This document shows, in pieces, positions 1 through 64,000 of a stretch of 64,000 nt of DNA. Source of the DNA: Variovorax ginsengisoli (GTDB taxonomy: Bacteria > Pseudomonadota > Gammaproteobacteria > Burkholderiales > Burkholderiaceae_C); NCBI RefSeq assembly GCF_030486595.1, contig NZ_JAUJZH010000006.1, forward strand, positions 62,001 to 126,000, given 5' to 3'. The notes under the pieces were generated by a model. That model did not search any database, was not told the DNA's origin, and worked only from the letters and a program-made list of their open reading frames with translations. How positions within the stretch are numbered: the stretch's first letter is position 1; each line of letters starts with the position of its first letter. The position numbers were made by a program, and so were the translations under genes.

Positions 1-1
1 A

Positions 2-1288
2 CACGCGATCCGCCTGGCCCTGGCATGGCCGATCGCCTGGGCGCTGCACGCCGGAACTGCGACGGCAGCGAGCGAGGTCCGGCAGGCGCTGGCGCAGCAA
101 AGCTGCGAAGGATTGCGCCGCGCAGTAGCCACCGATGCGCGCGGCGATGCTTCAGCGCCGCTGCTGCTCGCGAGCTATCGCGTCGACACCGTCATCGAGG
201 GCGTTGCGCCGCTGCCGCCGACGCTCGCGAACGTCGCCTTCGTCTACGACAACGCCCTGGCCGGCATCGCGCTGCTGGCCTGCGGCGAGACGGCCTCGGC
301 CCTGCGCATCGCCGAGGCCGTCGTACTGGCGGTCGAGCGTGATCCGCACTACCTCGACGGCAGGGTCCGCAACGCCTACCGCGCCGGCCCGCTGGCCGAG
401 GCGAGGCCCGTGCTGCCCGGCTACTGGGATGCCGCGAGGAATCAATGGATCGCCGACGCCTACCAGATCAGCACCGCGACCGGCAACGTCGCATGGGCGG
501 CACTGCTGCTGCTGAACCTGAACCAGCAAGCACCCGCGCCGCGCTATCTCGACGCGACGGCCAGGCTGCTGGCATGGATCGAGCAGCGCACCCGCGCCAC
601 GGTCGATCCCGATGGCTACAACGGCGGCTGGTACGGCTGGGACGATGCGCAGAGCGCGCAGACCTGGAAGTCGACCGAGCACCACATCGACATCGCCATG
701 GCCGCGGCCTGGGCGGCGCGCGCGAGTGCACAGCCCGAGCAGATGCGGCAGGCACGCACCGCGCTCGCCTTCGTGGCGCGCATGTGGAGCCCGCAGCAGC
801 AGCGCTTTTTTATAGGCACCCTGGCCGATGGGTCGACCGTGTCGACCACCGGCTCGGGCCTCGACGCCCAGCTGTGGCCCTTGCTGGCCGCTCCGCCGGG
901 TCATTGCCGCTGGCGCAGCGGCCTGGCGTGGGTCGAGCGAAACCACCGCTACGGCGACGGCTACGGGTTCTCGCAGCAGCCCGACGGCATCTGGACCGAG
1001 GGCAGCGCCCAGGCTGCCGCCACGCTGGCGGCCGTCACGGGCGCGGTGCCCGAGGCGCTGTGGAAGTTGCTGGCCGCGCAGCGCGCCGACAACGGCCTGT
1101 ACTACGCGACACCAAGCCCGCGCATTTCGACCGGGCTGGCCATCGGGCCGGACTCGGCAGGCGCCGACTTCTTCTACTACCACTGGCCCCACCTCGGTGC
1201 CACCGCCTGGATCGCGCTCGCAGCGACCGGCTGGAACCCGTTCACAGGAAGCCCCACCGCCACAGGAGAGACGCCATGTTCGAGCTGA
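2..1288 (+). CDS. Secreted protein with (alpha/alpha)-toroid-like repeats, 5' partial
   Basis: The frame is open at the left edge, so the true start lies outside the window. The first visible residues are a hydrophobic stretch ending in A-x-A-like residues, like the end of a signal peptide, so the product is probably exported. The body carries repeated aromatic/acidic helical motifs (YDNALAG, STEHHIDIAMA, TGSGLDAQLW, WTEGSAQ, YYHWPHLGATAW) spaced like six-hairpin glycan-active enzymes. I do not recognise a specific family. It overlaps the next gene by 13 bp, so it is probably co-translated with the glycosyltransferase and may act on its glycan. That function is inferred from position only. 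Confidence 0.6.
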   Translation, partial: HAIRLALAWPIAWALHAGTATAASEVRQALAQQSCEGLRRAVATDARGDASAPLLLASYRVDTVIEGVAPLPPTLANVAFVYDNALAGIALLACGETASALRIAEAVVLAVERDPHYLDGRVRNAYRAGPLAEARPVLPGYWDAARNQWIADAYQISTATGNVAWAALLLLNLNQQAPAPRYLDATARLLAWIEQRTRATVDPDGYNGGWYGWDDAQSAQTWKSTEHHIDIAMAAAWAARASAQPEQMRQARTALAFVARMWSPQQQRFFIGTLADGSTVSTTGSGLDAQLWPLLAAPPGHCRWRSGLAWVERNHRYGDGYGFSQQPDGIWTEGSAQAAATLAAVTGAVPEALWKLLAAQRADNGLYYATPSPRISTGLAIGPDSAGADFFYYHWPHLGATAWIALAATGWNPFTGSPTATGETPCSS

Positions 1289-4200
1289 TCGATTCGCCCG
1301 AGTTCAGGATCAACCTGATCGTCACGGGCCTGGCCCTGATGATGATCTTCCATGCCCGCGCCGACCGCCTCTGGCACCGCGCGCTGTTCGGCTTCCTGAC
1401 CGCGCTGGTGCTGGTGCGCTACGTGGTGTGGCGGCTGGCCGAAACCCTGCCGCCGGCCGATCTCGGCTTCGGCACGCTGGTGGGCTGGGTCTTCCTGGTG
1501 TTCGAGATGGTGTCGATCCTCTACACCCTGATGTCGATCCAGATGCTGACCGGGCGGCGCGACAACCACGGGCTGGCCGACCGCGGCGAAGCCTCGCTGC
1601 GCGCGCGCGGCGCCGACGTGCCGGCGGTCGATGTCTTCATCTGCACCTACAACGAGGAACTCGGGGTGCTCGAGAAGACGATCCTCGCCGCCCAGGCGAT
1701 CGACTACCCGCGCCTCGCGGTCTGGGTGCTCGACGACACGCGCCGCGACTGGCTGCGCGACTACTGTGCCCGCAAGGGCGTGCACTACGCGCGGCGCGCC
1801 GACAACGCCCATGCCAAGGCCGGCAACCTCAACAACGGCCTGCGCCAATCGGCCGCGGCCACCGACGCGCCGTACATCCTGGTGCTCGACGCCGACTTCA
1901 CGCCACACCGCAACATCGTCTACCGGATGCTGGGCCTGTTCGACGATCCGAAGGTGGGGCTGGTGCAGACGCCGCAGTTCTACTACAACGCCGACCCGAT
2001 CCAGCACAACCTGCGCGCCACCGACAGCTGGGTCGACGAACAGCGGGTGTTCTTCGACGTGCTGCAGCCGGCCAAGGACGCGGCCGACGTCGCCTTCTGC
2101 GTCGGCACTTCGTTCATCGTGCGGCGCGACGCCATCACCGCCGCCGGCGGCTTCCCGACCGGCAGCGTGTGCGAGGACATCTACACCACCTACACGCTGA
2201 TGCGCTTCGGCTGGGTGACGCGCTGGCTGAACGAGCGGCTGTCGAACGGGCTGTCGGCCGACAGCATCGTCGACTACATCAACCAGCGCAGCCGCTGGTG
2301 CCTCGGCACCATCCAGGTAGCGCTGCTGCGCGACGGCCCGCTGCGCGGCAAGGGGTATCGCCTGGCGGCGCGCCTGCACTATGTGCACGGCCTGCTGCAC
2401 TGGCTCAGCAAGCCGTTCATCCTGCTGATCCTGGCGGCGCCCGCGCTGTACTGGTATGCGGGCGTCTCGGCCTTCCACGCGACGCCTCGAGCCTTCGCAC
2501 TCTACGGCCTGCCGCCGCTGGTCATGTTCTGGGGCTACACCTACTGGATCAGCCAGCGGCGCTGCCTGCCGGTGTTCACCGAGGTGACGCAGATCGTGGC
2601 GGCGATGGCCGTGACGCGCACCATCGTCACCTCGCTGGTACGGCCCTTCGGGCGCCCTTTCAAGGTCACGGCCAAGGGCCAGGACCGCTCGAAGACCGTG
2701 GTCCACTGGAACCTCGTCGCGGTCTTCGGCGGTCTCATCGTGGCGATGGAAATGGGTGCGCTCGACGCCATCGGCGGGACGATGAGCACCGGCGATGTCC
2801 TCAACGTGATCTGGACCCTGGTGGCCACGGTCTACTGCCTGGCGGCGCTGATCGCCTGCATCGACCGCCCGCGGCCGGACCATGACGAACGCTTTCCCTG
2901 CGACGCCCCCGCCACCCTGCGCAGCGCCGCCGGCGTCGGCGCCACCCACTTCATCGAGATCGCGGTGGACGGCGCGCTGTTGCGCGACAGCGCCCTGCTG
3001 CGCCGGATCCCGGTCGGCCAGCCGCTGGATGTCCATGTCGAGCAGGTCGGCTGGGTGCCCGCCTTGCTGGCGGACCACACGCCAGCCGGCGCCGAGCTGA
3101 GCTTCGCCTGCGACGAGACCGTGCACGACCGCCTGGTGCGCCATGTGTTCAGCCTGCCGCCGAGCCATGTCGCCACCCAGGTGCGGCCCGGCCGCGCGGT
3201 CATGGCCTTCCTCGGCAGCGCGGGCTGGCGCTGGCCCCGGGTTCCGGCGGCGTGGCTGCGCAGGGTCGCCGCGCCGGCACCGCTGCTGCTGGCGCTGGTG
3301 CTCGGCGTACTCGTGCTCGGCGGCTGCAGCCTGACGCCTGCGCTCAAGCCGGCCGATGTCGAGCTGCCGACCCAGTGGCCGACGGGCGCGGCCGTCGGCG
3401 ACGCGGCACCCATGGCGTGGCAGGCCTTCGTGCGCGACGACGAACTCCGCGGCCTGGTCGCGACCGCACTGGCGCAGAACCGCGACCTGCGCGCCTATGC
3501 CGCGAAAGCCCGCGAGGCGCGCGCCGTCTACGCCGGCACGCGCTCCAGCCTGTTCCCCGAGATCGGCATCGCCGGCTATGCCCAACGGGGCGACATGGCG
3601 ACTTCGCTGAGTTCCACCGGTGTCGTCACGAGCAACCAGGCGATCGGCCGGGTCGGCAACACCTACGCGGTCCAGGCCGGCGTCACGGCCTACGAGCTCG
3701 ACTTCTTCGGCCATGTCGATGCCGGCGTCAAACAGGCCGGGGCGCAGGCGCAGGCCATCGACCGGGACTACGCCGCGGCGCGCATGAACCTGGTCGGCGA
3801 AGTCACGAACGCGTACCTCACGCTGCGCGCCGACCGCGCGCTGCTCGCCCTGGCCGAGGCCGACCTGAAGAGCCAGAGCGACAGCACCGACATCATGAAG
3901 CGCGCCCGATCGGTCGGCGGCACCTCCGACCTCGACCTGCTGCGCTCCCAGTCGCTGGTGCAGCGGGCCAAGGTCCAGCGCGAGGAGTTCGGCATGCGGG
4001 TCGGGCAGGACCTGCAGTGGCTCACGGTGCTGGTCGGCCAGCCGGTGGCGGCCACGACCGGCACCCAGCGCCCCTGGCCGGACCGTTCGGTGGCCGAGGT
4101 GCCGGTCGGGCTGCCGGCCAGCCTGCTGCAGCGCCGGCCCGACCTGCTGGCGGCCTATGCGCGCGTCGAAGCGGCGAACTCGGGCGTGGGGGCCGCCAAG

Positions 4201-4725
4201 GCGGCGTTCTATCCGACTTTCTCGCTGACCACGGTGGCCGGCGGGCTCAGCAGCGAGTTCTCGAACCTGCTGGGAAGCGGCAACCGCAGCTGGGCCACGG
4301 TGCTCGGGGTCTCGCTGCCGATCCTCGACTGGGGCCGCCGCTCGGCCAACCTCACGGCCAACGAGGAGCGGCTGGCCGCCGCCATGTCGGCCTACGAATA
4401 CGCGGTGCAGCAGGCGCTGCGCGAGACCGCCAACGCGCTGATCGCCGACAGCCATCTCGGCCCGCAGCTCGAGGCCCAGCAAGGCCGCGTGCAGGCGCTC
4501 GAAAAGGTGGCGGCGATCTCGCGCACCCGCTTCCGCAACGGGCTCGAAGACTACTTCGCCGGCGCCGACGCCCAGCGCGAGCTCTACCTCGAACAGCGCC
4601 AGTGGATCGAGCTGCAGCTCAAGCAGGCGGTCAACCTGGTGAACCTGTACAAGGCGCTGGGCGGGGGATGGGACGAGGCGCCGCAGGCGCAAGCCGCGGC
4701 GGCGGCGTCGAGCGCCGTGCATTGA
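1276..4725 (+). CDS. Fusion of cellulose-synthase-like GT2 glycosyltransferase and NodT-type outer-membrane efflux lipoprotein
   Basis: This is one uninterrupted 1149-residue frame. Residues 1-600 are a BcsA-like family 2 glycosyltransferase: N-terminal membrane helices, D119/TYNEE, DD153-154, DAD205-207, ED300-301 and Q337-R-S-R-W, followed by further membrane helices. Residues 530-625 resemble a degenerate PilZ barrel (ERFPCDAPATL). Residues 650-684 form a lipoprotein signal (LVLGGC, lipid Cys684). Residues 685-1149 are an outer-membrane efflux protein (TolC/NodT family) ending in a low-complexity Ala tail. Such domains normally sit in separate proteins in different membranes. An in-frame ATG at 3202 could start the lipoprotein alone. 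The alternatives are processing at the lipobox, internal initiation, or a lost stop codon. Both domain assignments are secure; the nature of the fusion is not. Confidence 0.85.
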   Translation: MFELIDSPEFRINLIVTGLALMMIFHARADRLWHRALFGFLTALVLVRYVVWRLAETLPPADLGFGTLVGWVFLVFEMVSILYTLMSIQMLTGRRDNHGLADRGEASLRARGADVPAVDVFICTYNEELGVLEKTILAAQAIDYPRLAVWVLDDTRRDWLRDYCARKGVHYARRADNAHAKAGNLNNGLRQSAAATDAPYILVLDADFTPHRNIVYRMLGLFDDPKVGLVQTPQFYYNADPIQHNLRATDSWVDEQRVFFDVLQPAKDAADVAFCVGTSFIVRRDAITAAGGFPTGSVCEDIYTTYTLMRFGWVTRWLNERLSNGLSADSIVDYINQRSRWCLGTIQVALLRDGPLRGKGYRLAARLHYVHGLLHWLSKPFILLILAAPALYWYAGVSAFHATPRAFALYGLPPLVMFWGYTYWISQRRCLPVFTEVTQIVAAMAVTRTIVTSLVRPFGRPFKVTAKGQDRSKTVVHWNLVAVFGGLIVAMEMGALDAIGGTMSTGDVLNVIWTLVATVYCLAALIACIDRPRPDHDERFPCDAPATLRSAAGVGATHFIEIAVDGALLRDSALLRRIPVGQPLDVHVEQVGWVPALLADHTPAGAELSFACDETVHDRLVRHVFSLPPSHVATQVRPGRAVMAFLGSAGWRWPRVPAAWLRRVAAPAPLLLALVLGVLVLGGCSLTPALKPADVELPTQWPTGAAVGDAAPMAWQAFVRDDELRGLVATALAQNRDLRAYAAKAREARAVYAGTRSSLFPEIGIAGYAQRGDMATSLSSTGVVTSNQAIGRVGNTYAVQAGVTAYELDFFGHVDAGVKQAGAQAQAIDRDYAAARMNLVGEVTNAYLTLRADRALLALAEADLKSQSDSTDIMKRARSVGGTSDLDLLRSQSLVQRAKVQREEFGMRVGQDLQWLTVLVGQPVAATTGTQRPWPDRSVAEVPVGLPASLLQRRPDLLAAYARVEAANSGVGAAKAAFYPTFSLTTVAGGLSSEFSNLLGSGNRSWATVLGVSLPILDWGRRSANLTANEERLAAAMSAYEYAVQQALRETANALIADSHLGPQLEAQQGRVQALEKVAAISRTRFRNGLEDYFAGADAQRELYLEQRQWIELQLKQAVNLVNLYKALGGGWDEAPQAQAAAAASSAVH

Positions 4726-4753
4726 GCGCCTGGATCGTCGGCGCCGTCCCGCG

Positions 4754-5029
4754 TCATTTCCGCTCGCGCGCCTTGCGCTCGTACTTGCGCCAGTACTGGA
4801 ACTCGTCCTCGTGGACTTCGATGTCCAGCTCGGAGATCCTGGCCTGGAGCCGCTCCTGCACTTCGGTCACGGCCCGGTTGTAGATCACCGGCCCGACTTC
4901 CTCGAGGAAAAAGCCGAGCAGCGCGCCCGCGGCGATGTTGCCGATGGGCTCTTCCATGTTCTCCCGAAAATATCGCTCGATAGAGGCGATGGCCTCCTTG
5001 CGGGCTTCCTTGCTGAGCTCGATGGTCAT
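4754..5029 (-). CDS. DUF2164 family protein
   Basis: This is a 91-residue protein matching the DUF2164 pattern throughout: IELSKEARKEAI at the start, EPIGNIAAGALLGFFLEEVGP in the middle and DEFQYW near the end. No function is established for this family. The frame is open further upstream, but the ATG at 5029 begins exactly where the conserved family sequence begins, so I use it. It is convergent with the preceding fusion gene and divergent from the membrane protein at 5144. The C-terminus is strongly basic (KYERKARERK). Confidence 0.85.
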   Translation of the reverse strand: MTIELSKEARKEAIASIERYFRENMEEPIGNIAAGALLGFFLEEVGPVIYNRAVTEVQERLQARISELDIEVHEDEFQYWRKYERKARERK

Positions 5030-5143
5030 CGTGCGACATCTCCAGGTATCGGGTGCGGGGTCTTGGGATGATTCTGCCCTCGCCGCGGATCGCGTAAGCT
5101 CCCGTGCCTCCAACCGCCACCACTCGATCGGGGACCCTGGAAC

Positions 5144-5734
5144 ATGGCTGATTCGAAATTCGACACCGACTCGCTGCCCGGCGTCATGTCAACGGCCGCG
5201 TCGGACCTGCAAAGCCTGCGGCCGAGCCTGGTCGAGAACGCCTTGACCCAGGCGCTGCCGCTGCCCGACATCATGTTCGGCGGCGCGGTGCTGGTCTTCG
5301 TGGTCATGTTCCATGCCTTCTGGATCCGTGTGATCACGAGTTCCTTTCTCAAGCACACGAGCGCCTTGCACGTTCGGGCGTCGCTCTGGCGGGCCGACCT
5401 GCTGTTCACCGTCACGGTGATGATGCTGCTGGCGCTGCATCTGGCCGAAATCGTGGTCTGGTCGGCGGCGCTGATCTTCGGCGACATCGTCGACGGCTGG
5501 TCGACCGCGGCCTACTTCGCGGCCAACTGCTACACCGCGCTCGGCGAGCCGTTCTCGCTGCCGCGCGCCTGGCGGATCGTGCCGCCGATCATCGGGATCT
5601 CGGGCATCTTCGCCTTCGCCTGGACCGCCAGCGTGCTGGTCAATTTCGTCTCGCGCTACAACGACCTGCGCGCCGACATCCTGGGGCGGTCCAAGGCAAG
5701 CCAGCCGGCGCGGGCCGATAACATGGCGCCATGA
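5144..5734 (+). CDS. Integral membrane protein with ion-channel-like pore loop
   Basis: The protein has 196 residues. Hydrophobic helices lie around residues 43-65 and 85-112. Then comes a short amphipathic segment with TALGEP (about residues 131-136), resembling a pore-helix and filter region, followed by a long final helix (about 147-172, IIGISGIFAFAWTASVLVNF). This two-TM-plus-P-loop plan recalls the ion-channel-2 family, but no TVGYG filter is present, so ion selectivity cannot be read. Its stop overlaps the start of the next gene by 4 bp (ATGA), indicating translational coupling. Confidence 0.6.
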   Translation: MADSKFDTDSLPGVMSTAASDLQSLRPSLVENALTQALPLPDIMFGGAVLVFVVMFHAFWIRVITSSFLKHTSALHVRASLWRADLLFTVTVMMLLALHLAEIVVWSAALIFGDIVDGWSTAAYFAANCYTALGEPFSLPRAWRIVPPIIGISGIFAFAWTASVLVNFVSRYNDLRADILGRSKASQPARADNMAP

Positions 5735-6297
5735 CCTCCCATGCCCAGGGCGACCCCGACCGCCCTCGCCCCCGCATCTACCTCGCCGGGCCCGACGTCT
5801 TCCTGCCGGACCGCGACCGCATCTTCGCCGCCCTGAAGGCGGACTGCGCGCGCCTGGGCCTGGCCGGCGTCGCACCGATCGACGCACCGCTGGCGTTGGC
5901 GGCCTCGGCCAGCGACGACGCCCGGGCCCAAGCCATCTACGAAGGCAACGTCGCGCTGATCCGCGAGTCCGACGGCGTGGTCGCCAACCTGGCGAGCTTT
6001 CGGGGCCAGGAGCCCGACGCCGGCACCGTGTTCGAGGTCGGCTTCGCGGTCGCGCTCGGCCTGCCGGTGGTCGGCTACGGCGTGCCGCAGGGCAGCTATG
6101 CGGAGCGCGTGCAGGCCGCGATCGCCTGCCGCCGCGATGCGGCCGGGGAGGTTACGGAAGCGGCCACCGGGACGGTGGTCGAGGGGCTCGGGCAGCCGCT
6201 CAACCTCATGCTGTCGCGATCGATCGATCTGGCACCGACCGCCGCACAGGCGCTCGAGCGGCTGGCCGGGAGGCTCGGCGCCGCCGCCTCACTCTGA
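5731..6297 (+). CDS. Nucleoside 2-deoxyribosyltransferase family protein
   Basis: The protein has 188 residues. The family hallmarks are RIYLAGPDVF near residue 15-25, the substrate-binding DGVVANLASFRG stretch, and the catalytic-glutamate region GTVFEVGFAVALG. Members transfer deoxyribose between bases or hydrolyse the N-glycosidic bond in nucleotide salvage; which of these applies cannot be decided here. It overlaps the upstream membrane-protein gene by ATGA, and its 3' end overlaps the convergent FUSC gene by 9 bp. Confidence 0.85.
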   Translation: MTSHAQGDPDRPRPRIYLAGPDVFLPDRDRIFAALKADCARLGLAGVAPIDAPLALAASASDDARAQAIYEGNVALIRESDGVVANLASFRGQEPDAGTVFEVGFAVALGLPVVGYGVPQGSYAERVQAAIACRRDAAGEVTEAATGTVVEGLGQPLNLMLSRSIDLAPTAAQALERLAGRLGAAASL

Positions 6298-8526
6298 AGC
6301 TTCGACCACCGGCCGCAGCCACTGCAGGGCATGGCCGCGCAGCGCCTCGATCTGCTGGCCGATCAGGGACAGCTCGGTGCGGATGAGCTGCGCCGCGGCG
6401 TCGCCGCCCTCGCCGTCGGTCGCCAGCAGGTCGGCCAGTGCCGGGCGCTCGTCCGCCGGGGCCGTGGCGGCCTCGATGGCCTCCGCTGACCCGCGCTCGA
6501 CATCGGCCGCCAACGCCTCCAGCGCCTGGGCCGCGCCTTCAGCCGCACCGCGCGTCGCGACCGCCAGCGCCGGACTGCGCAGGGCGACGCGGTGGGCGCC
6601 GAGCGCCGACAGGTAGCTCAGCAGGGTGTGCGACTGGATCAGGAAGCGCAGCGCGACGCCGGCGCGCGGCCGCACCAGCGCCGGCTCGCGGAACATCTCG
6701 GACACCGCCACGGCCAGCGCCGCATCGGCGTTGTGGGCATTGCGCCGCGCCAGCCGGTAGGGCAGGTCGTCGCGCGCGCCGGCGCGGTACTGCTCGGCGA
6801 TCTCGCGCAGATAGAGCGCCTGGTTGCGCATCGCCGCGGCCGCCAGTTCATTGAAGCGCCGGCCCTGCCAGTGCGGCAGCACCAGCACCATCGCCAATCC
6901 GGCGATCAGGCTGCCGATGGCGGTGTCGACCAGCCGCGGCACGATCAGCACGCCGCCGTCGCCGACCTGGTTGAAGCACATCAGCACCAGCACCGTCATG
7001 CAGGCGGTCGCCAGCAGGTAGCGTGCGCTGCGGGTGGCGAAGAAGAGCACGCCGGCCGCCACCGCCAGCAGCGCCTGCACCAGATGCTGCGGGAACAGGT
7101 CGAGCAGCGCCCAGCCGACCACCACGCCGACCGCCGTCCCCGCCATGCGCTGGCCCATGCGCGACATGGTGTCGCCCCAGGTCTGCTGGCAGACGAACAG
7201 CGTCGTCAGCAGGATCCAGTAGCCCTGGGCGGGATGGATCAGCCACATCACGCCGTACCCCGCCGCGAGCGCGATCGCCAGCCGCAGCGCATGCCGGAAC
7301 AGGGGCGAGCGCGGCGACAGCTGGTGCCGCACGCGCTCGGCCGCATCGCGCCAGGAGCGCGGCGAGCGGTCGAGCAGGCCCATGTCGGTGCGCCCGGCGC
7401 GCGCGGTCGGCTCGCTGGCGCCGGCCAGCTGGCCATCGAGACGCTCCAGGTTGTGCGCCAGCGCCTCGATCGACGCCAGCAGGGCCTGCCGCGCCGGCTC
7501 GCGCGCGTGCGAGCGTTCATGCGCGATGGCGCTGCGCAGTTCGGCCAGTGCCTGCACCGTGGCGGTGTCGGCCACGAAGGGCTCGCGCCGCTCGATCGAC
7601 TGCGCCAGCCGACGGCAGGCCTCGCCCTCCAGGTGCAGCACGCGCTGGCAGCGGTAGAGCAGGTCGCTGTGGAAGAAGGCGTCCGCCAGCGCGTTGTAGT
7701 CGTCGTGGGACGAACTCGCGCGTTCGTGCACGTCCTGGGCGATCAGGTAGAGGCCGCGGTAGCGCGCGATCCGGCCGGTCGGCGCCCGCGCGCCGATGCG
7801 GCGGAAGATGCTCTCCTTGGCAGCGTTGAGCTCGGCCACCACATCGGCATTGAGCTGCGCCAGCGACAGCCGCTTGCGCTCGATATCGATGCCGCGCAGC
7901 GGCTCGAACAGCGAGGCCTTGAAGCGCACGTAGTGGCCGAGCACCGAATACAGCCGGGCGAGCCGCGCCTGCACCGGCTGGGCCGGCAAGGCCAGGCACC
8001 AGGCGACCGAGAAGACGCCGTACCAGGCTGCGCCCGCGAGCAGCAGCAAGAGCTCGTGCAGGCGCTCGTCCGGGCCCGCGAGCGGGTGGTTGCCGATGCC
8101 GAGGGTGGTGTACATCGCCAGGATCAGCGTGGCGTAGGCGATCGCCTTGTAGCGCGCCTCGACCGCCCCGAGCATCGTGAGCCAGAAGGCCGCAAGCGCG
8201 AGGCTGGTGATGAACAGCGCCGGGCGGTCGATCAGGGCCGACACCGCGAAAGCCGCCGCCGCGAAGCAGAGCAGCGTGACGATCTGGGCCCGGTAGCGTC
8301 CCCGCGCGCTGTCGTCGGTTTCGGCCAGCGCGCTGGCGATGGCGCCCAGGAACAGCGGCGTCACGGCGTCCATCCGGTTGCTGGCGCCGCACGCCGCCAT
8401 CAGGCTTCCGAGGGTGAGCAGCACCCGCAGCGCCTGTGCCTGCCCGGCGCCCCATCGGCGCAGCCGTTGCGGAAATGTCTCGATCACGAATGCGAGCATG
8501 CCACCGCTGTGCACGATGCGTGCCAT
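6289..8526 (-). CDS. yccS: FUSC-family inner-membrane protein, YccS-like
   Basis: The 745-residue protein has the YccS/YhfK layout: an N-terminal block of about six membrane helices (residues 25-160), a cytoplasmic helical region rich in Arg and Glu (about 170-400), a second FUSC helix block (about 415-540, with GYWILLTTLFVCQQTWG) and a long C-terminal soluble tail. The family is related to aromatic-acid efflux proteins, but the substrate of YccS-type proteins is not established. An alternative start at 8499 (MLAFVIETFPQ) fits family N-termini slightly better. The gene converges on the deoxyribosyltransferase with a 9-bp overlap. Confidence 0.8.
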   Translation of the reverse strand: MARIVHSGGMLAFVIETFPQRLRRWGAGQAQALRVLLTLGSLMAACGASNRMDAVTPLFLGAIASALAETDDSARGRYRAQIVTLLCFAAAAFAVSALIDRPALFITSLALAAFWLTMLGAVEARYKAIAYATLILAMYTTLGIGNHPLAGPDERLHELLLLLAGAAWYGVFSVAWCLALPAQPVQARLARLYSVLGHYVRFKASLFEPLRGIDIERKRLSLAQLNADVVAELNAAKESIFRRIGARAPTGRIARYRGLYLIAQDVHERASSSHDDYNALADAFFHSDLLYRCQRVLHLEGEACRRLAQSIERREPFVADTATVQALAELRSAIAHERSHAREPARQALLASIEALAHNLERLDGQLAGASEPTARAGRTDMGLLDRSPRSWRDAAERVRHQLSPRSPLFRHALRLAIALAAGYGVMWLIHPAQGYWILLTTLFVCQQTWGDTMSRMGQRMAGTAVGVVVGWALLDLFPQHLVQALLAVAAGVLFFATRSARYLLATACMTVLVLMCFNQVGDGGVLIVPRLVDTAIGSLIAGLAMVLVLPHWQGRRFNELAAAAMRNQALYLREIAEQYRAGARDDLPYRLARRNAHNADAALAVAVSEMFREPALVRPRAGVALRFLIQSHTLLSYLSALGAHRVALRSPALAVATRGAAEGAAQALEALAADVERGSAEAIEAATAPADERPALADLLATDGEGGDAAAQLIRTELSLIGQQIEALRGHALQWLRPVVEASE

Positions 8527-8572
8527 GACCCTCCGGTTGCCGCAGCGAAGTCCAGCGGCCGCCGACGACGGC

Positions 8573-10018
8573 TCAGGCGACGCTGCTCGCGTAGTGCCGG
8601 GCCTTGTCCTCGTACATGGCCCGGTCGGCCCGCTGCAAGGCGGCTTCCAGCTGGTCGCCGGACCCGCAGGTCGCCACGCCGATCGCCAGGTGCACCACGT
8701 GGCCGCTCTGGCCGGCGTGGAACTGGTTGTTCAGGTCGAGCAGCGAGACGATGCGATCCCGCATGCCGGCAGCGCCGCGCTCGTCGGTGGCCGGCAGCAG
8801 CACGGCGAACTCGTCGCCGCCGATGCGCGCCGGCCAGCCGGGCGCATCGACCGCCTGGGTCAGCACCTCGCCGACCCGCCTGAGCAGGGCGTCGCCCGCG
8901 GCGTGGCCGTCCTCGTCGTTGACGCGCTTGAGGCCGTTGAGGTCGATCGCGACGACGGACACCGGCCACGGGCCCTTGCGCGCCAGCCGGTGCAGCTCCT
9001 CGGTGTAGAAGGCGCGGTTGCACAGCTGCGTCAGCACGTCGTGGCGGCCGAGGTATTCGAGGTAGGCCTCGGCTTTCTTGCGCGCCGTGATGTCGACCAG
9101 CGACACCAGCACCAGGTCCCAGGTCTGGAGGTGGTGCTGCAGCACGGTGAACTGCATGTGGATGTTGATCGGGTCGCCCGCGAGCGAGTAGTTCACGACT
9201 TCGCGCTGCTGGGAGGTCTTGTTGTTCCACAGGTCCTGCAGCTGGTCGGCGAACGAATCCTGCATCTCGTCGCGAAACACCCTGGGGATGTTGCGCAGCA
9301 GGTCGGCGGTGTCGGCGGCACCGAACATCCGCAGCGTCTCGCGATTGACGTCGATCACGCGAATCTCCTGCATGCAGCGCGTGACGAATTCCGGGTGCAC
9401 CTTGATGAAGGTCGTGAAGTCGGTGATGCCGCGCTGCCGGATCTCGTCGAGCAGCTTCTTGACGGCGCTGAAATCCTCGACCCAGAGCGAGACCGGCGAA
9501 TGGTTGAAGAGACCGCGGGCATAGCGCTCGGCCTCGGTGCGCTCGCGATAGGCCGCGACGCGGGCCGTGATGTCGTCGAGCGACACCAGCACGCGGCCCC
9601 AGCGGTCTTCGTGGCCCGGCAGGATGCGCAGGCGCACCTGCACGTCCAGGCGGCGGCCGTCGAGCGTGTAGTTGACCGTCTGGTTCTCCACGCTCAGCGC
9701 TCCCTGCCAGAGCTGCTCGAGTTCGTGCATGACGCAGTCCGCCATGTCGTCGCGGAAGACCTGGTCGAGGGCGGCCAGCAGGTGGTCCTGGCTGCGCGCA
9801 CCGAACAGCGTCAGCGTGTGCTGGTTGACCCGCAGGACCTTGTAGCAGGCCATGCAGTCGCGGATGCGCGCGGGGTCGGCCGCCAGGTGCGCGGCCAGGT
9901 CGGTGACGCCGGCCAGGCGCCATTGGTCGAACAGGTCCTTGAGGCCGCTGTAGTCTTCGAGCCAGAGAGAGACGGGCGACAGATCGAACATCGACTCGAG
10001 GTCGGTAGACGCGGACAT
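8573..10018 (-). CDS. PAS-PAS-GGDEF diguanylate cyclase
   Basis: The 481-residue soluble protein has two PAS-like sensor domains that are clearly internal duplicates: SPVSLWLEDYSGLKDLFD near residue 13 and SPVSLWVEDFSAVKKLLD near residue 174, each followed by a matching block (VNYTL/VNYSL and VLVSLDDITAR/VLVSLVDITAR). A GGDEF domain follows, with an intact GGDEF at residues 400-404, so c-di-GMP synthesis is expected. The RxxD inhibitory site usually found just before GGDEF is absent (DAPG in that position), so product inhibition may be lost. There are no membrane segments, so the signal is probably cytoplasmic. It may relate to the BcsA-like glycosyltransferase at 1276, but that link is speculative. 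Confidence 0.88.
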   Translation of the reverse strand: MSASTDLESMFDLSPVSLWLEDYSGLKDLFDQWRLAGVTDLAAHLAADPARIRDCMACYKVLRVNQHTLTLFGARSQDHLLAALDQVFRDDMADCVMHELEQLWQGALSVENQTVNYTLDGRRLDVQVRLRILPGHEDRWGRVLVSLDDITARVAAYRERTEAERYARGLFNHSPVSLWVEDFSAVKKLLDEIRQRGITDFTTFIKVHPEFVTRCMQEIRVIDVNRETLRMFGAADTADLLRNIPRVFRDEMQDSFADQLQDLWNNKTSQQREVVNYSLAGDPINIHMQFTVLQHHLQTWDLVLVSLVDITARKKAEAYLEYLGRHDVLTQLCNRAFYTEELHRLARKGPWPVSVVAIDLNGLKRVNDEDGHAAGDALLRRVGEVLTQAVDAPGWPARIGGDEFAVLLPATDERGAAGMRDRIVSLLDLNNQFHAGQSGHVVHLAIGVATCGSGDQLEAALQRADRAMYEDKARHYASSVA

Positions 10019-10087
10019 GGCTGCTGGCTTCCTGGGGACGGTGGCGGGGTCGGGACCGCCGATTGTCCACCCTAGCCGACGCGCCCT

Positions 10088-10393
10088 TCAGCCGCGCCGG
10101 TCGCGCCAGCGGTAGTACCTCACGGAAGGCGCGAGAAACCACGGATTGCCTGTGTAGAACGGCCGGGCCTGGAACGCCAGGCCGTCCAGCGCCGTCAGCC
10201 CCTCGGCCAGGCCCAGCACCTGCTGGCCCACGCGCATCCCGAAATAGCTCGCGGTGCCGACGCCGGCGCCGCAGCACCCCATCGCGTAGTGCAGTCCCTC
10301 GTGCCTGCCGACGTGCATCAGCTCGTCGAAGGTGTAGGCGACGAAGCCGCACCACGAATGGCTGACGCGCGTGCCCGCCAGCTCCGGGAACAC
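10088..10393 (-). pseudogene. Truncated FAD-dependent oxidoreductase (DAO family), C-terminal remnant
   Basis: About 100 residues match the C-terminal end of glycine/D-amino-acid-oxidase-type flavoproteins, including LAGTRVSHSWCGFVAYTFDELMHVG and GCCGAGVGTASYFG, where the FAD-binding glycine motif recurs. The N-terminal Rossmann fold and most of the substrate domain are missing. Upstream of about 10393 the frame runs into unrelated sequence and a stop. The fragment cannot fold as an enzyme. It marks a breakpoint at the left edge of the accessory-looking stretch. Confidence 0.75.
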
Positions 10394-10607
10394 CCCTCGC
10401 GAAGACGCCGTGCGCCCGTGCCGAGGGATACATCGAAGTCAGGGCGCTTTGGGAAACCAGTGTCGGCTGAGCGCTCGCATTTCAGCTCAATCCTTCGGTG
10501 ATTGCTCCGGACGGCATCAGCCGGCCAAGAAGTGACGGTCGACCTCAAGCCTCGAAACCGGCGTCCATCCGGCCGTGCCTTGCGATGGCAACGGTTGAAG
10601 GTGAACG

Positions 10608-10991
10608 CTATGCCGCGGGAAGTGGGGGGCGGTTCTTGCGGTACGAGTTCTTGACGGCAATCTTTCCTTCCCGAAAAGTGAACACGTCGCATCCGTGGAC
10701 CTCGACGCGCGAGCCGTCGGCCCGCGTCCCGGTGAATGTCCATTCGGACACCCCACGGTCGCCGCAAATGAAGTGACGAGGCTCAAGCCACTGCGCGTCG
10801 GGAAATGTCTTCCAAACGTCGGAAAATGCGGCCTGGACAGCCTTTGTGCCGATGTGCGAAATTCCGCAGATGTCGGGGCCGGCGGACGCCTCGAACACAC
10901 AGTCGTCCGTCATGAAGCTCATGAGGGCTTCAGCATCGTGGCTGTTCCAAGCATCGGCGAAGGCCTGCAGGTTTGCAACGGTGACATTCAC
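10608..10991 (-). CDS. SnoaL-like / NTF2-fold polyketide-cyclase-like protein
   Basis: This 127-residue protein has the SnoaL-like pattern: a helix with AFADAWNSHDAEALMSFMTDDCVFE, the GTKAVQAAF helix, and strands with SEWTFTGTRADGSRVEVHG and DVFTFREGKI. The fold is a cone-shaped barrel that binds small hydrophobic ligands; the activity is unknown. The start is GTG at 10991, chosen because GGAGGTGA lies just upstream. It stands alone between a truncated oxidase and the mhp regulator. Confidence 0.75.
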   Translation of the reverse strand: MNVTVANLQAFADAWNSHDAEALMSFMTDDCVFEASAGPDICGISHIGTKAVQAAFSDVWKTFPDAQWLEPRHFICGDRGVSEWTFTGTRADGSRVEVHGCDVFTFREGKIAVKNSYRKNRPPLPAA

Positions 10992-11243
10992 GTTTCACCT
11001 CCAGTTTGCAGTGACTTGGGAATTGTTGCTCAGGTGAGCCGACTGAGGCGCACCGGTCGCATGACATTCGGCCAGCAGTCGGCCGCGACAGGGTCCGAAC
11101 GGCCACGACCGGACAGTCACTCGCCCGCCTGCTAGGACCGGTCTCGCTCGCCTACTTGCCGTTGGCTACTGGGCGGAAGCGCCCGTCGCGACCCAAGAGG
11201 CCTACGCCGGAATCAAGGGTTTACCCGTAAACCCTATGCGCGG

Positions 11244-12059
11244 TCAGCCGCGAGGCGAACTCGCTGCTCCTTGGGAGATCTCATCTGCCAGCGTGCGCAG
11301 CAGCGGCACATAGCGCATGGCAATCTCGCGATCTGTCACGGCGTTGTTTTGCAGAACTAGATTGATCGCGCCGATTGCGTGCTCGCCGATTCGTATCGGG
11401 AAGCCCACGGCCGTCACGCTGGCCTCGGTGAGCCATTCCCCCTTGTTCATCGCGTATCCACGTCGTCGCGTCTCCCGGAGCACCCGCTTCACATAGGCGC
11501 CGTCGCGCGCCATTTCTCCAATGGCGTCGCTGCGTTCCTGCAGCAACGATAGCGTGGCCTCGCGCTCTTCGTCTGCGCACCAGGTCAGCCACGCTCTGCC
11601 GAGCGAAGAGACGAGCATAGGAATGCGGATGCCGATCGTCGCGCGGTGCTGCGACAGCATGCTCACCCGGTGGGTGGATTCCCGCACGATCATGAAACCA
11701 CCGTCTGGCGTGGCCAGGTCGCTCGGCCATGAAAGGGCGCGCAGATGCGCGCGCATCGCTGGCGCCGCCACCCGGTCGATCCAGTCGGCGCCCACGTACC
11801 CCTCGGACAAGCGTCTAACTTCAAAGCCCAAGGCATAGGACAACCCGTCGTCCTTGTGGTGCACCAAGCCTTCTGTTTTTAATGTCTCGAGCAGGCGCTT
11901 GACGGTGGTGCGGTGCAGTCCGGTGACGCGAGCCAGTTCCACGACCCCACCAATGCCGCCGGGCATCGCGTTCAAGGCCCGCAGCACGGCCAGCCCGCGG
12001 CTCAGGCCGCGCACCTCCCGGTAGAGGGTCGAGTCCCCAAAACTTGCGGATACGGGCAT
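11244..12059 (-). CDS. mhpR: IclR-family regulator of the meta-cleavage operon, MhpR-like
   Basis: The 271-residue protein has an N-terminal winged helix (about residues 15-75, with LARVTGLHRTTVKRLLETLKTEGLV) and a C-terminal IclR effector domain (about 90-260). It is transcribed divergently from the mhp-type operon starting at 12184, as mhpR is in Escherichia coli. The 124-bp gap contains a dyad closely matching the E. coli MhpR operator. It is expected to activate the operon in response to a phenylpropionate-type or related phenolic compound. The effector is inferred, because the first enzyme here is not a typical MhpA. Confidence 0.85.
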   Translation of the reverse strand: MPVSASFGDSTLYREVRGLSRGLAVLRALNAMPGGIGGVVELARVTGLHRTTVKRLLETLKTEGLVHHKDDGLSYALGFEVRRLSEGYVGADWIDRVAAPAMRAHLRALSWPSDLATPDGGFMIVRESTHRVSMLSQHRATIGIRIPMLVSSLGRAWLTWCADEEREATLSLLQERSDAIGEMARDGAYVKRVLRETRRRGYAMNKGEWLTEASVTAVGFPIRIGEHAIGAINLVLQNNAVTDREIAMRYVPLLRTLADEISQGAASSPRG

Positions 12060-12074
12060 TCGTCGCCTTCATTC

Positions 12075-12091
12075 GGTGCACTGTGTGCACG
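12075..12091. promoter_or_regulatory. Candidate MhpR operator
   Basis: A perfect dyad, GTGCAC-TGT-GTGCAC (12076-12090), lies in the divergent mhpR/tctC gap. From memory, the E. coli MhpR operator is GGTGCACCTGGTGCACA; the present site differs from it only in the central triplet and the last base. A TATACG hexamer at 12095-12100 could be a -10 element for the rightward operon. Confidence 0.7.
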
Positions 12092-12183
12092 GACTATACG
12101 ACTTGAGGTCCCCCTCAGACACTGCCAACCAGTCGCAAGGAATGCGACGACAGAAGCCTCAACCACCCTATTCAGGAGACAAG

Positions 12184-13176
12184 ATGTCCATCACTCGCCG
12201 TGCCCTTTGCACCATTGTCGCATTGGGTTTCGCCGCCAGCCCATCCTGGGCACAGGAGTGGCCTGCCAAGCAGCCCATCAAGATCATCGTGCCGTATCCG
12301 GCCGGCGGCAATGCCGACTCGGCGGCGCGCGCCGTCGCAGAGGCGGCGTCGGCCAATCTCAAGCAAACCATCATCATCGACAACCGCCCCGGCGCGTCCT
12401 CGATCATCGGCACGGAAGCCGTGGCCAGGGCGCCGGCGGACGGCTACACGATCGGGGTGGTTTCGGATTCCCACGCCATCAACCATGCGATGGCCAAGCT
12501 GCCGAAGGCCGCAGACGTGCTCGGCGCCAAGGTGCCCTACGACGCGCTGAAGGACTTCGCTCCCGTCTCAGGAATGATCATCGTGCCGCTGGTGCTCGTG
12601 GTGAATCCCAAGGTACCGGCTCGTACCGTGAAGGACCTGGTCCAGCTGTCCAAGGACAATAAGAACTCCGGCCTGAACTTCGGCACCATGGGAACGGGAA
12701 GCCCGTGGTTCATCCACATGCATCAGCTGCGCGGCTTGACGAAGGCTGACTTCGTGGATGTGCCCTACAAGGGTCTGGCGCCGGCGGCCACGGATCTGCT
12801 GGCGGGACAGATCGACACGATGGTCATGCCGGTGCACTACGCACAGCAGTACATCAAGGCGGGCAAGCTGGTGCCGATCGCCACGCTGGGCGCGCAGCGC
12901 CATCCATTGCTGCCCGAGGTTCCGACGCTTGCCGAAAGTGGCTACCCGGGCCTGGCGATCTCCAACTACCTCTTCTTTGTCGCACCGGCCGGGACCCCGC
13001 CGGCCATCGTGGACAAGCTGGGCCGCGAGTTCAACGCGGCCCTCAAGCAGCCGGCGATGAAGGACAAGCTGGGTATCTCGGGCGACCCCTACCCGGCGGA
13101 CTCTGCCGAACTGGCAGCCCGTGTGCGCCGAGACATCGAGACCTATGGCTCGGTAATCCAGGCAACGATCAAGTAA
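12184..13176 (+). CDS. Bug/TctC-family periplasmic solute-binding protein
   Basis: The 330-residue protein begins with a Sec signal peptide (cleavage after SPSWAQ) and shows the Bug pattern: KIIVPYPAGGNADSAAR, IIDNRPGASSIIG, and VPYKGLAPAATDLLAGQID. Bug proteins bind carboxylates and deliver them to tripartite TctAB transporters. No tctA or tctB lies nearby, so this is an orphan receptor that must borrow a membrane partner or act as a sensor. The ATG at 12184 is chosen over upstream codons because AGGAGA precedes it and the signal peptide starts there. As first gene of the operon it takes the place that a permease (MhpT) fills in E. coli. Confidence 0.85.
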   Translation: MSITRRALCTIVALGFAASPSWAQEWPAKQPIKIIVPYPAGGNADSAARAVAEAASANLKQTIIIDNRPGASSIIGTEAVARAPADGYTIGVVSDSHAINHAMAKLPKAADVLGAKVPYDALKDFAPVSGMIIVPLVLVVNPKVPARTVKDLVQLSKDNKNSGLNFGTMGTGSPWFIHMHQLRGLTKADFVDVPYKGLAPAATDLLAGQIDTMVMPVHYAQQYIKAGKLVPIATLGAQRHPLLPEVPTLAESGYPGLAISNYLFFVAPAGTPPAIVDKLGREFNAALKQPAMKDKLGISGDPYPADSAELAARVRRDIETYGSVIQATIK

Positions 13177-13195
13177 CCAAGCAGGGAGGCCAATC

Positions 13196-14971
13196 ATGAC
13201 CCGATCGCAGGAATTTCAAACCGACGTGCTGGTGGTGGGCACCGGCCCGATGGGGGCGACGACCGCACTTGCACTGGCAACGTACGGCGTGCGCGTGCAC
13301 GTGGTCAACCGCTACAACTGGACGGCCAATACACCGCGTGCGCACATCACCAACCAGCGCGCCATGGAAGTGCTGCGCGACCTGGGCGTTGAGCAAGAAG
13401 CCCGGCGCGATGCCACACCTTGGGAGTGGATGGGCGACACCCTGTTCACCACCAGTCTTGCCGGACCGGAGATCGCCCGGCTGCGCACCTGGGGCACCGG
13501 CGACGAGCGCGTCGGAGACTACCTGCAGGCCAGCCCCTGCCCAATGATGGATCTGCCGCAGGACCAGATGGAGCCACTGCTGGTGAAGAACGCCGTCGCG
13601 CGCGGGGCGATCTTTTCCTTCAACACCGAGTACCTAAGTCACGAGCAGGACACGTCGGGCGTGACAGTGAAGCTGCGCGATCTGCTCACCGGCCGCGAGT
13701 ATCAGGTCAGGGCGCGTTACCTTGTTGGCGCAGACGGTGCCAAATCCAAGGTCATGGACGATGCAGGCCTGAAGGTGGAGGGGCAACTGGCGCGCGCTGC
13801 CACCGCCTACGTTCTGTTCACGGCCGACCTCACGCGCTATGTGGCCCACCGACCCAGCATCCTGTACTGGATGGTGACTTCCGACGCCTCTTTTGGCGAA
13901 ATCGGCATGGGACTGTTGCGAGCCATCAAACCCTGGAACCAATGGATCGCGGGCTGGGGTTTCGACATGTCGAAGGGCGAGCCCGATTTTTCGCCCGAAG
14001 AAGTCAAGCGCAAGGTGCGCGCGCTGGTCGGCGACCCAGACTTGGAGTTCAAGATCGACAGCACGTCGGTCTGGTACGTCAATCAAGCACATGCGCCTGT
14101 CTACTCCTCCGGCCGCGTCTTCTGCGGCGGCGATGCAGTCCACCGCCATCCGCCCTCGAGTGGCCTGGGCTCGAACACGTGCATGCAGGACGCCTTCAAC
14201 CTGGCCTGGAAACTGGCATTCGTGGTCAAGGGGCACGCTGGCGAGCAACTGTTGGATTCCTACACCCTCGAGCGCGCTCCGGTCGGCGCGCAGATCGTGA
14301 AGCGCGCCAATCAATCGCGACTGGACTATGCCCCGCTCCAACAGGCCTTCCGCAAAGCAGGCGCACCGGATCCGCTCGCCGCCGGGATCGACGAACTCGC
14401 CGATCCGGGTGCGGCGGGCATCGCCCGGCGCTCTGCGTTGGCCGAGGCATTGAAGCTGAAGAACTACGAGTTCAATGCGCAGGGCGTCGAGCTCAACCAG
14501 CGCTGCGTATCGGAGGCCGTCATTCCGGAGCCCGACGCAACCGAGGAGGTCTGGAAGCGCGACCCGCAGCTCCACGTCCAACCCACGACGCGCCCTGGCG
14601 CCAAGCTGCCTCACGCCTGGCTGGTGGGCCAGGACGGGCGTCGCGTGTCGACGCTGGATCTCACGGGCAAGGGCAAGGTCTCGCTGGTAACGGGGATCGC
14701 CGGTCAAGCCTGGGCGGACGCTGCGAAAGAGATGGACCTGCCGTTCCTCCGCACCGTTGTGATCGGAGGCCCGACCGCCCAGGACGTCTACTGCAGTTGG
14801 CACGCGGTCCGTGAAATCGAGGAAGCGGGTGCGTTGCTGGTGCGGCCCGACGGTGTCGTGGCTTGGCGCAAGCAAGCTGGGGTGGTGGATTCCGCGCAAG
14901 CCCGAGAGGAGCTTGAGCAGGCCCTGGCCTCGTTGCTGGACCAGAAGTCGCGGGTGTTGGAGGCGGCGTGA
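13196..14971 (+). CDS. FAD-dependent aromatic hydroxylase, TfdB-like, in the MhpA position
   Basis: The 591-residue class A flavin monooxygenase has a GxGPMG dinucleotide motif at about residue 16, the NWTANTPRAHITNQR substrate/FAD region, the GADGAKSKV motif, and the second FAD motif GRVFCGGDAVHRHPP, followed by a thioredoxin-like C-terminal domain. Local sequence resembles 2,4-dichlorophenol 6-monooxygenase (TfdB) and phenol hydroxylases more than MhpA. It probably adds an ortho hydroxyl to a phenol, giving the catechol cleaved by the next gene product. The exact phenol is open. GGGAGG precedes the ATG, and the stop overlaps the start of mhpB by one base. Confidence 0.85.
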   Translation: MTRSQEFQTDVLVVGTGPMGATTALALATYGVRVHVVNRYNWTANTPRAHITNQRAMEVLRDLGVEQEARRDATPWEWMGDTLFTTSLAGPEIARLRTWGTGDERVGDYLQASPCPMMDLPQDQMEPLLVKNAVARGAIFSFNTEYLSHEQDTSGVTVKLRDLLTGREYQVRARYLVGADGAKSKVMDDAGLKVEGQLARAATAYVLFTADLTRYVAHRPSILYWMVTSDASFGEIGMGLLRAIKPWNQWIAGWGFDMSKGEPDFSPEEVKRKVRALVGDPDLEFKIDSTSVWYVNQAHAPVYSSGRVFCGGDAVHRHPPSSGLGSNTCMQDAFNLAWKLAFVVKGHAGEQLLDSYTLERAPVGAQIVKRANQSRLDYAPLQQAFRKAGAPDPLAAGIDELADPGAAGIARRSALAEALKLKNYEFNAQGVELNQRCVSEAVIPEPDATEEVWKRDPQLHVQPTTRPGAKLPHAWLVGQDGRRVSTLDLTGKGKVSLVTGIAGQAWADAAKEMDLPFLRTVVIGGPTAQDVYCSWHAVREIEEAGALLVRPDGVVAWRKQAGVVDSAQAREELEQALASLLDQKSRVLEAA

Positions 14972-15921
14972 TGGAACGCGCATTCCTGGGCATCTCGCAT
15001 TCACCGCTGATGGGGCTCAACCCCGTCGCGCCGCCAGTGGAGCAAGCACTGAAGGTCGCCATTGCCAGCGCACGCGATCAGGTCGTGGCATTTGCCCCGG
15101 AGCTCGTCGTGCTCGTGGCGCCGGATCACTACAACGGCTTCTTCAACGAGCTGATGCCGCCGTTCTGTATTGGCACGCAGGCGCGCTCGGTGGGTGACTA
15201 TCTGACGCCGGCTGGTGACCTCCATGTGGATGCCGACGCGGCGGTGGCACTGGCCACGCGACTGATGGATGAGGACTTCGACCTCGCTGTATCGCGTCGC
15301 ATGCAGGTTGATCATGGGTTCGCACAATCGCTGCAGCTTCTGTGGGGTGGCCTGGACACGCCGCCCGTGCTGCCGATCTTTCTGAACGCGGTCGCCCAGC
15401 CAGGAATCCCGCGTCTGCGCCGCTGCCGAGCGTTGGGAGAGGCCATCGGCCGCTTCCTCGACAAGGAGCCGCGGCGCACCCTGCTGATTGGCTCCGGCGG
15501 CCTCTCGCACGAGCCGCCGGTCCCTACGCTCTCACACCCGGACGCGGCCGTTCGCGAACGCATCACCCACCGCAGCGAGCCGACGCCAGAGGAGCGCGAG
15601 GCCAAGACACAACGTGTGATGGCCGCTGGCCTCGCGCTGGCAGCCGGCGACAGCGCCATGAAGCCCATCAACCCGGATTGGGACCGCCGGTGGATGGACG
15701 GTCTGATCGATGGCGCGGCGGGCCTCGATGCGCTGTGCGCGATGAGCGAGGACAGCATCGAAAGGGAGGGCGGCCTGTCGGCTCATGAGTCCAAGAGCTG
15801 GCTCGTCGCGCGCAGCGCCCTCGACGTGGACCGTCCGCTGACCTGCACCTTGCGCCACTACCAGGCCATCCCCGAATACATCGCCGGCTTCGGCCTCATG
15901 TTGCTAAAGCAACCCAACTGA
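14971..15921 (+). CDS. mhpB: Extradiol ring-cleavage dioxygenase, 2,3-dihydroxyphenylpropionate 1,2-dioxygenase-like
   Basis: The 316-residue protein is close to MhpB in length and sequence: [10 protein letters not shown] at the N-terminus, [29 protein letters not shown], and [12 protein letters not shown]. These carry the expected Fe(II) ligands and acid/base residues of LigB-type type II extradiol dioxygenases. It opens the catechol ring next to the hydroxyls. The ATG at 14971 lies within the stop of the hydroxylase gene; a GTG three bases upstream is the only alternative. The final IPEYIAGFG is also typical. Confidence 0.92.
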
Positions 15922-15934
15922 ACAGGAAGATCAA

Positions 15935-16723
15935 ATGGACCCCCGCATCGAACAGTGGGCCGAGCGCTTGCGCATGGCCGAGTCTCAACGAGAGCCAATC
16001 GCGCCCTTGCGGGACGAACTCGGCACTGACGCGGACGGCAGCCTCGCCTACGCCATCCAGCAGGCCAACGTCGCGCATGCCGTTGCGCAGGGACGGCGGG
16101 TGGTGGGCCGCAAGATCGGGCTGACGTCGCCTGCCGTTCAACGCCAACTTGGCGTGGACCAGCCCGACTTTGGGACGTTGTTTGCCGACATGCTTTATGG
16201 GGACGATGAAGAAATCCCACTGTCGCGCACGCTGCAGCCCAAGGTCGAGGCCGAAGTCGCGCTGGTACTCGAGCGTGACTTGCTGGCAGCCGATACCACG
16301 CTGGTGGAACTGATCGGCGCTACGGCCTACGTCCTGCCAGCCATCGAGATCGTTGGCAGCCGAATCGCCAATTGGAACATCCGCTTTGCGGACACGGTCG
16401 CCGACAACGCCTCCAGCGGCCTGGTCGCGCTGGGCGGCGTACCGACCAAGCTCAACGCCTTGGACCTCAAGTTGTGTGGCATGACGATGCTGCGCGGCGA
16501 GGAGGCCGTGTCGAGCGGCAGCGGTGCGGCGTGCCTCGGCCATCCCCTCAACGCCGCTGTCTGGCTGGCACGAAAGCTGGCCTCTCTTGGTCAACCGCTG
16601 CGCGCGGGGGACCTGGTCCTCACGGGGGCGTTGGGACCCATGGTTCCCGTACTGCCAGGCGATCACTTCGAGGCACGTATCGAAGGAGTGGGCAGCGTTC
16701 GCGCCCGCTTCTCCGCAGCATGA
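15935..16723 (+). CDS. mhpD: 2-keto-4-pentenoate hydratase
   Basis: The 262-residue protein has the MhpD/BphH hydratase pattern: [23 protein letters not shown], the metal-binding [14 protein letters not shown] with its Glu residues, AIEIVGSRI, and [12 protein letters not shown]. It adds water to 2-hydroxypenta-2,4-dienoate to give 4-hydroxy-2-oxovalerate. AGGAAG sits before the ATG. It lies between mhpB and mhpF, whereas E. coli places mhpC before mhpD; here mhpC is last of the pathway genes. Confidence 0.92.
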
Positions 16724-16790
16724 GCCAGCCCACCGAACCCCACGCGGCCGCCGAAGCCTTCGCAGTCGCATCACCCCAAAAGGAACATTC

Positions 16791-17741
16791 ATGACCCGCA
16801 AACTGAAGGCCGCAATCATCGGCAGCGGCAACATCGGTACGGACTTGATGATCAAGATCCTACGCCACGGCCAGCGCATCGAAATGGGGGCGATGGTCGG
16901 CATCGACGCCGCGTCCGACGGGTTGGCACGTGCCGCGCGCATGGGCGTGGCAACCACCCACGAAGGCGTGCAAGGTCTCTCGCGCCTGCCCGTTTTCGAT
17001 GACATCGACATCGTTTTCGACGCCACCTCTGCCGGCGCGCACATCAAGAACGACGCCTTCCTTCGCAGCCTCAAGCCCGAGATCCGCCTCGTAGACCTCA
17101 CGCCCGCAGCGATCGGTCCGTACTGCATTCCTGTGGTCAATGGCCAGGCGCATCTGGACGCGCTCAACGTCAACATGGTCACGTGCGGTGGACAGGCAAC
17201 GATCCCGATGGTGGCGGCCGTCTCGCGCGTGACGAAGGTTCACTACGGCGAAATCGTCGCCAGCATCTCGAGCAAGAGTGCCGGGCCCGGCACACGCGCC
17301 AACATCGACGAGTTTACTGAGACGACGTCCAAGGCCATCGAGGCGGTTGGCGGCGCTGCCAAAGGCAAAGCCATCATCGTGCTGAACCCGGCCGAACCGC
17401 CGCTGATGATGCGGGACACGGTCTACACACTGAGCGACTTCGCCGATGAGGACGAGATCGCCGCTTCCGTCGAGCGCATGGCCGCAGACGTACAGGCCTA
17501 TGTTCAAGGCTATCGCGTCAAGCAGAGGGTGCAGTTCGACCGCATCGAGGCCGACCGCCCGATCCGCATTCCCGGCGTGGGAGCGCGCGTGCACGGGCTG
17601 AAAACCTCCATCTTCCTGGAGGTAGAGGGCGCTGCGCACTACCTGCCTGCCTATGCCGGCAACCTCGACATCATGACCAGCGCCGCCTTGCGCACCGCCG
17701 AATCCATGGCCGAGCGGATGCTCACCGCCGTGCCAGCCTGA
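16791..17741 (+). CDS. mhpF: Acetaldehyde dehydrogenase (acylating)
   Basis: The 316-residue protein equals the usual MhpF length. It has the N-terminal NAD motif GSGNIGTDL and the catalytic cysteine in [12 protein letters not shown] (Cys132). It oxidises acetaldehyde to acetyl-CoA with NAD and CoA, receiving acetaldehyde through a channel from the aldolase encoded next. The frame is open well upstream, but the ATG at 16791 follows AAAAGGAAC and matches family N-termini. It precedes mhpE by 11 bp, as expected for partners of one complex. Confidence 0.95.
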
Positions 17742-17752
17742 AGGAGACACCG

Positions 17753-18820
17753 ATGAGCCATCAACCCGAAAAGAAGATCTACATCTCCGATGTGACCCTA
17801 CGTGACGGCAGCCACGCCATTCGCCACCAGTACAGCGTGGAGCAAGCCAAGCAGATCGCCAAGGCGCTCGACGAGGCCAAGGTCGATTCCATCGAGGTCG
17901 CCCACGGCGACGGCCTGCAGGGCGGCAGTTTCAACTACGGCTTCGGCGCCCACACCGATGTCGAGTGGATCGAGGCGGTCGCCAGCGTGGTCAAGCACGC
18001 GAAGATTGCAACGCTACTGCTGCCTGGCATCGGAACGGTGCACGACCTCAAGGCGGCCTATGAAGCAGGAGCGCGCATCGTGCGCGTGGCGACGCATTGC
18101 ACCGAGGCCGACGTTTCGAGACAGCACATCGAGTATGCGCGCCATCTGGGCATGGAGGCCGTGGGATTTCTGATGATGAGTCACATGACCACGCCGCAAG
18201 CGCTGGCCGAGCAGGCCAAGCTGATGGAAAGCTATGGCGCGACCTGCTGCTACGTGGTGGACTCCGGCGGTGCGTTGAGCATGAACGACGTGCGCGACCG
18301 CTTCCGTTCATTCAAGGATGTGCTCAGACCGGAAACGCAGACGGGCATGCACGCGCACCACAACCTGAGCCTGGGCGTCGCCAATAGCATCGTCGCGGTT
18401 GAAGAAGGCTGTGACCGCGTCGACGCAAGCCTGGCGGGGATGGGCGCCGGGGCGGGCAACGCACCGCTGGAGGTGTTCATTGCCGCAGCCGCGCGCATGG
18501 GCTGGAACCACGGCACCGACCTCTACAAGCTCATGGACGCGGCCGACGACATCGTCCGCCCTTTGCAAGACCGTCCCGTTCGCGTGGATCGCGAGACGCT
18601 GGCGCTCGGCTATGCCGGGGTGTATTCGAGTTTCCTGCGCCATTCGGAAGCAGCCGCCGGCAAGTACGGTCTGAAAACGGTGGACATCCTGGTCGAGCTG
18701 GGCAAACGCCGCATGGTCGGTGGTCAGGAAGACATGATCGTTGACGTGGCCCTTGACCTGTTGAAGGGCGTCGAACACGAGCGCGTTCACCAGCCGCCCA
18801 CCATGAGCGAAGCCGCCTGA
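17753..18820 (+). CDS. mhpE: 4-hydroxy-2-oxovalerate aldolase
   Basis: The 355-residue protein has an HMGL-like TIM barrel with the metal/base motif [15 protein letters not shown] (residues 12-26), [11 protein letters not shown] with the metal-binding histidines, and a C-terminal DmpG-type communication domain (YSSFLRHSE and beyond). It cleaves 4-hydroxy-2-oxovalerate to pyruvate and acetaldehyde and passes acetaldehyde to MhpF. AAGGAGA precedes the ATG. Confidence 0.95.
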
Positions 18821-18858
18821 GTCCCTTTTCCCGAAATCAACACATCCGAGACCGAGTC

Positions 18859-19728
18859 ATGTCCACCAACAACGCTCCCATCACCGAATCCGACACAAGC
18901 CGCTTCGTCCGCATCAAGGAAGGCGACCTCGACCTACAACTGCACTGCAACGATGCCGGTAGCGGCGCCGAGACTGTGGTGATGCTGCACGGCTCGGGCC
19001 CCGGCGCAAGCGGCTGGGCCAATTTCAACCGCAACGTCGAGCCGTTCGTGGCCGCCGGCTACCGCGTCGTCCTGATGGACTGTCCGGGCTGGAGCAAGAG
19101 CGACCCAGTAGTCAGCACCGGCTCGCGTTCCGACCTCAATGCACGGGCGCTCAAGGGCCTGATGGACGCCATTGGCCTCGACAAGGTGCATATCGTCGGC
19201 AACTCGATGGGTGGGCACAGCGCGGTTGCCTTCGCGCTGGCCAACCCCGAACGCGTGGGCAAGCTGGTGCTGATGGGTGGCGGTACCGGGGGGCTCAGCC
19301 CGTTCGTGCCGATGCCCACCGAGGGCATCAAGCTGATTGGCGCCCTGTACCGCGATCCGACGATCGAGAACCTCAAGCGCATGATGAACGTGTTTGTCTA
19401 CGACACGAGCAACCTCACCGAAGAGCTTTTCCAGGCGCGCCTGGAAAACATGCTCAGCCGCCGCGATCACCTCGAGAACTTCGTCAAGAGCACCGAGGCG
19501 AACCCGAAACAGTTTCCCGATGTAGGGCACCGACTCGGCGAGATCGCGGCTCCGACGCTGTTGGTCTGGGGGCGCGACGACCGCTTCGTTCCGCTGGACA
19601 TCGGCCTGCGGCTGGTGACCGGCCTGCAGAAGGCCGACCTGCACGTGTTCAGCCGCTGCGGCCACTGGGCGCAGTGGGAGCACGCCGACAAGTTCAATCG
19701 CATGGTGCTGGACTTCCTGGCGCGCTGA
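18859..19728 (+). CDS. mhpC: Meta-cleavage product hydrolase, alpha/beta fold
   Basis: The 289-residue hydrolase has [16 protein letters not shown] (oxyanion region), the nucleophile elbow GNSMGG, the acid in WGRDDRFVP, and the catalytic His in CGHWAQWEH. These are typical of MhpC/BphD, which hydrolyse the C-C bond of the ring-opened product, giving 2-hydroxypenta-2,4-dienoate and a carboxylic acid. The released acid depends on the substrate of the unusual hydroxylase, so it cannot be named with certainty. Confidence 0.92.
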
Positions 19729-19846
19729 GCTAATCCGGGCGCTGATCTTTCCTTGAACGCCTCGCTCGATGCGCGGCGATTGGACACCCGCGTCCGGAGG
19801 TCTGTGCGAATCGAAAGGAGCCACTGGCTCGTCAAGCGATCCCCCC

Positions 19847-19874
19847 GGCCGGGCGTGGAAGTCCGGCCATTTTT
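19847..19874 (+). terminator. Possible weak terminator after mhpC
   Basis: The arms GGCCGG (19847-19852) and CCGGCC (19863-19868) flank a 10-base loop and are followed by ATTTTT. The loop is long and the T run short, so partial termination or attenuation between mhpC and the two downstream genes is the most I would claim. Confidence 0.35.
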
Positions 19875-19896
19875 CCCTAGTTCAACGGAGACTTCC

Positions 19897-21009
19897 ATGA
19901 CCAAGATGATGAATGCTGCACGTCTGCACAAGATCGGTGAACCCTTCCAGGTTGACACGATCCCGGTACCCGAAGTTCGGTCCACCGACGTGCTTGTCGA
20001 AGTGAAAGCCGCGGGCGTCGTGCCTAACCTGCGCAATGTGGTCACCAGCTATCCGAAGTGGTTTCCCTTCCTGCCATTGCCTGCTTTGCCCGCAATCTAC
20101 GGCCTCGACTCGGCCGGCGTGGTGACGCAGGTGGGCAGCCAAGTCCGCGCAGACATCAAGCCCGGCGACCGCGTCTACGTGAATCCGGGGCTATCGTGCG
20201 GAAGCTGCCTCGCATGCCGGCGCGGCGATCACATCAACTGCACCTCCTACACGTTCCAGGGCTACTTCGGCTTTGGTCCGGGCTCGCAGCAGCTCTTCGA
20301 GGACTACCCATACGGAGGCTTCGGCCAGTACCTGACGGCACCCGCCGCCAACCTGGTGAAGCTGCCCGACAGCATCAGCTTCGAGCAAGGCGCTCGCTTT
20401 GGCTATCTGGGCACCGCTTACTCGGCACTGCGAAAGGCGCAGTTCTCCCCAGGTCAGACGGTGCTCATTGACGGCGCGACGGGCACACTGGGGTTGGGCG
20501 CGGTCATCCTTGCGCTGGCCATGGGCGCGGCCAAAATCTTCGCGACGGGGCGCAACACCACGCTGCTCGAAAAGTTGCAGCAACTGAATCCGCAGCGCAT
20601 CGTCCCGATCGCGCTCGGATCGCGGCCGACTTCCGAAATCGTGATGGAGGCGACCGGGGGTTTCGGTGTCGATGCGCTCATCGAGGCGCTGGGCCCCAAT
20701 GCTGCGGTGGCGACGGTGCTCGACTCGTTCAATGCTCTGCGCCGCGGAGGGAAGGCGATCAACATTGGCGGCGTTGCCGATCCCATCCCGCTGGAGCCGT
20801 TCCCCCTCATGTGCCTGCAGAAGTCCTACATCGGCTCGCTGTGGTTCACGAGCGCGGAAGGCGAGGACATGGCGGCGATGGCCCACGCGGGCACGCTCAA
20901 TCTCGGGGTGTTCGAGCACGAGCGCTTTCCGCTTGAGCGTGTCAATGAAGCGCTGGATGCGATCGACCAGCGCAGCGGCGGATTCACCAACGTCGTGATC
21001 ATGCATTGA
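19897..21009 (+). CDS. MDR-family alcohol-dehydrogenase-like protein lacking the catalytic zinc ligands
   Basis: The 370-residue protein has a GroES-like domain, the four-cysteine structural zinc lobe (CGSCLACRRGDHINC), and a Rossmann fold with GATGTLGLGAV. The usual catalytic zinc cysteine after the first beta strands is replaced (AAGVVPNLRN), and the GHE motif reads GLD. It probably binds NAD(P)H but may not be a classical zinc alcohol dehydrogenase. CGGAGA precedes the chosen ATG; the frame extends further upstream without family similarity. It may process a side product of the mhp pathway. Confidence 0.8.
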   Translation: MTKMMNAARLHKIGEPFQVDTIPVPEVRSTDVLVEVKAAGVVPNLRNVVTSYPKWFPFLPLPALPAIYGLDSAGVVTQVGSQVRADIKPGDRVYVNPGLSCGSCLACRRGDHINCTSYTFQGYFGFGPGSQQLFEDYPYGGFGQYLTAPAANLVKLPDSISFEQGARFGYLGTAYSALRKAQFSPGQTVLIDGATGTLGLGAVILALAMGAAKIFATGRNTTLLEKLQQLNPQRIVPIALGSRPTSEIVMEATGGFGVDALIEALGPNAAVATVLDSFNALRRGGKAINIGGVADPIPLEPFPLMCLQKSYIGSLWFTSAEGEDMAAMAHAGTLNLGVFEHERFPLERVNEALDAIDQRSGGFTNVVIMH

Positions 21010-21030
21010 GCGGCACAAAAGGAGCACATC

Positions 21031-21570
21031 ATGCACATCCGACGCATCGTCACCGGCCACGACCGGAAAGGAAACGCCGTTTTCGTATCGGACGCAGCTG
21101 CGCCGCGTACCACCGAGTTCGAGCACGTTCCAGGCTTCGTTACTTCCTTGTTGTGGGAGACGGCTCCCAACGCGACAGTGCCCGCGGGCGAGGGTGACCC
21201 GGCAATCTCTGCCACGTCATGGACGCCGCCACCAGGTGGCACAAACCTGATGTTCATCACGTTTCCTCCCGACGCTGTGATGATGACTCCCGACTTCGAT
21301 CCAGCTGCCGCCGGAGGTGAGTACATGCGAGTGCTGCCCGGTTTGGCTGAGAAGTTCGAGATGGATCACCCCGGCATGCACACCTCCGACTCCGTTGACT
21401 ACGGCGTGTTGATCGACGGCGAGCTACACCTCGACCTCGACGATGGCGCTACGAAGAAGCTTGCGCCGCGCGATGTGGTCGTTCAGAACGGCACACGCCA
21501 CGCTTGGCGCAACAAGAGCGACAAGCCGGCGACCATGCTGTTCGTCCTTGTCGGGGCAAAGCGCTCCTGA
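21031..21570 (+). CDS. Cupin-domain protein
   Basis: The 179-residue protein contains a C-terminal single cupin: GMHTSDSVDYGVLIDGEL (motif 1 with HxxxxxYxxxxxGE-like spacing) and PRDVVVQNGTRHAW (motif 2). The reaction is unknown. It lies 21 bp after the MDR gene with AAAGGAG before its ATG, so it belongs to the tail of the mhp operon. Similar cupins accompany aromatic catabolic operons, but no role can be assigned from sequence. Confidence 0.8.
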   Translation: MHIRRIVTGHDRKGNAVFVSDAAAPRTTEFEHVPGFVTSLLWETAPNATVPAGEGDPAISATSWTPPPGGTNLMFITFPPDAVMMTPDFDPAAAGGEYMRVLPGLAEKFEMDHPGMHTSDSVDYGVLIDGELHLDLDDGATKKLAPRDVVVQNGTRHAWRNKSDKPATMLFVLVGAKRS

Positions 21571-21729
21571 GCTGGGCATTGGAGTCGTGGCCCCGACTTC
21601 TCCGACCGCTTTCGATCGCACCGCTGCCGCTCGTCGGTCGAAGGTGGATGGCGGGTCAGGGCCCCATTGCGGCTGTACGCTCCTTCCTCAATGCGGACCT
21701 TCGGCTCTGAGGTCTCTCGGACTTCGACC

Positions 21730-22983
21730 TCAGGCGGCAAACATCAATCCAGCCACGGCCGAAAGTAACACGACCAGCACGGGCGAAAGACGTGCGTAGA
21801 CCAGCAGCCCGAAGGCTGCCAAAGCAAGTCCGAAATCGGCTCTTGAATGGATGGCACTCGTCCACACCGGGTCGTAGAGGGCTGCCACCAACACCCCGAC
21901 GACCGCCGCATTGACTCCAGCCATAGCGCGTTGGACCCCATCGCGTTGGCGCAAGCTCTCCCAGTACGGAAGCGCGCCGACGACAAGCAGGAAGGCGGGG
22001 ATGAAAATGGCCAGGAGCAATGCGAGTCCGCCTATCCAGCCGCCGAACGGGCTGGGCATGACGGCACCGAGGTAGGCGGCGAAGGTGAACAAGGGGCCCG
22101 GCACTGCTTGCGCCGCACCATAGCCGGCAAGCAAGACATCGTTCGAAACCAGACCACTGGGCACGACCCCGGCCTGTAGAAGCGGAAGCACGACGTGCCC
22201 GCCGCCAAATACCAAGGCGCCGGCTTGATAGAACTTGGCAAGGACAGACAGTGCCGGCGAGTGCACCGCTGCAGCCACCATCGGCAAAACAGCCAGCAGC
22301 ACAATGAACAGGCCGAGGAGAATTGCCCCGGTCACTTTGCTCACGCCATAGTCGCGGTGTTGCGCTGGTGGAAGATGACCGAGCGTGAGCACCCATCGAC
22401 CCACGACGCCTCCGACGATGATGGCTCCAATCTGCCCCACCGCAGCAGGCACTGCGAGAACCAAAAGAGCGGCGACAACTGCAACTCCCGCGCGGAGTCG
22501 GTCGGGGCATAGCGATCTGGCCATGCCCCAAACCGCTTGCGCGACAACAGCGACCGCGACCACTTTCAGGCCGTGGACAGCGCCCGAATGCGATAGGGCG
22601 GCCCATTGCGTGACACCGGCCGCGAACAGGATGAGCGCCATGGCCGAAGGGAGCGTGAATCCTACCCATGCGGCCATCGCACCGCCCCAGCCGGCACGGC
22701 CCAGTCCGAGCGCGATGCCAACCTGGCTGCTCGCGGGACCAGGCAAGAACTGGCACAGCGCGACCAAGTCCGAGTAGCTCTTGTCGTCGAGCCACCCGCG
22801 GCGCTCAACGAACTCCGCACGGAAATAGCCGAGGTGCGCCACCGGTCCGCCAAAGGACGTCAGGCCAAGCTTGAGAAACGCAAGGAGGACCTCGAGCACC
22901 GTGCCTCTCGAGCGGATGGCGCCAACGCCATCAGCGAGGGGTGATGCGGGGGATTCTGAGTCGATTCGGTGCGGCTGCTTCAT
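21730..22983 (-). CDS. chrA: Chromate transporter, two-domain ChrA
   Basis: The 417-residue membrane protein consists of two homologous halves. The first carries FLKLGLTSFGGPVAHLGYF and CQFLPGPASSQVG; the second carries FYQAGALVFGGGHVVLPLL and AAQAVPGPLFTFAAYLG. This FGG/PGP pattern is diagnostic for the CHR family, which exports chromate by proton exchange. The ATG at 22983 is chosen because GGAGAAG precedes it; the frame could start 16 codons earlier. It overlaps the end of a broken padR gene, with which it probably formed an operon. Confidence 0.92.
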   Translation of the reverse strand: MKQPHRIDSESPASPLADGVGAIRSRGTVLEVLLAFLKLGLTSFGGPVAHLGYFRAEFVERRGWLDDKSYSDLVALCQFLPGPASSQVGIALGLGRAGWGGAMAAWVGFTLPSAMALILFAAGVTQWAALSHSGAVHGLKVVAVAVVAQAVWGMARSLCPDRLRAGVAVVAALLVLAVPAAVGQIGAIIVGGVVGRWVLTLGHLPPAQHRDYGVSKVTGAILLGLFIVLLAVLPMVAAAVHSPALSVLAKFYQAGALVFGGGHVVLPLLQAGVVPSGLVSNDVLLAGYGAAQAVPGPLFTFAAYLGAVMPSPFGGWIGGLALLLAIFIPAFLLVVGALPYWESLRQRDGVQRAMAGVNAAVVGVLVAALYDPVWTSAIHSRADFGLALAAFGLLVYARLSPVLVVLLSAVAGLMFAA

Positions 22984-23285
22984 TGGTTGGCGCTTCTCCG
23001 ACAAGTTCGGACAGCTTCGGTCGAATCTCAATCAGTACCCGCCGGCCTTTTTCGGTCGCGACGTAGTACTTGCGCACCTTGCCCCCACAACCTCCGACTC
23101 ACTCATGAGCAAGCCATCGAGCTCAAGGCAATGCAACAGCGGGTACAGGGTGCCCGGCTCAGCGTGTAGTCGTGCCTGCCGAGTTCTTCCGCCATTCCCG
23201 CGCCGAAGATTCGCCCATGCACGGCGTGATGCAGAACATGCACTCGCGCAAATGCCAGAAATATGTCTCGAACAGAATCGGTCAT
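22931..23285 (-). pseudogene. PadR-family regulator broken by two single-base frameshifts
   Basis: The ATG at 23285 starts MTDSVRDIFLAFARVHVLHH and reads into the PadR winged helix as far as GRHDYTLS (near 23158). There a base is missing in a CCGGG run. The next frame then gives GTLYPLLHCLELDGLL, the core PadR signature, until a second missing base in a G run near 23084, after which KVRKYYVATEKGRRVL continues in a third frame and ends at 22931. With both bases restored it would be a normal PadR protein of about 118 residues. Either it is a recent pseudogene or the assembly has homopolymer errors. The 3' end overlaps chrA. Confidence 0.8.
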
Positions 23286-23912
23286 CGATATTGAAGGACG
23301 AAATTGTAGGTGACGAACTTCAGCTCCACTGGCTCGCGGTTTGCAAGAAACAGCGTCAGGCGTGGGCTTGGGCGCAGGAGTCCATTCAGCGAGGTGCGCG
23401 ACGGCCGCGGTGCGTCAACGCGACAGTTCGTTGGCACGGGATGGGCGTCTGCGGCCGAGGACTGCTTCAGGACGCATCCGGCGGTCGCGCCGACTCCTTC
23501 AAGGGGTGAACTCACCTGCCGGCGTGCATTTGATGCCAGTGAGACTCACCACCTGTCGGACGTCGATTGTGGGACACGCCGTTGCGATATTCGTCCTCAG
23601 TCGAGGGGAAGCGCCGGGCTGAACAAGTCGGCCTTGACCAGATTTGAAGGGTCGAGTCGAGCGCTTGCTACTTGGCCGAATGTCCTTGGAACAAGCAGGC
23701 GCCTACGGAGAATTGTTACACGATGGTCAGACGCGACGGAGCGCTGGCGATTCTGTCGGCGAACGGAACTCTTGGAAGCTGGGTTGAGAGCATCCGATAG
23801 GTAGGTCAGTCGCGCCGCGATACGAGCTATTCATATCAAGCAAACGCGAACGTCGACTCGAATGTCCGTTCCTGGCCGGCCAGAGCCGGCTGCGTGCGTG
23901 CGGCAACGCTCT
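23286..23912. other. Intergenic stretch without a recognisable gene
   Basis: This is about 630 bp between the broken padR and the SWIB gene. Several short frames exist on both strands, but none shows a family motif, a plausible start with a Shine-Dalgarno sequence, or the third-position GC bias seen in neighbouring genes. It may be decayed sequence. Confidence 0.5.
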
Positions 23913-24170
23913 TCAGGACAGGTGTTTCCCAACAAGACCCGACATTTCGAACATCGTCACCTCCGGCTTGCCCATCACCGCTTGAAGCTTGGCATCACAA
24001 AGGATATTGCGCTTGTTCGCTGGGTTTTGGAGGTTATTCAGCTTGATGTAGTCCCACAGCAGCTTGGTGACCTCGGTTCGAGGCTGGGGTGCGGAGCCAA
24101 TGACGGCTGCGAGCTCGACGCTGGGTGTCAGGGGGCGCGTGAACGCCGTTTGCTTCTTGGCAGTGGTCAT
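23913..24170 (-). CDS. SWIB/MDM2 domain protein
   Basis: The 85-residue protein consists almost entirely of a SWIB domain: FTRPLTPSVELAAVIGS, PRTEVTKLLWDYIKLNNLQNP, and KRNILCDAKLQAVMGK. Stand-alone SWIB proteins occur in many proteobacteria and in Chlamydia; their function is not established, though a link to DNA or chromatin is often proposed. The ATG at 24170 is used because family similarity begins there. The lysine-containing N-terminus is short compared with relatives that carry a long basic tail. Confidence 0.85.
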   Translation of the reverse strand: MTTAKKQTAFTRPLTPSVELAAVIGSAPQPRTEVTKLLWDYIKLNNLQNPANKRNILCDAKLQAVMGKPEVTMFEMSGLVGKHLS

Positions 24171-24433
24171 GTTTGTCTCGGCAAAGCGGTGAATTCTACG
24201 AGCGCCCCCAAGAACGTTTCGCTGGGCGCGGCTCCGAACGGCGGTTGGGGTCATGTCCGTCGGTCAGTTCATGGCAGATTGGAAGGCAGACATGAAGGTC
24301 CGATGTTGGCCCGCATTCTGCCCTACGGGTAGTGGGCGTGCACGAGCTTCAGCCCGACGTGCGGACCACCAACGAAGGTATGTGACCGTGACGCGCGGCC
24401 ACGAAGCGGCTGTCGTGTTGACCCGGCTGCGCG

Positions 24434-25428
24434 TCAGTCAGATCCATATTTCTTCAGCACTGTCGCGTTCATGAAGTCAGCGACCGCCTTGCGCACCTGC
24501 CGGGAAGCATCCTCGTTGTAAAGCACGGTCGGGCCGAACTCGATACAGGGTCGCTCGCAGTAAACGGTTGGCCGCTCTTCGCATTGAAGATCGCACCAGC
24601 ATCGGCCTCAGCAAGTGTGCAGTGCCGCATCGTTTGCCAGTTGGGCGGGGCGAGCGGCTTCTTGAACGCCTTGCCGTCGAATACATGACCAGCACCTGGG
24701 TACTCGGTGAGCTGCACGTCGCGACCCTTGGCTTTCAGTCGAGCGGCATACGCACGACAGGGTTCAATGGAGACATAGTTGTCGTCGATGCCGTGGAACA
24801 TCCGAACGGGCCGATCGACCATATCGTCGTCATCCCGAAAGGTCGTACCGCACTGCGCATACATGGTTACGTAGGCAGCGAACGAAACGCCGGCTGGCAT
24901 GTACGTACGCTGGAATCGAGCTACGCTGGCGTAGAGGGCTGTTTGCCCGCCGCGCGAGAACCCCATCAGAACGATTCGTGACGGATCCACTCGGGGATGC
25001 TTCGAGAGCGCTTCAAGCGCGTTGTAGGCATCAACGATCATTGCCAGTCGGCCGAGGACGAACTGATCCGCGTTGGTGTTGACGATGCCACGGGGGCTGA
25101 AGCTGTCGATGATGAATGTGCCCATGCCCAAGGCGTTGAAGTCGTCCTCCCAGTCGGTGACATAGCTGGAGATGCCGCCCGACCCGTGCAGGAGAACAGC
25201 TACCGGCACCTTGCCGGTCCCCGCCGGTAGACGCAAGACTCCACCGACGGTTTCCGACTTGCCGTCTTTGCGCCCGGTGAGGAACTCCTGATCAGTGAGT
25301 GTCACCGAGGGGAACGTCAGGACCTTGGTGCGTGCAATTTGTGCGATCGACGCCGAGGGAGTCCCGGCGACAAGCGCCAGGAAGATGGCTATCGCGAAGG
25401 CAATCTCTTGGGCTCGACGGTTCGCGAC
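24434..25428 (-). pseudogene. Dienelactone-hydrolase-like secreted protein, 5' end fused and 3' end frameshifted
   Basis: The hydrolase part starts with a signal-peptide-like segment (IAFAIAIFLALVAGTPSAS) but has no start codon of its own: it continues in frame from a TPR fragment. The alpha/beta hydrolase core is intact: LLHGSGG, the nucleophile GFSRGG, the acid in HGIDDNYV, and GAGHVFDG with the histidine. Near 24546 one base is missing in a C run. The encoded frame then ends at 24469 with unrelated residues, while the neighbouring frame gives CIEFGPTVLYNEDASRQV to a stop at 24434. The active site may survive, but both ends are damaged. Confidence 0.7.
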
Positions 25429-25740
25429 GCGCTCCGGCTGGCCGCTGAACAGCAGCAGCGCCGCGAGATCGTGGCGTGCAATCAGCTCGCTCGGGTTCAT
25501 GGCGATCTGTTGCTCGCTCAGCGCAATCGCCTCATGCGTCCTGCCCGTGAACATCAGCACCGCGGCGCGCGCGCCCTTGGAGGGGGGCAATGTCGGGTCG
25601 AGGCGCCACGCCTTGTCGGCTGCCTTCTGTGCGTGGGCCAGCCATTCGTTCCAGGTGTGCCCGGGGCGCAGGCGGATCCAACCGTTTGGGGTGTTTTTCA
25701 GGGTCTGGCGGGTCACCTGGACCACCGAAAGAGGCTCCAC
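25429..25740 (-). pseudogene. TPR protein fragment fused to the hydrolase
   Basis: About 104 residues (GTG at 25740) contain tetratricopeptide-like repeats: a helix with AQKAADKAWRLDPTLPPSKG, then TGRTHEAIALSEQQIAMNP and HDLAALLLFSGQPER. This looks like an internal or C-terminal piece of a larger TPR protein. It runs without a stop directly into the signal-peptide region of the hydrolase, so the junction near 25428 is probably a deletion joining two unrelated genes. Confidence 0.6.
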
Positions 25741-25791
25741 CGGGGGTCGACAGTGACAGTCCGCTCATGGGCCGCATCCTGCCCTTGGACC

Positions 25792-26214
25792 TCAGAGCTT
25801 CTTCATCATGAACGCCAGGTAGAACCCATCGGTGTGGTTGTCGATGCGCCCGAACTCCTGGTAGCCGCGCTTCGCATAGAAGTCGCGGGCCTGCCATTCG
25901 AACGTATCGAGTTTGGCGCTGTGCGCGCCCAGGCTCTTTGCCTTCGTCTCGGCCTGCCCAAGCAGCTCGCTGCCAAGCCCGGCTGTCCTGGCCGCCTCGT
26001 CGACCCAAAGCACGTCGATGTGGAGCCAGTAAAGGAAGACGTAGCCGCGAAGCCCTCCGACCATTCGACCTTGCGCATCCCTTGCGCTTAGCCATACCGG
26101 CTGAGACTCGGGATACTCGCCCACGAATCCGTAGTTGAAGTGGCGCAGCCGTCGACCGAGCTCGCCCGACCGCACCTCCTCTTGCGTCGCTTCGATGATG
26201 GTCCAGGCTGTCAT
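25792..26214 (-). CDS. GNAT-family N-acetyltransferase
   Basis: The 140-residue protein has the GNAT core: GGLRGYVFLYWLHIDVLWV (strands 4-5), acetyl-CoA loop DEAARTAGLGSELLGQAE, and DTFEWQARDFYAKRGYQEFG (C-terminal strand region). It transfers an acetyl group to an amine of unknown identity. The ATG at 26214 begins the recognisable fold. It is separated by 36 bp from the GntR gene on the same strand. Confidence 0.82.
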   Translation of the reverse strand: MTAWTIIEATQEEVRSGELGRRLRHFNYGFVGEYPESQPVWLSARDAQGRMVGGLRGYVFLYWLHIDVLWVDEAARTAGLGSELLGQAETKAKSLGAHSAKLDTFEWQARDFYAKRGYQEFGRIDNHTDGFYLAFMMKKL

Positions 26215-26250
26215 GGCGGGCTCAGGCGCCTGTCGACCGCAGCACCCCTG

Positions 26251-26985
26251 TCAGGGCCGCGTCTTCCCAGCCACCAGCCGCATCCCCGGCATCAGCTCGG
26301 CCGCGAGCTCCGGCCGCTCGAGTGCGTAGTCAAGGTTCATGCGTGCGATCTCGACGTGCTCCTCGCCCAGCGCCTGCGCGCGCGAGCCCTGCCCGCGCTC
26401 GATCGCCTGCACCATCGCGTGGTGCGTGCGGTGGGCCTGCTTCATCCACTGGTGCCCCTCCTCCATCGACGACTGCATCGGCAGCATGGCGCTCGGCGAC
26501 GCGAAGGGCTGGCCGTCGAGCATGTCCATCACGCGCCGGAGCGCGACATTGCCGCAGCCCTGCATGATCAGCTGGTGGAAGCGGTCGTTCATCTGGACAT
26601 AGGCCGCGTAGTCGTCCAGGCCCATCTCGGGCTTGTTGACCGCCTTGTCGCCCTCGTCGAGGCAGTCATGCAGGTCGCGCAGCAACTGGCGCGAGGCACC
26701 ATCCTCGGCCAGCAGGCGGGCCGCGAAGCCTTCGATCACCCCGCGCACGCGGATCGCGTCGGCGATCTCCTGAGACGTGAAGCGGCGCATCTGGTAGCCG
26801 CCGCTCGGCGACTGCTCGATCAGGCCCTCGTGCTCCAGGCTGGTGAGCGCCAGCCGCACGGGCGTGCGCGAGGCGCCGAGCTTCTCCGCCAGCGGGATCT
26901 CGGCCAGCCGCTCGCCGGGCACGAATTCGCCCTTGAGGATCAGGTCGCGAAGTTGAACCAGCACACGGTTTTGTTGGGAGTCCAT
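26251..26985 (-). CDS. GntR-family (FCD) regulator divergent from the Rieske/glutamyl operon
   Basis: The 244-residue protein has an N-terminal winged helix (PLAEKLGASRTPVRLALTSLEHEGLI, about residues 30-57) and a C-terminal FCD helical domain (about 75-220) with the metal-ligand-type histidines in NDRFHQLIMQGC and RTHHAMVQAI. FCD regulators usually repress adjacent catabolic operons and release DNA on binding a carboxylate or amino-acid-like ligand. It is transcribed away from the Rieske operon, and the 288-bp gap contains two TGCAT-rich dyads that are good operator candidates. Confidence 0.85.
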   Translation of the reverse strand: MDSQQNRVLVQLRDLILKGEFVPGERLAEIPLAEKLGASRTPVRLALTSLEHEGLIEQSPSGGYQMRRFTSQEIADAIRVRGVIEGFAARLLAEDGASRQLLRDLHDCLDEGDKAVNKPEMGLDDYAAYVQMNDRFHQLIMQGCGNVALRRVMDMLDGQPFASPSAMLPMQSSMEEGHQWMKQAHRTHHAMVQAIERGQGSRAQALGEEHVEIARMNLDYALERPELAAELMPGMRLVAGKTRP

Positions 26986-27087
26986 CTGGAGCAGCGGAAC
27001 GAAGAATGCCTCGATTCTAAGGAGATCGGCCGTCGCTGCACACAGTCAGGCCAACTTGGTCCAGTTGTTGCATACATGCCGGAGGCA

Positions 27088-27112
27088 GTGCATTCAGAAA
27101 GAGGGAATGCAC
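27088..27112. promoter_or_regulatory. Inverted repeat in the GntR/Rieske gap (proximal to gntR)
   Basis: GTGCATTC (27088-27095) and GAATGCAC (27105-27112) are perfect 8-bp arms separated by 9 bases. The TGCAT core recurs in the second dyad nearer the Rieske gene. It is a candidate binding site for the divergent FCD-type regulator. The surrounding sequence is notably AT-richer than the coding DNA. Confidence 0.5.
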
Positions 27113-27218
27113 CTCGAAGATGCGACAACATTTAAGTGTTAACCCTCGTTTTGACGCCAAAATGACCCCGCAGAAATCAAAAAAGATTGACCTGGATCAG
27201 AAACCGCCCAGACAATGT

Positions 27219-27240
27219 ATGCAATTGCATGCAGTGCATG
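27219..27240. promoter_or_regulatory. Overlapping palindromes upstream of the Rieske oxygenase gene
   Basis: Two perfect palindromes overlap: ATGCAATTGCAT (27219-27230) and CATGCA-G-TGCATG (27228-27240). They lie 34-55 bp before the chosen start of the oxygenase gene, a position suited to repression by the divergent GntR/FCD regulator. Confidence 0.55.
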
Positions 27241-27273
27241 TTTCCGACAGTCACCCCCACGATGGAGCACCCC

Positions 27274-28599
27274 ATGATCAGTGCAGAACAGAATGATTTC
27301 ATCACCCGGGTCGGCCGGGCCACCCCCGCCGGCACGCTGTTGCGCCGCTACTGGCAGCCAGTGGCGCTGGCCGACGAACTCGCCGGTCCGCGCCCGGTCA
27401 AGGCGGTACAGCTGATGGGCCAGCACTTCGTCCTGTTCCGCGACGAGCAGGGCCAGCTGGGCATGCTCGACCGCGACTGTCCGCACCGCGGCGCCGACCT
27501 GGCTTTCGGCCGCCTCGAGCACGGCGGCCTGCGCTGCCCCTTCCATGGCTGGCTGTTCGACGCCAAGGGCAACTGCCTCGAAACCCCCGCCGAGCCCGTG
27601 GGCAGCAAGCTCTGCACCCGCATCAAGCAGGCCGCCTATCCGGTGGTCGAGCGCGCCGGCACGGTGTTCGCCTACATCGGCGACGGCGAGCCGCCCGCGT
27701 TCCCCGATTTCGACTGTTTCGTGGCGCCCGACTCGCACACCTTCGCCTTCAAGGGCCTGTTCGAATGCAACTGGCTGCAGGCGCTCGAGGTCGGCATCGA
27801 CCCGGCGCATGCCTCGTACCTGCACCGCTTCTTCGAAGATGCCGACACCTCGGAGAGCTATGGCAAGCAGTTCCGCGGCGCCTCGGCCGACTCCGACATG
27901 CCGATCACCCAGGTGCTGCGCGAGTACGACCGCCCCGACATCAGCGTCGAGCCGACCGACTACGGCATGCGGCTGACCGCACTGCGCCAGCTGTCCGAAA
28001 CCCAGACCCATGTGCGGGTGACCAACGTGGTGTTCCCGCAGGCCTTCGTGATCCCGATGAGCGCCGAGATGACGATCTCGCAGTGGCACGTGCCGGTCGA
28101 CGACACGCACTGCTACTGGTATGCGATCTTCACCAGCTTCACCGGCCCGGTCGACAAGCAGCAGATGCGCGACCAGCGCCTGAAGCTCTACGAGCTGCCC
28201 GACTACACCTCGCGCAAGAACAAGCGCAACAACTACGGCTACAGCATCGACGAGCAGCTGAGCCAGACCTACACCGGCATGGGCGACGACATCAACGTGC
28301 ACGACCAGTGGGCGGTCGAGTCGCAGGGCCCGATCCAGGACCGCACGCGCGAGCACCTGGGCAGCACCGACAAGGGCATCATCACCTACCGCCGGATGCT
28401 GGTGCGGGCCATCGAGAGCACGCAGGCCGGCGAAACGGCGCCGATGCTGATCGACGCCGCGCAGGCCAGCGCGCTCACCGGGCCACCGTCGATCGACGGC
28501 ATCGGCGAAGCCGGCAACACCGACGGCTACTGGCAGAGCGCCGACCGCGAACGCCGCCTCAAGTCGGACTGGGCCTCGGCCCGTCTGGCCGCAGCCTGA
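27274..28599 (+). CDS. Rieske non-heme iron oxygenase, large (alpha) subunit
   Basis: The 441-residue protein has a Rieske [2Fe-2S] domain (Cys69-x-His71 ... Cys88-x2-His91) and a catalytic domain with the mononuclear-iron motif Asp176-x2-His179-x4-His184 (GIDPAHASYLH). Length and layout resemble the phthalate 4,5-dioxygenase/VanA group, which works as alpha-only trimers; no beta subunit gene is present. A ferredoxin and a ferredoxin reductase are encoded downstream in the same operon. I chose the ATG at 27274 because GGAG precedes it; an ATG at 27262 is also possible. The glutamine-synthetase-like and amidotransferase neighbours suggest the substrate is a gamma-glutamyl amide of an amine. 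Confidence 0.88.
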   Translation: MISAEQNDFITRVGRATPAGTLLRRYWQPVALADELAGPRPVKAVQLMGQHFVLFRDEQGQLGMLDRDCPHRGADLAFGRLEHGGLRCPFHGWLFDAKGNCLETPAEPVGSKLCTRIKQAAYPVVERAGTVFAYIGDGEPPAFPDFDCFVAPDSHTFAFKGLFECNWLQALEVGIDPAHASYLHRFFEDADTSESYGKQFRGASADSDMPITQVLREYDRPDISVEPTDYGMRLTALRQLSETQTHVRVTNVVFPQAFVIPMSAEMTISQWHVPVDDTHCYWYAIFTSFTGPVDKQQMRDQRLKLYELPDYTSRKNKRNNYGYSIDEQLSQTYTGMGDDINVHDQWAVESQGPIQDRTREHLGSTDKGIITYRRMLVRAIESTQAGETAPMLIDAAQASALTGPPSIDGIGEAGNTDGYWQSADRERRLKSDWASARLAAA

Positions 28600-28612
28600 G
28601 CACGCGCACGCC

Positions 28613-30052
28613 ATGAGCTCCTTTGTAGACCGCCACGGCCTCTGGTCCGACGACCAGCAGAAGCAGGCCCAGGAACTGGTGCGCCGCATCGACGCCGGCG
28701 AAGTCGATGTCGTGCGCTTCGCCTGGCCCGACCAGCACGGCTTGCTGCGCGGCAAGACCCTGGTCGCCAGCGAAGCCCGCGCCGCGCTGTGGGACGGCGT
28801 CAACCTCACCTCCACCCTGCTCGCCAAGGACACCTCGCACAAGACCGTGTTCCCGGTGTTCGCGGCCGGCGGCGGCTTCGCCATCGAAGGCTTCCAGGGC
28901 GGCGCCGACTTCACGGTCGTGGCCGACCCCGCCACCTTCAAGGTGCTGCCCTGGGCGCCGCGCTCGGGCTGGGTCCTGTGCGATGCGTATATGGCCGACG
29001 GCAGGCCCTGCCCCTATGCCACGCGACAGATCCTGCAGCGCGCGGTGAAGCAGCTCGACGCACTCGGCATGGACTTCATCGCCGGCCTCGAGGTCGAGTT
29101 CCACGTCTTCAAGCTCGAAGATCCGCGCATGGGCCTGGCCGATTCGGGCCAGCCCGGCGAGCCGCCGCGGGTGTCGCTGCTGTCGCACGGCCACCAGTAC
29201 CTGACCGAGCTGCGCTACGACCGGGTCGACGCCGTGATGGAGCTGCTGCGCTCGCAGCTGGTCGCGCTCGGCCTGCCGCTGCGCTCGCTCGAGATCGAGT
29301 TCGGCCCGAGCCAGTTCGAGCTGACCTTCGGCCCGACCGCCGGCGTGCTGCCGGCCGACACCATGGTGCTGCTGCGCAGCGCCATCAAGCAGATCTGCCA
29401 GCGCGCCGGCTACCACGCGACCTTCATGTGCCGGCCGAAGATTCCGAACGTGATGTCCAGCGGCTGGCACCTGCACCAGTCGCTGCGCCGCAAGAGCGAC
29501 GGGGTCAACGCCTTCATGCCGGCCGAGCCGGGACAGGACCTGAGCGAGATCGGCCTGCACTACCTCGGCGGCCTGAAGCAGCATGCCTGCGGCGCGGCGG
29601 CCCTGGCCAGCCCGACCATCAACGGCTACCGCCGCTTTCGGCCCTTCTCGCTGGCGCCGGACCGTGCCATCTGGGCCCGCGACAACCGCGGCGCGATGCT
29701 GCGCGTGCTGGGCGGCGCCGGGCAGAACGCGACCCGGATCGAGAACCGGGTCGGCGAGCCGACGGCCAACCCCTACCTCTACCTCGCGTCGCAGCTGTTC
29801 TCGGGCCTGGATGGCATGCGCAGCAAGACCGACCCCGGCCCGTCGGCCGACGCGCCCTACGAAACGCCGGCCGAGCAGCTGCCGCGCTCGCTCGGCGATG
29901 CGCTCGCCTGCCTGCGCGGCGACGAGATGCTCAACGCCCAGATGGGCAAGGCCTTCGTCGACTACCTCTGCCACATCAAGGAAGCGGAGATCGCCCGCTT
30001 CAACCTCGAAGTCAGCGAGTGGGAACACCGCGAGTACTTCGACATGTTCTGA
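28613..30052 (+). CDS. Glutamine-synthetase-like gamma-glutamyl-amine ligase
   Basis: The 479-residue protein carries the GS catalytic core: LEVEFHVFKLED (metal Glu), SLEIEFGPSQFELTF, the ATP/ammonia-site SGWHLHQSL (His286), NGYRRFRPFSLAP, and RIENRVGEPTANPYLY (Glu377). The N-terminal GS-beta-grasp region is present. Sequence style is that of PuuA/IpuC/AtdA1-type enzymes that ligate glutamate to amines other than ammonia, not of housekeeping GlnA. In this operon it would activate or protect an imported amine as its gamma-glutamyl amide before oxygenation. The amine is unknown. Confidence 0.82.
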   Translation: MSSFVDRHGLWSDDQQKQAQELVRRIDAGEVDVVRFAWPDQHGLLRGKTLVASEARAALWDGVNLTSTLLAKDTSHKTVFPVFAAGGGFAIEGFQGGADFTVVADPATFKVLPWAPRSGWVLCDAYMADGRPCPYATRQILQRAVKQLDALGMDFIAGLEVEFHVFKLEDPRMGLADSGQPGEPPRVSLLSHGHQYLTELRYDRVDAVMELLRSQLVALGLPLRSLEIEFGPSQFELTFGPTAGVLPADTMVLLRSAIKQICQRAGYHATFMCRPKIPNVMSSGWHLHQSLRRKSDGVNAFMPAEPGQDLSEIGLHYLGGLKQHACGAAALASPTINGYRRFRPFSLAPDRAIWARDNRGAMLRVLGGAGQNATRIENRVGEPTANPYLYLASQLFSGLDGMRSKTDPGPSADAPYETPAEQLPRSLGDALACLRGDEMLNAQMGKAFVDYLCHIKEAEIARFNLEVSEWEHREYFDMF

Positions 30053-30063
30053 CGCTGCCCGAC

Positions 30064-30387
30064 ATGCCCACGATCCACTACATCCTGAAAGACGGCAGCA
30101 GCCGCAGCGTCGACGCCAAGCCCGGCTCCAGCGTGATGGAGAACGCCATCCGCGGCAACGTGCGCGGCATCGACGCCGAATGCGGCGGCTCCTGCTCCTG
30201 TGCCACCTGCCACGTCTATGTCGACGAGGCCTTCACCGACCGCCTGCCGCCGGCCGACGAGATGGAAAGCGAGCTGCTCGATGGCGTCGCCTCCGAGCGC
30301 CGCCCGGGCAGCCGCCTGAGCTGCCAGCTCACGGTGACCGCCGAGCTGGACGGCCTGACCGTGCGCATCCCCGAGACCCAGAGCTGA
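30064..30387 (+). CDS. Putidaredoxin-type [2Fe-2S] ferredoxin
   Basis: The 107-residue protein contains the plant/adrenodoxin-type cluster motif Cys-x5-Cys-x2-Cys (ECGGSCSCATCHVYV) and the fourth cysteine in LSCQL, with the LPPADEMESELLDG helix typical of putidaredoxin relatives. It passes electrons from the reductase encoded next to the Rieske oxygenase. It starts 11 bp after the ligase gene and its stop overlaps the reductase start (TGATG). Confidence 0.9.
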   Translation: MPTIHYILKDGSSRSVDAKPGSSVMENAIRGNVRGIDAECGGSCSCATCHVYVDEAFTDRLPPADEMESELLDGVASERRPGSRLSCQLTVTAELDGLTVRIPETQS

Positions 30388-31619
30388 TGGCCGCCGCCCA
30401 CCCCCTGGTGATCGTCGGCGCGTCCTATGCCGGCGTCCAGCTGGCCGCCAGCGCGCGCGAGCTCGGCTTCGAGGAGCGCATCGTCATCGTCGGCGACGAG
30501 GTCCACGCGCCCTACCAGCGCCCGCCCCTGTCCAAGGGCCTGCTGACCGGCAAGACCAGCGTCGACAACCTGGCTTTGCGCGGCCCCGATTTCTTCGCCC
30601 AGAACGCCATCGATCTGATGCTCGGCCGGCGTGCCACCGCGCTCGACCCCGGGGCGCGCAGCGTGCGGCTCGACGATGGCGCCGTGCTCGACTACGGCTG
30701 GCTCGCGCTGGCGACCGGTGCACGCTGCCGGCCCTTCGCGCTCCCGGGCTCGACGCTCGAAGGCGTGCTCGACCTGCGCACGCTCGACGATGCGCTGCGG
30801 ATCGCCGACGCCGCCGGGCGCACCGAGCGCGCCTGCGTGATCGGCGGCGGCTTCATCGGCCTGGAGGTGGCGTCGGCGCTGCGCGCGCGCGGCGCCGAGG
30901 TCACCGTGGTCGAGGCCCAGCCGCACCTGCTGGCACGCGCATTTCCGCAGCTGATGTCGTCCTATGTCGAGAACGCGCATCGCCGCCGCGGCGTCGCGCT
31001 GCTGACCGGCCGCGGCGTGCGGGCGCTGCACGGCGCACAGGGCCGCGTGGCCGCGGTCGAGCTCGACGACGGCACCCGCATCGATTGCGACCTGGTCGTC
31101 CTCGGCATCGGCGTGCTGCCCAACGCCGAGCTGGCGCAGCAGGCCGGCATCGCGGTCGACAACGGCATCGTCGTCGACATGCTGGGCCGCACGTCGGCGC
31201 CGCGGGTGCTGGCCGCGGGCGACGTCGCCAGCATGGCGCTGCCGCCCGCACCCGGCGTGCCGGCGCGCATGCGGCTCGAGTCGATCCAGTCGGCCAACGA
31301 CGGCGCCCGCGCGCTGGCCTCCCTGGTGGTCGGCCGCGAGGCGCCCTGCACCGCGGTGCCCTGGTTCTGGAGCGACCAGTTCGACCTCAAGCTGCAGATG
31401 ACCGGCCTGGCCGCGCCCGGCGACGAAGTCGTGCTGCGCGGCGACATGGCCAGCGATCGCTTCAGCGTGTTCTACCTGCGGCAAGGCACACTCGTGGCCG
31501 CCCACTCGGTGAACAAGCCGGCCGAGCACATGCAAAGCCGCAAGCTGATCGGCGCCCGTGCCCGCCTCGGTGCCGACCAGCTCGCCGACCCCTCTTTCGA
31601 CCTCAAGACGGTCGCCTGA
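30387..31619 (+). CDS. FAD-dependent ferredoxin reductase
   Basis: The 410-residue protein of the putidaredoxin/BphA4-reductase group has an N-terminal FAD motif (VIVGASYAGVQLA), PYQRPPLSKGLLTG, the NADH motif VIGGGFIGLEVASALRARG, and the FAD-binding RVLAAGDVAS. The C-terminal domain has PWFWSDQFDLKLQMTG, typical of oxygenase-coupled ferredoxin reductases. It takes electrons from NADH to the upstream ferredoxin. Separate ferredoxin and reductase genes distinguish this system from phthalate dioxygenases, which use a fused reductase. Confidence 0.9.
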   Translation: MAAAHPLVIVGASYAGVQLAASARELGFEERIVIVGDEVHAPYQRPPLSKGLLTGKTSVDNLALRGPDFFAQNAIDLMLGRRATALDPGARSVRLDDGAVLDYGWLALATGARCRPFALPGSTLEGVLDLRTLDDALRIADAAGRTERACVIGGGFIGLEVASALRARGAEVTVVEAQPHLLARAFPQLMSSYVENAHRRRGVALLTGRGVRALHGAQGRVAAVELDDGTRIDCDLVVLGIGVLPNAELAQQAGIAVDNGIVVDMLGRTSAPRVLAAGDVASMALPPAPGVPARMRLESIQSANDGARALASLVVGREAPCTAVPWFWSDQFDLKLQMTGLAAPGDEVVLRGDMASDRFSVFYLRQGTLVAAHSVNKPAEHMQSRKLIGARARLGADQLADPSFDLKTVA

Positions 31620-31668
31620 TCACCCCTTGCCCGCCGGCTCGCCGGCTTCCCTGAACGGAGCTTCCCCG

Positions 31669-32862
31669 ATGATGATGAACAAGAGAAACGCGCTCGCCAC
31701 CCTGACCCTGGCCTGCCTCGGCGCCTTCGGTGCCATGTCCGCGCAGGCGGCCGACGAGCCGCTTCGCATCGGCCTGATCGCGACCTACTCCGGCCCCTAT
31801 GCCGACTACGGCCGCCAGTTCGACGCCGGCGTCGCGCTCTACCTCAAGGAACACGGCGGCAAGATCGCCGGCCGCACGGTCGAGGTCATCAAGAAGGACA
31901 CCGCCGGCCCGGCGCCCGATGCCGCCAAGCGGATCGCCCAGGAGCTGGTGGTGCGCGACAAGGTGAGCGTGCTCACCGGCCTCGACTTCAGCCCCAACGC
32001 CTACGCGGTGGCGGCGATCGCCACCCAGGCCAAGATCCCGACCCTGGTGATGAACGCGGCCTCCTCCGCGATCACGGCCAGCTCGCCCTACGTGGCGCGC
32101 CTGTCGTTCACCGTGCAGCAGGTCACCGACCCGATGGCACGCTGGATGGTCAAGCAGGGCGTGAAGGAGGCCTATACCGTGGTGGCCGACTACGCCTCGG
32201 GCACCGACGCCGAGACCGCGTTCAAGAAGGCCTTCACGGCCCAGGGCGGCAAGGTGGTCGGCGAAGTCCGCACGCCGATGAACAACCCCGACTTCTCGGC
32301 CTACGTGCAGCGCATCAAGGACGCCAGGCCGCAGGCGGTGTTCTTCTTCTTTCCGTCGGGCGTGATGCCGCCGGCCTTCCTCAAGGTCTGGAAGGAGCGC
32401 GGCATGGAAGAAGCCGGCATCAAGCTCTACGCCACCGGCGAAGCCACCGACGACAGCTACCTCGACGCCACCGGCGACGTGGCGCTGGGCCTGGTCACGA
32501 GCCATCACTATTCGTACGCCCATGCGTCGCCGAAGAACCAGAAGTTCGTCAAGGACTTCGCCGCCGAGTTCGGCACCAAGCTGCGCCCGAGCTACTTCGC
32601 GGTCACGGCCTACGACACGATGGCCGCCATCGACCTGGCGCTCGCCAAGACCAAGGGCGAGCTCTCGGGCGACAAGTTCATGGACGCGCTCAAGGGGCTG
32701 AAGTTCGAGAGCCCGCGCGGCCCGATCGAGATCGACCCCGCCACCCGCGACATCGTGCAGACGGTCTACATCCGCAAGACCGAACGGGTCAAGGGCGAAC
32801 TGGTGAACGTCGAGTTCGACAAGTTCGAGCGCGTCAAGGACCCGGCCAAGGAAAGCCAGTAA
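31669..32862 (+). CDS. Branched-chain-type ABC transporter substrate-binding protein
   Basis: The 397-residue type I periplasmic binding protein has a Sec signal peptide (cleavage after MSAQAA) and the LivK-like opening LRIGLIATYSGPYADYGRQ, followed by the two-lobe Peripla_BP_6 pattern. ATG 31669 follows GGAG with suitable spacing. LivK-type proteins linked to catabolic operons often bind aromatic or amine compounds instead of leucine. Here it probably captures the amine or amide used by the operon. Confidence 0.85.
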   Translation: MMMNKRNALATLTLACLGAFGAMSAQAADEPLRIGLIATYSGPYADYGRQFDAGVALYLKEHGGKIAGRTVEVIKKDTAGPAPDAAKRIAQELVVRDKVSVLTGLDFSPNAYAVAAIATQAKIPTLVMNAASSAITASSPYVARLSFTVQQVTDPMARWMVKQGVKEAYTVVADYASGTDAETAFKKAFTAQGGKVVGEVRTPMNNPDFSAYVQRIKDARPQAVFFFFPSGVMPPAFLKVWKERGMEEAGIKLYATGEATDDSYLDATGDVALGLVTSHHYSYAHASPKNQKFVKDFAAEFGTKLRPSYFAVTAYDTMAAIDLALAKTKGELSGDKFMDALKGLKFESPRGPIEIDPATRDIVQTVYIRKTERVKGELVNVEFDKFERVKDPAKESQ

Positions 32863-32899
32863 CCGGCACCAGCCGGCCGCCAGCAGCAACGGGAAATCC

Positions 32900-33760
32900 A
32901 TGGGAATCGTGATCTTCGACGGAGTGGCCTACGGCATGCTCCTGTTCCTCATCGGGGTGGGCCTGTCCATCACGATGGGCCTCATGAACTTCGTCAACCT
33001 CGCGCACGGCACGTTCGCGATGGTCGGCGGCTACGCCGCAAGTGTTCTGATGAACCACTTCGGCGTCGGCTTCTTCCCGTCGCTGGCGGCGGCCTTCATC
33101 GCCGCCGCGCTGGTCGGCGCGGTGCTCGAGTTCTCCTTCTACCGCCGGCTCTACCGCGCCCATCCGCTCGACCAGGTGCTGCTGTCGATCGGCATCGTGT
33201 TCGTCTCGGTCGCCGTGTTCACGTATTTCTTCGGCCCGACCATGCAGGCCTTCCAGCTGCCGCCGCTGCTGGACGGCCGGGTGTCGCTGCTCGGGCTGGA
33301 GGTGGGACGCTACCGCCTGTTCCTGATCCTCTGCGGCGTGGCGGTGCTGGCGGCCCTGCTGGGGGTGCTCGGCAAGACCCGCTACGGCGCGATGGTGCGG
33401 GCCGCGGTCGACAACCAGCGCGTCGCCGGCGGCACCGGCATCCACGTGCAGCGCCTGTTCTTCCTGACCTTCTCGCTGGGCTGCGGGCTGGCGGGCCTCG
33501 GCGGCGCGCTGAGCCTCGGCATGCTCGGGCTCGAGCCCTCGTTCCCGCTCAAGTACCTCGTGTACTTCCTGATCGTCGTCTGCGTCGGCGGCGCCGGCAC
33601 CATCACCGGCCCCTTCGTGGCCGCGCTGCTGGTCGGCATCGTCGATGTCGCAGGCAAGTACTACCTGCCGGAAGCCGGCGCATTCCTCATCTACGTCGTC
33701 ATGATCATCATGTTGCTAGCACGGCCCAACGGCATCATCCCGCGCAAGGGCCTGGCATGA
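32900..33760 (+). CDS. Branched-chain-type ABC transporter permease, LivH-like
   Basis: The 286-residue inner-membrane protein has about eight helices and the LivH pattern: GLSITMGLMNFVNLAHG near the N-terminus, and GGAGTITGPFVAALLVGIVD near the C-terminus. It forms the membrane channel with the LivM-like protein whose start overlaps its stop by 4 bp (ATGA). Confidence 0.9.
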   Translation: MGIVIFDGVAYGMLLFLIGVGLSITMGLMNFVNLAHGTFAMVGGYAASVLMNHFGVGFFPSLAAAFIAAALVGAVLEFSFYRRLYRAHPLDQVLLSIGIVFVSVAVFTYFFGPTMQAFQLPPLLDGRVSLLGLEVGRYRLFLILCGVAVLAALLGVLGKTRYGAMVRAAVDNQRVAGGTGIHVQRLFFLTFSLGCGLAGLGGALSLGMLGLEPSFPLKYLVYFLIVVCVGGAGTITGPFVAALLVGIVDVAGKYYLPEAGAFLIYVVMIIMLLARPNGIIPRKGLA

Positions 33761-34719
33761 AGCCGCTCGCACTGTCCCCCGCCCGCCTGCGAGGCATCGA
33801 GGTCTTCTTCTGGCTCGCACTGGCTTCGAGCTTCTTCCTGCTGCCCGACAAGCTCACGCTGATGAGCCAGATCGTGATCTTCGGCCTGTTCGCGGTCTCG
33901 CTGGACATGGCGCTCGGCTACGCCGGCATCCTCACGGTGGGCCATGCGGCCTTCTTCGGCGCCGGCGCCTATGCCGCCGGGCTGCTGGCCAGGCACGGCT
34001 GGAGCGAGCCCTTCAGCGGCCTGCTGTTCGCCCTGCTGCTGTGCGTCGCGCTCGGCTATGTGCTGAGCTACCTGGTGGTGCGCGGCGCCGACCTCACGCG
34101 GCTCATGATCACCATCGGCGTGTGCATGCTGCTGGCCGAGCTGGCCAACCGGCTGTCGTCGATCACCGGCGGCACCGACGGCCTGCAGGGCGTGGTGATC
34201 GCGCCGGTGCTCGGGCTGTTCGAGTTCGACCTGTACGGCAAGACCGCTTTCGCCTATGCGTACGGCGTGGTGCTGGTGGTCTTTCTCGGCGTGCGGCTGG
34301 TGCTGCGCTCGCCGTTCGGGCTCACGCTGCGTGGCATCCACGACAGCCGCAAGCGCATGCTGGCGATCGGCTCGCCGGTCGAGGCCCGCCTGCGCCTGGC
34401 CTATGCGCTGTCGGCCGGCGTGGCCGGCATCGCCGGCGCGCTGCTGGCCCAGACCACGCAGTTCGTCGGCATCGAATCGATCGGCTTCAACCGCTCGGCC
34501 GAGGTGCTGATCATCCTCGTGCTCGGCGGCACCGGCCGGCTGTACGGCGGCATGATCGGCGCGATCGTCTACATGCTGGTGCACGACTGGTTCGCCGATC
34601 TCAATCCGCAGTACTGGATGTTCTGGCTTGGCATCTTCCTGATCGCCGCCGTCATGCTGGGCCGCGGCGGGATCATGGGCGCGCTGTCTCGGCTGGTGAA
34701 GACCGGGAGGGCGTCATGA
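33757..34719 (+). CDS. Branched-chain-type ABC transporter permease, LivM-like
   Basis: The 320-residue membrane protein carries LDMALGYAGILTVGHAAFFGAGAYAAG, TGGTDGL, GIHDSRKRMLAIG (coupling-helix region contacting the ATPases) and GGTGRLYGGMIGA. It overlaps both neighbours by 4 bp, so the importer genes are translationally coupled. Confidence 0.9.
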   Translation: MKPLALSPARLRGIEVFFWLALASSFFLLPDKLTLMSQIVIFGLFAVSLDMALGYAGILTVGHAAFFGAGAYAAGLLARHGWSEPFSGLLFALLLCVALGYVLSYLVVRGADLTRLMITIGVCMLLAELANRLSSITGGTDGLQGVVIAPVLGLFEFDLYGKTAFAYAYGVVLVVFLGVRLVLRSPFGLTLRGIHDSRKRMLAIGSPVEARLRLAYALSAGVAGIAGALLAQTTQFVGIESIGFNRSAEVLIILVLGGTGRLYGGMIGAIVYMLVHDWFADLNPQYWMFWLGIFLIAAVMLGRGGIMGALSRLVKTGRAS

Positions 34720-35463
34720 GCGCCGTACTGCGCACGCGCGGCCTCGGCATCTCCTTCGGCGCCTTCCGCGCGGTCGACGACGTCAACCTGACGCTCGAAC
34801 CCGGTGCCCGCCAGGCCCTGATCGGCCCCAACGGCGCCGGCAAGACGACACTGATCAACCTGCTGACGGGCGTCTTCAAGCCAACCCACGGAACGATCCA
34901 CATGGGCGAGCGCGAGCTCACCGCGCTCAGCGCCGACAAGCGCGCCCGCATGGGGCTGGCGCGCACCTTCCAGATCAACACGCTGTTCCCGAGCCTCACG
35001 CCGCTGCTGTCGGTGGTGCTCGCGATCAGCGAGCGCGACGGCCTGGGCGCCGTCTGGTGGCGCCCGCTCAAGCGCAACAAGGCGGCGTTCGACGAAGCGC
35101 ATGCGCTGCTCGGCCGACTCAAGCTCGACGCGCTGGCCGACGTGCCGGTGGCCGAACTCGCCTACGGCAAGCAGCGCCTGCTCGAGATTGCGCTCGCGAT
35201 GGCCGCCCGGCCCCGGATCCTGCTGCTCGACGAGCCCGCCGCCGGCGTGCCCGAGGACGAGAGCGGCGAACTCTTCGAAGCCATCGCCGAACTGCCGCAG
35301 GACATCAGCGTGCTGTTCATCGAACACGACATGAACCTCGTCTTCCGTTTCTCGCGCCGGATCTCGGTGCTGGTCGCCGGCCGGATCCTCACCGAGGGCA
35401 GCCCGGCGGAGATCGGCCGCGACCCGCGGGTGCGCGAGGTCTATCTCGGCCATGGAGCTGCGC

Positions 35464-35471
<8 letters not shown>
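34716..35471 (+). CDS. Branched-chain-type ABC transporter ATPase, LivG-like
   Basis: The 251-residue ATPase has Walker A GPNGAGKTT, the LivG-style signature AYGKQRLLEIALAMA in place of LSGGQ, Walker B ILLLDEPAAG, and switch region FIEHDMNLVF. It powers the importer with the LivF-like partner. Its 3' end overlaps the LivF-like gene by 8 bp. Confidence 0.92.
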
Positions 35472-36183
<712 letters not shown>

Positions 36184-36196
36184 GGGGTCGGCGCCG

Positions 36197-36919
36197 ATGA
36201 AGCCGATCGCGGTCTTCCAGCACACCGAGGTGGGGGCACCGGGCGCGGTGCTGCCGATCCTCGGGGCCCTGGGCCGCGAGGTGGAGATGGTGCGCATCGT
36301 CGACGGCCAGGCGGTCCCTGCGGACGCTTCGCGCTTCAGCGGCCTGGTCTTCATGGGCGGCTACATGGGCGCGCACGACCCGCTGCCTTGGATCGCACAG
36401 GAGCTTGCCCTGATCCGCGACGCCGATGCGCGCGGCATCCCGGTTGCCGGCCATTGCCTGGGAAGCCAGCTGGTGGCGCTCGCGCTGGGAGGCGAAGTCC
36501 ATCCGCACGACCGGCCCGAGATCGGCTGGTGCGAGATCACCGCGGAAGCCAGCGACACGGCGCGTGCGTGGTGGGGCGAGGAGCACGCGGGCAAGGTGCT
36601 TCAGACCTTCCAGTGGCACGCCGACACCTTCACGCCCCCGCCCGGCGCGGTCCCGCTGGCGCGCGGCGCCTGTTGCGCCAACCAGGCCTTCGTGCTGCGC
36701 GACCGGCATCTGCTGGTGCAGTCTCACCTCGAGATGACGCCTGCACTGGTCGAGCTGTCGATGGCGCGCAACGGCCAGCAGTTGGTTCGGCAGAACGCGC
36801 TCGCGAATCCGGCGGCGAGCGCCGGCGGCGACCTGCTGAACGATCTGCCGAAGCGCACGCAGGAAATGCACGCGTTGCTGGGGCGGCTCTATGCACGATG
36901 GGTGGTGGGCTGCGGGTGA
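36197..36919 (+). CDS. Class I glutamine amidotransferase-like gamma-glutamyl hydrolase
   Basis: The 240-residue single-domain protein has a class I GATase triad: Cys87 in GHCLGSQL, His177 and Glu179 in QSHLEMTP, plus the FQWHADTF segment. There is no fused synthase domain. In an operon with a GS-like ligase such proteins (PuuD, IpuF, AtdA2) hydrolyse or process gamma-glutamyl amides, returning glutamate and the product amine. Its position at the end of the Rieske/ligase/importer operon supports that role here. The exact substrate is inferred only. Confidence 0.8.
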   Translation: MKPIAVFQHTEVGAPGAVLPILGALGREVEMVRIVDGQAVPADASRFSGLVFMGGYMGAHDPLPWIAQELALIRDADARGIPVAGHCLGSQLVALALGGEVHPHDRPEIGWCEITAEASDTARAWWGEEHAGKVLQTFQWHADTFTPPPGAVPLARGACCANQAFVLRDRHLLVQSHLEMTPALVELSMARNGQQLVRQNALANPAASAGGDLLNDLPKRTQEMHALLGRLYARWVVGCG

Positions 36920-36959
36920 CCCGCTCGGGGCGCGCATTGCGAAGTGGAATCCGAGGGGA

Positions 36960-37970
36960 CTAGGCGATGTCGACAACCACTCTGCCAACAGCCCGACCGC
37001 TGGTCGCGCGAGCGTGTGCGTCCGCGGCCTGACCGAGCGTGAATCTCTGCGTGTCCAGGAGAGGGCGAAGCCGACCCGCATCGACCAGTTCGGCGATCCG
37101 GGCCAGGATGTGTCCGTGGTGGGCGCGGCCCTTGCCACTGAGCATGGGCATCAGCGTGAAGACGCCGGAATAGGTGGCCCCTCGGAAGGACAGCGGCGCC
37201 AGCGAGTGGGTGCCCCAACCCAGAGCGCTCACGACGTGGCCGGTGTAGCGGCGTACAGACACGAATGACGCATCGAGCGTGGCGCCACCCACGGTGTCGT
37301 ACACCACATCGAATCCTTCATCCGCCGTGTGCGCGTGAACATGGTCCGCAGGGGTCGAAGCCGTGTAATCGATGGGCGTCGCGCCGAACGAACGCACGAC
37401 ATCGAACTGCGCGGGCTTTGCAGTCGCGTAGACGTCGGCGCCGAATGCGCGAGCGATCTGTATGGCCACATGCCCGACACCCCCCGCTCCGCCATGTACG
37501 AGGACCTTGTGACCGCTACTGGCGCGTGCGCGGTCGATCAGGCCTTCCCAGGCGGTGATCGAGACCAGCGGCAGTGCGGCGGACTCCCGCATGGACAAGC
37601 GCTTCGGCTTGTGCGCGAGGAGGTCCGCGTCTACCGCAGCGTATTCGGCCAAGGTCCCTTGCAGGCCACCCACGCCACCGACGAGACCGTAAACCTCGTC
37701 ACCCACCTCGAAGCGGGTGACGCCGACACCGACCTGGACGACAACCCCTGCCATGTCCATTCCAAGAACCGCCGGCAGGGGGTGCTCTGCATGCGCCGCG
37801 ACGCCGGCGCGAATCTTGGTGTCGAGCGGGTTGACGCCGCTGGCTCCGATACGCACCAGGACATGCCCCCGAGGGACATCCGGAACCGGGCGGGCTAGAA
37901 CTTCGAAGGGGCCGTCGGTCTCGTGAACGACAGCAGCCTGCATGGTGGCGGGAACGAGTGAGCGGGGCAT
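36960..37970 (-). CDS. Quinone-oxidoreductase-like MDR protein
   Basis: The 336-residue NADPH-dependent MDR protein has an N-terminal GroES-like domain (IGASGVNPLDTKIRAG, GMDMAGVV) without structural-zinc cysteines, and a Rossmann motif HGGAGGVGHVAIQIA. Family members reduce quinones or enones. I chose the ATG at 37970 because AAAGGAC precedes it; the frame is open upstream. It is divergent from a LysR gene, a common regulator/target arrangement. Confidence 0.85.
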   Translation of the reverse strand: MPRSLVPATMQAAVVHETDGPFEVLARPVPDVPRGHVLVRIGASGVNPLDTKIRAGVAAHAEHPLPAVLGMDMAGVVVQVGVGVTRFEVGDEVYGLVGGVGGLQGTLAEYAAVDADLLAHKPKRLSMRESAALPLVSITAWEGLIDRARASSGHKVLVHGGAGGVGHVAIQIARAFGADVYATAKPAQFDVVRSFGATPIDYTASTPADHVHAHTADEGFDVVYDTVGGATLDASFVSVRRYTGHVVSALGWGTHSLAPLSFRGATYSGVFTLMPMLSGKGRAHHGHILARIAELVDAGRLRPLLDTQRFTLGQAADAHARATSGRAVGRVVVDIA

Positions 37971-38043
37971 GGGAATCGTCCTTTTGATATGCGATGCGCG
38001 TGAATCCAGGACTTCAGTTTGAGGTGTTCGTCTTTGCATGTAA

Positions 38044-38080
38044 ATTCACGAATCTGAACTTCTCTCATTCATATTTGAAT
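38044..38080. promoter_or_regulatory. LysR-type dyads in the divergent gap
   Basis: The AT-rich 115-bp gap contains ATTC-AC-GAAT (38044-38053) and ATTCA-TATT-TGAAT (38067-38080), both inverted repeats of the ATTC/GAAT type. The second ends 5 bp before the LysR start codon. They are candidate binding sites for the LysR protein controlling itself and the MDR gene. Confidence 0.45.
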
Positions 38081-38085
38081 GCGTC

Positions 38086-38964
38086 ATGGACTGGAGTGAT
38101 GTCCGCATCTTTCTGGCGGTCGCTCGCTCGGGCTCGCTGAGTGGCGCAGCGCAGCGCTTGGGGATGTCCCAGCCAACCATGGGACGTCGCCTGCGAGCCT
38201 TGGAAGACTCGACCGGTCAGAGGCTGTTCCAACGCGGGCGCGAGGGGTTTCAACTCACGGATGAAGGCGCGTCGGTGCTATTGCACGCCGAGCGGATGGA
38301 AGAAGAGGCGCTCGCCATCGAGCGACAACTTGCAGGACGGGGCGCCGAGCTCCAAGGTCTTCTCCGGGTGTCGTCTTCAGACTGGTTCGGACTCCATGTG
38401 CTTTCGCCCGTAGTTGCGCGGTTCGTTGCGCTTCACCCTGGGGTGCGCGTCGACCTCATCACGGACTCGCGCTTTCGCGACCTTGCCCGACGGGAGGCGG
38501 AGCTGGTGTTTCGCATCCGGCCTTCGGAAAGCCCGGACATCGTCCAACGGCAGTTCATGCACATGACCTATGCCCTGTACGGTCCGGTCGGGATGCCTCC
38601 GCCGACGGCAGGCGATGGCGCGGGCAGCCGGCTCATCACGTTGGATGCGGCGTTCGAGGACCTCCCGGATGTGCACTGGCTGCGAAACACGTTTCCGGGA
38701 GCGACCTTCGCGCTGGGTAGCAACAATCGCGATGTGCAGGCTCGCACATGCGCCCTGGGGGCAGGTTTCGCCGTGTTGCCGACTCTGCTGGGTGACCAGT
38801 TTCCCGGTATCGAGAGACACGATGTCCACCCGTCACCCCCGGGCAGGGACGTTTGGTTCGCCTATCACCAGGACCTGCGTGGACTGGCACGACTGCGCGC
38901 ATTCCTGGACCTGGTCATCAATTGCGTCGGCGAGGGCGCCGGTTCGACGTCGAGCAGCCCGTAA
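38086..38964 (+). CDS. LysR-family transcriptional regulator
   Basis: The 292-residue protein has an N-terminal winged helix (MDWSDVRIFLAVARSGSLSGAAQRLGMSQ at the start, then GRRLRALE) and a C-terminal effector domain. The effector-domain half is less canonical than in catabolic LysR proteins. It is divergent from the quinone-oxidoreductase-like gene, which it probably controls. Confidence 0.88.
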   Translation: MDWSDVRIFLAVARSGSLSGAAQRLGMSQPTMGRRLRALEDSTGQRLFQRGREGFQLTDEGASVLLHAERMEEEALAIERQLAGRGAELQGLLRVSSSDWFGLHVLSPVVARFVALHPGVRVDLITDSRFRDLARREAELVFRIRPSESPDIVQRQFMHMTYALYGPVGMPPPTAGDGAGSRLITLDAAFEDLPDVHWLRNTFPGATFALGSNNRDVQARTCALGAGFAVLPTLLGDQFPGIERHDVHPSPPGRDVWFAYHQDLRGLARLRAFLDLVINCVGEGAGSTSSSP

Positions 38965-39086
38965 AATCCAAATTGGCGTCGATTTGAATAAGCGAAGTTC
39001 ATTCATTCATTCAATAAAGACGCCTTTGTCGCCAACGTTCATGACGCCATGCGACGAACCCCCTCAACTTCAAAGGTTCAGACTCA

Positions 39087-39713
39087 ATGACGAAGTCCTA
39101 CGCGCAACTCAAATCCGCCATCGCCAAACTCGAAAAGGAAGCGGCTGCGCTCCGTGAAGCTGAAATGACAAAGGTGATTGCGCAAATCAAGGAGTCGATT
39201 GCCACGTTCGGCCTGACTGTCGAACATCTCTTTGGCCGTGGCGCCAAAGCGTTGAAGGTGGCCGCCGTCAAGGCCTTCGGCGAGGGCAAGGCACCTCGCA
39301 AGGGCGCAGGCATTCCCAAGTACCGCCATCCCAAGACGGGCAAGACCTGGACCGGCTTCGGCAAGGCTCCCGGATGGATTGCCACGGCTCGCAACCGTGA
39401 CAAGTTCCTCATCGCCCCCTCTGGCGTCGCTGCGGCACCTTCGGTCGAAGGCGTCGACGCGCCGGTCGCGGCCGTCGCAAAAACCACCCGCAAGGCCCGC
39501 CTTGTCGCACCGGTGAAAAAGTCGATTCGCGCCAAGAAGGCCGCGCCAAGGAAGAGTGCTCCTTTGAAGAAGGCTGCGCCGGCACGCAAGGCAGCTGCTG
39601 CGCCCAAGGCCCCAAAGGCCGCCGCCAAGACCCGCCGACCGCGCGCGTCCACGAAAGCTTCGGCGCCTGTGTCGCCCGCCGTCTCGGCAGAGACGACCGC
39701 ATCCGCAAGCTGA
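39087..39713 (+). CDS. H-NS-family nucleoid protein with histone-H1-like tail
   Basis: The 208-residue protein has three parts. Residues 1-60 form a charged helical oligomerisation region. Residues 79-97 carry the H-NS DNA-binding motif (YRHPKTGKTWTGFGKAPGW). Residues 120-208 are a low-complexity Lys/Ala/Pro tail with repeats such as KKAAP and APKAPKAA, as in eukaryote-H1-like bacterial proteins. Ordinary H-NS is about 135 residues, so the tail is an extension. It probably binds AT-rich DNA and may silence accessory regions such as those nearby. A tandem TTCA run lies upstream, and a strong terminator follows. Confidence 0.88.
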   Translation: MTKSYAQLKSAIAKLEKEAAALREAEMTKVIAQIKESIATFGLTVEHLFGRGAKALKVAAVKAFGEGKAPRKGAGIPKYRHPKTGKTWTGFGKAPGWIATARNRDKFLIAPSGVAAAPSVEGVDAPVAAVAKTTRKARLVAPVKKSIRAKKAAPRKSAPLKKAAPARKAAAAPKAPKAAAKTRRPRASTKASAPVSPAVSAETTASAS

Positions 39714-39720
39714 CATCGCA

Positions 39721-39750
39721 GTCTGCCTCCTTCGGCCGAAGGAGGCAGAC
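39721..39750. repeat. Perfect 30-bp palindrome after the H-NS gene
   Basis: Positions 39721-39735 are the exact reverse complement of 39736-39750, centred on TTCGGCCGAA. It starts 8 bp after the stop codon. It could form a hairpin or cruciform and may serve as a bidirectional transcription stop for the convergent genes, or as a protein-binding site. Confidence 0.7.
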
Positions 39751-39754
39751 GAAC

Positions 39755-39781
39755 GGGCCGCTGCGCGGCCCTTTTTTTTTT
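39755..39781 (+). terminator. Rho-independent terminator of the H-NS gene
   Basis: A GC-rich stem GGGCCG/CGGCCC with a 5-base loop (39755-39771) is followed by ten T residues (39772-39781). This is a strong intrinsic terminator pattern in the plus direction. Confidence 0.9.
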
Positions 39782-39794
39782 GGCGCAGCTGCGC

Positions 39795-40637
39795 TCAGGG
39801 CAGCAGTTCGAACTTCAGGTCCGCCAGCGGCATCACCTTCTCCTCGCGCACCAGCTTGTATTCGGTGTTCGGGCCCAGCCACTTGGCCCAGAGGCGGTCG
39901 AGTTCGCCCGACTTCTCGAGCGCATACAGCGCGCCGTTCACCTTCGCCAGCAGCTGCGGCTCGTCCTTCTTCATGCCGATGCCGATCGGCTGCAGCACCA
40001 TCGGCTCCTTGATCATCTTGAGCGGCACGCCTTCGGTCTTCGACTGGTTGACCAGCTTGGTGATGGTCATGGTGTTGGCCACCATCCCCATCGACTTGTT
40101 CTGCTGCACCGCCATGAAGGCCGATCCGGTGTCCTGGAAGGTCACGGGCTCGGAGCCGTTCATCTTGATGGACAGCTCGGAGGTCGAACCCTTGGTCGAA
40201 CTCAGGCGCTTGCCCTTGAAGTCGGCCTTGGTGGTGCCGGGGTCCGAGGCCTTGACCGCGAGCATCTCCTTGGCGACGTAGTAGGGATCGCTGAACTGGA
40301 TCTGCTCGCCACGGCTCTTGGTGTAGGCCAGGTTGGCGATCGTCACGTCGACCCGGCCCAGCTTGACTTCAGGCACCCGCGCCTCCACCGACAGCGGCGT
40401 GACCTTGGCCGTCAAACCAAGCTCCTTGGCCAGCGCGTTGCACAGGTCGACGTCATGCCCGACCATCTCGCGCGTCTTCGGGTCCGGCGCGGCGAACGGC
40501 GGCACGTCGGCGAAGGTGCCGCATTTGAGTTCCTTGCGCGCGGCGATGTCGGCCCACTGGTCGGCATGCGCCAGCAGGGAGAGCGCGGACAGGCAGACGC
40601 CCAGGGCGCCGAGTTGAAGAGCGGTCGGTTTCGACAT
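39795..40637 (-). CDS. Polar-amino-acid ABC transporter substrate-binding protein
   Basis: The 280-residue family 3 solute-binding protein has a signal peptide (cleavage after LLAHA) and the typical opening ELKCGTFADVPPFAAPDPKT, then GHDVDLCNALAKELG and ANLAYTKSRGEQIQFSDPYY. The ATG at 40637 is chosen because AGGAGA precedes it. It is the last gene of the minus-strand operon beginning with the SDR. The pxp-like genes upstream suggest a lactam or glutamate-like ligand, but this is inference. Confidence 0.88.
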   Translation of the reverse strand: MSKPTALQLGALGVCLSALSLLAHADQWADIAARKELKCGTFADVPPFAAPDPKTREMVGHDVDLCNALAKELGLTAKVTPLSVEARVPEVKLGRVDVTIANLAYTKSRGEQIQFSDPYYVAKEMLAVKASDPGTTKADFKGKRLSSTKGSTSELSIKMNGSEPVTFQDTGSAFMAVQQNKSMGMVANTMTITKLVNQSKTEGVPLKMIKEPMVLQPIGIGMKKDEPQLLAKVNGALYALEKSGELDRLWAKWLGPNTEYKLVREEKVMPLADLKFELLP

Positions 40638-40674
40638 GGAGATCTCCTGAAGGGGTGAGAGGGCGGGGGAAGGG

Positions 40675-41409
<735 letters not shown>

Positions 41410-41485
41410 GGGGTCGTCCTGGAGGGGCGATGGGGGGTTCATGGTCTGTCTCCGTCGGTTTCTGTGGTGGGCCGTCTGCGCGGCC

Positions 41486-42241
41486 TCAGGGATGGGTGGC
41501 CACGGCGGGCGGCAGGTCGCTGGCGCCGGGGTCCTGGCGGACGGCGGTGCCGAGCCGCTTGAGGGCGATGCGGCGCTCCAGCCAGAGCGCCAGCCGGGTC
41601 AGGCTGAAGCAGACCACGTAGTAGGTCATCGCCAGGATGAAGAACACCTGGAAGGGCTTGGTCAGCAGCTGGTTGTTGATCTGGTTGGCGGCAAAGGTGA
41701 GCTCCTGGACATTGATCACGTAGCCCAGCGTGGTTTCCTTGATGGTCGAGATGAACTGGCTCAGCATGCTCGGCAGCATGTTGTAGAGCGCCTGCGGCAG
41801 GATCACGTAGAACATCGTCCCGAGGTGGCTGTGGCCGAGCGCGCGCGCCGCCTCGCTCTGCCCCTTGGGAAGGGACTGGATGCCCGCGCGCACCACCTCC
41901 GACAGGTAGGCGCCCTCGTAGATGACCAGCGTGCAGAGCATCGTCGTGAAGCCGGACACGTCGCGGCCGATCAGGATCGGCACCAGGAAATAGACCCACA
42001 GGATCACCATCAGCAGCGGCACGCCGCGCACGATGTAGACCAGCACCGTGGCGGGCACCCGCAGCAGCTTCCACGGCGACAGGCGCGCCAGCGCGAGCAG
42101 CACCGACAGCGGAAAGGCCAGCACGATGCCGAGCACCGACAGGATCAGGGTGGCGACGATCCCGCCCAGGGGCCCGTTCGGATACTGGCCCACCAGCAGC
42201 AGCAGCCAGTTGTCCCTGAGGATCTCGAAGATGCTGAACAT
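41486..42241 (-). CDS. Polar-amino-acid ABC transporter permease
   Basis: The 251-residue membrane protein of the His/Glu/Gln/Arg permease family has the [13 protein letters not shown] segment and the coupling-loop [22 protein letters not shown]. The C-terminal tail after the last helix is soluble. It lies 3 bp after the partner permease. Confidence 0.9.
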
Positions 42242-42244
42242 GGG

Positions 42245-42946
42245 CTACCTCGCACCGACGATTCGATAGCGCCGCGCCACCCAGGCGCCGACGGCCATGA
42301 TGAGCAGCGAGAACGCCAGGTACAGCACGGTGGCGGCGCTGTAGGCCTCGAAGGTGCGGAAGCTCTGGCTCTCGATTTCCTTCACCGCATGCGTCAGCTC
42401 GGCGACGCCGATCGCCATCGCCAGGCTGCTGTTCTTGAACAGCGACACGCTGTGGTTCACCAGCGCCGGCACCGCGTTGCGGATCGCCTGCGGCAGCATC
42501 ACGTGACGCATCGATCCGATGTAGCCGTGGCCCAGCGCCCGGGCGGCCTCGGCCTGCCCGGCGGGAATGGAGCGCAGGCCGGAGCGCATGTCCTCGCTGA
42601 AATACGCCGCCTGGCACAGGCCCAGCGCGACGATCGACAGCAGGGTCTCGGCGTTGTGCTCCGACAGCCAGGCCTGCAGGGCGTCGGGCAGCAGGCTGAA
42701 GATGCCGAAGTACCAGAGCATCAGCTGCACCAGGGTCGGCACGTTGCGGTGGTAGGACACATAGGCCGCCACGGCTCGCTCGGCGATCGGCTGGCCCGTC
42801 AGGCGCACCACCAGCAGCACGATCGCGATGGCCATGGCCAGCAGCCAGGAGCCGGCGGCGATCTGCAAGGTGGCCTCGATGCCGTGCAGCAGCATCAGGC
42901 CGAACTCGGGCTTGAGCAGGATCGCCAGGAGATCGAATTCCTTCAT
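42245..42946 (-). CDS. Polar-amino-acid ABC transporter permease
   Basis: The 233-residue membrane protein of the same family has the YHRNVPTLVQLMLWYFG segment and coupling-loop [22 protein letters not shown]. It resembles GltJ-like partners. The importer therefore has two different permeases, as glutamate/aspartate systems do. Confidence 0.9.
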   Translation of the reverse strand: MKEFDLLAILLKPEFGLMLLHGIEATLQIAAGSWLLAMAIAIVLLVVRLTGQPIAERAVAAYVSYHRNVPTLVQLMLWYFGIFSLLPDALQAWLSEHNAETLLSIVALGLCQAAYFSEDMRSGLRSIPAGQAEAARALGHGYIGSMRHVMLPQAIRNAVPALVNHSVSLFKNSSLAMAIGVAELTHAVKEIESQSFRTFEAYSAATVLYLAFSLLIMAVGAWVARRYRIVGAR

Positions 42947-42997
42947 TGCCGGTCCTTGGTGTGGCAGGCGCCGTGCGGAGCGATGCGAGACCCGGAC

Positions 42998-43750
42998 TCA
43001 GGCCTGCGCCGCGCCGGGACGCGTGGTCGACAGGCCGCCCGGAACCTGCATGGTGGGCGTGATTTCCATGTGGCCGACATTGACCGCGATGGGCGCCGCG
43101 ATCGCGAAGGCGATCGCATCCGCGATGTCCTCGGCCTGCGGCAGCTCGAAGCCTTCGACGAAGCGCTGGTGGGTGGCTTCGGAATCGCCGTGCACGTGGG
43201 CGAAGATGTCGGTCGCGACGCGGCCCGGACAAATCTCGGTGACGCGCACCCGCTTGCCGAAGCAGTCGATGCGCAGTTGCCGCGACAGCATGCTGACGGC
43301 GGCCTTGGTCGCGTGGTAGGTGCTGTTGCCGCCGAAGTTGTAGGCCGCCGCGATCGAGCTGATGTTGACCACGTGCCCGCGGTCGCGCGCTGCCATGCCG
43401 GGGACGACGAGCCGGCAGAGGTGCAGCACGGCGCGCAGGTTGACGTCCACGAGCAGGTCGATCCCTTCGGCATCGGCCGCGAGGATCGAGCCGGGCCGGT
43501 CGACGCCGGCGTTGTTGACCAGCACGTCGAAGTCGACCTCCTTCGCCAGCGCGGTGATGCTGCGCAGGTCGCTGACGTCGATGGCGTGCGGGATGCAGCC
43601 GGTGCGCGCGGCCAGCGCCTCGAGCTTGCCGCCGCTGCGCGCCAGCGCGTGGACCTGCAGGCCTTCCTTGCAAAGGCGCTCGACCACCGCGGCACCGATG
43701 CCGGAGGAGGCGCCCGTCACGAGGGCTGTCTTGTAGTCGGAGAACGGCAT
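42998..43750 (-). CDS. Short-chain dehydrogenase/reductase, YdfG-like
   Basis: The 250-residue SDR has the cofactor motif TGASSGIG, NNAG, a catalytic Ser in NISSIAA, and YHATK. Sequence is of the NADP-dependent YdfG/serine-3-dehydrogenase type, which oxidises beta-hydroxy acids. The start is the ATG at 43750; upstream codons in the same frame show no family similarity. It is the first gene after the second copy of the repeated LysR-type element, so it probably heads its own transcript with the ABC importer genes. Confidence 0.88.
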   Translation of the reverse strand: MPFSDYKTALVTGASSGIGAAVVERLCKEGLQVHALARSGGKLEALAARTGCIPHAIDVSDLRSITALAKEVDFDVLVNNAGVDRPGSILAADAEGIDLLVDVNLRAVLHLCRLVVPGMAARDRGHVVNISSIAAAYNFGGNSTYHATKAAVSMLSRQLRIDCFGKRVRVTEICPGRVATDIFAHVHGDSEATHQRFVEGFELPQAEDIADAIAFAIAAPIAVNVGHMEITPTMQVPGGLSTTRPGAAQA

Positions 43751-43819
43751 GGCGATGGCTTTCAGTGGAACGAAGGACGATGCGATGGATTCACTGTATC
43801 GAGCGCTCCGGCAACGCGC

Positions 43820-43858
43820 CAAGACGGTTTGTCTGTGGAGCGATAAGGGGCCCTTATG
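43820..43858 (-). promoter_or_regulatory. Repeated LysR-type element, copy upstream of the SDR/importer genes
   Basis: The dyad ATAAGGG-G-CCCTTAT (43843-43857) fits the T-N11-A rule of LysR sites. Next to it lies AGACGGTTTGTCT (43822-43834), a second smaller dyad. The same block occurs at 48570-48609. The dyad centre is about 100 bp before the SDR start codon, where an activator site would be expected. Confidence 0.75.
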
Positions 43859-43910
43859 TCGCCCGGGAAGGGTGCGCGCCGGCTCAGGGTTGGCACCATG
43901 TCCGGGCCCC

Positions 43911-44675
43911 TCAGGCCGCCTGCCGGGAGATCGGGACGACCCGTCCGTGCGCCTCGACCAGCGCGCGCACCCCGCGCGCCAGCGCCACCGCCCCCGGCGT
44001 GTCGCCATGGACCAGGATCGAGTGGACGCGCATCGGGATCTTCCGGCCGCCATAGCTGGTGACCGTGCCCTCCTCCAGCAGCTGGCGGACCCGGGCCAGC
44101 ACGCGCGCCGGCTCGTGGATCACGGCGTCCGGCATCTTGCGCGGGATCAGCAGGCCCTCCTCGTCGCAGGCGCGGTCGGCCAGGAAGGTGGTTCGCACGC
44201 GCAGGCCGCAGTCCGCGGCGGCTTCCTCGATGGCGCGGCTGGCCGACGAGCTGATCGTGAGCGACGGATCGAAATCGGCGACCGTGCGCACCAGCGGCCC
44301 GGCCAGCGCCGGATCGGCCGCCGCCATGTTGCCGAGGGCGCCGTGGAAGCTCATGTGCGTCAGGCGGTGGCCGGCGGCCCGGGCCATGCCGGACAGCGCG
44401 GCGAGCTGGTAGAGCACGCAGGCAGAGAGCTCGGCCGGGTCCATCTGCATCTGTCGCCGGCCGAAGCCGACCAGGTCCGGAAAGCCCACGTGGGCGCCGA
44501 CGTCGACGCCGTGCCTGAGCGCCGTGCGCACGGTGCGGTCCATGATGAGCGGGTCGCCGGCATGGAAGCCGCAGGCGACGTTGGCCGACGAGACGATGCC
44601 GAGCAGGGCCTCGTCGTCGCCCATGCGCCAGGGTCCCAGCCCCTCGCCGAGGTCGGCGTTCAGATCGATGTCCAT
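43911..44675 (-). CDS. pxpA: LamB/YcsF family protein, 5-oxoprolinase subunit A-like
   Basis: The 254-residue protein has the YcsF signature: IDLNADLGEGLGPW at the start, ANVACGFHAGDP, GAHVGFPDL, and PARVLARVRQLLEEG near the end. In PxpABC it works with the PxpBC pair in ATP-dependent opening of 5-oxoproline to glutamate. Here the pxpB and pxpC partners lie upstream in the same operon, mixed with biotin-carboxylase genes. It is last of this gene block. Confidence 0.9.
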   Translation of the reverse strand: MDIDLNADLGEGLGPWRMGDDEALLGIVSSANVACGFHAGDPLIMDRTVRTALRHGVDVGAHVGFPDLVGFGRRQMQMDPAELSACVLYQLAALSGMARAAGHRLTHMSFHGALGNMAAADPALAGPLVRTVADFDPSLTISSSASRAIEEAAADCGLRVRTTFLADRACDEEGLLIPRKMPDAVIHEPARVLARVRQLLEEGTVTSYGGRKIPMRVHSILVHGDTPGAVALARGVRALVEAHGRVVPISRQAA

Positions 44676-44693
44676 GGTGCGGTCCCTTCGCCG

Positions 44694-45062
44694 TCAGGTC
44701 GTTTCTTGAAACTCGATCAGGGCGGCGCCGAAGCCGACCGCCGCCCCATCGTCCGCGAGCCACCGGGCCACCCGCCCGGGCACCGGCGCGAGCACCGGCA
44801 GCAGCAGCGGGCCGATCTGCAGCACGCCCACGGCCTGCCCCGCCGACACCGGCTCGCCGATGGGCGCCAGCGCTGCGGCGTGCAGCGGGTGCGCGCGCCT
44901 GAAGACGCCGACCGAGGCGGCCCGCAGCGTCGTTGGCGCGTGGTGGGCCTGCGGCGCGCCGAAGCGCAGGGTCTCGAAGGGCGTGCGCAGCTCGAAGTAG
45001 CCGATGTCGGTCCCGGCCAGCCAGCGCGCGATGTCCTCGCGTTGTGCGTCGGTCTTCTTCAC
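44694..45062 (-). CDS. Biotinyl-domain-like protein without the biotin-accepting lysine
   Basis: The 122-residue protein is built like a biotin carboxyl carrier domain: PIGEPVSAGQAVGVLQIGPLLLPVLAPVPGRV, then ADDGAAVGFGAALIEFQ. The AMKM-type lysine hairpin is replaced by IGPLLLPV, so biotin cannot be attached there. The N-terminal part resembles the AccB N-terminus (DIGYFELRTP). It starts at GTG 45062, overlapping pxpC by GTGA. It may be a structural or docking subunit of the carboxylase-like complex. Confidence 0.75.
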   Translation of the reverse strand: MKKTDAQREDIARWLAGTDIGYFELRTPFETLRFGAPQAHHAPTTLRAASVGVFRRAHPLHAAALAPIGEPVSAGQAVGVLQIGPLLLPVLAPVPGRVARWLADDGAAVGFGAALIEFQETT

Positions 45063-46042
45063 CGGGCGCCCCGCGCGCTGCAATGCAGCGCCACCATCCG
45101 TTCGACCTTCGCCAGCCATTGGCGGGCTTCGTCGCGCGCAGCCACGGCCTGCGCCCAGGTGGTCTCGATGAAGCGGATGCGGCTGCCGATCGGCGCCTGC
45201 CCGAGCCGCCACAGGTCGGCCTCGATCACGGTGCCGAACTTTGGATAGCCGCCGGAAGGCTGGGCGTCGCGCATCTGGACGATCGGCTGGCCGCTGTGGG
45301 GCACCTGGATCACGCCCGGCACGATGCCGTGCGACAGCAGTTCCATGGGTGCGATCGGACGCAGCGCTTCGCCGTCGAGCCGATAGCCATAGCGATCGCT
45401 CTGGGCGGTGATCTTCCAGTCCCGGTCCCAGAAGGCTTCGCGCGACGCGGGTTCGAAGGCCAGGTATTCGGCCGCCGGCAGGACCCGCACGGCCGCGATG
45501 CCGTCGCGCTGCAGGGGCATGGCCAGCGCCGGCGGAACCAGGCCGAAGCCGGTGGGCCGGCCGTGGCCGTCATGGCCGCAGCGCAGCACGTCGCCGCGCT
45601 TCAGCGCCCGCCCTTCGAAGCCGCCGAAGGCGCCGCGCAGCTGGGTGCTGCGCGAGCCCAGGACCTCCGGCACGTCGACGCCGCCGGACAGGCACAGCAG
45701 GGCCCGGCTGGCCCGCATCGGGCCCTTCGGGACGCCCAGCGCCAGCACCTCGCCGGCCCGTGCGCGATGCGTCCACCAGGGCAGCAGGGGCCGCTCGTCC
45801 AGCCGCGCGTCGCAGTCGGCGCCGGTCAGGGCAAAGGCGCAGTCGGCGCCGAAACGCACTTTGAAGGGAAACACCGGGATCTCGATGCCGGCCGCACCCA
45901 CCGGGTTGCCGAGCATCAGGTTGCCGGCCGCCAGCGCCAGGTCGTCCATGGCGCCCGAGGTACCGACGCCCCAGCGCAGGCTGCCGTTGCGGCCGAGGTC
46001 CTGGACGGTCGCCAGCGCCGCGTTGGAAAGGATTTCGATCAT
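45059..46042 (-). CDS. pxpC: Carboxyltransferase subdomain A/B protein, 5-oxoprolinase subunit C-like (KipA)
   Basis: The 327-residue protein has the CT_A_B pattern: [63 protein letters not shown], and SHGIVPGVIQVPHSGQPIVQMRDAQPSGGYPK. The same domain is the A/B part of the carboxyltransferase in urea carboxylase. It overlaps pxpB by 4 bp, and the two proteins form one functional unit in known systems. Confidence 0.92.
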   Translation of the reverse strand: MIEILSNAALATVQDLGRNGSLRWGVGTSGAMDDLALAAGNLMLGNPVGAAGIEIPVFPFKVRFGADCAFALTGADCDARLDERPLLPWWTHRARAGEVLALGVPKGPMRASRALLCLSGGVDVPEVLGSRSTQLRGAFGGFEGRALKRGDVLRCGHDGHGRPTGFGLVPPALAMPLQRDGIAAVRVLPAAEYLAFEPASREAFWDRDWKITAQSDRYGYRLDGEALRPIAPMELLSHGIVPGVIQVPHSGQPIVQMRDAQPSGGYPKFGTVIEADLWRLGQAPIGSRIRFIETTWAQAVAARDEARQWLAKVERMVALHCSARGAR

Positions 46043-46704
46043 CGCAGGACGGCCTCCACGCGGAAACGGATCATGTCGCCGGGCTGCAGCGCGGCCGGCG
46101 GCTCGGCCGCCGGGTCGAAGAAGGACATCGTGGTGCTCCCGATGGTGTTCCATCCGCTGGGGCCGGCGGACGCCGAGACGCCGGTCTGCGCACCGCCGAT
46201 CGACACCGCGCCGCCCGGGATGCTCATGACCGGCACCTTGCGCCGCGGCGTGGCCAGGCGCGGGTCCATGCCGCCGAGGTAGCAATAGCCGGGATGGCTG
46301 CCCAGCGCATAAACCGGGTAGAGCGGCGCGCTGTGGAGCTCGACGATCTGCTCGACCGAGAGCCCGGTGTGCGCGACCACGTCCGCCATGTGCGGCCCGC
46401 CGGCGCCGCCGTAGACCACCGGCAGCTCGACCACCCGGCCGCTGCGGGCGAGCGGTACGGCGGCCTGCCATGCGGCCATCAGCCGCTCCTGCAGCGCATC
46501 GAGCGTCTGAGGCGGCTCGACGAAGGTCAGCATCAGGTTCTTCATGCCCGGCACCGCTTCGCGGATCTCGGGCCAGGCCTCGGCCTCCTTCGCCAGCGCC
46601 CAGATGCGCTGCTGCGCTTCCAGGTCGAATGCGCCCGGCGCCTCGAACAGCAGCGCGGTGGTGCCGAGCAGGCTGAAAACCGGCGTCGCGGGCAGCGAGT
46701 TCAT
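46039..46704 (-). CDS. pxpB: Carboxyltransferase subdomain C/D protein, 5-oxoprolinase subunit B-like (KipI)
   Basis: The 221-residue protein has the CT_C_D pattern: [50 protein letters not shown], and [14 protein letters not shown]-type motif ([16 protein letters not shown]). It pairs with the next gene product, as KipI with KipA or the C/D domain with the A/B domain of urea carboxylase. Its start overlaps the accC stop by ATGA. Confidence 0.92.
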
Positions 46705-48053
46705 GCCGCGCTCCGCTGCGCCAGCCAGCGCTCCAGATGGTGGATGTCGACGCCGCCGGCGGCGAAGCCCTCGTCCCGCATGATGGCCCGGTGCAGCGGC
46801 ACGTTGGTCGCGATGCCCTCGACCTGCATCTCGGCCAGCGCCAGGCGCATGCGATCGAGCGCATCGGCGCGCGAGCTGCCGTGGACGATCAGCTTGGCGA
46901 TCATCGAGTCGTAGTACGGCGGCACGCGGTAGCCGGCCCCGGCATGGGTGTCGACGCGTACGCCGAAGCCGCCCGGCATGTGCCAGCCCGTGATGCGGCC
47001 CGGCGACGGTGCGAAGCTGTCCGGGTCCTCGGCATTGATGCGGCATTCGATCGCGTGGCCCTGGCAGGCGATGTCGGCCTGGGTCAGGGCCAGCCGTTCG
47101 CCGCGTGCGGCGCGCAGCTGCTGCTGCACGATGTCGATGCCGGTGGTCATTTCGGTCACCGTGTGCTCGACCTGGAGCCGCGTGTTCATCTCGATGAAGT
47201 AGAAGGCGCCCTTCTCGTACAGGAATTCGAAGGTGCCCACGCCGCTGTAGCCGAGCTGCCGGCAGGCGGCCGCGCAGCGCTCGCCCACCTCCGCCACCAG
47301 CGCCTCGTCGATGCCGGGCGCCGGCGCTTCCTCGACCACCTTCTGGTGGCGCCGCTGCAGCGAGCAATCCCGGCTGCCGAGCCAGATCGCATGGCCATGG
47401 CTGTCGGCCAGCACCTGGATCTCCACATGCCGCGGATGCAGCAGGAACTTCTCGATGTAGACCTCGGCGTTGCCGAAGGCGCGGCGCGCCTCCTCGCGGG
47501 TCAGGGCGATGGCCTCGAGCAGCGCGCCTTCCTCGTGGACCACGCGCATGCCGCGCCCGCCGCCGCCGCCGGCGGCCTTGACGATGACCGGAAAGCCGAC
47601 CTCGCGCGCCAGAGCCAGCACCTCGGCCGGCGCCGACGGCAGACCTTCGTCGGGTCCGGGAACGCAGGGCACGCCGGCCCTGCGCATCGCACGCTTGGCC
47701 GCCACCTTGTCGCCCATGGTGCGGATGCAGGCCGCGCTGGGGCCGACAAAGACAAGCCCGGCGTCCTCGACCTGCTGCGCGAAGCCCGCGTTCTCCGACA
47801 AGAAGCCATAGCCCGGATGGATCGCCTGCGCGCCGCTGACCTCGGCGGCGAACAGCAGCGCCGAGGGGTCGAGGTAGCTTTGCGACGGACTCGCCGGGCC
47901 GATGCACAGGGCCTGGTCGGCCTGCCGCACATAGACCGCGTCGCGGTCGGCTTCCGAGTGGACCGCCACGGTCTTGAGGCCCAGCCCGCGGCAGGCGCGC
48001 TGGATGCGCAGGGCGATCTCGCCACGATTGGCGATGAGCACGGTGTCAAACAT
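46701..48053 (-). CDS. accC: Biotin carboxylase subunit
   Basis: The 450-residue protein is a full-length biotin carboxylase: [24 protein letters not shown]-grasp loop [30 protein letters not shown]-type motif ([12 protein letters not shown]), and [13 protein letters not shown]. It carboxylates biotin on its carrier using ATP and bicarbonate. Because it is linked to pxp genes and a LysR regulator, it is probably a second, dedicated copy and not the housekeeping acetyl-CoA carboxylase subunit. It overlaps accB by 8 bp. Confidence 0.92.
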
Positions 48054-48471
48054 CGGGCTGCCCCCGGCGGATGCGAAAGAGCGCCTGCCCGCCTTCGACT
48101 TCGTCGCCCGAGGCCACCATCACGGCTTCGATCGTGCCGTCGGCGTCCGCGCGCACCTCGTTGAAGACCTTCATGGCCTCGATCACGCAAAGGGTCTGGC
48201 CGGCCGTGATGCCCTGGCCGACGCGCACGTAGGCGGGCTCGCCGGGGGTCGGCTGGAGGTGGACCACGCCGTAGAGCGGCGCCACGCACAGGGTCGAGGC
48301 GTCGGCGGCGGCCGATGGCGCCACCGGCTCCGCCGTGGACGGCGAACCGTCTTCGACGGGCGTCGCCTTCTTCACCAGCCTCAGCGTGCTGCCGTTCTCG
48401 CTGAAGCGGAGTTCCGCGAGGTCCGACGCCGCGAGGGAATCGATGAGTAGCTTGATCTGTTCCTGGTTCAT
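48046..48471 (-). CDS. accB: Biotin carboxyl carrier protein
   Basis: The 141-residue AccB-type carrier has an N-terminal helical region, an Ala/Pro linker (about residues 35-60) and a C-terminal biotinyl domain with the acceptor lysine in [11 protein letters not shown] (Lys101). It is the first gene of the accB-accC-pxpB-pxpC operon and supplies the biotin that the other carrier-like protein lacks. Confidence 0.92.
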
Positions 48472-48569
48472 GCCCGGGTCCGCCGGTAAGGGCGAGCTCC
48501 TGAAGGACCGACGCGCTCCACGAACGCGTGACGGCTGGCATGAAAGGTAACTGGCGCGCGCGCCGATGC

Positions 48570-48609
48570 CAAAGACGGTTTGGCTGTGGCGGGATAAGGG
48601 CGCCTTATG
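48570..48609 (-). promoter_or_regulatory. Repeated LysR-type element, copy upstream of accB
   Basis: The dyad ATAAGG-GCG-CCTTAT (48594-48608) fits T-N11-A. It is embedded in a block nearly identical to 43820-43858, including AAGACGGTTTG and CTGTGG. It lies between the LysR gene and accB, about 130 bp before the accB start, making it the prime candidate site for the adjacent LysR protein. Confidence 0.78.
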
Positions 48610-48630
48610 ACGCCGGCCGCGGCCCGGGGC

Positions 48631-49542
48631 TCAGCGGGTGGCGGCGCCGCCGTCCAGGTCGGTGACCAGTTCGAGCAGGATGTCCTTCACCGCCTGCGCC
48701 GGCTCCGACAGCGGCAGGTGGTCGGACTGGCAGAGCGCGAGCGGCGCTTCGATCACGGGGTCGACGATCTGGAACTGCCAGGCGCCGCAGGCCGCGACCA
48801 CCTCGCGCGCCATCGAGGCCGGCAGGATGGTGCAGCCCAGGCCGTCGGCGATCGCGGCCGTCAGGGTGAAGGCGGATTCGATCTCGGCCACGATCCGGGG
48901 CGCGATGCCCAGCCGCATGCAGGCGGCATCGACCAGCTTGCGCACCACGTTGTAGGGGCGCGGCAGGAACAGTTCGATCTCGTGCAGGTCGGCCAGCCTC
49001 ACCGGCTGCGCCGGCGCCGGCAGCGACGCCGGCCCGACCAGGAACAGGGGCTCCTTGAGCAGCGGCAGGAAGGTCAGGCCGTGGATGGCCTTGTCGCCGT
49101 ACAGCACCGCCAGGTCCATGCGGCCGTTCATGATGAGCTCGCTCAAGGTGGTGCCGTAGTTCTCGTTGAGGTACAGCAGGATGCCGGGATGGCGCGCCCG
49201 CACGGTGCGCAGCAGGGGCAGCGACAGCGCCGAGGCCGCAGTGCCCGGCGCCAGCCCGACCGACACCGGCCCCGACACGCCCTGCCCGGCCGCCTCCATG
49301 TCGACCGTCGCCTGCTCGCACTGGCGCAGGATGATCTGGGCGTGCCGGTACAGCACCTTGCCGGCCTCGGTCGGCGTGACGCCACGCCCGGTCCGCACGA
49401 GCAATTGCTGGCGGACTTCGCCTTCGAGGGTCGCCAGTTGCTGGCTGAGCGCCGGCTGGGCGATGAACAGATGCTCGGCCGCCTGGGTCAGGCTGCCGAT
49501 GTCCACGATCTTGACGAAGTATTTGAGGCGGCGGAGGTTCAC
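48631..49542 (-). CDS. LysR-family regulator of the carboxylase/pxp operon, Nac-like
   Basis: The 303-residue regulator has the N-terminal winged helix MNLRRLKYFVKIVDIGSLTQ (start read as Met at GTG) and the AAEHLFIAQPALSQQLATLE recognition helix. Its effector domain has NENYGTTLSELIMNGRMDLAVLYG. The style is that of the Nac/Cbl-like subgroup. The GTG at 49542 is used because the LysR domain begins there; the frame is open 23 codons upstream. It probably binds the T-N11-A element just downstream of its own gene and the second copy at 43.8 kb. Confidence 0.88.
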   Translation of the reverse strand: MNLRRLKYFVKIVDIGSLTQAAEHLFIAQPALSQQLATLEGEVRQQLLVRTGRGVTPTEAGKVLYRHAQIILRQCEQATVDMEAAGQGVSGPVSVGLAPGTAASALSLPLLRTVRARHPGILLYLNENYGTTLSELIMNGRMDLAVLYGDKAIHGLTFLPLLKEPLFLVGPASLPAPAQPVRLADLHEIELFLPRPYNVVRKLVDAACMRLGIAPRIVAEIESAFTLTAAIADGLGCTILPASMAREVVAACGAWQFQIVDPVIEAPLALCQSDHLPLSEPAQAVKDILLELVTDLDGGAATR

Positions 49543-49670
49543 GACCGGTCCACATGCAAAAGACAAGCCTGGCGTTCGGCTGTCGGGCTCCCATCTTAAG
49601 CACGCCGCCATTTCCAGGCTACGGGACTACCCGGATGCGTCCGTTGGTCAGCCGCTGGTAAAACCACGGC

Positions 49671-50489
49671 ATGACAACAAAGTCCCGGATTCCGAACATC
49701 ACCCGCGCCGAGTCCGAAAACCAGACGACCGGCTTCGCCAAGGTGTTCGGGTTCCTGCGCGAACAGCTGCTCGAAAGCCGCATCCGCACCGGCGACCGGC
49801 TGCTTCCCGAACGCGAACTGGCGCTCCAGCTGGGCGTCAGCCGTCCGATCGTGCGCGAAGGCCTTCGGGCGTTGTCCATGATGGGCGTGGTCGAGATCCG
49901 CGAACGCGTCGGCACGGTGGTTCGACAGCCTGACGTCTCCGTGCTCGGCGACGTGTTCGCCTTTTCGCTGGCACAGGCACCGGATGCACTGGACGATGTC
50001 ATGCAAGCCCGCATCGCACTCGAATGCCAGGCCATCCGCCTCGCCTGCCAACGCGCCACCACCGCCGACATCGAGCGCATGCGCGCCGCACTGGACGCCA
50101 TCGAGGCCACAGTGGACGACGCTGCCGGAGGGGCACTGGCCGACTTCGAATTCCACCAGGCGATCGTGCGGTCGAGCAAATCCGACACGCTGATCCAGCT
50201 GCATGGCGCGATGGCCGCGATGCTGACCCGCTCGCACCGGGACCGCCGCCATCTGGTGGGCGAACACAAGGACGAGTCGATCAAGCGCACCGTGGTCGAA
50301 GACCACCACCTGCTGCTGGAGATGGTGATCGCCGGCGACGAAGACGCCGCCGACCAGGCCCTTCGCAAGCACTTCCGCATCGGCGACGAATTGAGGCGGC
50401 AGAAGGCAATTGCTCCCCGCAAGGCGGCCGCCGCGCCGGCGGCCCCGCCGACCGCCAAGAAACCCAGGAAGGCCAAGGCAACCCCATGA
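49671..50489 (+). CDS. GntR/FadR-family regulator
   Basis: The 272-residue protein has a winged helix (LLPERELALQLGVSRPIVREGLRALSMMGVVEIRERVG) and an FCD domain (about residues 95-235). A Lys/Ala/Pro tail (KAAAAPAAPPTAKKPRKAKA) follows the fold, similar in composition to the H-NS tail. It heads and overlaps (ATGA) the dehydrogenase/importer operon, so it is likely its autoregulated repressor. Confidence 0.88.
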   Translation: MTTKSRIPNITRAESENQTTGFAKVFGFLREQLLESRIRTGDRLLPERELALQLGVSRPIVREGLRALSMMGVVEIRERVGTVVRQPDVSVLGDVFAFSLAQAPDALDDVMQARIALECQAIRLACQRATTADIERMRAALDAIEATVDDAAGGALADFEFHQAIVRSSKSDTLIQLHGAMAAMLTRSHRDRRHLVGEHKDESIKRTVVEDHHLLLEMVIAGDEDAADQALRKHFRIGDELRRQKAIAPRKAAAAPAAPPTAKKPRKAKATP

Positions 50490-51388
50490 GCGATGAAACA
50501 AGCAAGGGCGTCGTCGGCTTCATCGGCATCGGGACGATGGGGCGCGAGATGGCCATCAACCTCGCGAAAGCCGGCCATCGCGTGAAGGCCTACGACGTGC
50601 GGCGCGAGGCCGTCGACGCACTCGCGCCTTTCGGCATCGACGCGGCGGCCAGCATTGCCGATGCAAGCACCGCGGCCGACGCCGTGGTCACGATGCTGCC
50701 GGACACGCCGGACGTCGAGGCTGTCGTCCATGGCGACGGCGGACTCCTTGCTCATCCGCCGGCGGGTCGACTGGTCATCGACATGAGCACCATCGCACCC
50801 GGCGCCGTGCGCCGCATGTCCGCCGACCTGGCCCGCATCGGCGTCGCATTCCTCGACGCGCCCGTCTCGGGGGGGCCGATCGGCGCCCGGAACGCGGCGC
50901 TGTCCATCATGGCCGGAGGCGACGCGGCAGCCTTCGAAAAGGCCCGGCGCTTCTTTTCGGCGATGGGAACCACGATCACGCACGTCGGCGAAAGCGGGTC
51001 GGGCCAGGCGGTCAAGCTGTGCAACCAACTGATCTGCGGCATCAACTTGCAGGCGATCTGCGAAGCGCTGGCCCTCGGCCGTGCCGCCGGCGTCGACCTG
51101 CCCCGGCTGCGCGAGGTGCTCATGGGGGGATCGGCCGCTTCATGGATGCTCGACAAGCTGGGCCCGCAGATGATCGAGGGCGACGCTTCGGCCGGCTTCC
51201 GGATCGACCTGATGCTCAAGGACCTGCGCCTGGTGGCGCAGCAGGCCGCGGAAACCAACGTGCCGCTGCCGGCCACTTCACTGGTCACGACGCAATACCT
51301 CGATGCACGGGCCCACGGCGAAGGATCCAACGGCAACCAGGCCCTGTTTCGCGTCTACGACCGCATGAGCGGACAGGCACCGGCATGA
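50486..51388 (+). CDS. Beta-hydroxyacid dehydrogenase (3-hydroxyisobutyrate dehydrogenase family)
   Basis: The 300-residue protein has the NAD(P) motif FIGIGTMGREMAINLAKAGH, the substrate motif DAPVSGGPIGARN, and the catalytic lysine region GSGQAVKLCNQL. The family includes 3-hydroxyisobutyrate, tartronate-semialdehyde and L-threonate dehydrogenases; sequence alone does not choose. Neighbouring kinase and RpiB-like genes point to a sugar acid or a related hydroxyacid. Confidence 0.88.
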   Translation: MSDETSKGVVGFIGIGTMGREMAINLAKAGHRVKAYDVRREAVDALAPFGIDAAASIADASTAADAVVTMLPDTPDVEAVVHGDGGLLAHPPAGRLVIDMSTIAPGAVRRMSADLARIGVAFLDAPVSGGPIGARNAALSIMAGGDAAAFEKARRFFSAMGTTITHVGESGSGQAVKLCNQLICGINLQAICEALALGRAAGVDLPRLREVLMGGSAASWMLDKLGPQMIEGDASAGFRIDLMLKDLRLVAQQAAETNVPLPATSLVTTQYLDARAHGEGSNGNQALFRVYDRMSGQAPA

Positions 51389-52062
51389 CGCTCGATTTCG
51401 CGGCGGTGCTGTCGCGCTGGCCGATGTTTCTCGACGGCGCGATCGTGACCGTGAAACTCGCGACCGGTGCAACCGTCGTCGGCTTCGCCATCGGAACGCT
51501 GTTCGCCATCGCCAAGCGAAGCAACGTGGTGTGGGCGCAGCGCGTGGCAAGCGCCTATGTCGAGGCGATCCGCAACACACCGCTGCTGGTGCAGATCTTC
51601 CTGGTCTACTTCGGCCTCAGCAGCATCGGCCTCAAGCTGCCCGCCATCACGGTGGCGACCGCGGCGCTGATCATCAACGTCGGCGCCTATGCGACCGAGA
51701 TCATGCGGGCCGGCTTCGACTCCATCCACAAGGGCCAGGTCGAGGCCGCCGAATGCCTGGCGCTCAGTCGCCGGCAGGTCTACTGGCACGTCGTCCTGCT
51801 GCCGGCGATGGAGCGGGTCTACCCGGCGCTGACCAGCCAGTTCGTGCTGCTGATGCTGGCGACCTCGGTCTGCTCGCAGATCTCCGCCGAAGAGCTCACG
51901 GCCGTGGCGAACTTCGTGCAGTCCGACACCTACCGGCCGTTCGAGACCTACGTGCTGGTCGGCGTCCTCTACGTGCTGCTTTCTCTCGCCATGCGCGCAG
52001 CGTTCTGGGGGCTGGGCATGTGGCTCTTTCCGCGCCGGCGCCGGCTGGGGACCGCCCTGTGA
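51385..52062 (+). CDS. Polar-amino-acid-type ABC transporter permease
   Basis: The 225-residue membrane protein has YVEAIRNTPLLVQIFLVYFG and the coupling loop EAAECLALSRRQVYWHVVLLPA. It overlaps the dehydrogenase gene by ATGA and the next permease by GTGA. Confidence 0.9.
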   Translation: MTLDFAAVLSRWPMFLDGAIVTVKLATGATVVGFAIGTLFAIAKRSNVVWAQRVASAYVEAIRNTPLLVQIFLVYFGLSSIGLKLPAITVATAALIINVGAYATEIMRAGFDSIHKGQVEAAECLALSRRQVYWHVVLLPAMERVYPALTSQFVLLMLATSVCSQISAEELTAVANFVQSDTYRPFETYVLVGVLYVLLSLAMRAAFWGLGMWLFPRRRRLGTAL

Positions 52063-52754
52063 CGACCGGCCTGAACGCCAATCACCTGCTGTTCCTGCTG
52101 CACGGGGCGGCCTGGACGATCGGCCTGTCGTTGATCGCCTTCATCGGCGGCGGCCTGCTCGGCATGGTCGTCGCGCTGTGCCGGGTGTCGCCGCTCAAGT
52201 CGGTGCGCCTGGCCACCGGCACCTACGTGCAACTGGTGCAGGGCACCCCGCTCATGGTGATCCTGTTCATGACCTTCTTCGGCCTCCCCGCCCTGGGCCT
52301 GAAGATCTCGCCGCTGACGGCAGCGAGCGCGTCGCTGCTGGTCTATGTGTCGGCCTACCTCGGCGAAATCTGGCGCGGCTGCATTCTCTCGGTGCCGCGC
52401 GCACAGTGGGAAGCGGCCGAATGCCTGGCGTTGACGCGCGCGCAGCGCATGCGGAAGGTCGTCTTGCCGCAGGCGATCCGCATCGCCACGCCGCCCACCG
52501 TCGGCTTCATGGTGCAGATCGTCAAGAACACCTCGCTGGCATCGGTGGTCGGCTTCGTCGAGCTGGCCCGTGCCGGCCAGATCATCAACAACTCGCTGTT
52601 CGAGCCCTTCCTGGTCTACCTGATCATCGCGGCGGTCTACTTCGCGCTGTGCTATCCCCTGTCGCGCTGGAGTCGCCGGCTCGAGCGCCGCAGCGCCCGG
52701 GCGCAGGAAGCCCGGAGCTTGTCCACCCCGCCGGGCCAACTCTCCCTGACATGA
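52059..52754 (+). CDS. Polar-amino-acid-type ABC transporter permease
   Basis: The 231-residue partner permease has YVQLVQGTPLMVILFMTFFG and the coupling loop EAAECLALTRAQRMRKVVLPQA. GTG start at 52059 within the overlap with the previous gene. Both permeases share EAAECLAL, suggesting an old duplication. Confidence 0.9.
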   Translation: MTTGLNANHLLFLLHGAAWTIGLSLIAFIGGGLLGMVVALCRVSPLKSVRLATGTYVQLVQGTPLMVILFMTFFGLPALGLKISPLTAASASLLVYVSAYLGEIWRGCILSVPRAQWEAAECLALTRAQRMRKVVLPQAIRIATPPTVGFMVQIVKNTSLASVVGFVELARAGQIINNSLFEPFLVYLIIAAVYFALCYPLSRWSRRLERRSARAQEARSLSTPPGQLSLT

Positions 52755-53503
52755 GCGACAGCTATATGAACAGCGACGATCCCATCGTGATGCTGCGCGA
52801 CGTGCGCAAGAGCTTCGGCAGCCACCTGGTGCTGGCCGGCGTCGACATGGAGGCGCATCGCGGCGAGGTCACGGCCATCATCGGCCGCAGCGGCTCCGGC
52901 AAGAGCACGGCGCTGCGCTGCATCGATCGCCTCGAAGTGGTCGACAGCGGCCAGATCTCGGTCTGCGGGCGCCGCGTGGACGACCCGAACGTCGACCTCA
53001 AGGCCTTGCGCCTCGACGTCGGCATCGTCTTCCAGAGCTACAACCTCTTCCCGCATCTGACGATCGAAGAGAACATCATGCTGGCCCCGCGTGCCGCCAA
53101 GGGCGTCGACAAGGCACAGGCGCGCGAACTCGCGCAATCCGTCCTCGCCAAGGTCGGCTTGTCGGAGAAGGCGAAGGCCTATCCCGAGCAGCTTTCCGGT
53201 GGCCAGCAGCAGCGGGTCGCGATCGCGCGGTCGCTGGCGATGCAGCCGAAAGTCATGCTGTTCGACGAGGTCACCTCGGCGCTGGACCCCCAGTTGACCG
53301 GCGAGGTCCTGAAGGTCATCGAGGAACTCGCCGCCGCCGGCATGACCATGGTCATGGTCACCCACGAGATGGCCTTTGCGCGCCGGGTGGCCGACAAGGT
53401 GGTCTTCATGCATTCCGGGCGCGTCTGGGAACACGGCGATGCAAGCATCCTGACCGATCCGCAGACGCCGGAACTCCAACAATTCGTGCACAGCGACTTG
53501 TAG
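52751..53503 (+). CDS. Polar-amino-acid-type ABC transporter ATPase
   Basis: The 250-residue ATPase has Walker A GRSGSGKST, Q-loop IVFQSYNLFPH, signature [15 protein letters not shown], Walker B VMLFDEVTSALDP (Val where Pro is usual) and switch VTHEMAFARRVADKV. It overlaps the permease gene by ATGA. Confidence 0.92.
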   Translation: MSDSYMNSDDPIVMLRDVRKSFGSHLVLAGVDMEAHRGEVTAIIGRSGSGKSTALRCIDRLEVVDSGQISVCGRRVDDPNVDLKALRLDVGIVFQSYNLFPHLTIEENIMLAPRAAKGVDKAQARELAQSVLAKVGLSEKAKAYPEQLSGGQQQRVAIARSLAMQPKVMLFDEVTSALDPQLTGEVLKVIEELAAAGMTMVMVTHEMAFARRVADKVVFMHSGRVWEHGDASILTDPQTPELQQFVHSDL

Positions 53504-53539
53504 CTTCACCGATCCCAAGCGAACAACCAAGGAGACAAG

Positions 53540-54325
53540 ATGACACCGATTCGTTCTTCCCTCGCAGCAGCCTGCCTCAGCCTATTGGCATTGACCGCAC
53601 ACGCCGACCTGCTGGACGACATCATGGCGGCGAAGAAGATACGCATTTCGACCGACGTCGCGATCCCTCCGGCCGGCATGATGGACGCCAACATGCAGCC
53701 CACCGGCTCCGATGTCGAGACCGCGAAGCTGCTGGCCCAGGATTGGGGCCTGCAGATCGAGTGGGTGCCGACCACCGGCGCGACCCGCATCCCGAACCTC
53801 AACACCGGCAAGGCCGACATCGTCATCTCGACCCTGTCGGTCACGCCCGAGCGGGCCAAGATCATCGACTTCTCGAAGCCCTACGCGGTTCTTCAATCGG
53901 TCGTGGGCGCGCCGAAGAATGCGTCGATCAAGGATTGGGGCGACCTGAAGGGAAAGAACGTCACGGTCTCCCGCGGCACGACGCAGGACACCGAACTGAG
54001 CGCCATGGCGAACGACAAGGGCTTCAAGGTCGTGCGCTACGACGACGACGCCACCGTGGTTGCCGCGGGCGCCACGGGCCAGGCGGAGGTCGTCGCGACG
54101 TCGGTGGCGTTGGTGAACCAGATCTCGGCCAAGAATCCGCAGAAGCCCTGGGAGCCGAAGTTCGTCATCCGCAATTTCGACCTCGCGATCGGCGTCAAGC
54201 AAGGCGAGCCAAGGCTGTTGGCGAAGCTGAACGAATGGGTCGCCGCCAACCTCAAGAACGGCAAGCTGAGCGACACCTACAAGAAGTTCTATGGTGTCGG
54301 CCTGCCCGCGTCCATGACCAACTGA
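53540..54325 (+). CDS. Family 3 substrate-binding protein
   Basis: The 261-residue protein has a signal peptide (cleavage after LTAHA) and a type II binding fold: KIRISTDVAIPPAGMMDANMQ, GSDVETAKLLAQDWG, TLSVTPERAKIIDFSKPY. AAGGAGA precedes the ATG. It feeds the importer encoded just upstream. The ligand is unknown; the sugar-phosphate type enzymes that follow suggest something other than a normal amino acid. Confidence 0.88.
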   Translation: MTPIRSSLAAACLSLLALTAHADLLDDIMAAKKIRISTDVAIPPAGMMDANMQPTGSDVETAKLLAQDWGLQIEWVPTTGATRIPNLNTGKADIVISTLSVTPERAKIIDFSKPYAVLQSVVGAPKNASIKDWGDLKGKNVTVSRGTTQDTELSAMANDKGFKVVRYDDDATVVAAGATGQAEVVATSVALVNQISAKNPQKPWEPKFVIRNFDLAIGVKQGEPRLLAKLNEWVAANLKNGKLSDTYKKFYGVGLPASMTN

Positions 54326-54347
54326 AAACCTGAAAGAACGCTGCACC

Positions 54348-54797
54348 ATGAAACTCGCCATCGGCTCGGACCACGCAGGTTGGGCACTCAAGGGCGGCGT
54401 GATCGCCCATCTCGAGGCGCTTGGCCACCAGGTGGTCGACGTCGGAAGCCACGACGCCAATCCAGTGGACTTTCCAGACATTGCCCAGGCCTTGACGGCC
54501 CAGGTGCTGTCCGGCGAGGTCGAGCGCGGCATCATGGTGTGCGGCACCGGCGTCGGCGCGGCGATCGCGGCGAACAAGGTGCGCGGCATCCGTGCCGCCG
54601 TCTGCCACGACGTGCATTCGTCGCACCAGAGCGTCGAGCACGACGACGTCAACGTCATGTGCATCGGTGCCCAGATCGTGGGACCCTGGCTTGCCAACGA
54701 CCTGGTGACGGCGTTCCTCGATGCGAGGTTCGACGACAACGAAGACTATCGCCGTCGGGTCCGGAAGCTGCACGACATGGAGCGAGACCTCAAGTGA
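54348..54797 (+). CDS. rpiB: RpiB/LacAB-family sugar-phosphate isomerase
   Basis: The 149-residue protein has the family core: AIGSDHAGWALKG at the start, the catalytic cysteine in GIMVCGTGVGAAIAANK, and the CHDVHSSHQSVEHDDVNVMCIG segment. RpiB-type enzymes isomerise aldose and ketose phosphates; several relatives act on tetrose or other sugar phosphates, so ribose 5-phosphate need not be the substrate. It overlaps the kinase gene by GTGA. Confidence 0.88.
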   Translation: MKLAIGSDHAGWALKGGVIAHLEALGHQVVDVGSHDANPVDFPDIAQALTAQVLSGEVERGIMVCGTGVGAAIAANKVRGIRAAVCHDVHSSHQSVEHDDVNVMCIGAQIVGPWLANDLVTAFLDARFDDNEDYRRRVRKLHDMERDLK

Positions 54798-55735
54798 AGC
54801 CCCAGGCGATGCGGCAAGGCGTCGTCGTCTTCGGCAGCCTGAACATGGACCTGGTGGCACGCGTGCCGCGCATGCCCAGGCCCGGCGAGACCCTCACCGG
54901 CGAGAGCCTGCTCGTCAATCCCGGCGGCAAGGGCGCCAACCAGGCGGTGGCCTGCGCGCTCCAGGGTGCAAGGGTGCAGATGGTGGGTCGGGTTGGCGAC
55001 GATGACTTCGCGGACCAGTTGCGGGCAGCCCTGGACAGCCGTCGGGTCGACCACACCGGCGTCGGCAGCACACCGGGCCAGAGCACCGGGGTGGCGATGA
55101 TCATGGTCGACAGCAGCGGGCAGAACTGCATCACCGTGATTCCCGGCGCCAATGCATCGGTGACTGTCGCCGATGCGGACCTGCTGCGGACGCACCTCGA
55201 ACGGTCGGCGATGCTGCTGCTGCAGCTCGAGGTGCCGTTGGACTCGGTGGTGCGTGCCGCCGCGGTCGCGCGCCAGGCCGGCTGCACCGTCCTGTTGAAT
55301 CCTGCGCCTGCGCAACTGCTGCCGCCCGAACTGTGGCGGTCGATCGACATCCTGGTCGTCAACGAATCCGAGGCCAGCCTCCTCTCCGGCATGCCCCTGG
55401 TCACGCGCTCGAACGCCGGGGAAGCTGCGAACCTCCTGCGCCGGAGCGGACCGGGCGACGTGCTGGTGACGCTGGGCGAGCAAGGCGTCGTATGGAGCTC
55501 CGGCGCCGGAACGCAGCACTTCGTGGCGCAGCCGGTTGTCGCGGTCGACACCACGGCGGCGGGGGATACGTTCATCGGCGCATTTGCGGCCCTGCGGGCG
55601 GAAGGCCGCGGGATGGCCGAGGCAATTCGCCATGCCATACGCGCTGCGGCAATTTGCGTGACGCGCGTCGGCGCTCAGGCGTCGATGCCTTCGCGGGCTG
55701 ATGTCCTTCGGGAGACCTTTCCCAACCCACCATAA
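54794..55735 (+). CDS. rbsK: PfkB-family kinase, ribokinase-like
   Basis: The 313-residue kinase has the PfkB start VVVFGSLNMDLVARVPRMP, GGKGANQAVA (substrate region), NESEASLLSG and the catalytic DTTAAGDTFIGAFA. This is typical of ribokinases. A GTG start at 54794 overlaps rpiB; an ATG at 54809 is the alternative. With rpiB it would phosphorylate and isomerise the sugar-like product derived from the imported compound. Confidence 0.88.
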   Translation: MKPQAMRQGVVVFGSLNMDLVARVPRMPRPGETLTGESLLVNPGGKGANQAVACALQGARVQMVGRVGDDDFADQLRAALDSRRVDHTGVGSTPGQSTGVAMIMVDSSGQNCITVIPGANASVTVADADLLRTHLERSAMLLLQLEVPLDSVVRAAAVARQAGCTVLLNPAPAQLLPPELWRSIDILVVNESEASLLSGMPLVTRSNAGEAANLLRRSGPGDVLVTLGEQGVVWSSGAGTQHFVAQPVVAVDTTAAGDTFIGAFAALRAEGRGMAEAIRHAIRAAAICVTRVGAQASMPSRADVLRETFPNPP

Positions 55736-55829
55736 GCTCTTCCTATACGACCAGAGCGAACTCGTCTTGGCCTCGCGAGCGGGATTTGCGTACCGTTCGG
55801 TCCGTGCAATCCCTCAACCAGGACGACAT

Positions 55830-57038
55830 GTGACCACCTCCCGAATTGCCGCCCGCGTGCGGCGGATCAAGCCCTCGCCCAGTACCTCCGCCGCCGACCG
55901 CGCCAATGAGCTGCGCCGCCAGGGCAAGTCGATCGTGAACCTCGTGGTCGGCGAGCCCGACTTCGACACGCCGGCCCACATCCGCCAGGCCGCCGCCGCC
56001 GCGATCGAGAAGGGCGCCACGCGCTACACCCTGATGGCGGGCACCGTGGAGCTGCGCCAGGCGATCGTCGCCAAGCTCGAACGCGAGAACGGCCTGCACT
56101 ACGCGATCGACGAGATCATCGCCACCAACGGCGCCAAGAGCGCCATCTACAACGCCCTGGCGGTCACGCTGGAGCCGGGGGACGAGGTGATCGTGCCCGC
56201 CCCCTACTGGGTGTCCTACCCGGACATGGTGATCGCCTGCGAAGGCGTGCCGGTGACCGTCCCCTGCCCCGAATCCAGCGGCTTCAAGCTGCAGCCGGCG
56301 CAGCTCGAGGCGGCCATCACGCCGCGCACCCGCTGGCTGCTGATCAACTCGCCGAGCAACCCCACCGGCGCCAGCTACACCGCCGACGAGTACCGGGCCC
56401 TGGCCGAGGTGCTGCTGCGCCATCCCCAGGTGCTGGTCATGACCGACGACATCTACGAGCACATCCGCTTCGACGGCCAGAAGACGCCGCACCTCCTCGC
56501 GGTCGCGCCGGCCCTGCGCGACCGCACGCTGGTCGTCAACGGCGTGTCGAAGACCTACGCGATGACCGGCTGGCGCATCGGCTACGTGGCCGGGCCGGTG
56601 GACCTGGTGCGCGCGCTCGACACGCTGCTGTCGCAGTCGGCGGGCAACTGCTGCTCGGTCAGCCAGGCCGCGGCGGCGGCTGCGATGAACGGCGACCAGA
56701 GTTTCGTGACCGAAAGCGTCGCCATCTACAAGCAGCGCCGCGACCGCACGCTCGCGCTCATCAACGCGATCGGGGGCCTGAGCTGCGCGACGCCGCCGGG
56801 CGCGTTCTACCTCTACATCAACTGCGCCGGCCTGATCGGCAAGACCACGCCCGCGGGCAAGACGCTGGCCGAGGACGGCGACGTGGTGATGTACCTGCTC
56901 GAGAGCCAGGGCGTGGCCGTGGTCGCGGGCACCGCCTACGGGCTGTCGCCCTACTTCCGCCTCTCCATCGCGACCTCGATCGAAACGCTCGAGGAGGGCT
57001 GCGCCCGGATCGCCCGGGCCGTGGCCGAGCTGCACTGA
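55830..57038 (+). CDS. Class I pyridoxal-phosphate aminotransferase (aspartate aminotransferase family)
   Basis: The 402-residue protein has NLVVGEPDFDTPAHIRQAA, YTLMAGTVELRQAI, INSPSNPTGASYT, DDIYEHIRFDG and the PLP lysine in VNGVSKTYAMTGWRIGY. It exchanges amino groups between an amino acid and a 2-oxo acid. The start is GTG at 55830 with AGGA upstream; the frame is open for 43 codons more with no family similarity. It lies 11 bp before the RraA-like gene. Confidence 0.88.
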   Translation: MTTSRIAARVRRIKPSPSTSAADRANELRRQGKSIVNLVVGEPDFDTPAHIRQAAAAAIEKGATRYTLMAGTVELRQAIVAKLERENGLHYAIDEIIATNGAKSAIYNALAVTLEPGDEVIVPAPYWVSYPDMVIACEGVPVTVPCPESSGFKLQPAQLEAAITPRTRWLLINSPSNPTGASYTADEYRALAEVLLRHPQVLVMTDDIYEHIRFDGQKTPHLLAVAPALRDRTLVVNGVSKTYAMTGWRIGYVAGPVDLVRALDTLLSQSAGNCCSVSQAAAAAAMNGDQSFVTESVAIYKQRRDRTLALINAIGGLSCATPPGAFYLYINCAGLIGKTTPAGKTLAEDGDVVMYLLESQGVAVVAGTAYGLSPYFRLSIATSIETLEEGCARIARAVAELH

Positions 57039-57049
57039 AGGACACCACC

Positions 57050-57721
57050 ATGACATTCAAAGGCATCCGCAAGAACCCGTCCGCGCCGCAGGTCGACGCG
57101 GCGATCCTCGCCGCGCTGCGCGACATCCCGGTCGCGGCGCTGAGCGACAACATGCACCGCAACATCGGCAGCGTCGGCCTCACGCCCTACCACCGGCCGG
57201 GCCCGGCCACCATGGCGGGCACCGCCGTGACGATCAAGTCGCGCGGCGGCGACAACCTCACGCTGCTGCGGGCCTTCGAGTTCTGCCGCCCCGGCGACGT
57301 GATCGTGATCGATGCCGACGGCGACCTCTCGAATGCCGTGATCGGCGGCATCCTGTCCTTCTATGCCGCCACCATCGGCACCGCCGGCGTGGTGCTCGAC
57401 GGTGCGATCCGCGACCTGGCGGAGATCCGGGCGCGCGACTTCCCGGTGTATGCGCGCGGCGTGAACCACCGCGGCCCCTACAAGGACGGCCCGGGCGAGA
57501 TCAACGTCCCGGTTTCGGTCGGCGGCATGGTGGTGAACCCCGGCGACATCGTGGTCGGCGACCAGGACGGCCTGATGGCCTTCGCACCCGACGAAGCCGA
57601 GGCGCTGATCACCAAGGCGCGCGCCCATCTCGAGGCCGAGGCCAACACCATGCGCGCCATGAAGGAGGGGCGCTGGGACCGGTCCTTCATCGATGCGCTC
57701 GAGGCGCGCTGCGCCAACTGA
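57050..57721 (+). CDS. RraA-family protein, likely oxo-acid aldolase/decarboxylase
   Basis: The 223-residue protein has the RraA fold: ALSDNMHRNIGSVGL, AGTAVTIKSRGGDNLTLLRAFE, GDVIVIDADGD, and AGVVLDGAIRDLAEI with the RxxxD metal-substrate motif. Relatives are 4-carboxy-4-hydroxy-2-oxoadipate aldolases or oxaloacetate decarboxylases, not true RNase E inhibitors. The aminotransferase next door may provide its oxo-acid. Confidence 0.85.
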   Translation: MTFKGIRKNPSAPQVDAAILAALRDIPVAALSDNMHRNIGSVGLTPYHRPGPATMAGTAVTIKSRGGDNLTLLRAFEFCRPGDVIVIDADGDLSNAVIGGILSFYAATIGTAGVVLDGAIRDLAEIRARDFPVYARGVNHRGPYKDGPGEINVPVSVGGMVVNPGDIVVGDQDGLMAFAPDEAEALITKARAHLEAEANTMRAMKEGRWDRSFIDALEARCAN

Positions 57722-57814
57722 GCCAGGGGGAAACCCCGGCCGTCCGCGGGCCGCTGGCCGGCCGACAATGGCGCTGGCCCGGCCGTTCCTCTCCTTGACT
57801 CCCTCGGACACCGC

Positions 57815-58591
57815 ATGACGAACAACGTACTCAAGTCCTTCGACCTCACGGGGCGCACCGCCCTCGTCACCGGCTCCAGCGCCGGCATCGGCTTCGCGCT
57901 GGCGCGCGGCCTGGCCGGCGCCGGCGCGCGCGTGATCCTGAACGCGCGCAACGCGGCCAAGCTCGAAGCCGCCGCCGAAGTGCTGCGCGGCGAAGGCCTG
58001 CAGGTGCTGACCGCCGCCTTCGACGTCACCTCGGGCGAGGCGGTAACCGCCGCCATCGCGCGCATCGAGGCCGAGGTCGGCGCCATCGACATCCTGGTCA
58101 ACAACGCCGGCATGCAGCGCCGGGCGCCGCTCGACCAGTTCGCCGAAGCCGACTGGCACGAACTCATGAAGACCAACGTCGACAGCGTCTTCCTGGTCGG
58201 CCAGGCCGTGGCGCGGCACATGATCGGGCGCCGGCGCGGCAAGATCGTCAACATCTGCTCGGTCCAGAGCGAACTGGGCCGTCCCGGCATCGCGCCGTAC
58301 ACGGCCAGCAAGGGCGCGGTCAAGATGCTCACCAAGGGCATGGCGATCGACTGGGGCCAGCACGGCATCCAGGTCAACGGCCTGGGGCCGGGCTACTTCA
58401 AGACCGAGCTGACCGACGCGCTGGTCAAGAACGAGGAATTCACCCAGTGGCTGGTGGGCCGCACCCCCTCGCGCCGCTGGGGCGATGTCGAGGACCTGGT
58501 CGGCGCGGCCGTCTTCCTGTCCAGCGACGCCTCCAATTTCGTCAACGGCCACATCCTCTACGTGGATGGCGGCGTCACGGCAACCCTCTGA
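57815..58591 (+). CDS. SDR, gluconate 5-dehydrogenase-like
   Basis: The 258-residue SDR has TGSSAGIGFALARGLAGAGA, NNAGMQRRAPLD, a catalytic Ser in NICSVQSELGRP and APYTASKGAVK, and LGPGYFKTELT. These are features of the Ga5DH/IdnO group that interconvert gluconate and 5-ketogluconate. The L-idonate 5-dehydrogenase-like gene follows 8 bp downstream, giving the two-step idonate to gluconate conversion. Confidence 0.85.
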   Translation: MTNNVLKSFDLTGRTALVTGSSAGIGFALARGLAGAGARVILNARNAAKLEAAAEVLRGEGLQVLTAAFDVTSGEAVTAAIARIEAEVGAIDILVNNAGMQRRAPLDQFAEADWHELMKTNVDSVFLVGQAVARHMIGRRRGKIVNICSVQSELGRPGIAPYTASKGAVKMLTKGMAIDWGQHGIQVNGLGPGYFKTELTDALVKNEEFTQWLVGRTPSRRWGDVEDLVGAAVFLSSDASNFVNGHILYVDGGVTATL

Positions 58592-58599
58592 GGACCCCC

Positions 58600-59634
58600 A
58601 TGGAAGCGCTCGTCATCCACGCCCCCGGCGACCTGCGGGTCGAACAGTTCGACACCGCCCCGCTCGGGCCCGGCCAGCTGCAGGTGCGGGTGCGCTGCGG
58701 CGGCATCTGCGGCTCCGACCTGCACTACTACCAGCACGGCGGCTTCGGCACCGTGCGCATCAAGGAGCCGATGGTGCTCGGCCACGAGGTGGCCGGCATG
58801 ATCGAGGCGGTGGGCGCCGACGTGCGCGGCTACGCCGTCGGCGAGCGCGTCGCGATCAGCCCCAGCCGGCCCTGCGGCCTGTGCACCTACTGCCAGCAGG
58901 GCCTGCAGAACCATTGCCTCGACATGCGCTACTACGGCAGCGCGATGCGCACCCCGCACGTGCAGGGCGCCTTCCGCCAGCAGATCGTGGTCGAGACCCA
59001 CCAGGCCCACAAACTGGCCGATTCGGTCAGCGACGGCGAGGGGTCGATGGCCGAGCCGCTGTCGGTGGCGCTGCATGCGGTGCGCCGCGCCGGTTCATTG
59101 CTGGGCAAGCGGGTGCTGGTGACGGGCTGCGGGCCGATCGGCGCGCTGGCGATCATCGCGGCGCGGCGCGCGGGCGCCGTGCACATCGTAGCCACCGACG
59201 TCGGCGCGCACACGCTGGGCAAGGCGCTCAAGGTGGGCGCCGACGAGGTGGTCAACGTGGCCGACGACCCCGAGGGCCTGCAGCGCTTCACGGCCGACAA
59301 GGGCAGCTTCGAGGTGCTGTTCGAGGCCAGCGGCAACGCCCGCGCGCTGGTCGGCGCCTTCGACGCCCTGCGCCCGCGCGCCGTGATCGTCCAGCTCGGC
59401 CTGGGCGGCGAGATGACGCTGCCGATCAACACCATCGTGGCCAAGGAGTTCGACCTGCGCGGCGCCTTCCGCTTCCACGAGGAGTTCGCGGTGGCCGTCG
59501 AGCTGCTGAACAAGGGCCTGGTCGACGTCAAGCCGCTGATCTCGGCTACGCTGTCGTACCGGGATTCGGCCCGCGCCTTCGCGCTGGCGGCCGATCGCTC
59601 GCAGGCGATGAAGGTGATCCTGAACTTCGACTGA
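58600..59634 (+). CDS. idnD: L-idonate 5-dehydrogenase, zinc-dependent
   Basis: The 344-residue zinc MDR has the catalytic-zinc motif CGGICGSDLHYY, GHEVAG, structural-zinc lobe CGLCTYCQQGLQNHC, and Rossmann motif GCGPIGALA. YQHGGFGTVRIKEPM is typical of IdnD. It oxidises L-idonate to 5-ketogluconate, reduced by the SDR encoded just upstream. In contrast with the MDR protein at 19.9 kb, all zinc ligands are present. Confidence 0.9.
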   Translation: MEALVIHAPGDLRVEQFDTAPLGPGQLQVRVRCGGICGSDLHYYQHGGFGTVRIKEPMVLGHEVAGMIEAVGADVRGYAVGERVAISPSRPCGLCTYCQQGLQNHCLDMRYYGSAMRTPHVQGAFRQQIVVETHQAHKLADSVSDGEGSMAEPLSVALHAVRRAGSLLGKRVLVTGCGPIGALAIIAARRAGAVHIVATDVGAHTLGKALKVGADEVVNVADDPEGLQRFTADKGSFEVLFEASGNARALVGAFDALRPRAVIVQLGLGGEMTLPINTIVAKEFDLRGAFRFHEEFAVAVELLNKGLVDVKPLISATLSYRDSARAFALAADRSQAMKVILNFD

Positions 59635-59642
59635 CATCCGTC

Positions 59643-59966
59643 ATGACCAGAACCTGGCTGCTTCCCATCGCATTTGCGTTCGCCGGCGCGGCCGCGGCCG
59701 CCGAACCCTGCGAAGCCTTGAGGGCACAGATCGAAGCCAAGATCGCCGCCGCCGGCGTGACGCGCTTCAGCGTCACCACGGTCGACGCGGCTGCGGTGGC
59801 GGCCGGCCAGGTGGTGGGCAGCTGCGAACTCGGCAGCAAGAAGATCGTCTACCAGCGCGAACCGGGCAGCGGGGCCGGGGCGGCCCCTGCGCGACCGCGC
59901 GGCGAGCCGATCCTCACGGAGTGCAAGAACGGAACGGTCTCGGTCGGCGGCGATTGCCTCCGATAG
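59643..59966 (+). CDS. DUF1161 secreted protein
   Basis: The 107-residue protein has a signal peptide (cleavage after AAAAA) and the DUF1161 pattern: CEALRAQIEAKIAAAGVTRFSV, VVGSCELGSKKIVYQR. Four cysteines suggest periplasmic disulfides. Function unknown. It follows idnD by 8 bp but is probably unrelated to sugar-acid metabolism. Confidence 0.8.
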   Translation: MTRTWLLPIAFAFAGAAAAAEPCEALRAQIEAKIAAAGVTRFSVTTVDAAAVAAGQVVGSCELGSKKIVYQREPGSGAGAAPARPRGEPILTECKNGTVSVGGDCLR

Positions 59967-59981
59967 CGGCTGCGCCCGCGC

Positions 59982-60536
59982 TCAGCGGCAGACCGTGGTC
60001 GTGCCGACCGGCTGGCAGGTCTTGCCGTCGATGCTCCGGTAGCGCTCCAGCTGGCCCGAGCGGTTGAACCGGTTGCCCTGGCGGTCGTCGCAACCGCCCG
60101 CGTCGCAGCTGCGGATCCGCGGCCGCATGTCGCGTGGCGGCGCAGGCCGGCCATAGGCGCCGCCATAGCCGGGATAGGCATAGCCGGAACCGTCGTCGAC
60201 CAGCATCGGGTCGCTGCCGCGGTCGCTCCAGCGCGAATCGCCGGCCGGCTGGTTGCTGTTCGCGCCGTTGCCGATCACGCCCGGGCCGGAAGGCGCCGGC
60301 GGCGCATGCACGATGGGCGCCGGCGGCTCGCGCGGCACGGCCGCCGGCCGGTCGCTGCCGTCCGCGGCGGGTGGCGGCGCCTCGAGGATCGTGACCCGCC
60401 CCGCCGCGCGGGCACCCGCCGGGCAGGCGCCGTCGGTATAGCTCACGTTGCCGGCCGCGTCCGCGCACCGCACCACTTCGGCACCGGCCACCGGGCCGAG
60501 CAGAAGCATGGCGAAGATGAGAGAGGTGCGGCGCAT
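59982..60536 (-). CDS. DUF4124 domain secreted protein
   Basis: The 184-residue protein has a signal peptide (cleavage after GPVAGA), then a DUF4124 domain (EVVRCADAAGNVSYTDGACPAG), a Pro/Ala-rich spacer, and a Gly/Tyr-rich region (SGYAYPGYGGAYGRP) ending in a cysteine-containing tail. DUF4124 proteins are frequent in beta-proteobacterial periplasms; their role is not known. It converges with the DUF1161 gene. Confidence 0.8.
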   Translation of the reverse strand: MRRTSLIFAMLLLGPVAGAEVVRCADAAGNVSYTDGACPAGARAAGRVTILEAPPPAADGSDRPAAVPREPPAPIVHAPPAPSGPGVIGNGANSNQPAGDSRWSDRGSDPMLVDDGSGYAYPGYGGAYGRPAPPRDMRPRIRSCDAGGCDDRQGNRFNRSGQLERYRSIDGKTCQPVGTTTVCR

Positions 60537-60563
60537 GGCACACCCATTGTGCCGGTCTCCTCG

Positions 60564-62210
60564 TCACTCCGAGAAGGATTTCACCTCGACCGGCAGCACC
60601 GGCGCCTGCCAGCGATAGGCCGCGCTCAGCGCGTTGCGATCCGGCGGTGCTCCCGGCCATTGGATGTCGAGCAGGTCCGCGATCGTCCAGCCGGCCCAAT
60701 CCGCCCTGAAAGGCGTGAGCGCCGCCCCGGCTGCGCGCGAGGCATCGGGCGGGTCCTGCCAGATGACGGCGGGAATCCGGTAGCCCGACGCGGTGGTCGG
60801 GCTGTGGCCGGCCCGGTCGCTCACATGGCCGACCTCCTGCCCGTGGTCGGACAGGTACATCCAGGCCCGGTAGTCGCCCGGCCGGCCCGCCTGGCGCGTC
60901 AGCTGCAGCGTCTCGGAGACCACGAAGTCGTGATAAAGCAGCGCGGCGTCGTACTCCTGGCGGTAGCGCCGCACCCAGCTCGAGCGGCCGCTCTCGACCA
61001 GGCCGGTCTCGACCGCATCGACCTGGTCGTCGAAGGGGTTCTCGCCGGCGGGAAATCTCAGGCTGTAGTGCGGATGCGCGCCCATCAGGTGGACCACGAC
61101 GAGCTTGCGTTCGGCCGAGTCGTCCAGGGCCTCCTGCAGGCAGTCGAGCAGTTCGCCGTCCAGCGAAGCGCCGGCCCGGCCCGGTGTGCGATTGACCATC
61201 TCGACCACGTCGGCCAGCCGCGCATGCGCCTGCTCGACCGCGATGTCGTCGTGGTTGCTCATCCACCAGACCTTGTAGCCGGCCGTGCGGGCCAGCGCCA
61301 GCAGGTGCTGCGGCGACTCGCCGGCCGGCACGCCGAAGTTGAACAGGCTGCGCAGTGCCGGCAGGGTGCTGGCATCGACCGACCAGGCGTTGCGGATCAC
61401 CAGCATGTCGTCGCCGAGCAGTTGCTGGTGCGCCAGCAGGCGCGGCGTCGTCGCCCGGCCGTAGCCGTAGAGCGCCAGGTTGTCGCGATTGATGCTGTCG
61501 GTGATGACCAGCACCACGGTGGACGGCCCCGCCCGGGTCGCCACCGGTGCGGCCTCCCGGGCCCGCTGCAAGGCCTGGTCGCGCGCGCGCTGCTGATCCG
61601 ACCAGGCGAGGCGCAGGGCCTGGACCGAATGGGCCCAGTCGGTCCAGAACACCACTGGATGAAGGCGCCGCCAGGGCTTGCTGGCATGGGCGGCGGCGGC
61701 CAGCAGGAGCGCCGCGCACAGGAGCCCGATGGCCCAGGGCGGCCAGGGCGCGGTCGCCCGCGCGCCTTGCCGCACGCAGCGTCCGAAGACCCATCCTGCC
61801 ACCATCAGCGGCGCCGCCCAGACCACCAGCGCGCGCCAGTGCATCGAGAGGTACTCCGCGCCCTCCCGGCCGTTGGTATTGGCCGCCGACGCCAGCACCA
61901 GGGCGCTGTTCGGTGCCGCCTGGTAGGCCTCCAGCAGGTAGCCGCGCGCCACGCCGTCGAAGGCGAAGGCCATGGCGCCCAGCCACAGCAGGGCCGTGCG
62001 CAGCCGATGGATCCGGCGGCTGCGCACCGGCCACAGCATCCAGGCCAGCAAGGGCAGGCCGAGCGCGAACAGCTGGGCCACCCGCCGGCCGTCATGTCCC
62101 AGCACCACCAGCGCCAGCAGCATGGCGCCCATGGCGGCGCAGGCCTTCAGCGGGCGGATAGGCCGTGTGGCGGTCGCTGGCGCGGAGGCAGGCAGTGGGG
62201 GGACCCTCAT
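60564..62210 (-). CDS. Sulfatase-fold membrane transferase, phosphoethanolamine-transferase-like
   Basis: The 548-residue protein has about five N-terminal membrane helices and a periplasmic alkaline-phosphatase-fold domain: VVLVITDSINRDNLALYGY, TTPRL, a Thr-containing SVDASTLPALRSLF (nucleophile region), VVHLMGAHPHYSLRFP, and LSDHGQEVGH. EptA/OpgE relatives transfer phosphoethanolamine to lipid A or glucans. The usual metal Glu of the first motif is Asp here. The start at 62210 is a choice among several in-frame ATGs with no clear ribosome-binding site. Confidence 0.8.
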   Translation of the reverse strand: MRVPPLPASAPATATRPIRPLKACAAMGAMLLALVVLGHDGRRVAQLFALGLPLLAWMLWPVRSRRIHRLRTALLWLGAMAFAFDGVARGYLLEAYQAAPNSALVLASAANTNGREGAEYLSMHWRALVVWAAPLMVAGWVFGRCVRQGARATAPWPPWAIGLLCAALLLAAAAHASKPWRRLHPVVFWTDWAHSVQALRLAWSDQQRARDQALQRAREAAPVATRAGPSTVVLVITDSINRDNLALYGYGRATTPRLLAHQQLLGDDMLVIRNAWSVDASTLPALRSLFNFGVPAGESPQHLLALARTAGYKVWWMSNHDDIAVEQAHARLADVVEMVNRTPGRAGASLDGELLDCLQEALDDSAERKLVVVHLMGAHPHYSLRFPAGENPFDDQVDAVETGLVESGRSSWVRRYRQEYDAALLYHDFVVSETLQLTRQAGRPGDYRAWMYLSDHGQEVGHVSDRAGHSPTTASGYRIPAVIWQDPPDASRAAGAALTPFRADWAGWTIADLLDIQWPGAPPDRNALSAAYRWQAPVLPVEVKSFSE

Positions 62211-62342
62211 GGCCGGCGGATTCTGGCAGCGCCCGGAACCGGCAACGGACAGAATCCCTTGGGCGAGGCGGCCCATTCCCCGCCCCGATCGGCCAGTTAA
62301 CATGCCCGACCGAGCCACCCATCACGAGAGAGCAGCAGCGCC

Positions 62343-62594
62343 ATGGCGAACGAATCCAACCGACAAGCCGAACTGAAGAAGATGGTGCTGTGCACGTCAT
62401 GCGCCGGCATCCAGCGCAACTGGCGGCGCGCGCCCGGGCATGCCGAACTGGTGCAGCAATCGAGCCGCAAGGAAGAGCGCGACGGCCACACGGTCAACGT
62501 CACCAGCTACCGCTGCGACGCCTGCGGCACGCGCTGGGAATACGAGAACGACAAGACCAACCAGCAGGCCGGCTGGTCGGTGATCGGGCAGTAG
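62343..62594 (+). CDS. Small zinc-ribbon-like protein
   Basis: The 83-residue protein has two paired-cysteine motifs (LCTSCAG near residue 17 and CDACGTRW near residue 58), a likely zinc ribbon. The rest is charged. I do not recognise a named family. The start ATG follows a purine-rich stretch. It converges with argP with only 8 bp between the stops. Confidence 0.65.
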   Translation: MANESNRQAELKKMVLCTSCAGIQRNWRRAPGHAELVQQSSRKEERDGHTVNVTSYRCDACGTRWEYENDKTNQQAGWSVIGQ

Positions 62595-62602
62595 CGCGGC
62601 TG

Positions 62603-63496
62603 CTACCCCTGCTCGAGCATGGCGGCGGCGGCCGCATGCACCGCCCCCGTCAACAAGCGCAGCGCCTGCGATTCGACACGCCAGTGCTGCCAGTACAAGG
62701 CGACGTCGAGCGATTGCCCCGGCACCAGTTCGACCAGATCGCCGCGCGCCAGCAAGCCGGCCACCAGCACCTGCGGGTTCATGCCCCACCCCAGGCCCTG
62801 CACCGCCGCATGCACGAATCCGTGGGTGCCGGGCACCCGGTGCAGGGGTGGCGCCAGCGGCTTGCGCGTGAGCCGGCGCATGAACCGCGCCTGCAGCGCA
62901 TCCTTGGCGTTGAACACGTTGCAGGGCGCCGCGGCCAGCGCCGCGGCATCGACGCCGTGCGCGAAGTGCCGGGCCATGAAGGCCGGGCTGGCGACCGCCA
63001 GGTAGCGCATCGCGCCCAGGGGCTCGACCACGCAGCCCTGCACCGCCTGGGGCTCGGCGGTGACGGCCGCCATCACGCGGCCCTCGCGCAGCAGCAGCGC
63101 CGAATGGTCCTGGTCCTCGACGCGCAGTTCGAAGCTCACCGGGCCGGCGGCCTGCACGGCGGCCAGCGCCGGCACGAACCAGGTGGCCAGCGAATCGGCG
63201 TTGACCGCCAGCGCCAGCGGCAGCACCGCATCCGGCGCGCCGAGGCCGAAGGGCCGCAGGGCGTCGGCCTCCAGCAGGCGCACCTGCTGGGCATGCCGCT
63301 GCAGCGCCTGGCCGGCCGGCGTCGCCACGCAGGGCGAGGCCCGCTGGATCAGCACCCGGCCCATCCTCTCCTCGAGGCCCTTGATGCGCTGGCTGATGGC
63401 CGACGGCGTGACGTGCAGCGCGCGCGCCGCGCCATCGAAGCTGCCTTCGCGCAGCACGGCATCGAAGGCGGCGAGCTGGCGCGAGTCGATCTGCAT
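62603..63496 (-). CDS. argP: LysR-family regulator ArgP (IciA/LysG)
   Basis: The 297-residue protein starts MQIDSRQLAAFDAVLREGSF, with the recognition helix HVTPSAISQRIKGLEERMG and ArgP-like C-terminal domain (HRVPGTHGFVHAAVQGLGWGM). It is divergent from the LysE/ArgO exporter gene, as argP and lysG usually are. It activates exporter expression in response to arginine or lysine. Confidence 0.92.
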   Translation of the reverse strand: MQIDSRQLAAFDAVLREGSFDGAARALHVTPSAISQRIKGLEERMGRVLIQRASPCVATPAGQALQRHAQQVRLLEADALRPFGLGAPDAVLPLALAVNADSLATWFVPALAAVQAAGPVSFELRVEDQDHSALLLREGRVMAAVTAEPQAVQGCVVEPLGAMRYLAVASPAFMARHFAHGVDAAALAAAPCNVFNAKDALQARFMRRLTRKPLAPPLHRVPGTHGFVHAAVQGLGWGMNPQVLVAGLLARGDLVELVPGQSLDVALYWQHWRVESQALRLLTGAVHAAAAAMLEQG

Positions 63497-63566
63497 GTCA
63501 AAAATTCTAATCTGGCGTCAGAAAGATGAGTTTGATTGATCCGCCCGGGGCCGCTACCGTGCGGCC

Positions 63567-64000
63567 ATGTTCCTGATCTTTGCCAAGGGTTTCCTCACAT
63601 CGGCCGCGCTGATCGTCGCCATCGGGGCGCAGAACGCCTTCGTGCTGCGCCAGGGCCTGAAGCGCGAACACGTGCGCGAGGTGGTGCTGGTCTGCGCCTT
63701 GTCCGATGCGCTGCTGATCGCCCTCGGCGTGGCCGGGCTGGGGCTGCTGGTGCAGGCCAACGCCCCGCTGCTGGCGTTCGCGCGCTGGGGCGGCGCCGCC
63801 TTCCTGCTGGCCTACGGCGCGCTGGCGGCCCGCCGTGCCTGGGCCGGCGAGCGGATGTCGCTGCCCTCGACCGCGCCGATGAGCCGGCGCTCGGCCCTGG
63901 CCGCCTGCCTGGGCTTCACCTACCTCAACCCGCACTGCTGGCTCGACACCGTGGTGCTGCTGGGCGCCGTCTCGGCGCAGCAGCCCGCGGGCGGGCGCTG
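63567..64000 (+). CDS. argO: LysE/ArgO-family amino-acid exporter, 3' partial
   Basis: The visible 144 residues begin MFLIFAKGFLTSAALIVAIG, then AQNAFVLRQGLKREHV and LGFTYLNPHCWLDTVVLLG, all diagnostic of the LysE/ArgO exporter family. The gene runs off the right edge. Divergent argP supports export of arginine or lysine. The 70-bp gap contains AT-rich sequence suitable for the promoter and ArgP site, but I cannot define the site. Confidence 0.92.
   Translation, partial: MFLIFAKGFLTSAALIVAIGAQNAFVLRQGLKREHVREVVLVCALSDALLIALGVAGLGLLVQANAPLLAFARWGGAAFLLAYGALAARRAWAGERMSLPSTAPMSRRSALAACLGFTYLNPHCWLDTVVLLGAVSAQQPAGGR

What the first reader, a model, noticed from the sequence alone, without database searches (positions are those of the whole stretch)
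27274..36919. Candidate gamma-glutamyl-protected amine oxidation operon with its own importer
Seen: one operon encodes a Rieske oxygenase, a GS-like ligase, a ferredoxin, a ferredoxin reductase, a five-gene LivK/H/M/G/F-type importer and a class I amidotransferase-like hydrolase with its triad. Known: isopropylamine (Ipu) and aniline (Atd/Tdn) pathways use a GS-like enzyme to make a gamma-glutamyl amide, an oxygenase to act on it, and a GATase-type hydrolase; PuuA/PuuD do the same for putrescine without an oxygenase. Inference: an imported amine is glutamylated, hydroxylated and released. The alpha-only oxygenase with a separate ferredoxin and reductase differs from the aniline dioxygenase layout, so this may be a distinct version of the strategy.
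Basis: partly seen in the sequence, partly recalled or inferred. Interest (0 to 1): 0.85.

Follow-up and report, generated by a model that had tools for sequence, protein, structure and literature searches.

The report
Operon for degrading 4-aminobenzoate-like amines
A ten-gene bacterial operon appears to import an acidic aromatic amine, most likely 4-aminobenzoate, tag it with glutamate and oxidise it to a common food intermediate; it looks like a relative of an already described 4-aminobenzenesulfonate pathway rather than a new strategy.

Summary
The ten genes are present, on one strand, in one tight operon at 27274-36919. The gamma-glutamyl reading survives, but it is neither new nor about amines in general.

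The constant core is the oxygenase-ligase pair: a ligase match lies beside the oxygenase in 79 of the 80 nearest named relatives, and in 0 of 11 loci of distant oxygenase paralogues. The same gene set is named in the sad operon of Hydrogenophaga intermedia (sadA oxygenase, sadB glutamine synthetase, sadC ferredoxin), described for 4-aminobenzenesulfonate.

Four lines point to a para-acidic aniline, best 4-aminobenzoate:
- the importer's binding protein is 40-49% identical to proteins crystallised with 4-hydroxybenzoate or vanillate;
- the oxygenase is nearest to phthalate and isophthalate dioxygenases;
- an invariant lysine (K72) replaces the ring-contacting Phe75 of the 1-naphthylamine ligase;
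- some relatives sit beside 4-hydroxylaminobenzoate lyase or protocatechuate genes.

New member of a known kind. No assay was possible; SadA/SadB sequences were out of reach; the 4-aminobenzoate 'pab' operon is recalled, not read.

The parts
26251..26985 (-). GntR/FCD-family regulator, divergent from the operon
   Evidence: Pfam GntR + FCD; a relative is on the locus in 40 of 80 named loci and on JS666 plasmid
27274..28599 (+). Single-subunit (alpha-type) Rieske oxygenase, SadA-like; C69/H71/C88/H91 Rieske motif and D176/H179/H184 iron-site motif invariant in 39 of 39 aligned rows, window included (ligand roles by family knowledge)
28613..30052 (+). Glutamine-synthetase-like ligase, SadB-like; invariant K72 aligned with NpaA1 Phe75
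30064..30387 (+). Fer2-family [2Fe-2S] ferredoxin, SadC-like
   Evidence: Fer2; found on 38 of 80 named loci
30387..31619 (+). FAD ferredoxin reductase (AndAa/HcaD/BphA4 type)
   Evidence: found on 28 of 80 named loci, 3 of them weak matches far from the pair
31669..32862 (+). Periplasmic substrate-binding protein; nearest solved relatives bind 4-hydroxybenzoate / vanillate
32900..33760 (+). LivH-type permease
   Evidence: BPD_transp_2
33757..34719 (+). LivM-type permease
   Evidence: BPD_transp_2
34716..35471 (+). LivG-type ATPase
   Evidence: ABC_tran + BCA_ABC_TP_C
35464..36183 (+). LivF-type ATPase (start may be 35452)
   Evidence: ABC_tran
36197..36919 (+). Class I glutamine-amidotransferase-like hydrolase, probable gamma-glutamyl anilide editing hydrolase
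   Evidence: GATase; near 3m3p, 148 bits; only 32% over 145 aa to the hydrolase of the pLME1 aniline-type cluster

Best explanation
The operon is a sad/pab-type aromatic-amine dioxygenase system with its own importer. LivKHMGF brings in a para-substituted benzoate, most likely 4-aminobenzoate. The GS-like ligase uses ATP and glutamate to make gamma-glutamyl-4-carboxyanilide, with K72 of the neighbouring subunit facing the para-acid group. The single-subunit Rieske oxygenase, fed with electrons through the FAD reductase and [2Fe-2S] ferredoxin, dioxygenates the ring at the carbon that bears the amide and its neighbour, so the amide nitrogen leaves and protocatechuate forms. The GATase-like protein hydrolyses surplus gamma-glutamyl anilide back to the amine. 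Shown by sequence or model: gene set, operon, families, pairing, ligase clade, binding-protein kinship, K72 conservation. Inferred: substrate, K72 contact, reaction site, hydrolase role.
Against: No assay or expression datum was found for this strain. Hydrogenophaga SadA/SadB sequences could not be fetched, so direct orthology to the tested operon is untested; no Hydrogenophaga is among the 80 nearest relatives kept. PnbB was not found on 74 of 80 relatives' loci nor in the operon; genome-level co-occurrence in the order is 3 of 19 against 5 of 281 (P about 0.01), or 2 of 18 against 5 of 281 without the own genome (P about 0.06; assumes both calls drew the same 300 genomes). A pca set near the cluster was seen in 1 of 102 loci and one plasmid. 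One Streptomyces ligase (L177) with no RO found beside it also has Lys at position 72. One unnamed contig (L055) has ferredoxin right after the RO and no ligase on its 5.1 kb. The K72 contact rests on an alignment to NpaA1 docking, not on a structure.
Confidence: 0.74

Rival explanations
1. The main substrate is 4-aminobenzenesulfonate (sulfanilate), as in the sad operon, with 4-sulfocatechol as product.
For: The only experimental assignment that I read for this gene set is 4-aminobenzenesulfonate (PMC5632844); SA1, a sulfanilate strain, has the pair with a maleylacetate reductase gene about 2 kb away.
Against: The binding protein is nearest to benzoate-derivative binders; the pair is found in many genera; PMC5632844 itself suspects a natural substrate resembling the sulfonate. 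Sulfocatechol genes were not sought in this genome.
Confidence: 0.1
2. Another acidic aminoarene is the substrate (3-aminobenzoate, 4-aminosalicylate, 4-aminophenylacetate or a folate-breakdown product), with the same glutamylation-dioxygenation chemistry.
For: Importer and oxygenase kinship only say 'aromatic acid'; vanillate is bound by one close relative of the binding protein.
Against: The sad operon and the PnbB and pca neighbourhoods point at the para position.
Confidence: 0.1
3. One reading: a general, perhaps aliphatic, amine is glutamylated, hydroxylated without loss of nitrogen, and released by the GATase-like hydrolase, as in the isopropylamine and putrescine pathways.
For: The operon has a class I GATase-like gene; the Ipu pathway is described with that logic (PMC6776027 passages).
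Against: Hydrolase found on only 16 of 80 relatives' loci; ligase far from PuuA (28%); Ipu is described with a cytochrome P450, not a Rieske oxygenase; importer of aromatic-acid type.
Confidence: 0.04

Closest known systems
sad operon of Hydrogenophaga intermedia PBC (4-aminobenzenesulfonate 3,4-dioxygenase; PMC5632844, parts 1-2 of 4 and passages read)
   Same: Oxygenase, glutamine synthetase and ferredoxin genes, lettered in the window's order (sadA, sadB, sadC); conserved across a genus
   Different: Window adds a LivKHMGF importer and GATase-like hydrolase in the operon; SadA/B sequences and the true sad gene order were not compared; sulfocatechol genes not sought here
pab operon for 4-aminobenzoate of Paraburkholderia terrae KU-15 (recalled; not found by searches)
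   Same: As recalled: PabA gamma-glutamyl-4-carboxyanilide synthetase, PabB1-B3 multicomponent dioxygenase to protocatechuate, PabC hydrolase
   Different: Gene order and any importer of the pab operon not known to me; sequences not compared
Aniline / 1-naphthylamine dioxygenase (AtdA, TdnQ, NpaA; PMC11335346, sections 10, 12, 13 and passages read)
   Same: GS-like ligase of the same broad group, GATase-like hydrolase, Rieske oxygenase on the gamma-glutamyl anilide
   Different: Oxygenase there is alpha plus beta with Ring_hydroxyl_A domain; window oxygenase is single with LigXa_C; only 24-26% partial identity; ligase outside the window's clade, Phe instead of Lys at the ring site in NpaA1 and the pLME1 ligase
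Ipu isopropylamine pathway (PMC6776027, passages read)
   Same: Glutamylation, oxygenation, amidotransferase-like hydrolase
   Different: Cytochrome P450 oxygenase; aliphatic amine
Puu putrescine pathway of E. coli
   Same: gamma-glutamyl ligase and class I hydrolase family
   Different: PuuA only 28% identical to the ligase; no Rieske oxygenase in the puu region

Membership tests
sad-type operon (4-aminobenzenesulfonate dioxygenase) | Rieske-type oxygenase, glutamine synthetase and ferredoxin genes together | tested here: met
   Window RO-GS-Fdx-FdR; components from PMC5632844. The text read gives names and accessions, not a gene map, and not SadD's function
sad-type operon (4-aminobenzenesulfonate dioxygenase) | Sequence orthology to H. 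intermedia SadA/SadB | not tested
   No Hydrogenophaga chromosome came up among the loci fetched; proxy SA1: RO 65%, GS 57%
sad-type operon (4-aminobenzenesulfonate dioxygenase) | Acts on 4-aminobenzenesulfonate | not testable with these tools
   Needs an assay
4-aminobenzoate (pab) operon | Glutamylates 4-aminobenzoate and oxidises the anilide to protocatechuate | not testable with these tools
   Indirect support only; the operon paper is recalled
Aniline dioxygenase (AtdA/TdnQ type) | Two-subunit alpha plus beta Rieske oxygenase with Ring_hydroxyl_A alpha subunit | tested here: not met
   Window RO has Rieske + LigXa_C and no beta gene in the operon; NpaA- and pLME1-type RO have Ring_hydroxyl_A
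Aniline dioxygenase (AtdA/TdnQ type) | Ligase groups with those of NpaA1/pLME1 | tested here: not met
   Window ligase lies in a clade of 40 without them, support 100/98
Organic-amine glutamyl synthetases (GoaS) | Nearer to characterised organic-amine ligases than to GlnA, with the extra N-terminal loop | tested here: met
   418 bits to NpaA1 against 194 bits or less for other solved GS; loop T66-T78 aligns with NpaA1 A69-M81, within the V68-M81 loop
GlnA (glutamate-ammonia ligase) | Passes the GlnA model cut-off | tested here: not met
   221 bits, cut-off 429
PuuA | Passes the gamma-glutamylputrescine synthetase cut-off | tested here: not met
   218 bits, cut-off 650
Ipu pathway | Cytochrome P450 oxygenase beside the ligase | tested here: not met
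   Oxygenase in the operon is Rieske type; Ipu P450 from PMC6776027
Benzoate-derivative ABC binding proteins (4ey3/4evs group) | Closest structural and sequence kinship to 4-hydroxybenzoate binders | tested here: met

The most novel reading that the evidence does not exclude
One inter-subunit residue marks the substrate class of glutamyl-anilide ligases: Lys72 selects anionic anilines such as 4-aminobenzoate in the single clade that travels with the single-subunit phthalate-dioxygenase-like oxygenase, while Phe (or another residue) there goes with aniline-type amines in ligases that travel with two-subunit oxygenases. The window's importer-linked operon would then be the natural 4-aminobenzoate form behind the xenobiotic 4-aminobenzenesulfonate pathway.
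Probability: 0.27. Interest if true: 0.5.

Novelty: new member of a known kind. Interest (0 to 1): 0.3.

Why it matters
PMC5632844 noted that the sad operon is conserved in Hydrogenophaga strains with presumably little exposure to xenobiotics and guessed at an unknown natural substrate. The importer kinship, the conserved lysine and the neighbouring genes make 4-aminobenzoate, a folate precursor, the concrete and cheap-to-test candidate. It also suggests a one-residue rule for telling acid-aniline ligases from aniline ligases in genome annotation, where most plasmid records opened here call them 'glutamine synthetase family protein'.

Tried and rejected
Chance or misread ORFs: rejected, ten-gene order recurs on JS666 plasmid. 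Auxin-degradation (iad) operon: considered because of Rieske genes in Variovorax; the two iad papers listed hold the term 'glutamine synthetase' 0 times (listing only, not read), dropped. Aniline dioxygenase, Ipu and Puu membership: tested, not met (see membership rows).

First ligase tree put the aniline ligases inside the oxygenase-linked clade, which would have suggested that aniline ligases descend from it; long branches met there. With three further alpha-beta partners and other ligases added, and PuuA left out, the 40 oxygenase-linked rows separated with support 100/98, so the nesting was dropped. The tree used 34 of the 97 locus ligases plus the window and 16 references. In that call I labelled six ligases as partners of alpha-beta oxygenases; its tblastn lines, and for the beta subunit, show that L179 (Rhizobium sp. 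BG4) is a seventh. L179 has Phe at position 72 but branches on the other side of the split from the six, just outside the 40. So the alpha-beta partners are not shown to be one clade, and an earlier wording of mine ('two sister lineages') was withdrawn; the odds of the novel case went from 0.30 to 0.27 for this. In one search the test without the own genome used a wrong table; one search gives the right value (P about 0.06).

Own codon-model gene calls were poor for several loci and were replaced by tblastn and profile searches. In one search the LigA queries came from wrong reading frames; their hits (27-30%) were ignored. TIGR02422 (protocatechuate 3,4-dioxygenase beta) gave only sub-cut-off matches in the own genome. 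Codes 4ey3 etc. were not found in relevant papers. The carboxylate role of Arg244 (and Arg207) of phthalate dioxygenase is recalled; its paper is not held; window Arg248 aligns with Arg244 (my count along the printed alignment) and is invariant in 39 of 39 rows. No claim is made that anything is not in print; the pab operon paper was not found by searches, yet I recall it.

In one search a ligase match was counted at E 1e-20 or better; with a 40% coverage filter gave 78 of 80, because L093 keeps only ligase residues 1-121. Hydrolase, ferredoxin, reductase and importer counts are for the stretch fetched, up to 10 kb each side, and are lower bounds since some contigs end early. Searches show 16 of 18 order-level loci with the ligase; in L056 the oxygenase itself runs off the contig, in L055 ferredoxin follows the oxygenase directly and no ligase is on the 5.1 kb contig. 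The 11 control loci hold at most 1.5 kb on each side. The 9 annotated plasmid loci are L139-L142, L161, L162, L169, L170, L171; in five of them (L161, L162, L169, L170, L171) absence of PnbB rests on an incomplete gene table; two more (L167, L168) bear no annotation and were not searched.
Full report
What is there. Ten genes run head to tail on the + strand from 27274 to 36919: Rieske oxygenase, GS-like ligase, [2Fe-2S] ferredoxin, FAD ferredoxin reductase, LivK/H/M/G/F importer, class I GATase-like hydrolase, with a divergent GntR/FCD regulator at 26251-26985. The window lies in a 7.8 Mb genome in which a Gln-synt_C search found two genes, GlnA on another contig and this one. The nearest named relatives are nine Variovorax genomes (RO 87-90%) and Polaromonas sp. 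JS666 plasmid 1 (RO 90%), which has the complete ten-gene operon.

How constant it is. Orthologous oxygenases, besides the window's own, were found in 18 of 300 genomes of the order (51-70% identity). The genome-contig scan returned the best 80 of 551 relatives, from beta- and alphaproteobacteria by their titles. A ligase match lies beside the oxygenase in 79 of 80; the 80th contig ends there (78 of 80 under a stricter filter). Among 11 loci of oxygenase paralogues at 32-37% identity, none has a ligase in the at most 1.5 kb held on each side. The rest is exchangeable: ferredoxin on 38 of 80 loci, reductase 28 (3 of them weak and distant), LivK-type binding protein 47, any hydrolase 16 (10 GATase type, 6 C26 type). 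So the unit is oxygenase plus ligase; importer and hydrolase are fittings that vary.

What the ligase is. It fails the GlnA (221 against 429 bits) and PuuA (218 against 650) cut-offs. Its best solved relative is NpaA1, the 1-naphthylamine ligase (8wwu, 418 bits; next best 194) (that 8wwu is NpaA1 follows from its match to the JS3066 plasmid gene, and recall). Identity is 42% to NpaA1, 49% to the ligase of plasmid pLME1, 28% to PuuA and to own GlnA (the names TdnQ/DcaQ for the pLME1 gene are recalled). In a careful tree of 51 rows the 40 ligases paired with this single-subunit oxygenase form one clade (100/98); ligases beside alpha-beta oxygenases fall outside it. There are seven of these: six labelled and L179, whose alpha and beta genes showed; L179 branches apart from the six, so the seven are not shown to be one clade. 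Window K72 is Lys in 97 of 97 locus ligases and 40 of 40 rows, but Phe, Phe, Val, Phe, Phe, His and Phe in the seven. K72 aligns with NpaA1 Phe75. The eLife paper (PMC11335346, sections 10, 12, 13 and passages read) reports that Phe75 of the neighbouring subunit lines the aromatic-ring site and that F75A almost loses aniline activity. A lysine there suits an acid group on the ring. This is inference from alignment. One exception on the other side: a Streptomyces ligase with no oxygenase found nearby (L177) also has Lys.

Neighbourhoods. 4-hydroxylaminobenzoate lyase (PnbB, PF16155), an enzyme of 4-nitrobenzoate breakdown to protocatechuate (pathway recalled), lies within 10 kb of the pair in 6 of 80 named loci (Xenophilus, Cupriavidus, four Paraburkholderia/Caballeronia) and 5-11 kb away in 3 of 9 annotated plasmid loci opened (Cupriavidus pinatubonensis, Methylobacterium nodulans, Caballeronia insecticola). 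PnbB is otherwise rare: 8 of 300 genomes of the order, own included. A rough chance model with assumed copy number and genome size makes 6 of 80 very unlikely, and still 2e-7 if only three independent lineages are counted. At genome level the link is modest: 3 of 19 with the oxygenase against 5 of 281 without, P about 0.01, or 0.06 without the own genome. In Palleronia LCG004 the GS lies within 5 kb and the RO within 13 kb of pcaB, D, G, H and C; among 102 loci only L046 showed a pca set. The own genome has 3 PnbB genes and 3 LigA-family matches, none of them in the window's operon.

Comparison with the known. PMC5632844 (parts 1-2 of 4 read, plus passages; [quoted passage not shown] It is conserved in Hydrogenophaga, and the authors suspect a natural substrate. 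Novosphingobium resinovorum SA1, listed with sulfanilic acid as degraded substrate (PMC6167471 passage), carries the related pair on pSA3 with a maleylacetate reductase gene about 2 kb off. From recall, the pab operon of Paraburkholderia terrae KU-15 does the same for 4-aminobenzoate through gamma-glutamyl-4-carboxyanilide; three searches did not find that paper in the library.

Mechanism. Import; glutamylation; dioxygenation across the amide-bearing carbon, expelling the nitrogen and giving protocatechuate; editing by the hydrolase. The last point follows from the hydrolase's patchy presence and from the aniline system, where the GATase-like enzyme returns gamma-glutamylanilide to aniline (PMC11335346).

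Verdict. Real, conserved, and correctly placed in the gamma-glutamyl strategy, but a member of an already described kind. The new content is the probable natural substrate, the aromatic-acid importer, and the K72 rule.

Noticed in passing
window 12076-21009 (+): TctC-type binding protein, FAD aromatic-ring hydroxylase, HMGL/DmpG-type aldolase and a zinc-type dehydrogenase: looks like a second aromatic (meta-cleavage) operon in the same window.
   Followed up: no
window 445-4725 (+): One 1426-aa frame holds both a glycosyltransferase family 2 domain (about 397-696) and an outer-membrane efflux protein domain (about 1224-1406); an odd fusion in one open frame.
   Followed up: no
L093 7373-7946: In the endosymbiont MAG Candidatus Protistobacter heckmanni the ligase match covers residues 1-121 only and overlaps the ferredoxin match that follows: the ligase gene looks eroded or the contig misassembled.
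   Followed up: partly
L161 10569-10910; L171 14769-15107; L106, L107, L113, L116, L123: A small 5-carboxymethyl-2-hydroxymuconate isomerase-like gene recurs near the pair in alphaproteobacteria.
   Followed up: partly
L166 22823-23734 and 40768-41598: On the SA1 plasmid a glutaminase gene lies beside the ferredoxin and reductase genes and a dihydropteroate synthase (folP) gene about 8 kb from the oxygenase; both would fit handling of a folate-precursor analogue.
   Followed up: no
L059-L067: Nine Variovorax relatives have oxygenase, ligase and ferredoxin, and 8 of 9 the importer, but no reductase or hydrolase of these families was found in the fetched stretch.
   Followed up: no
L173 4995-8189: A Streptomyces tendae ligase of this group sits with a carbon-nitrogen hydrolase and a GATase, with no oxygenase annotated or found by tblastn in the 11 kb: a different gamma-glutamyl module.
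   Followed up: no
window 39795-42946 (-): Family 3 solute-binding protein with neighbouring frames on the same strand that may be an amino acid ABC importer, unrelated to the operon.
   Followed up: no
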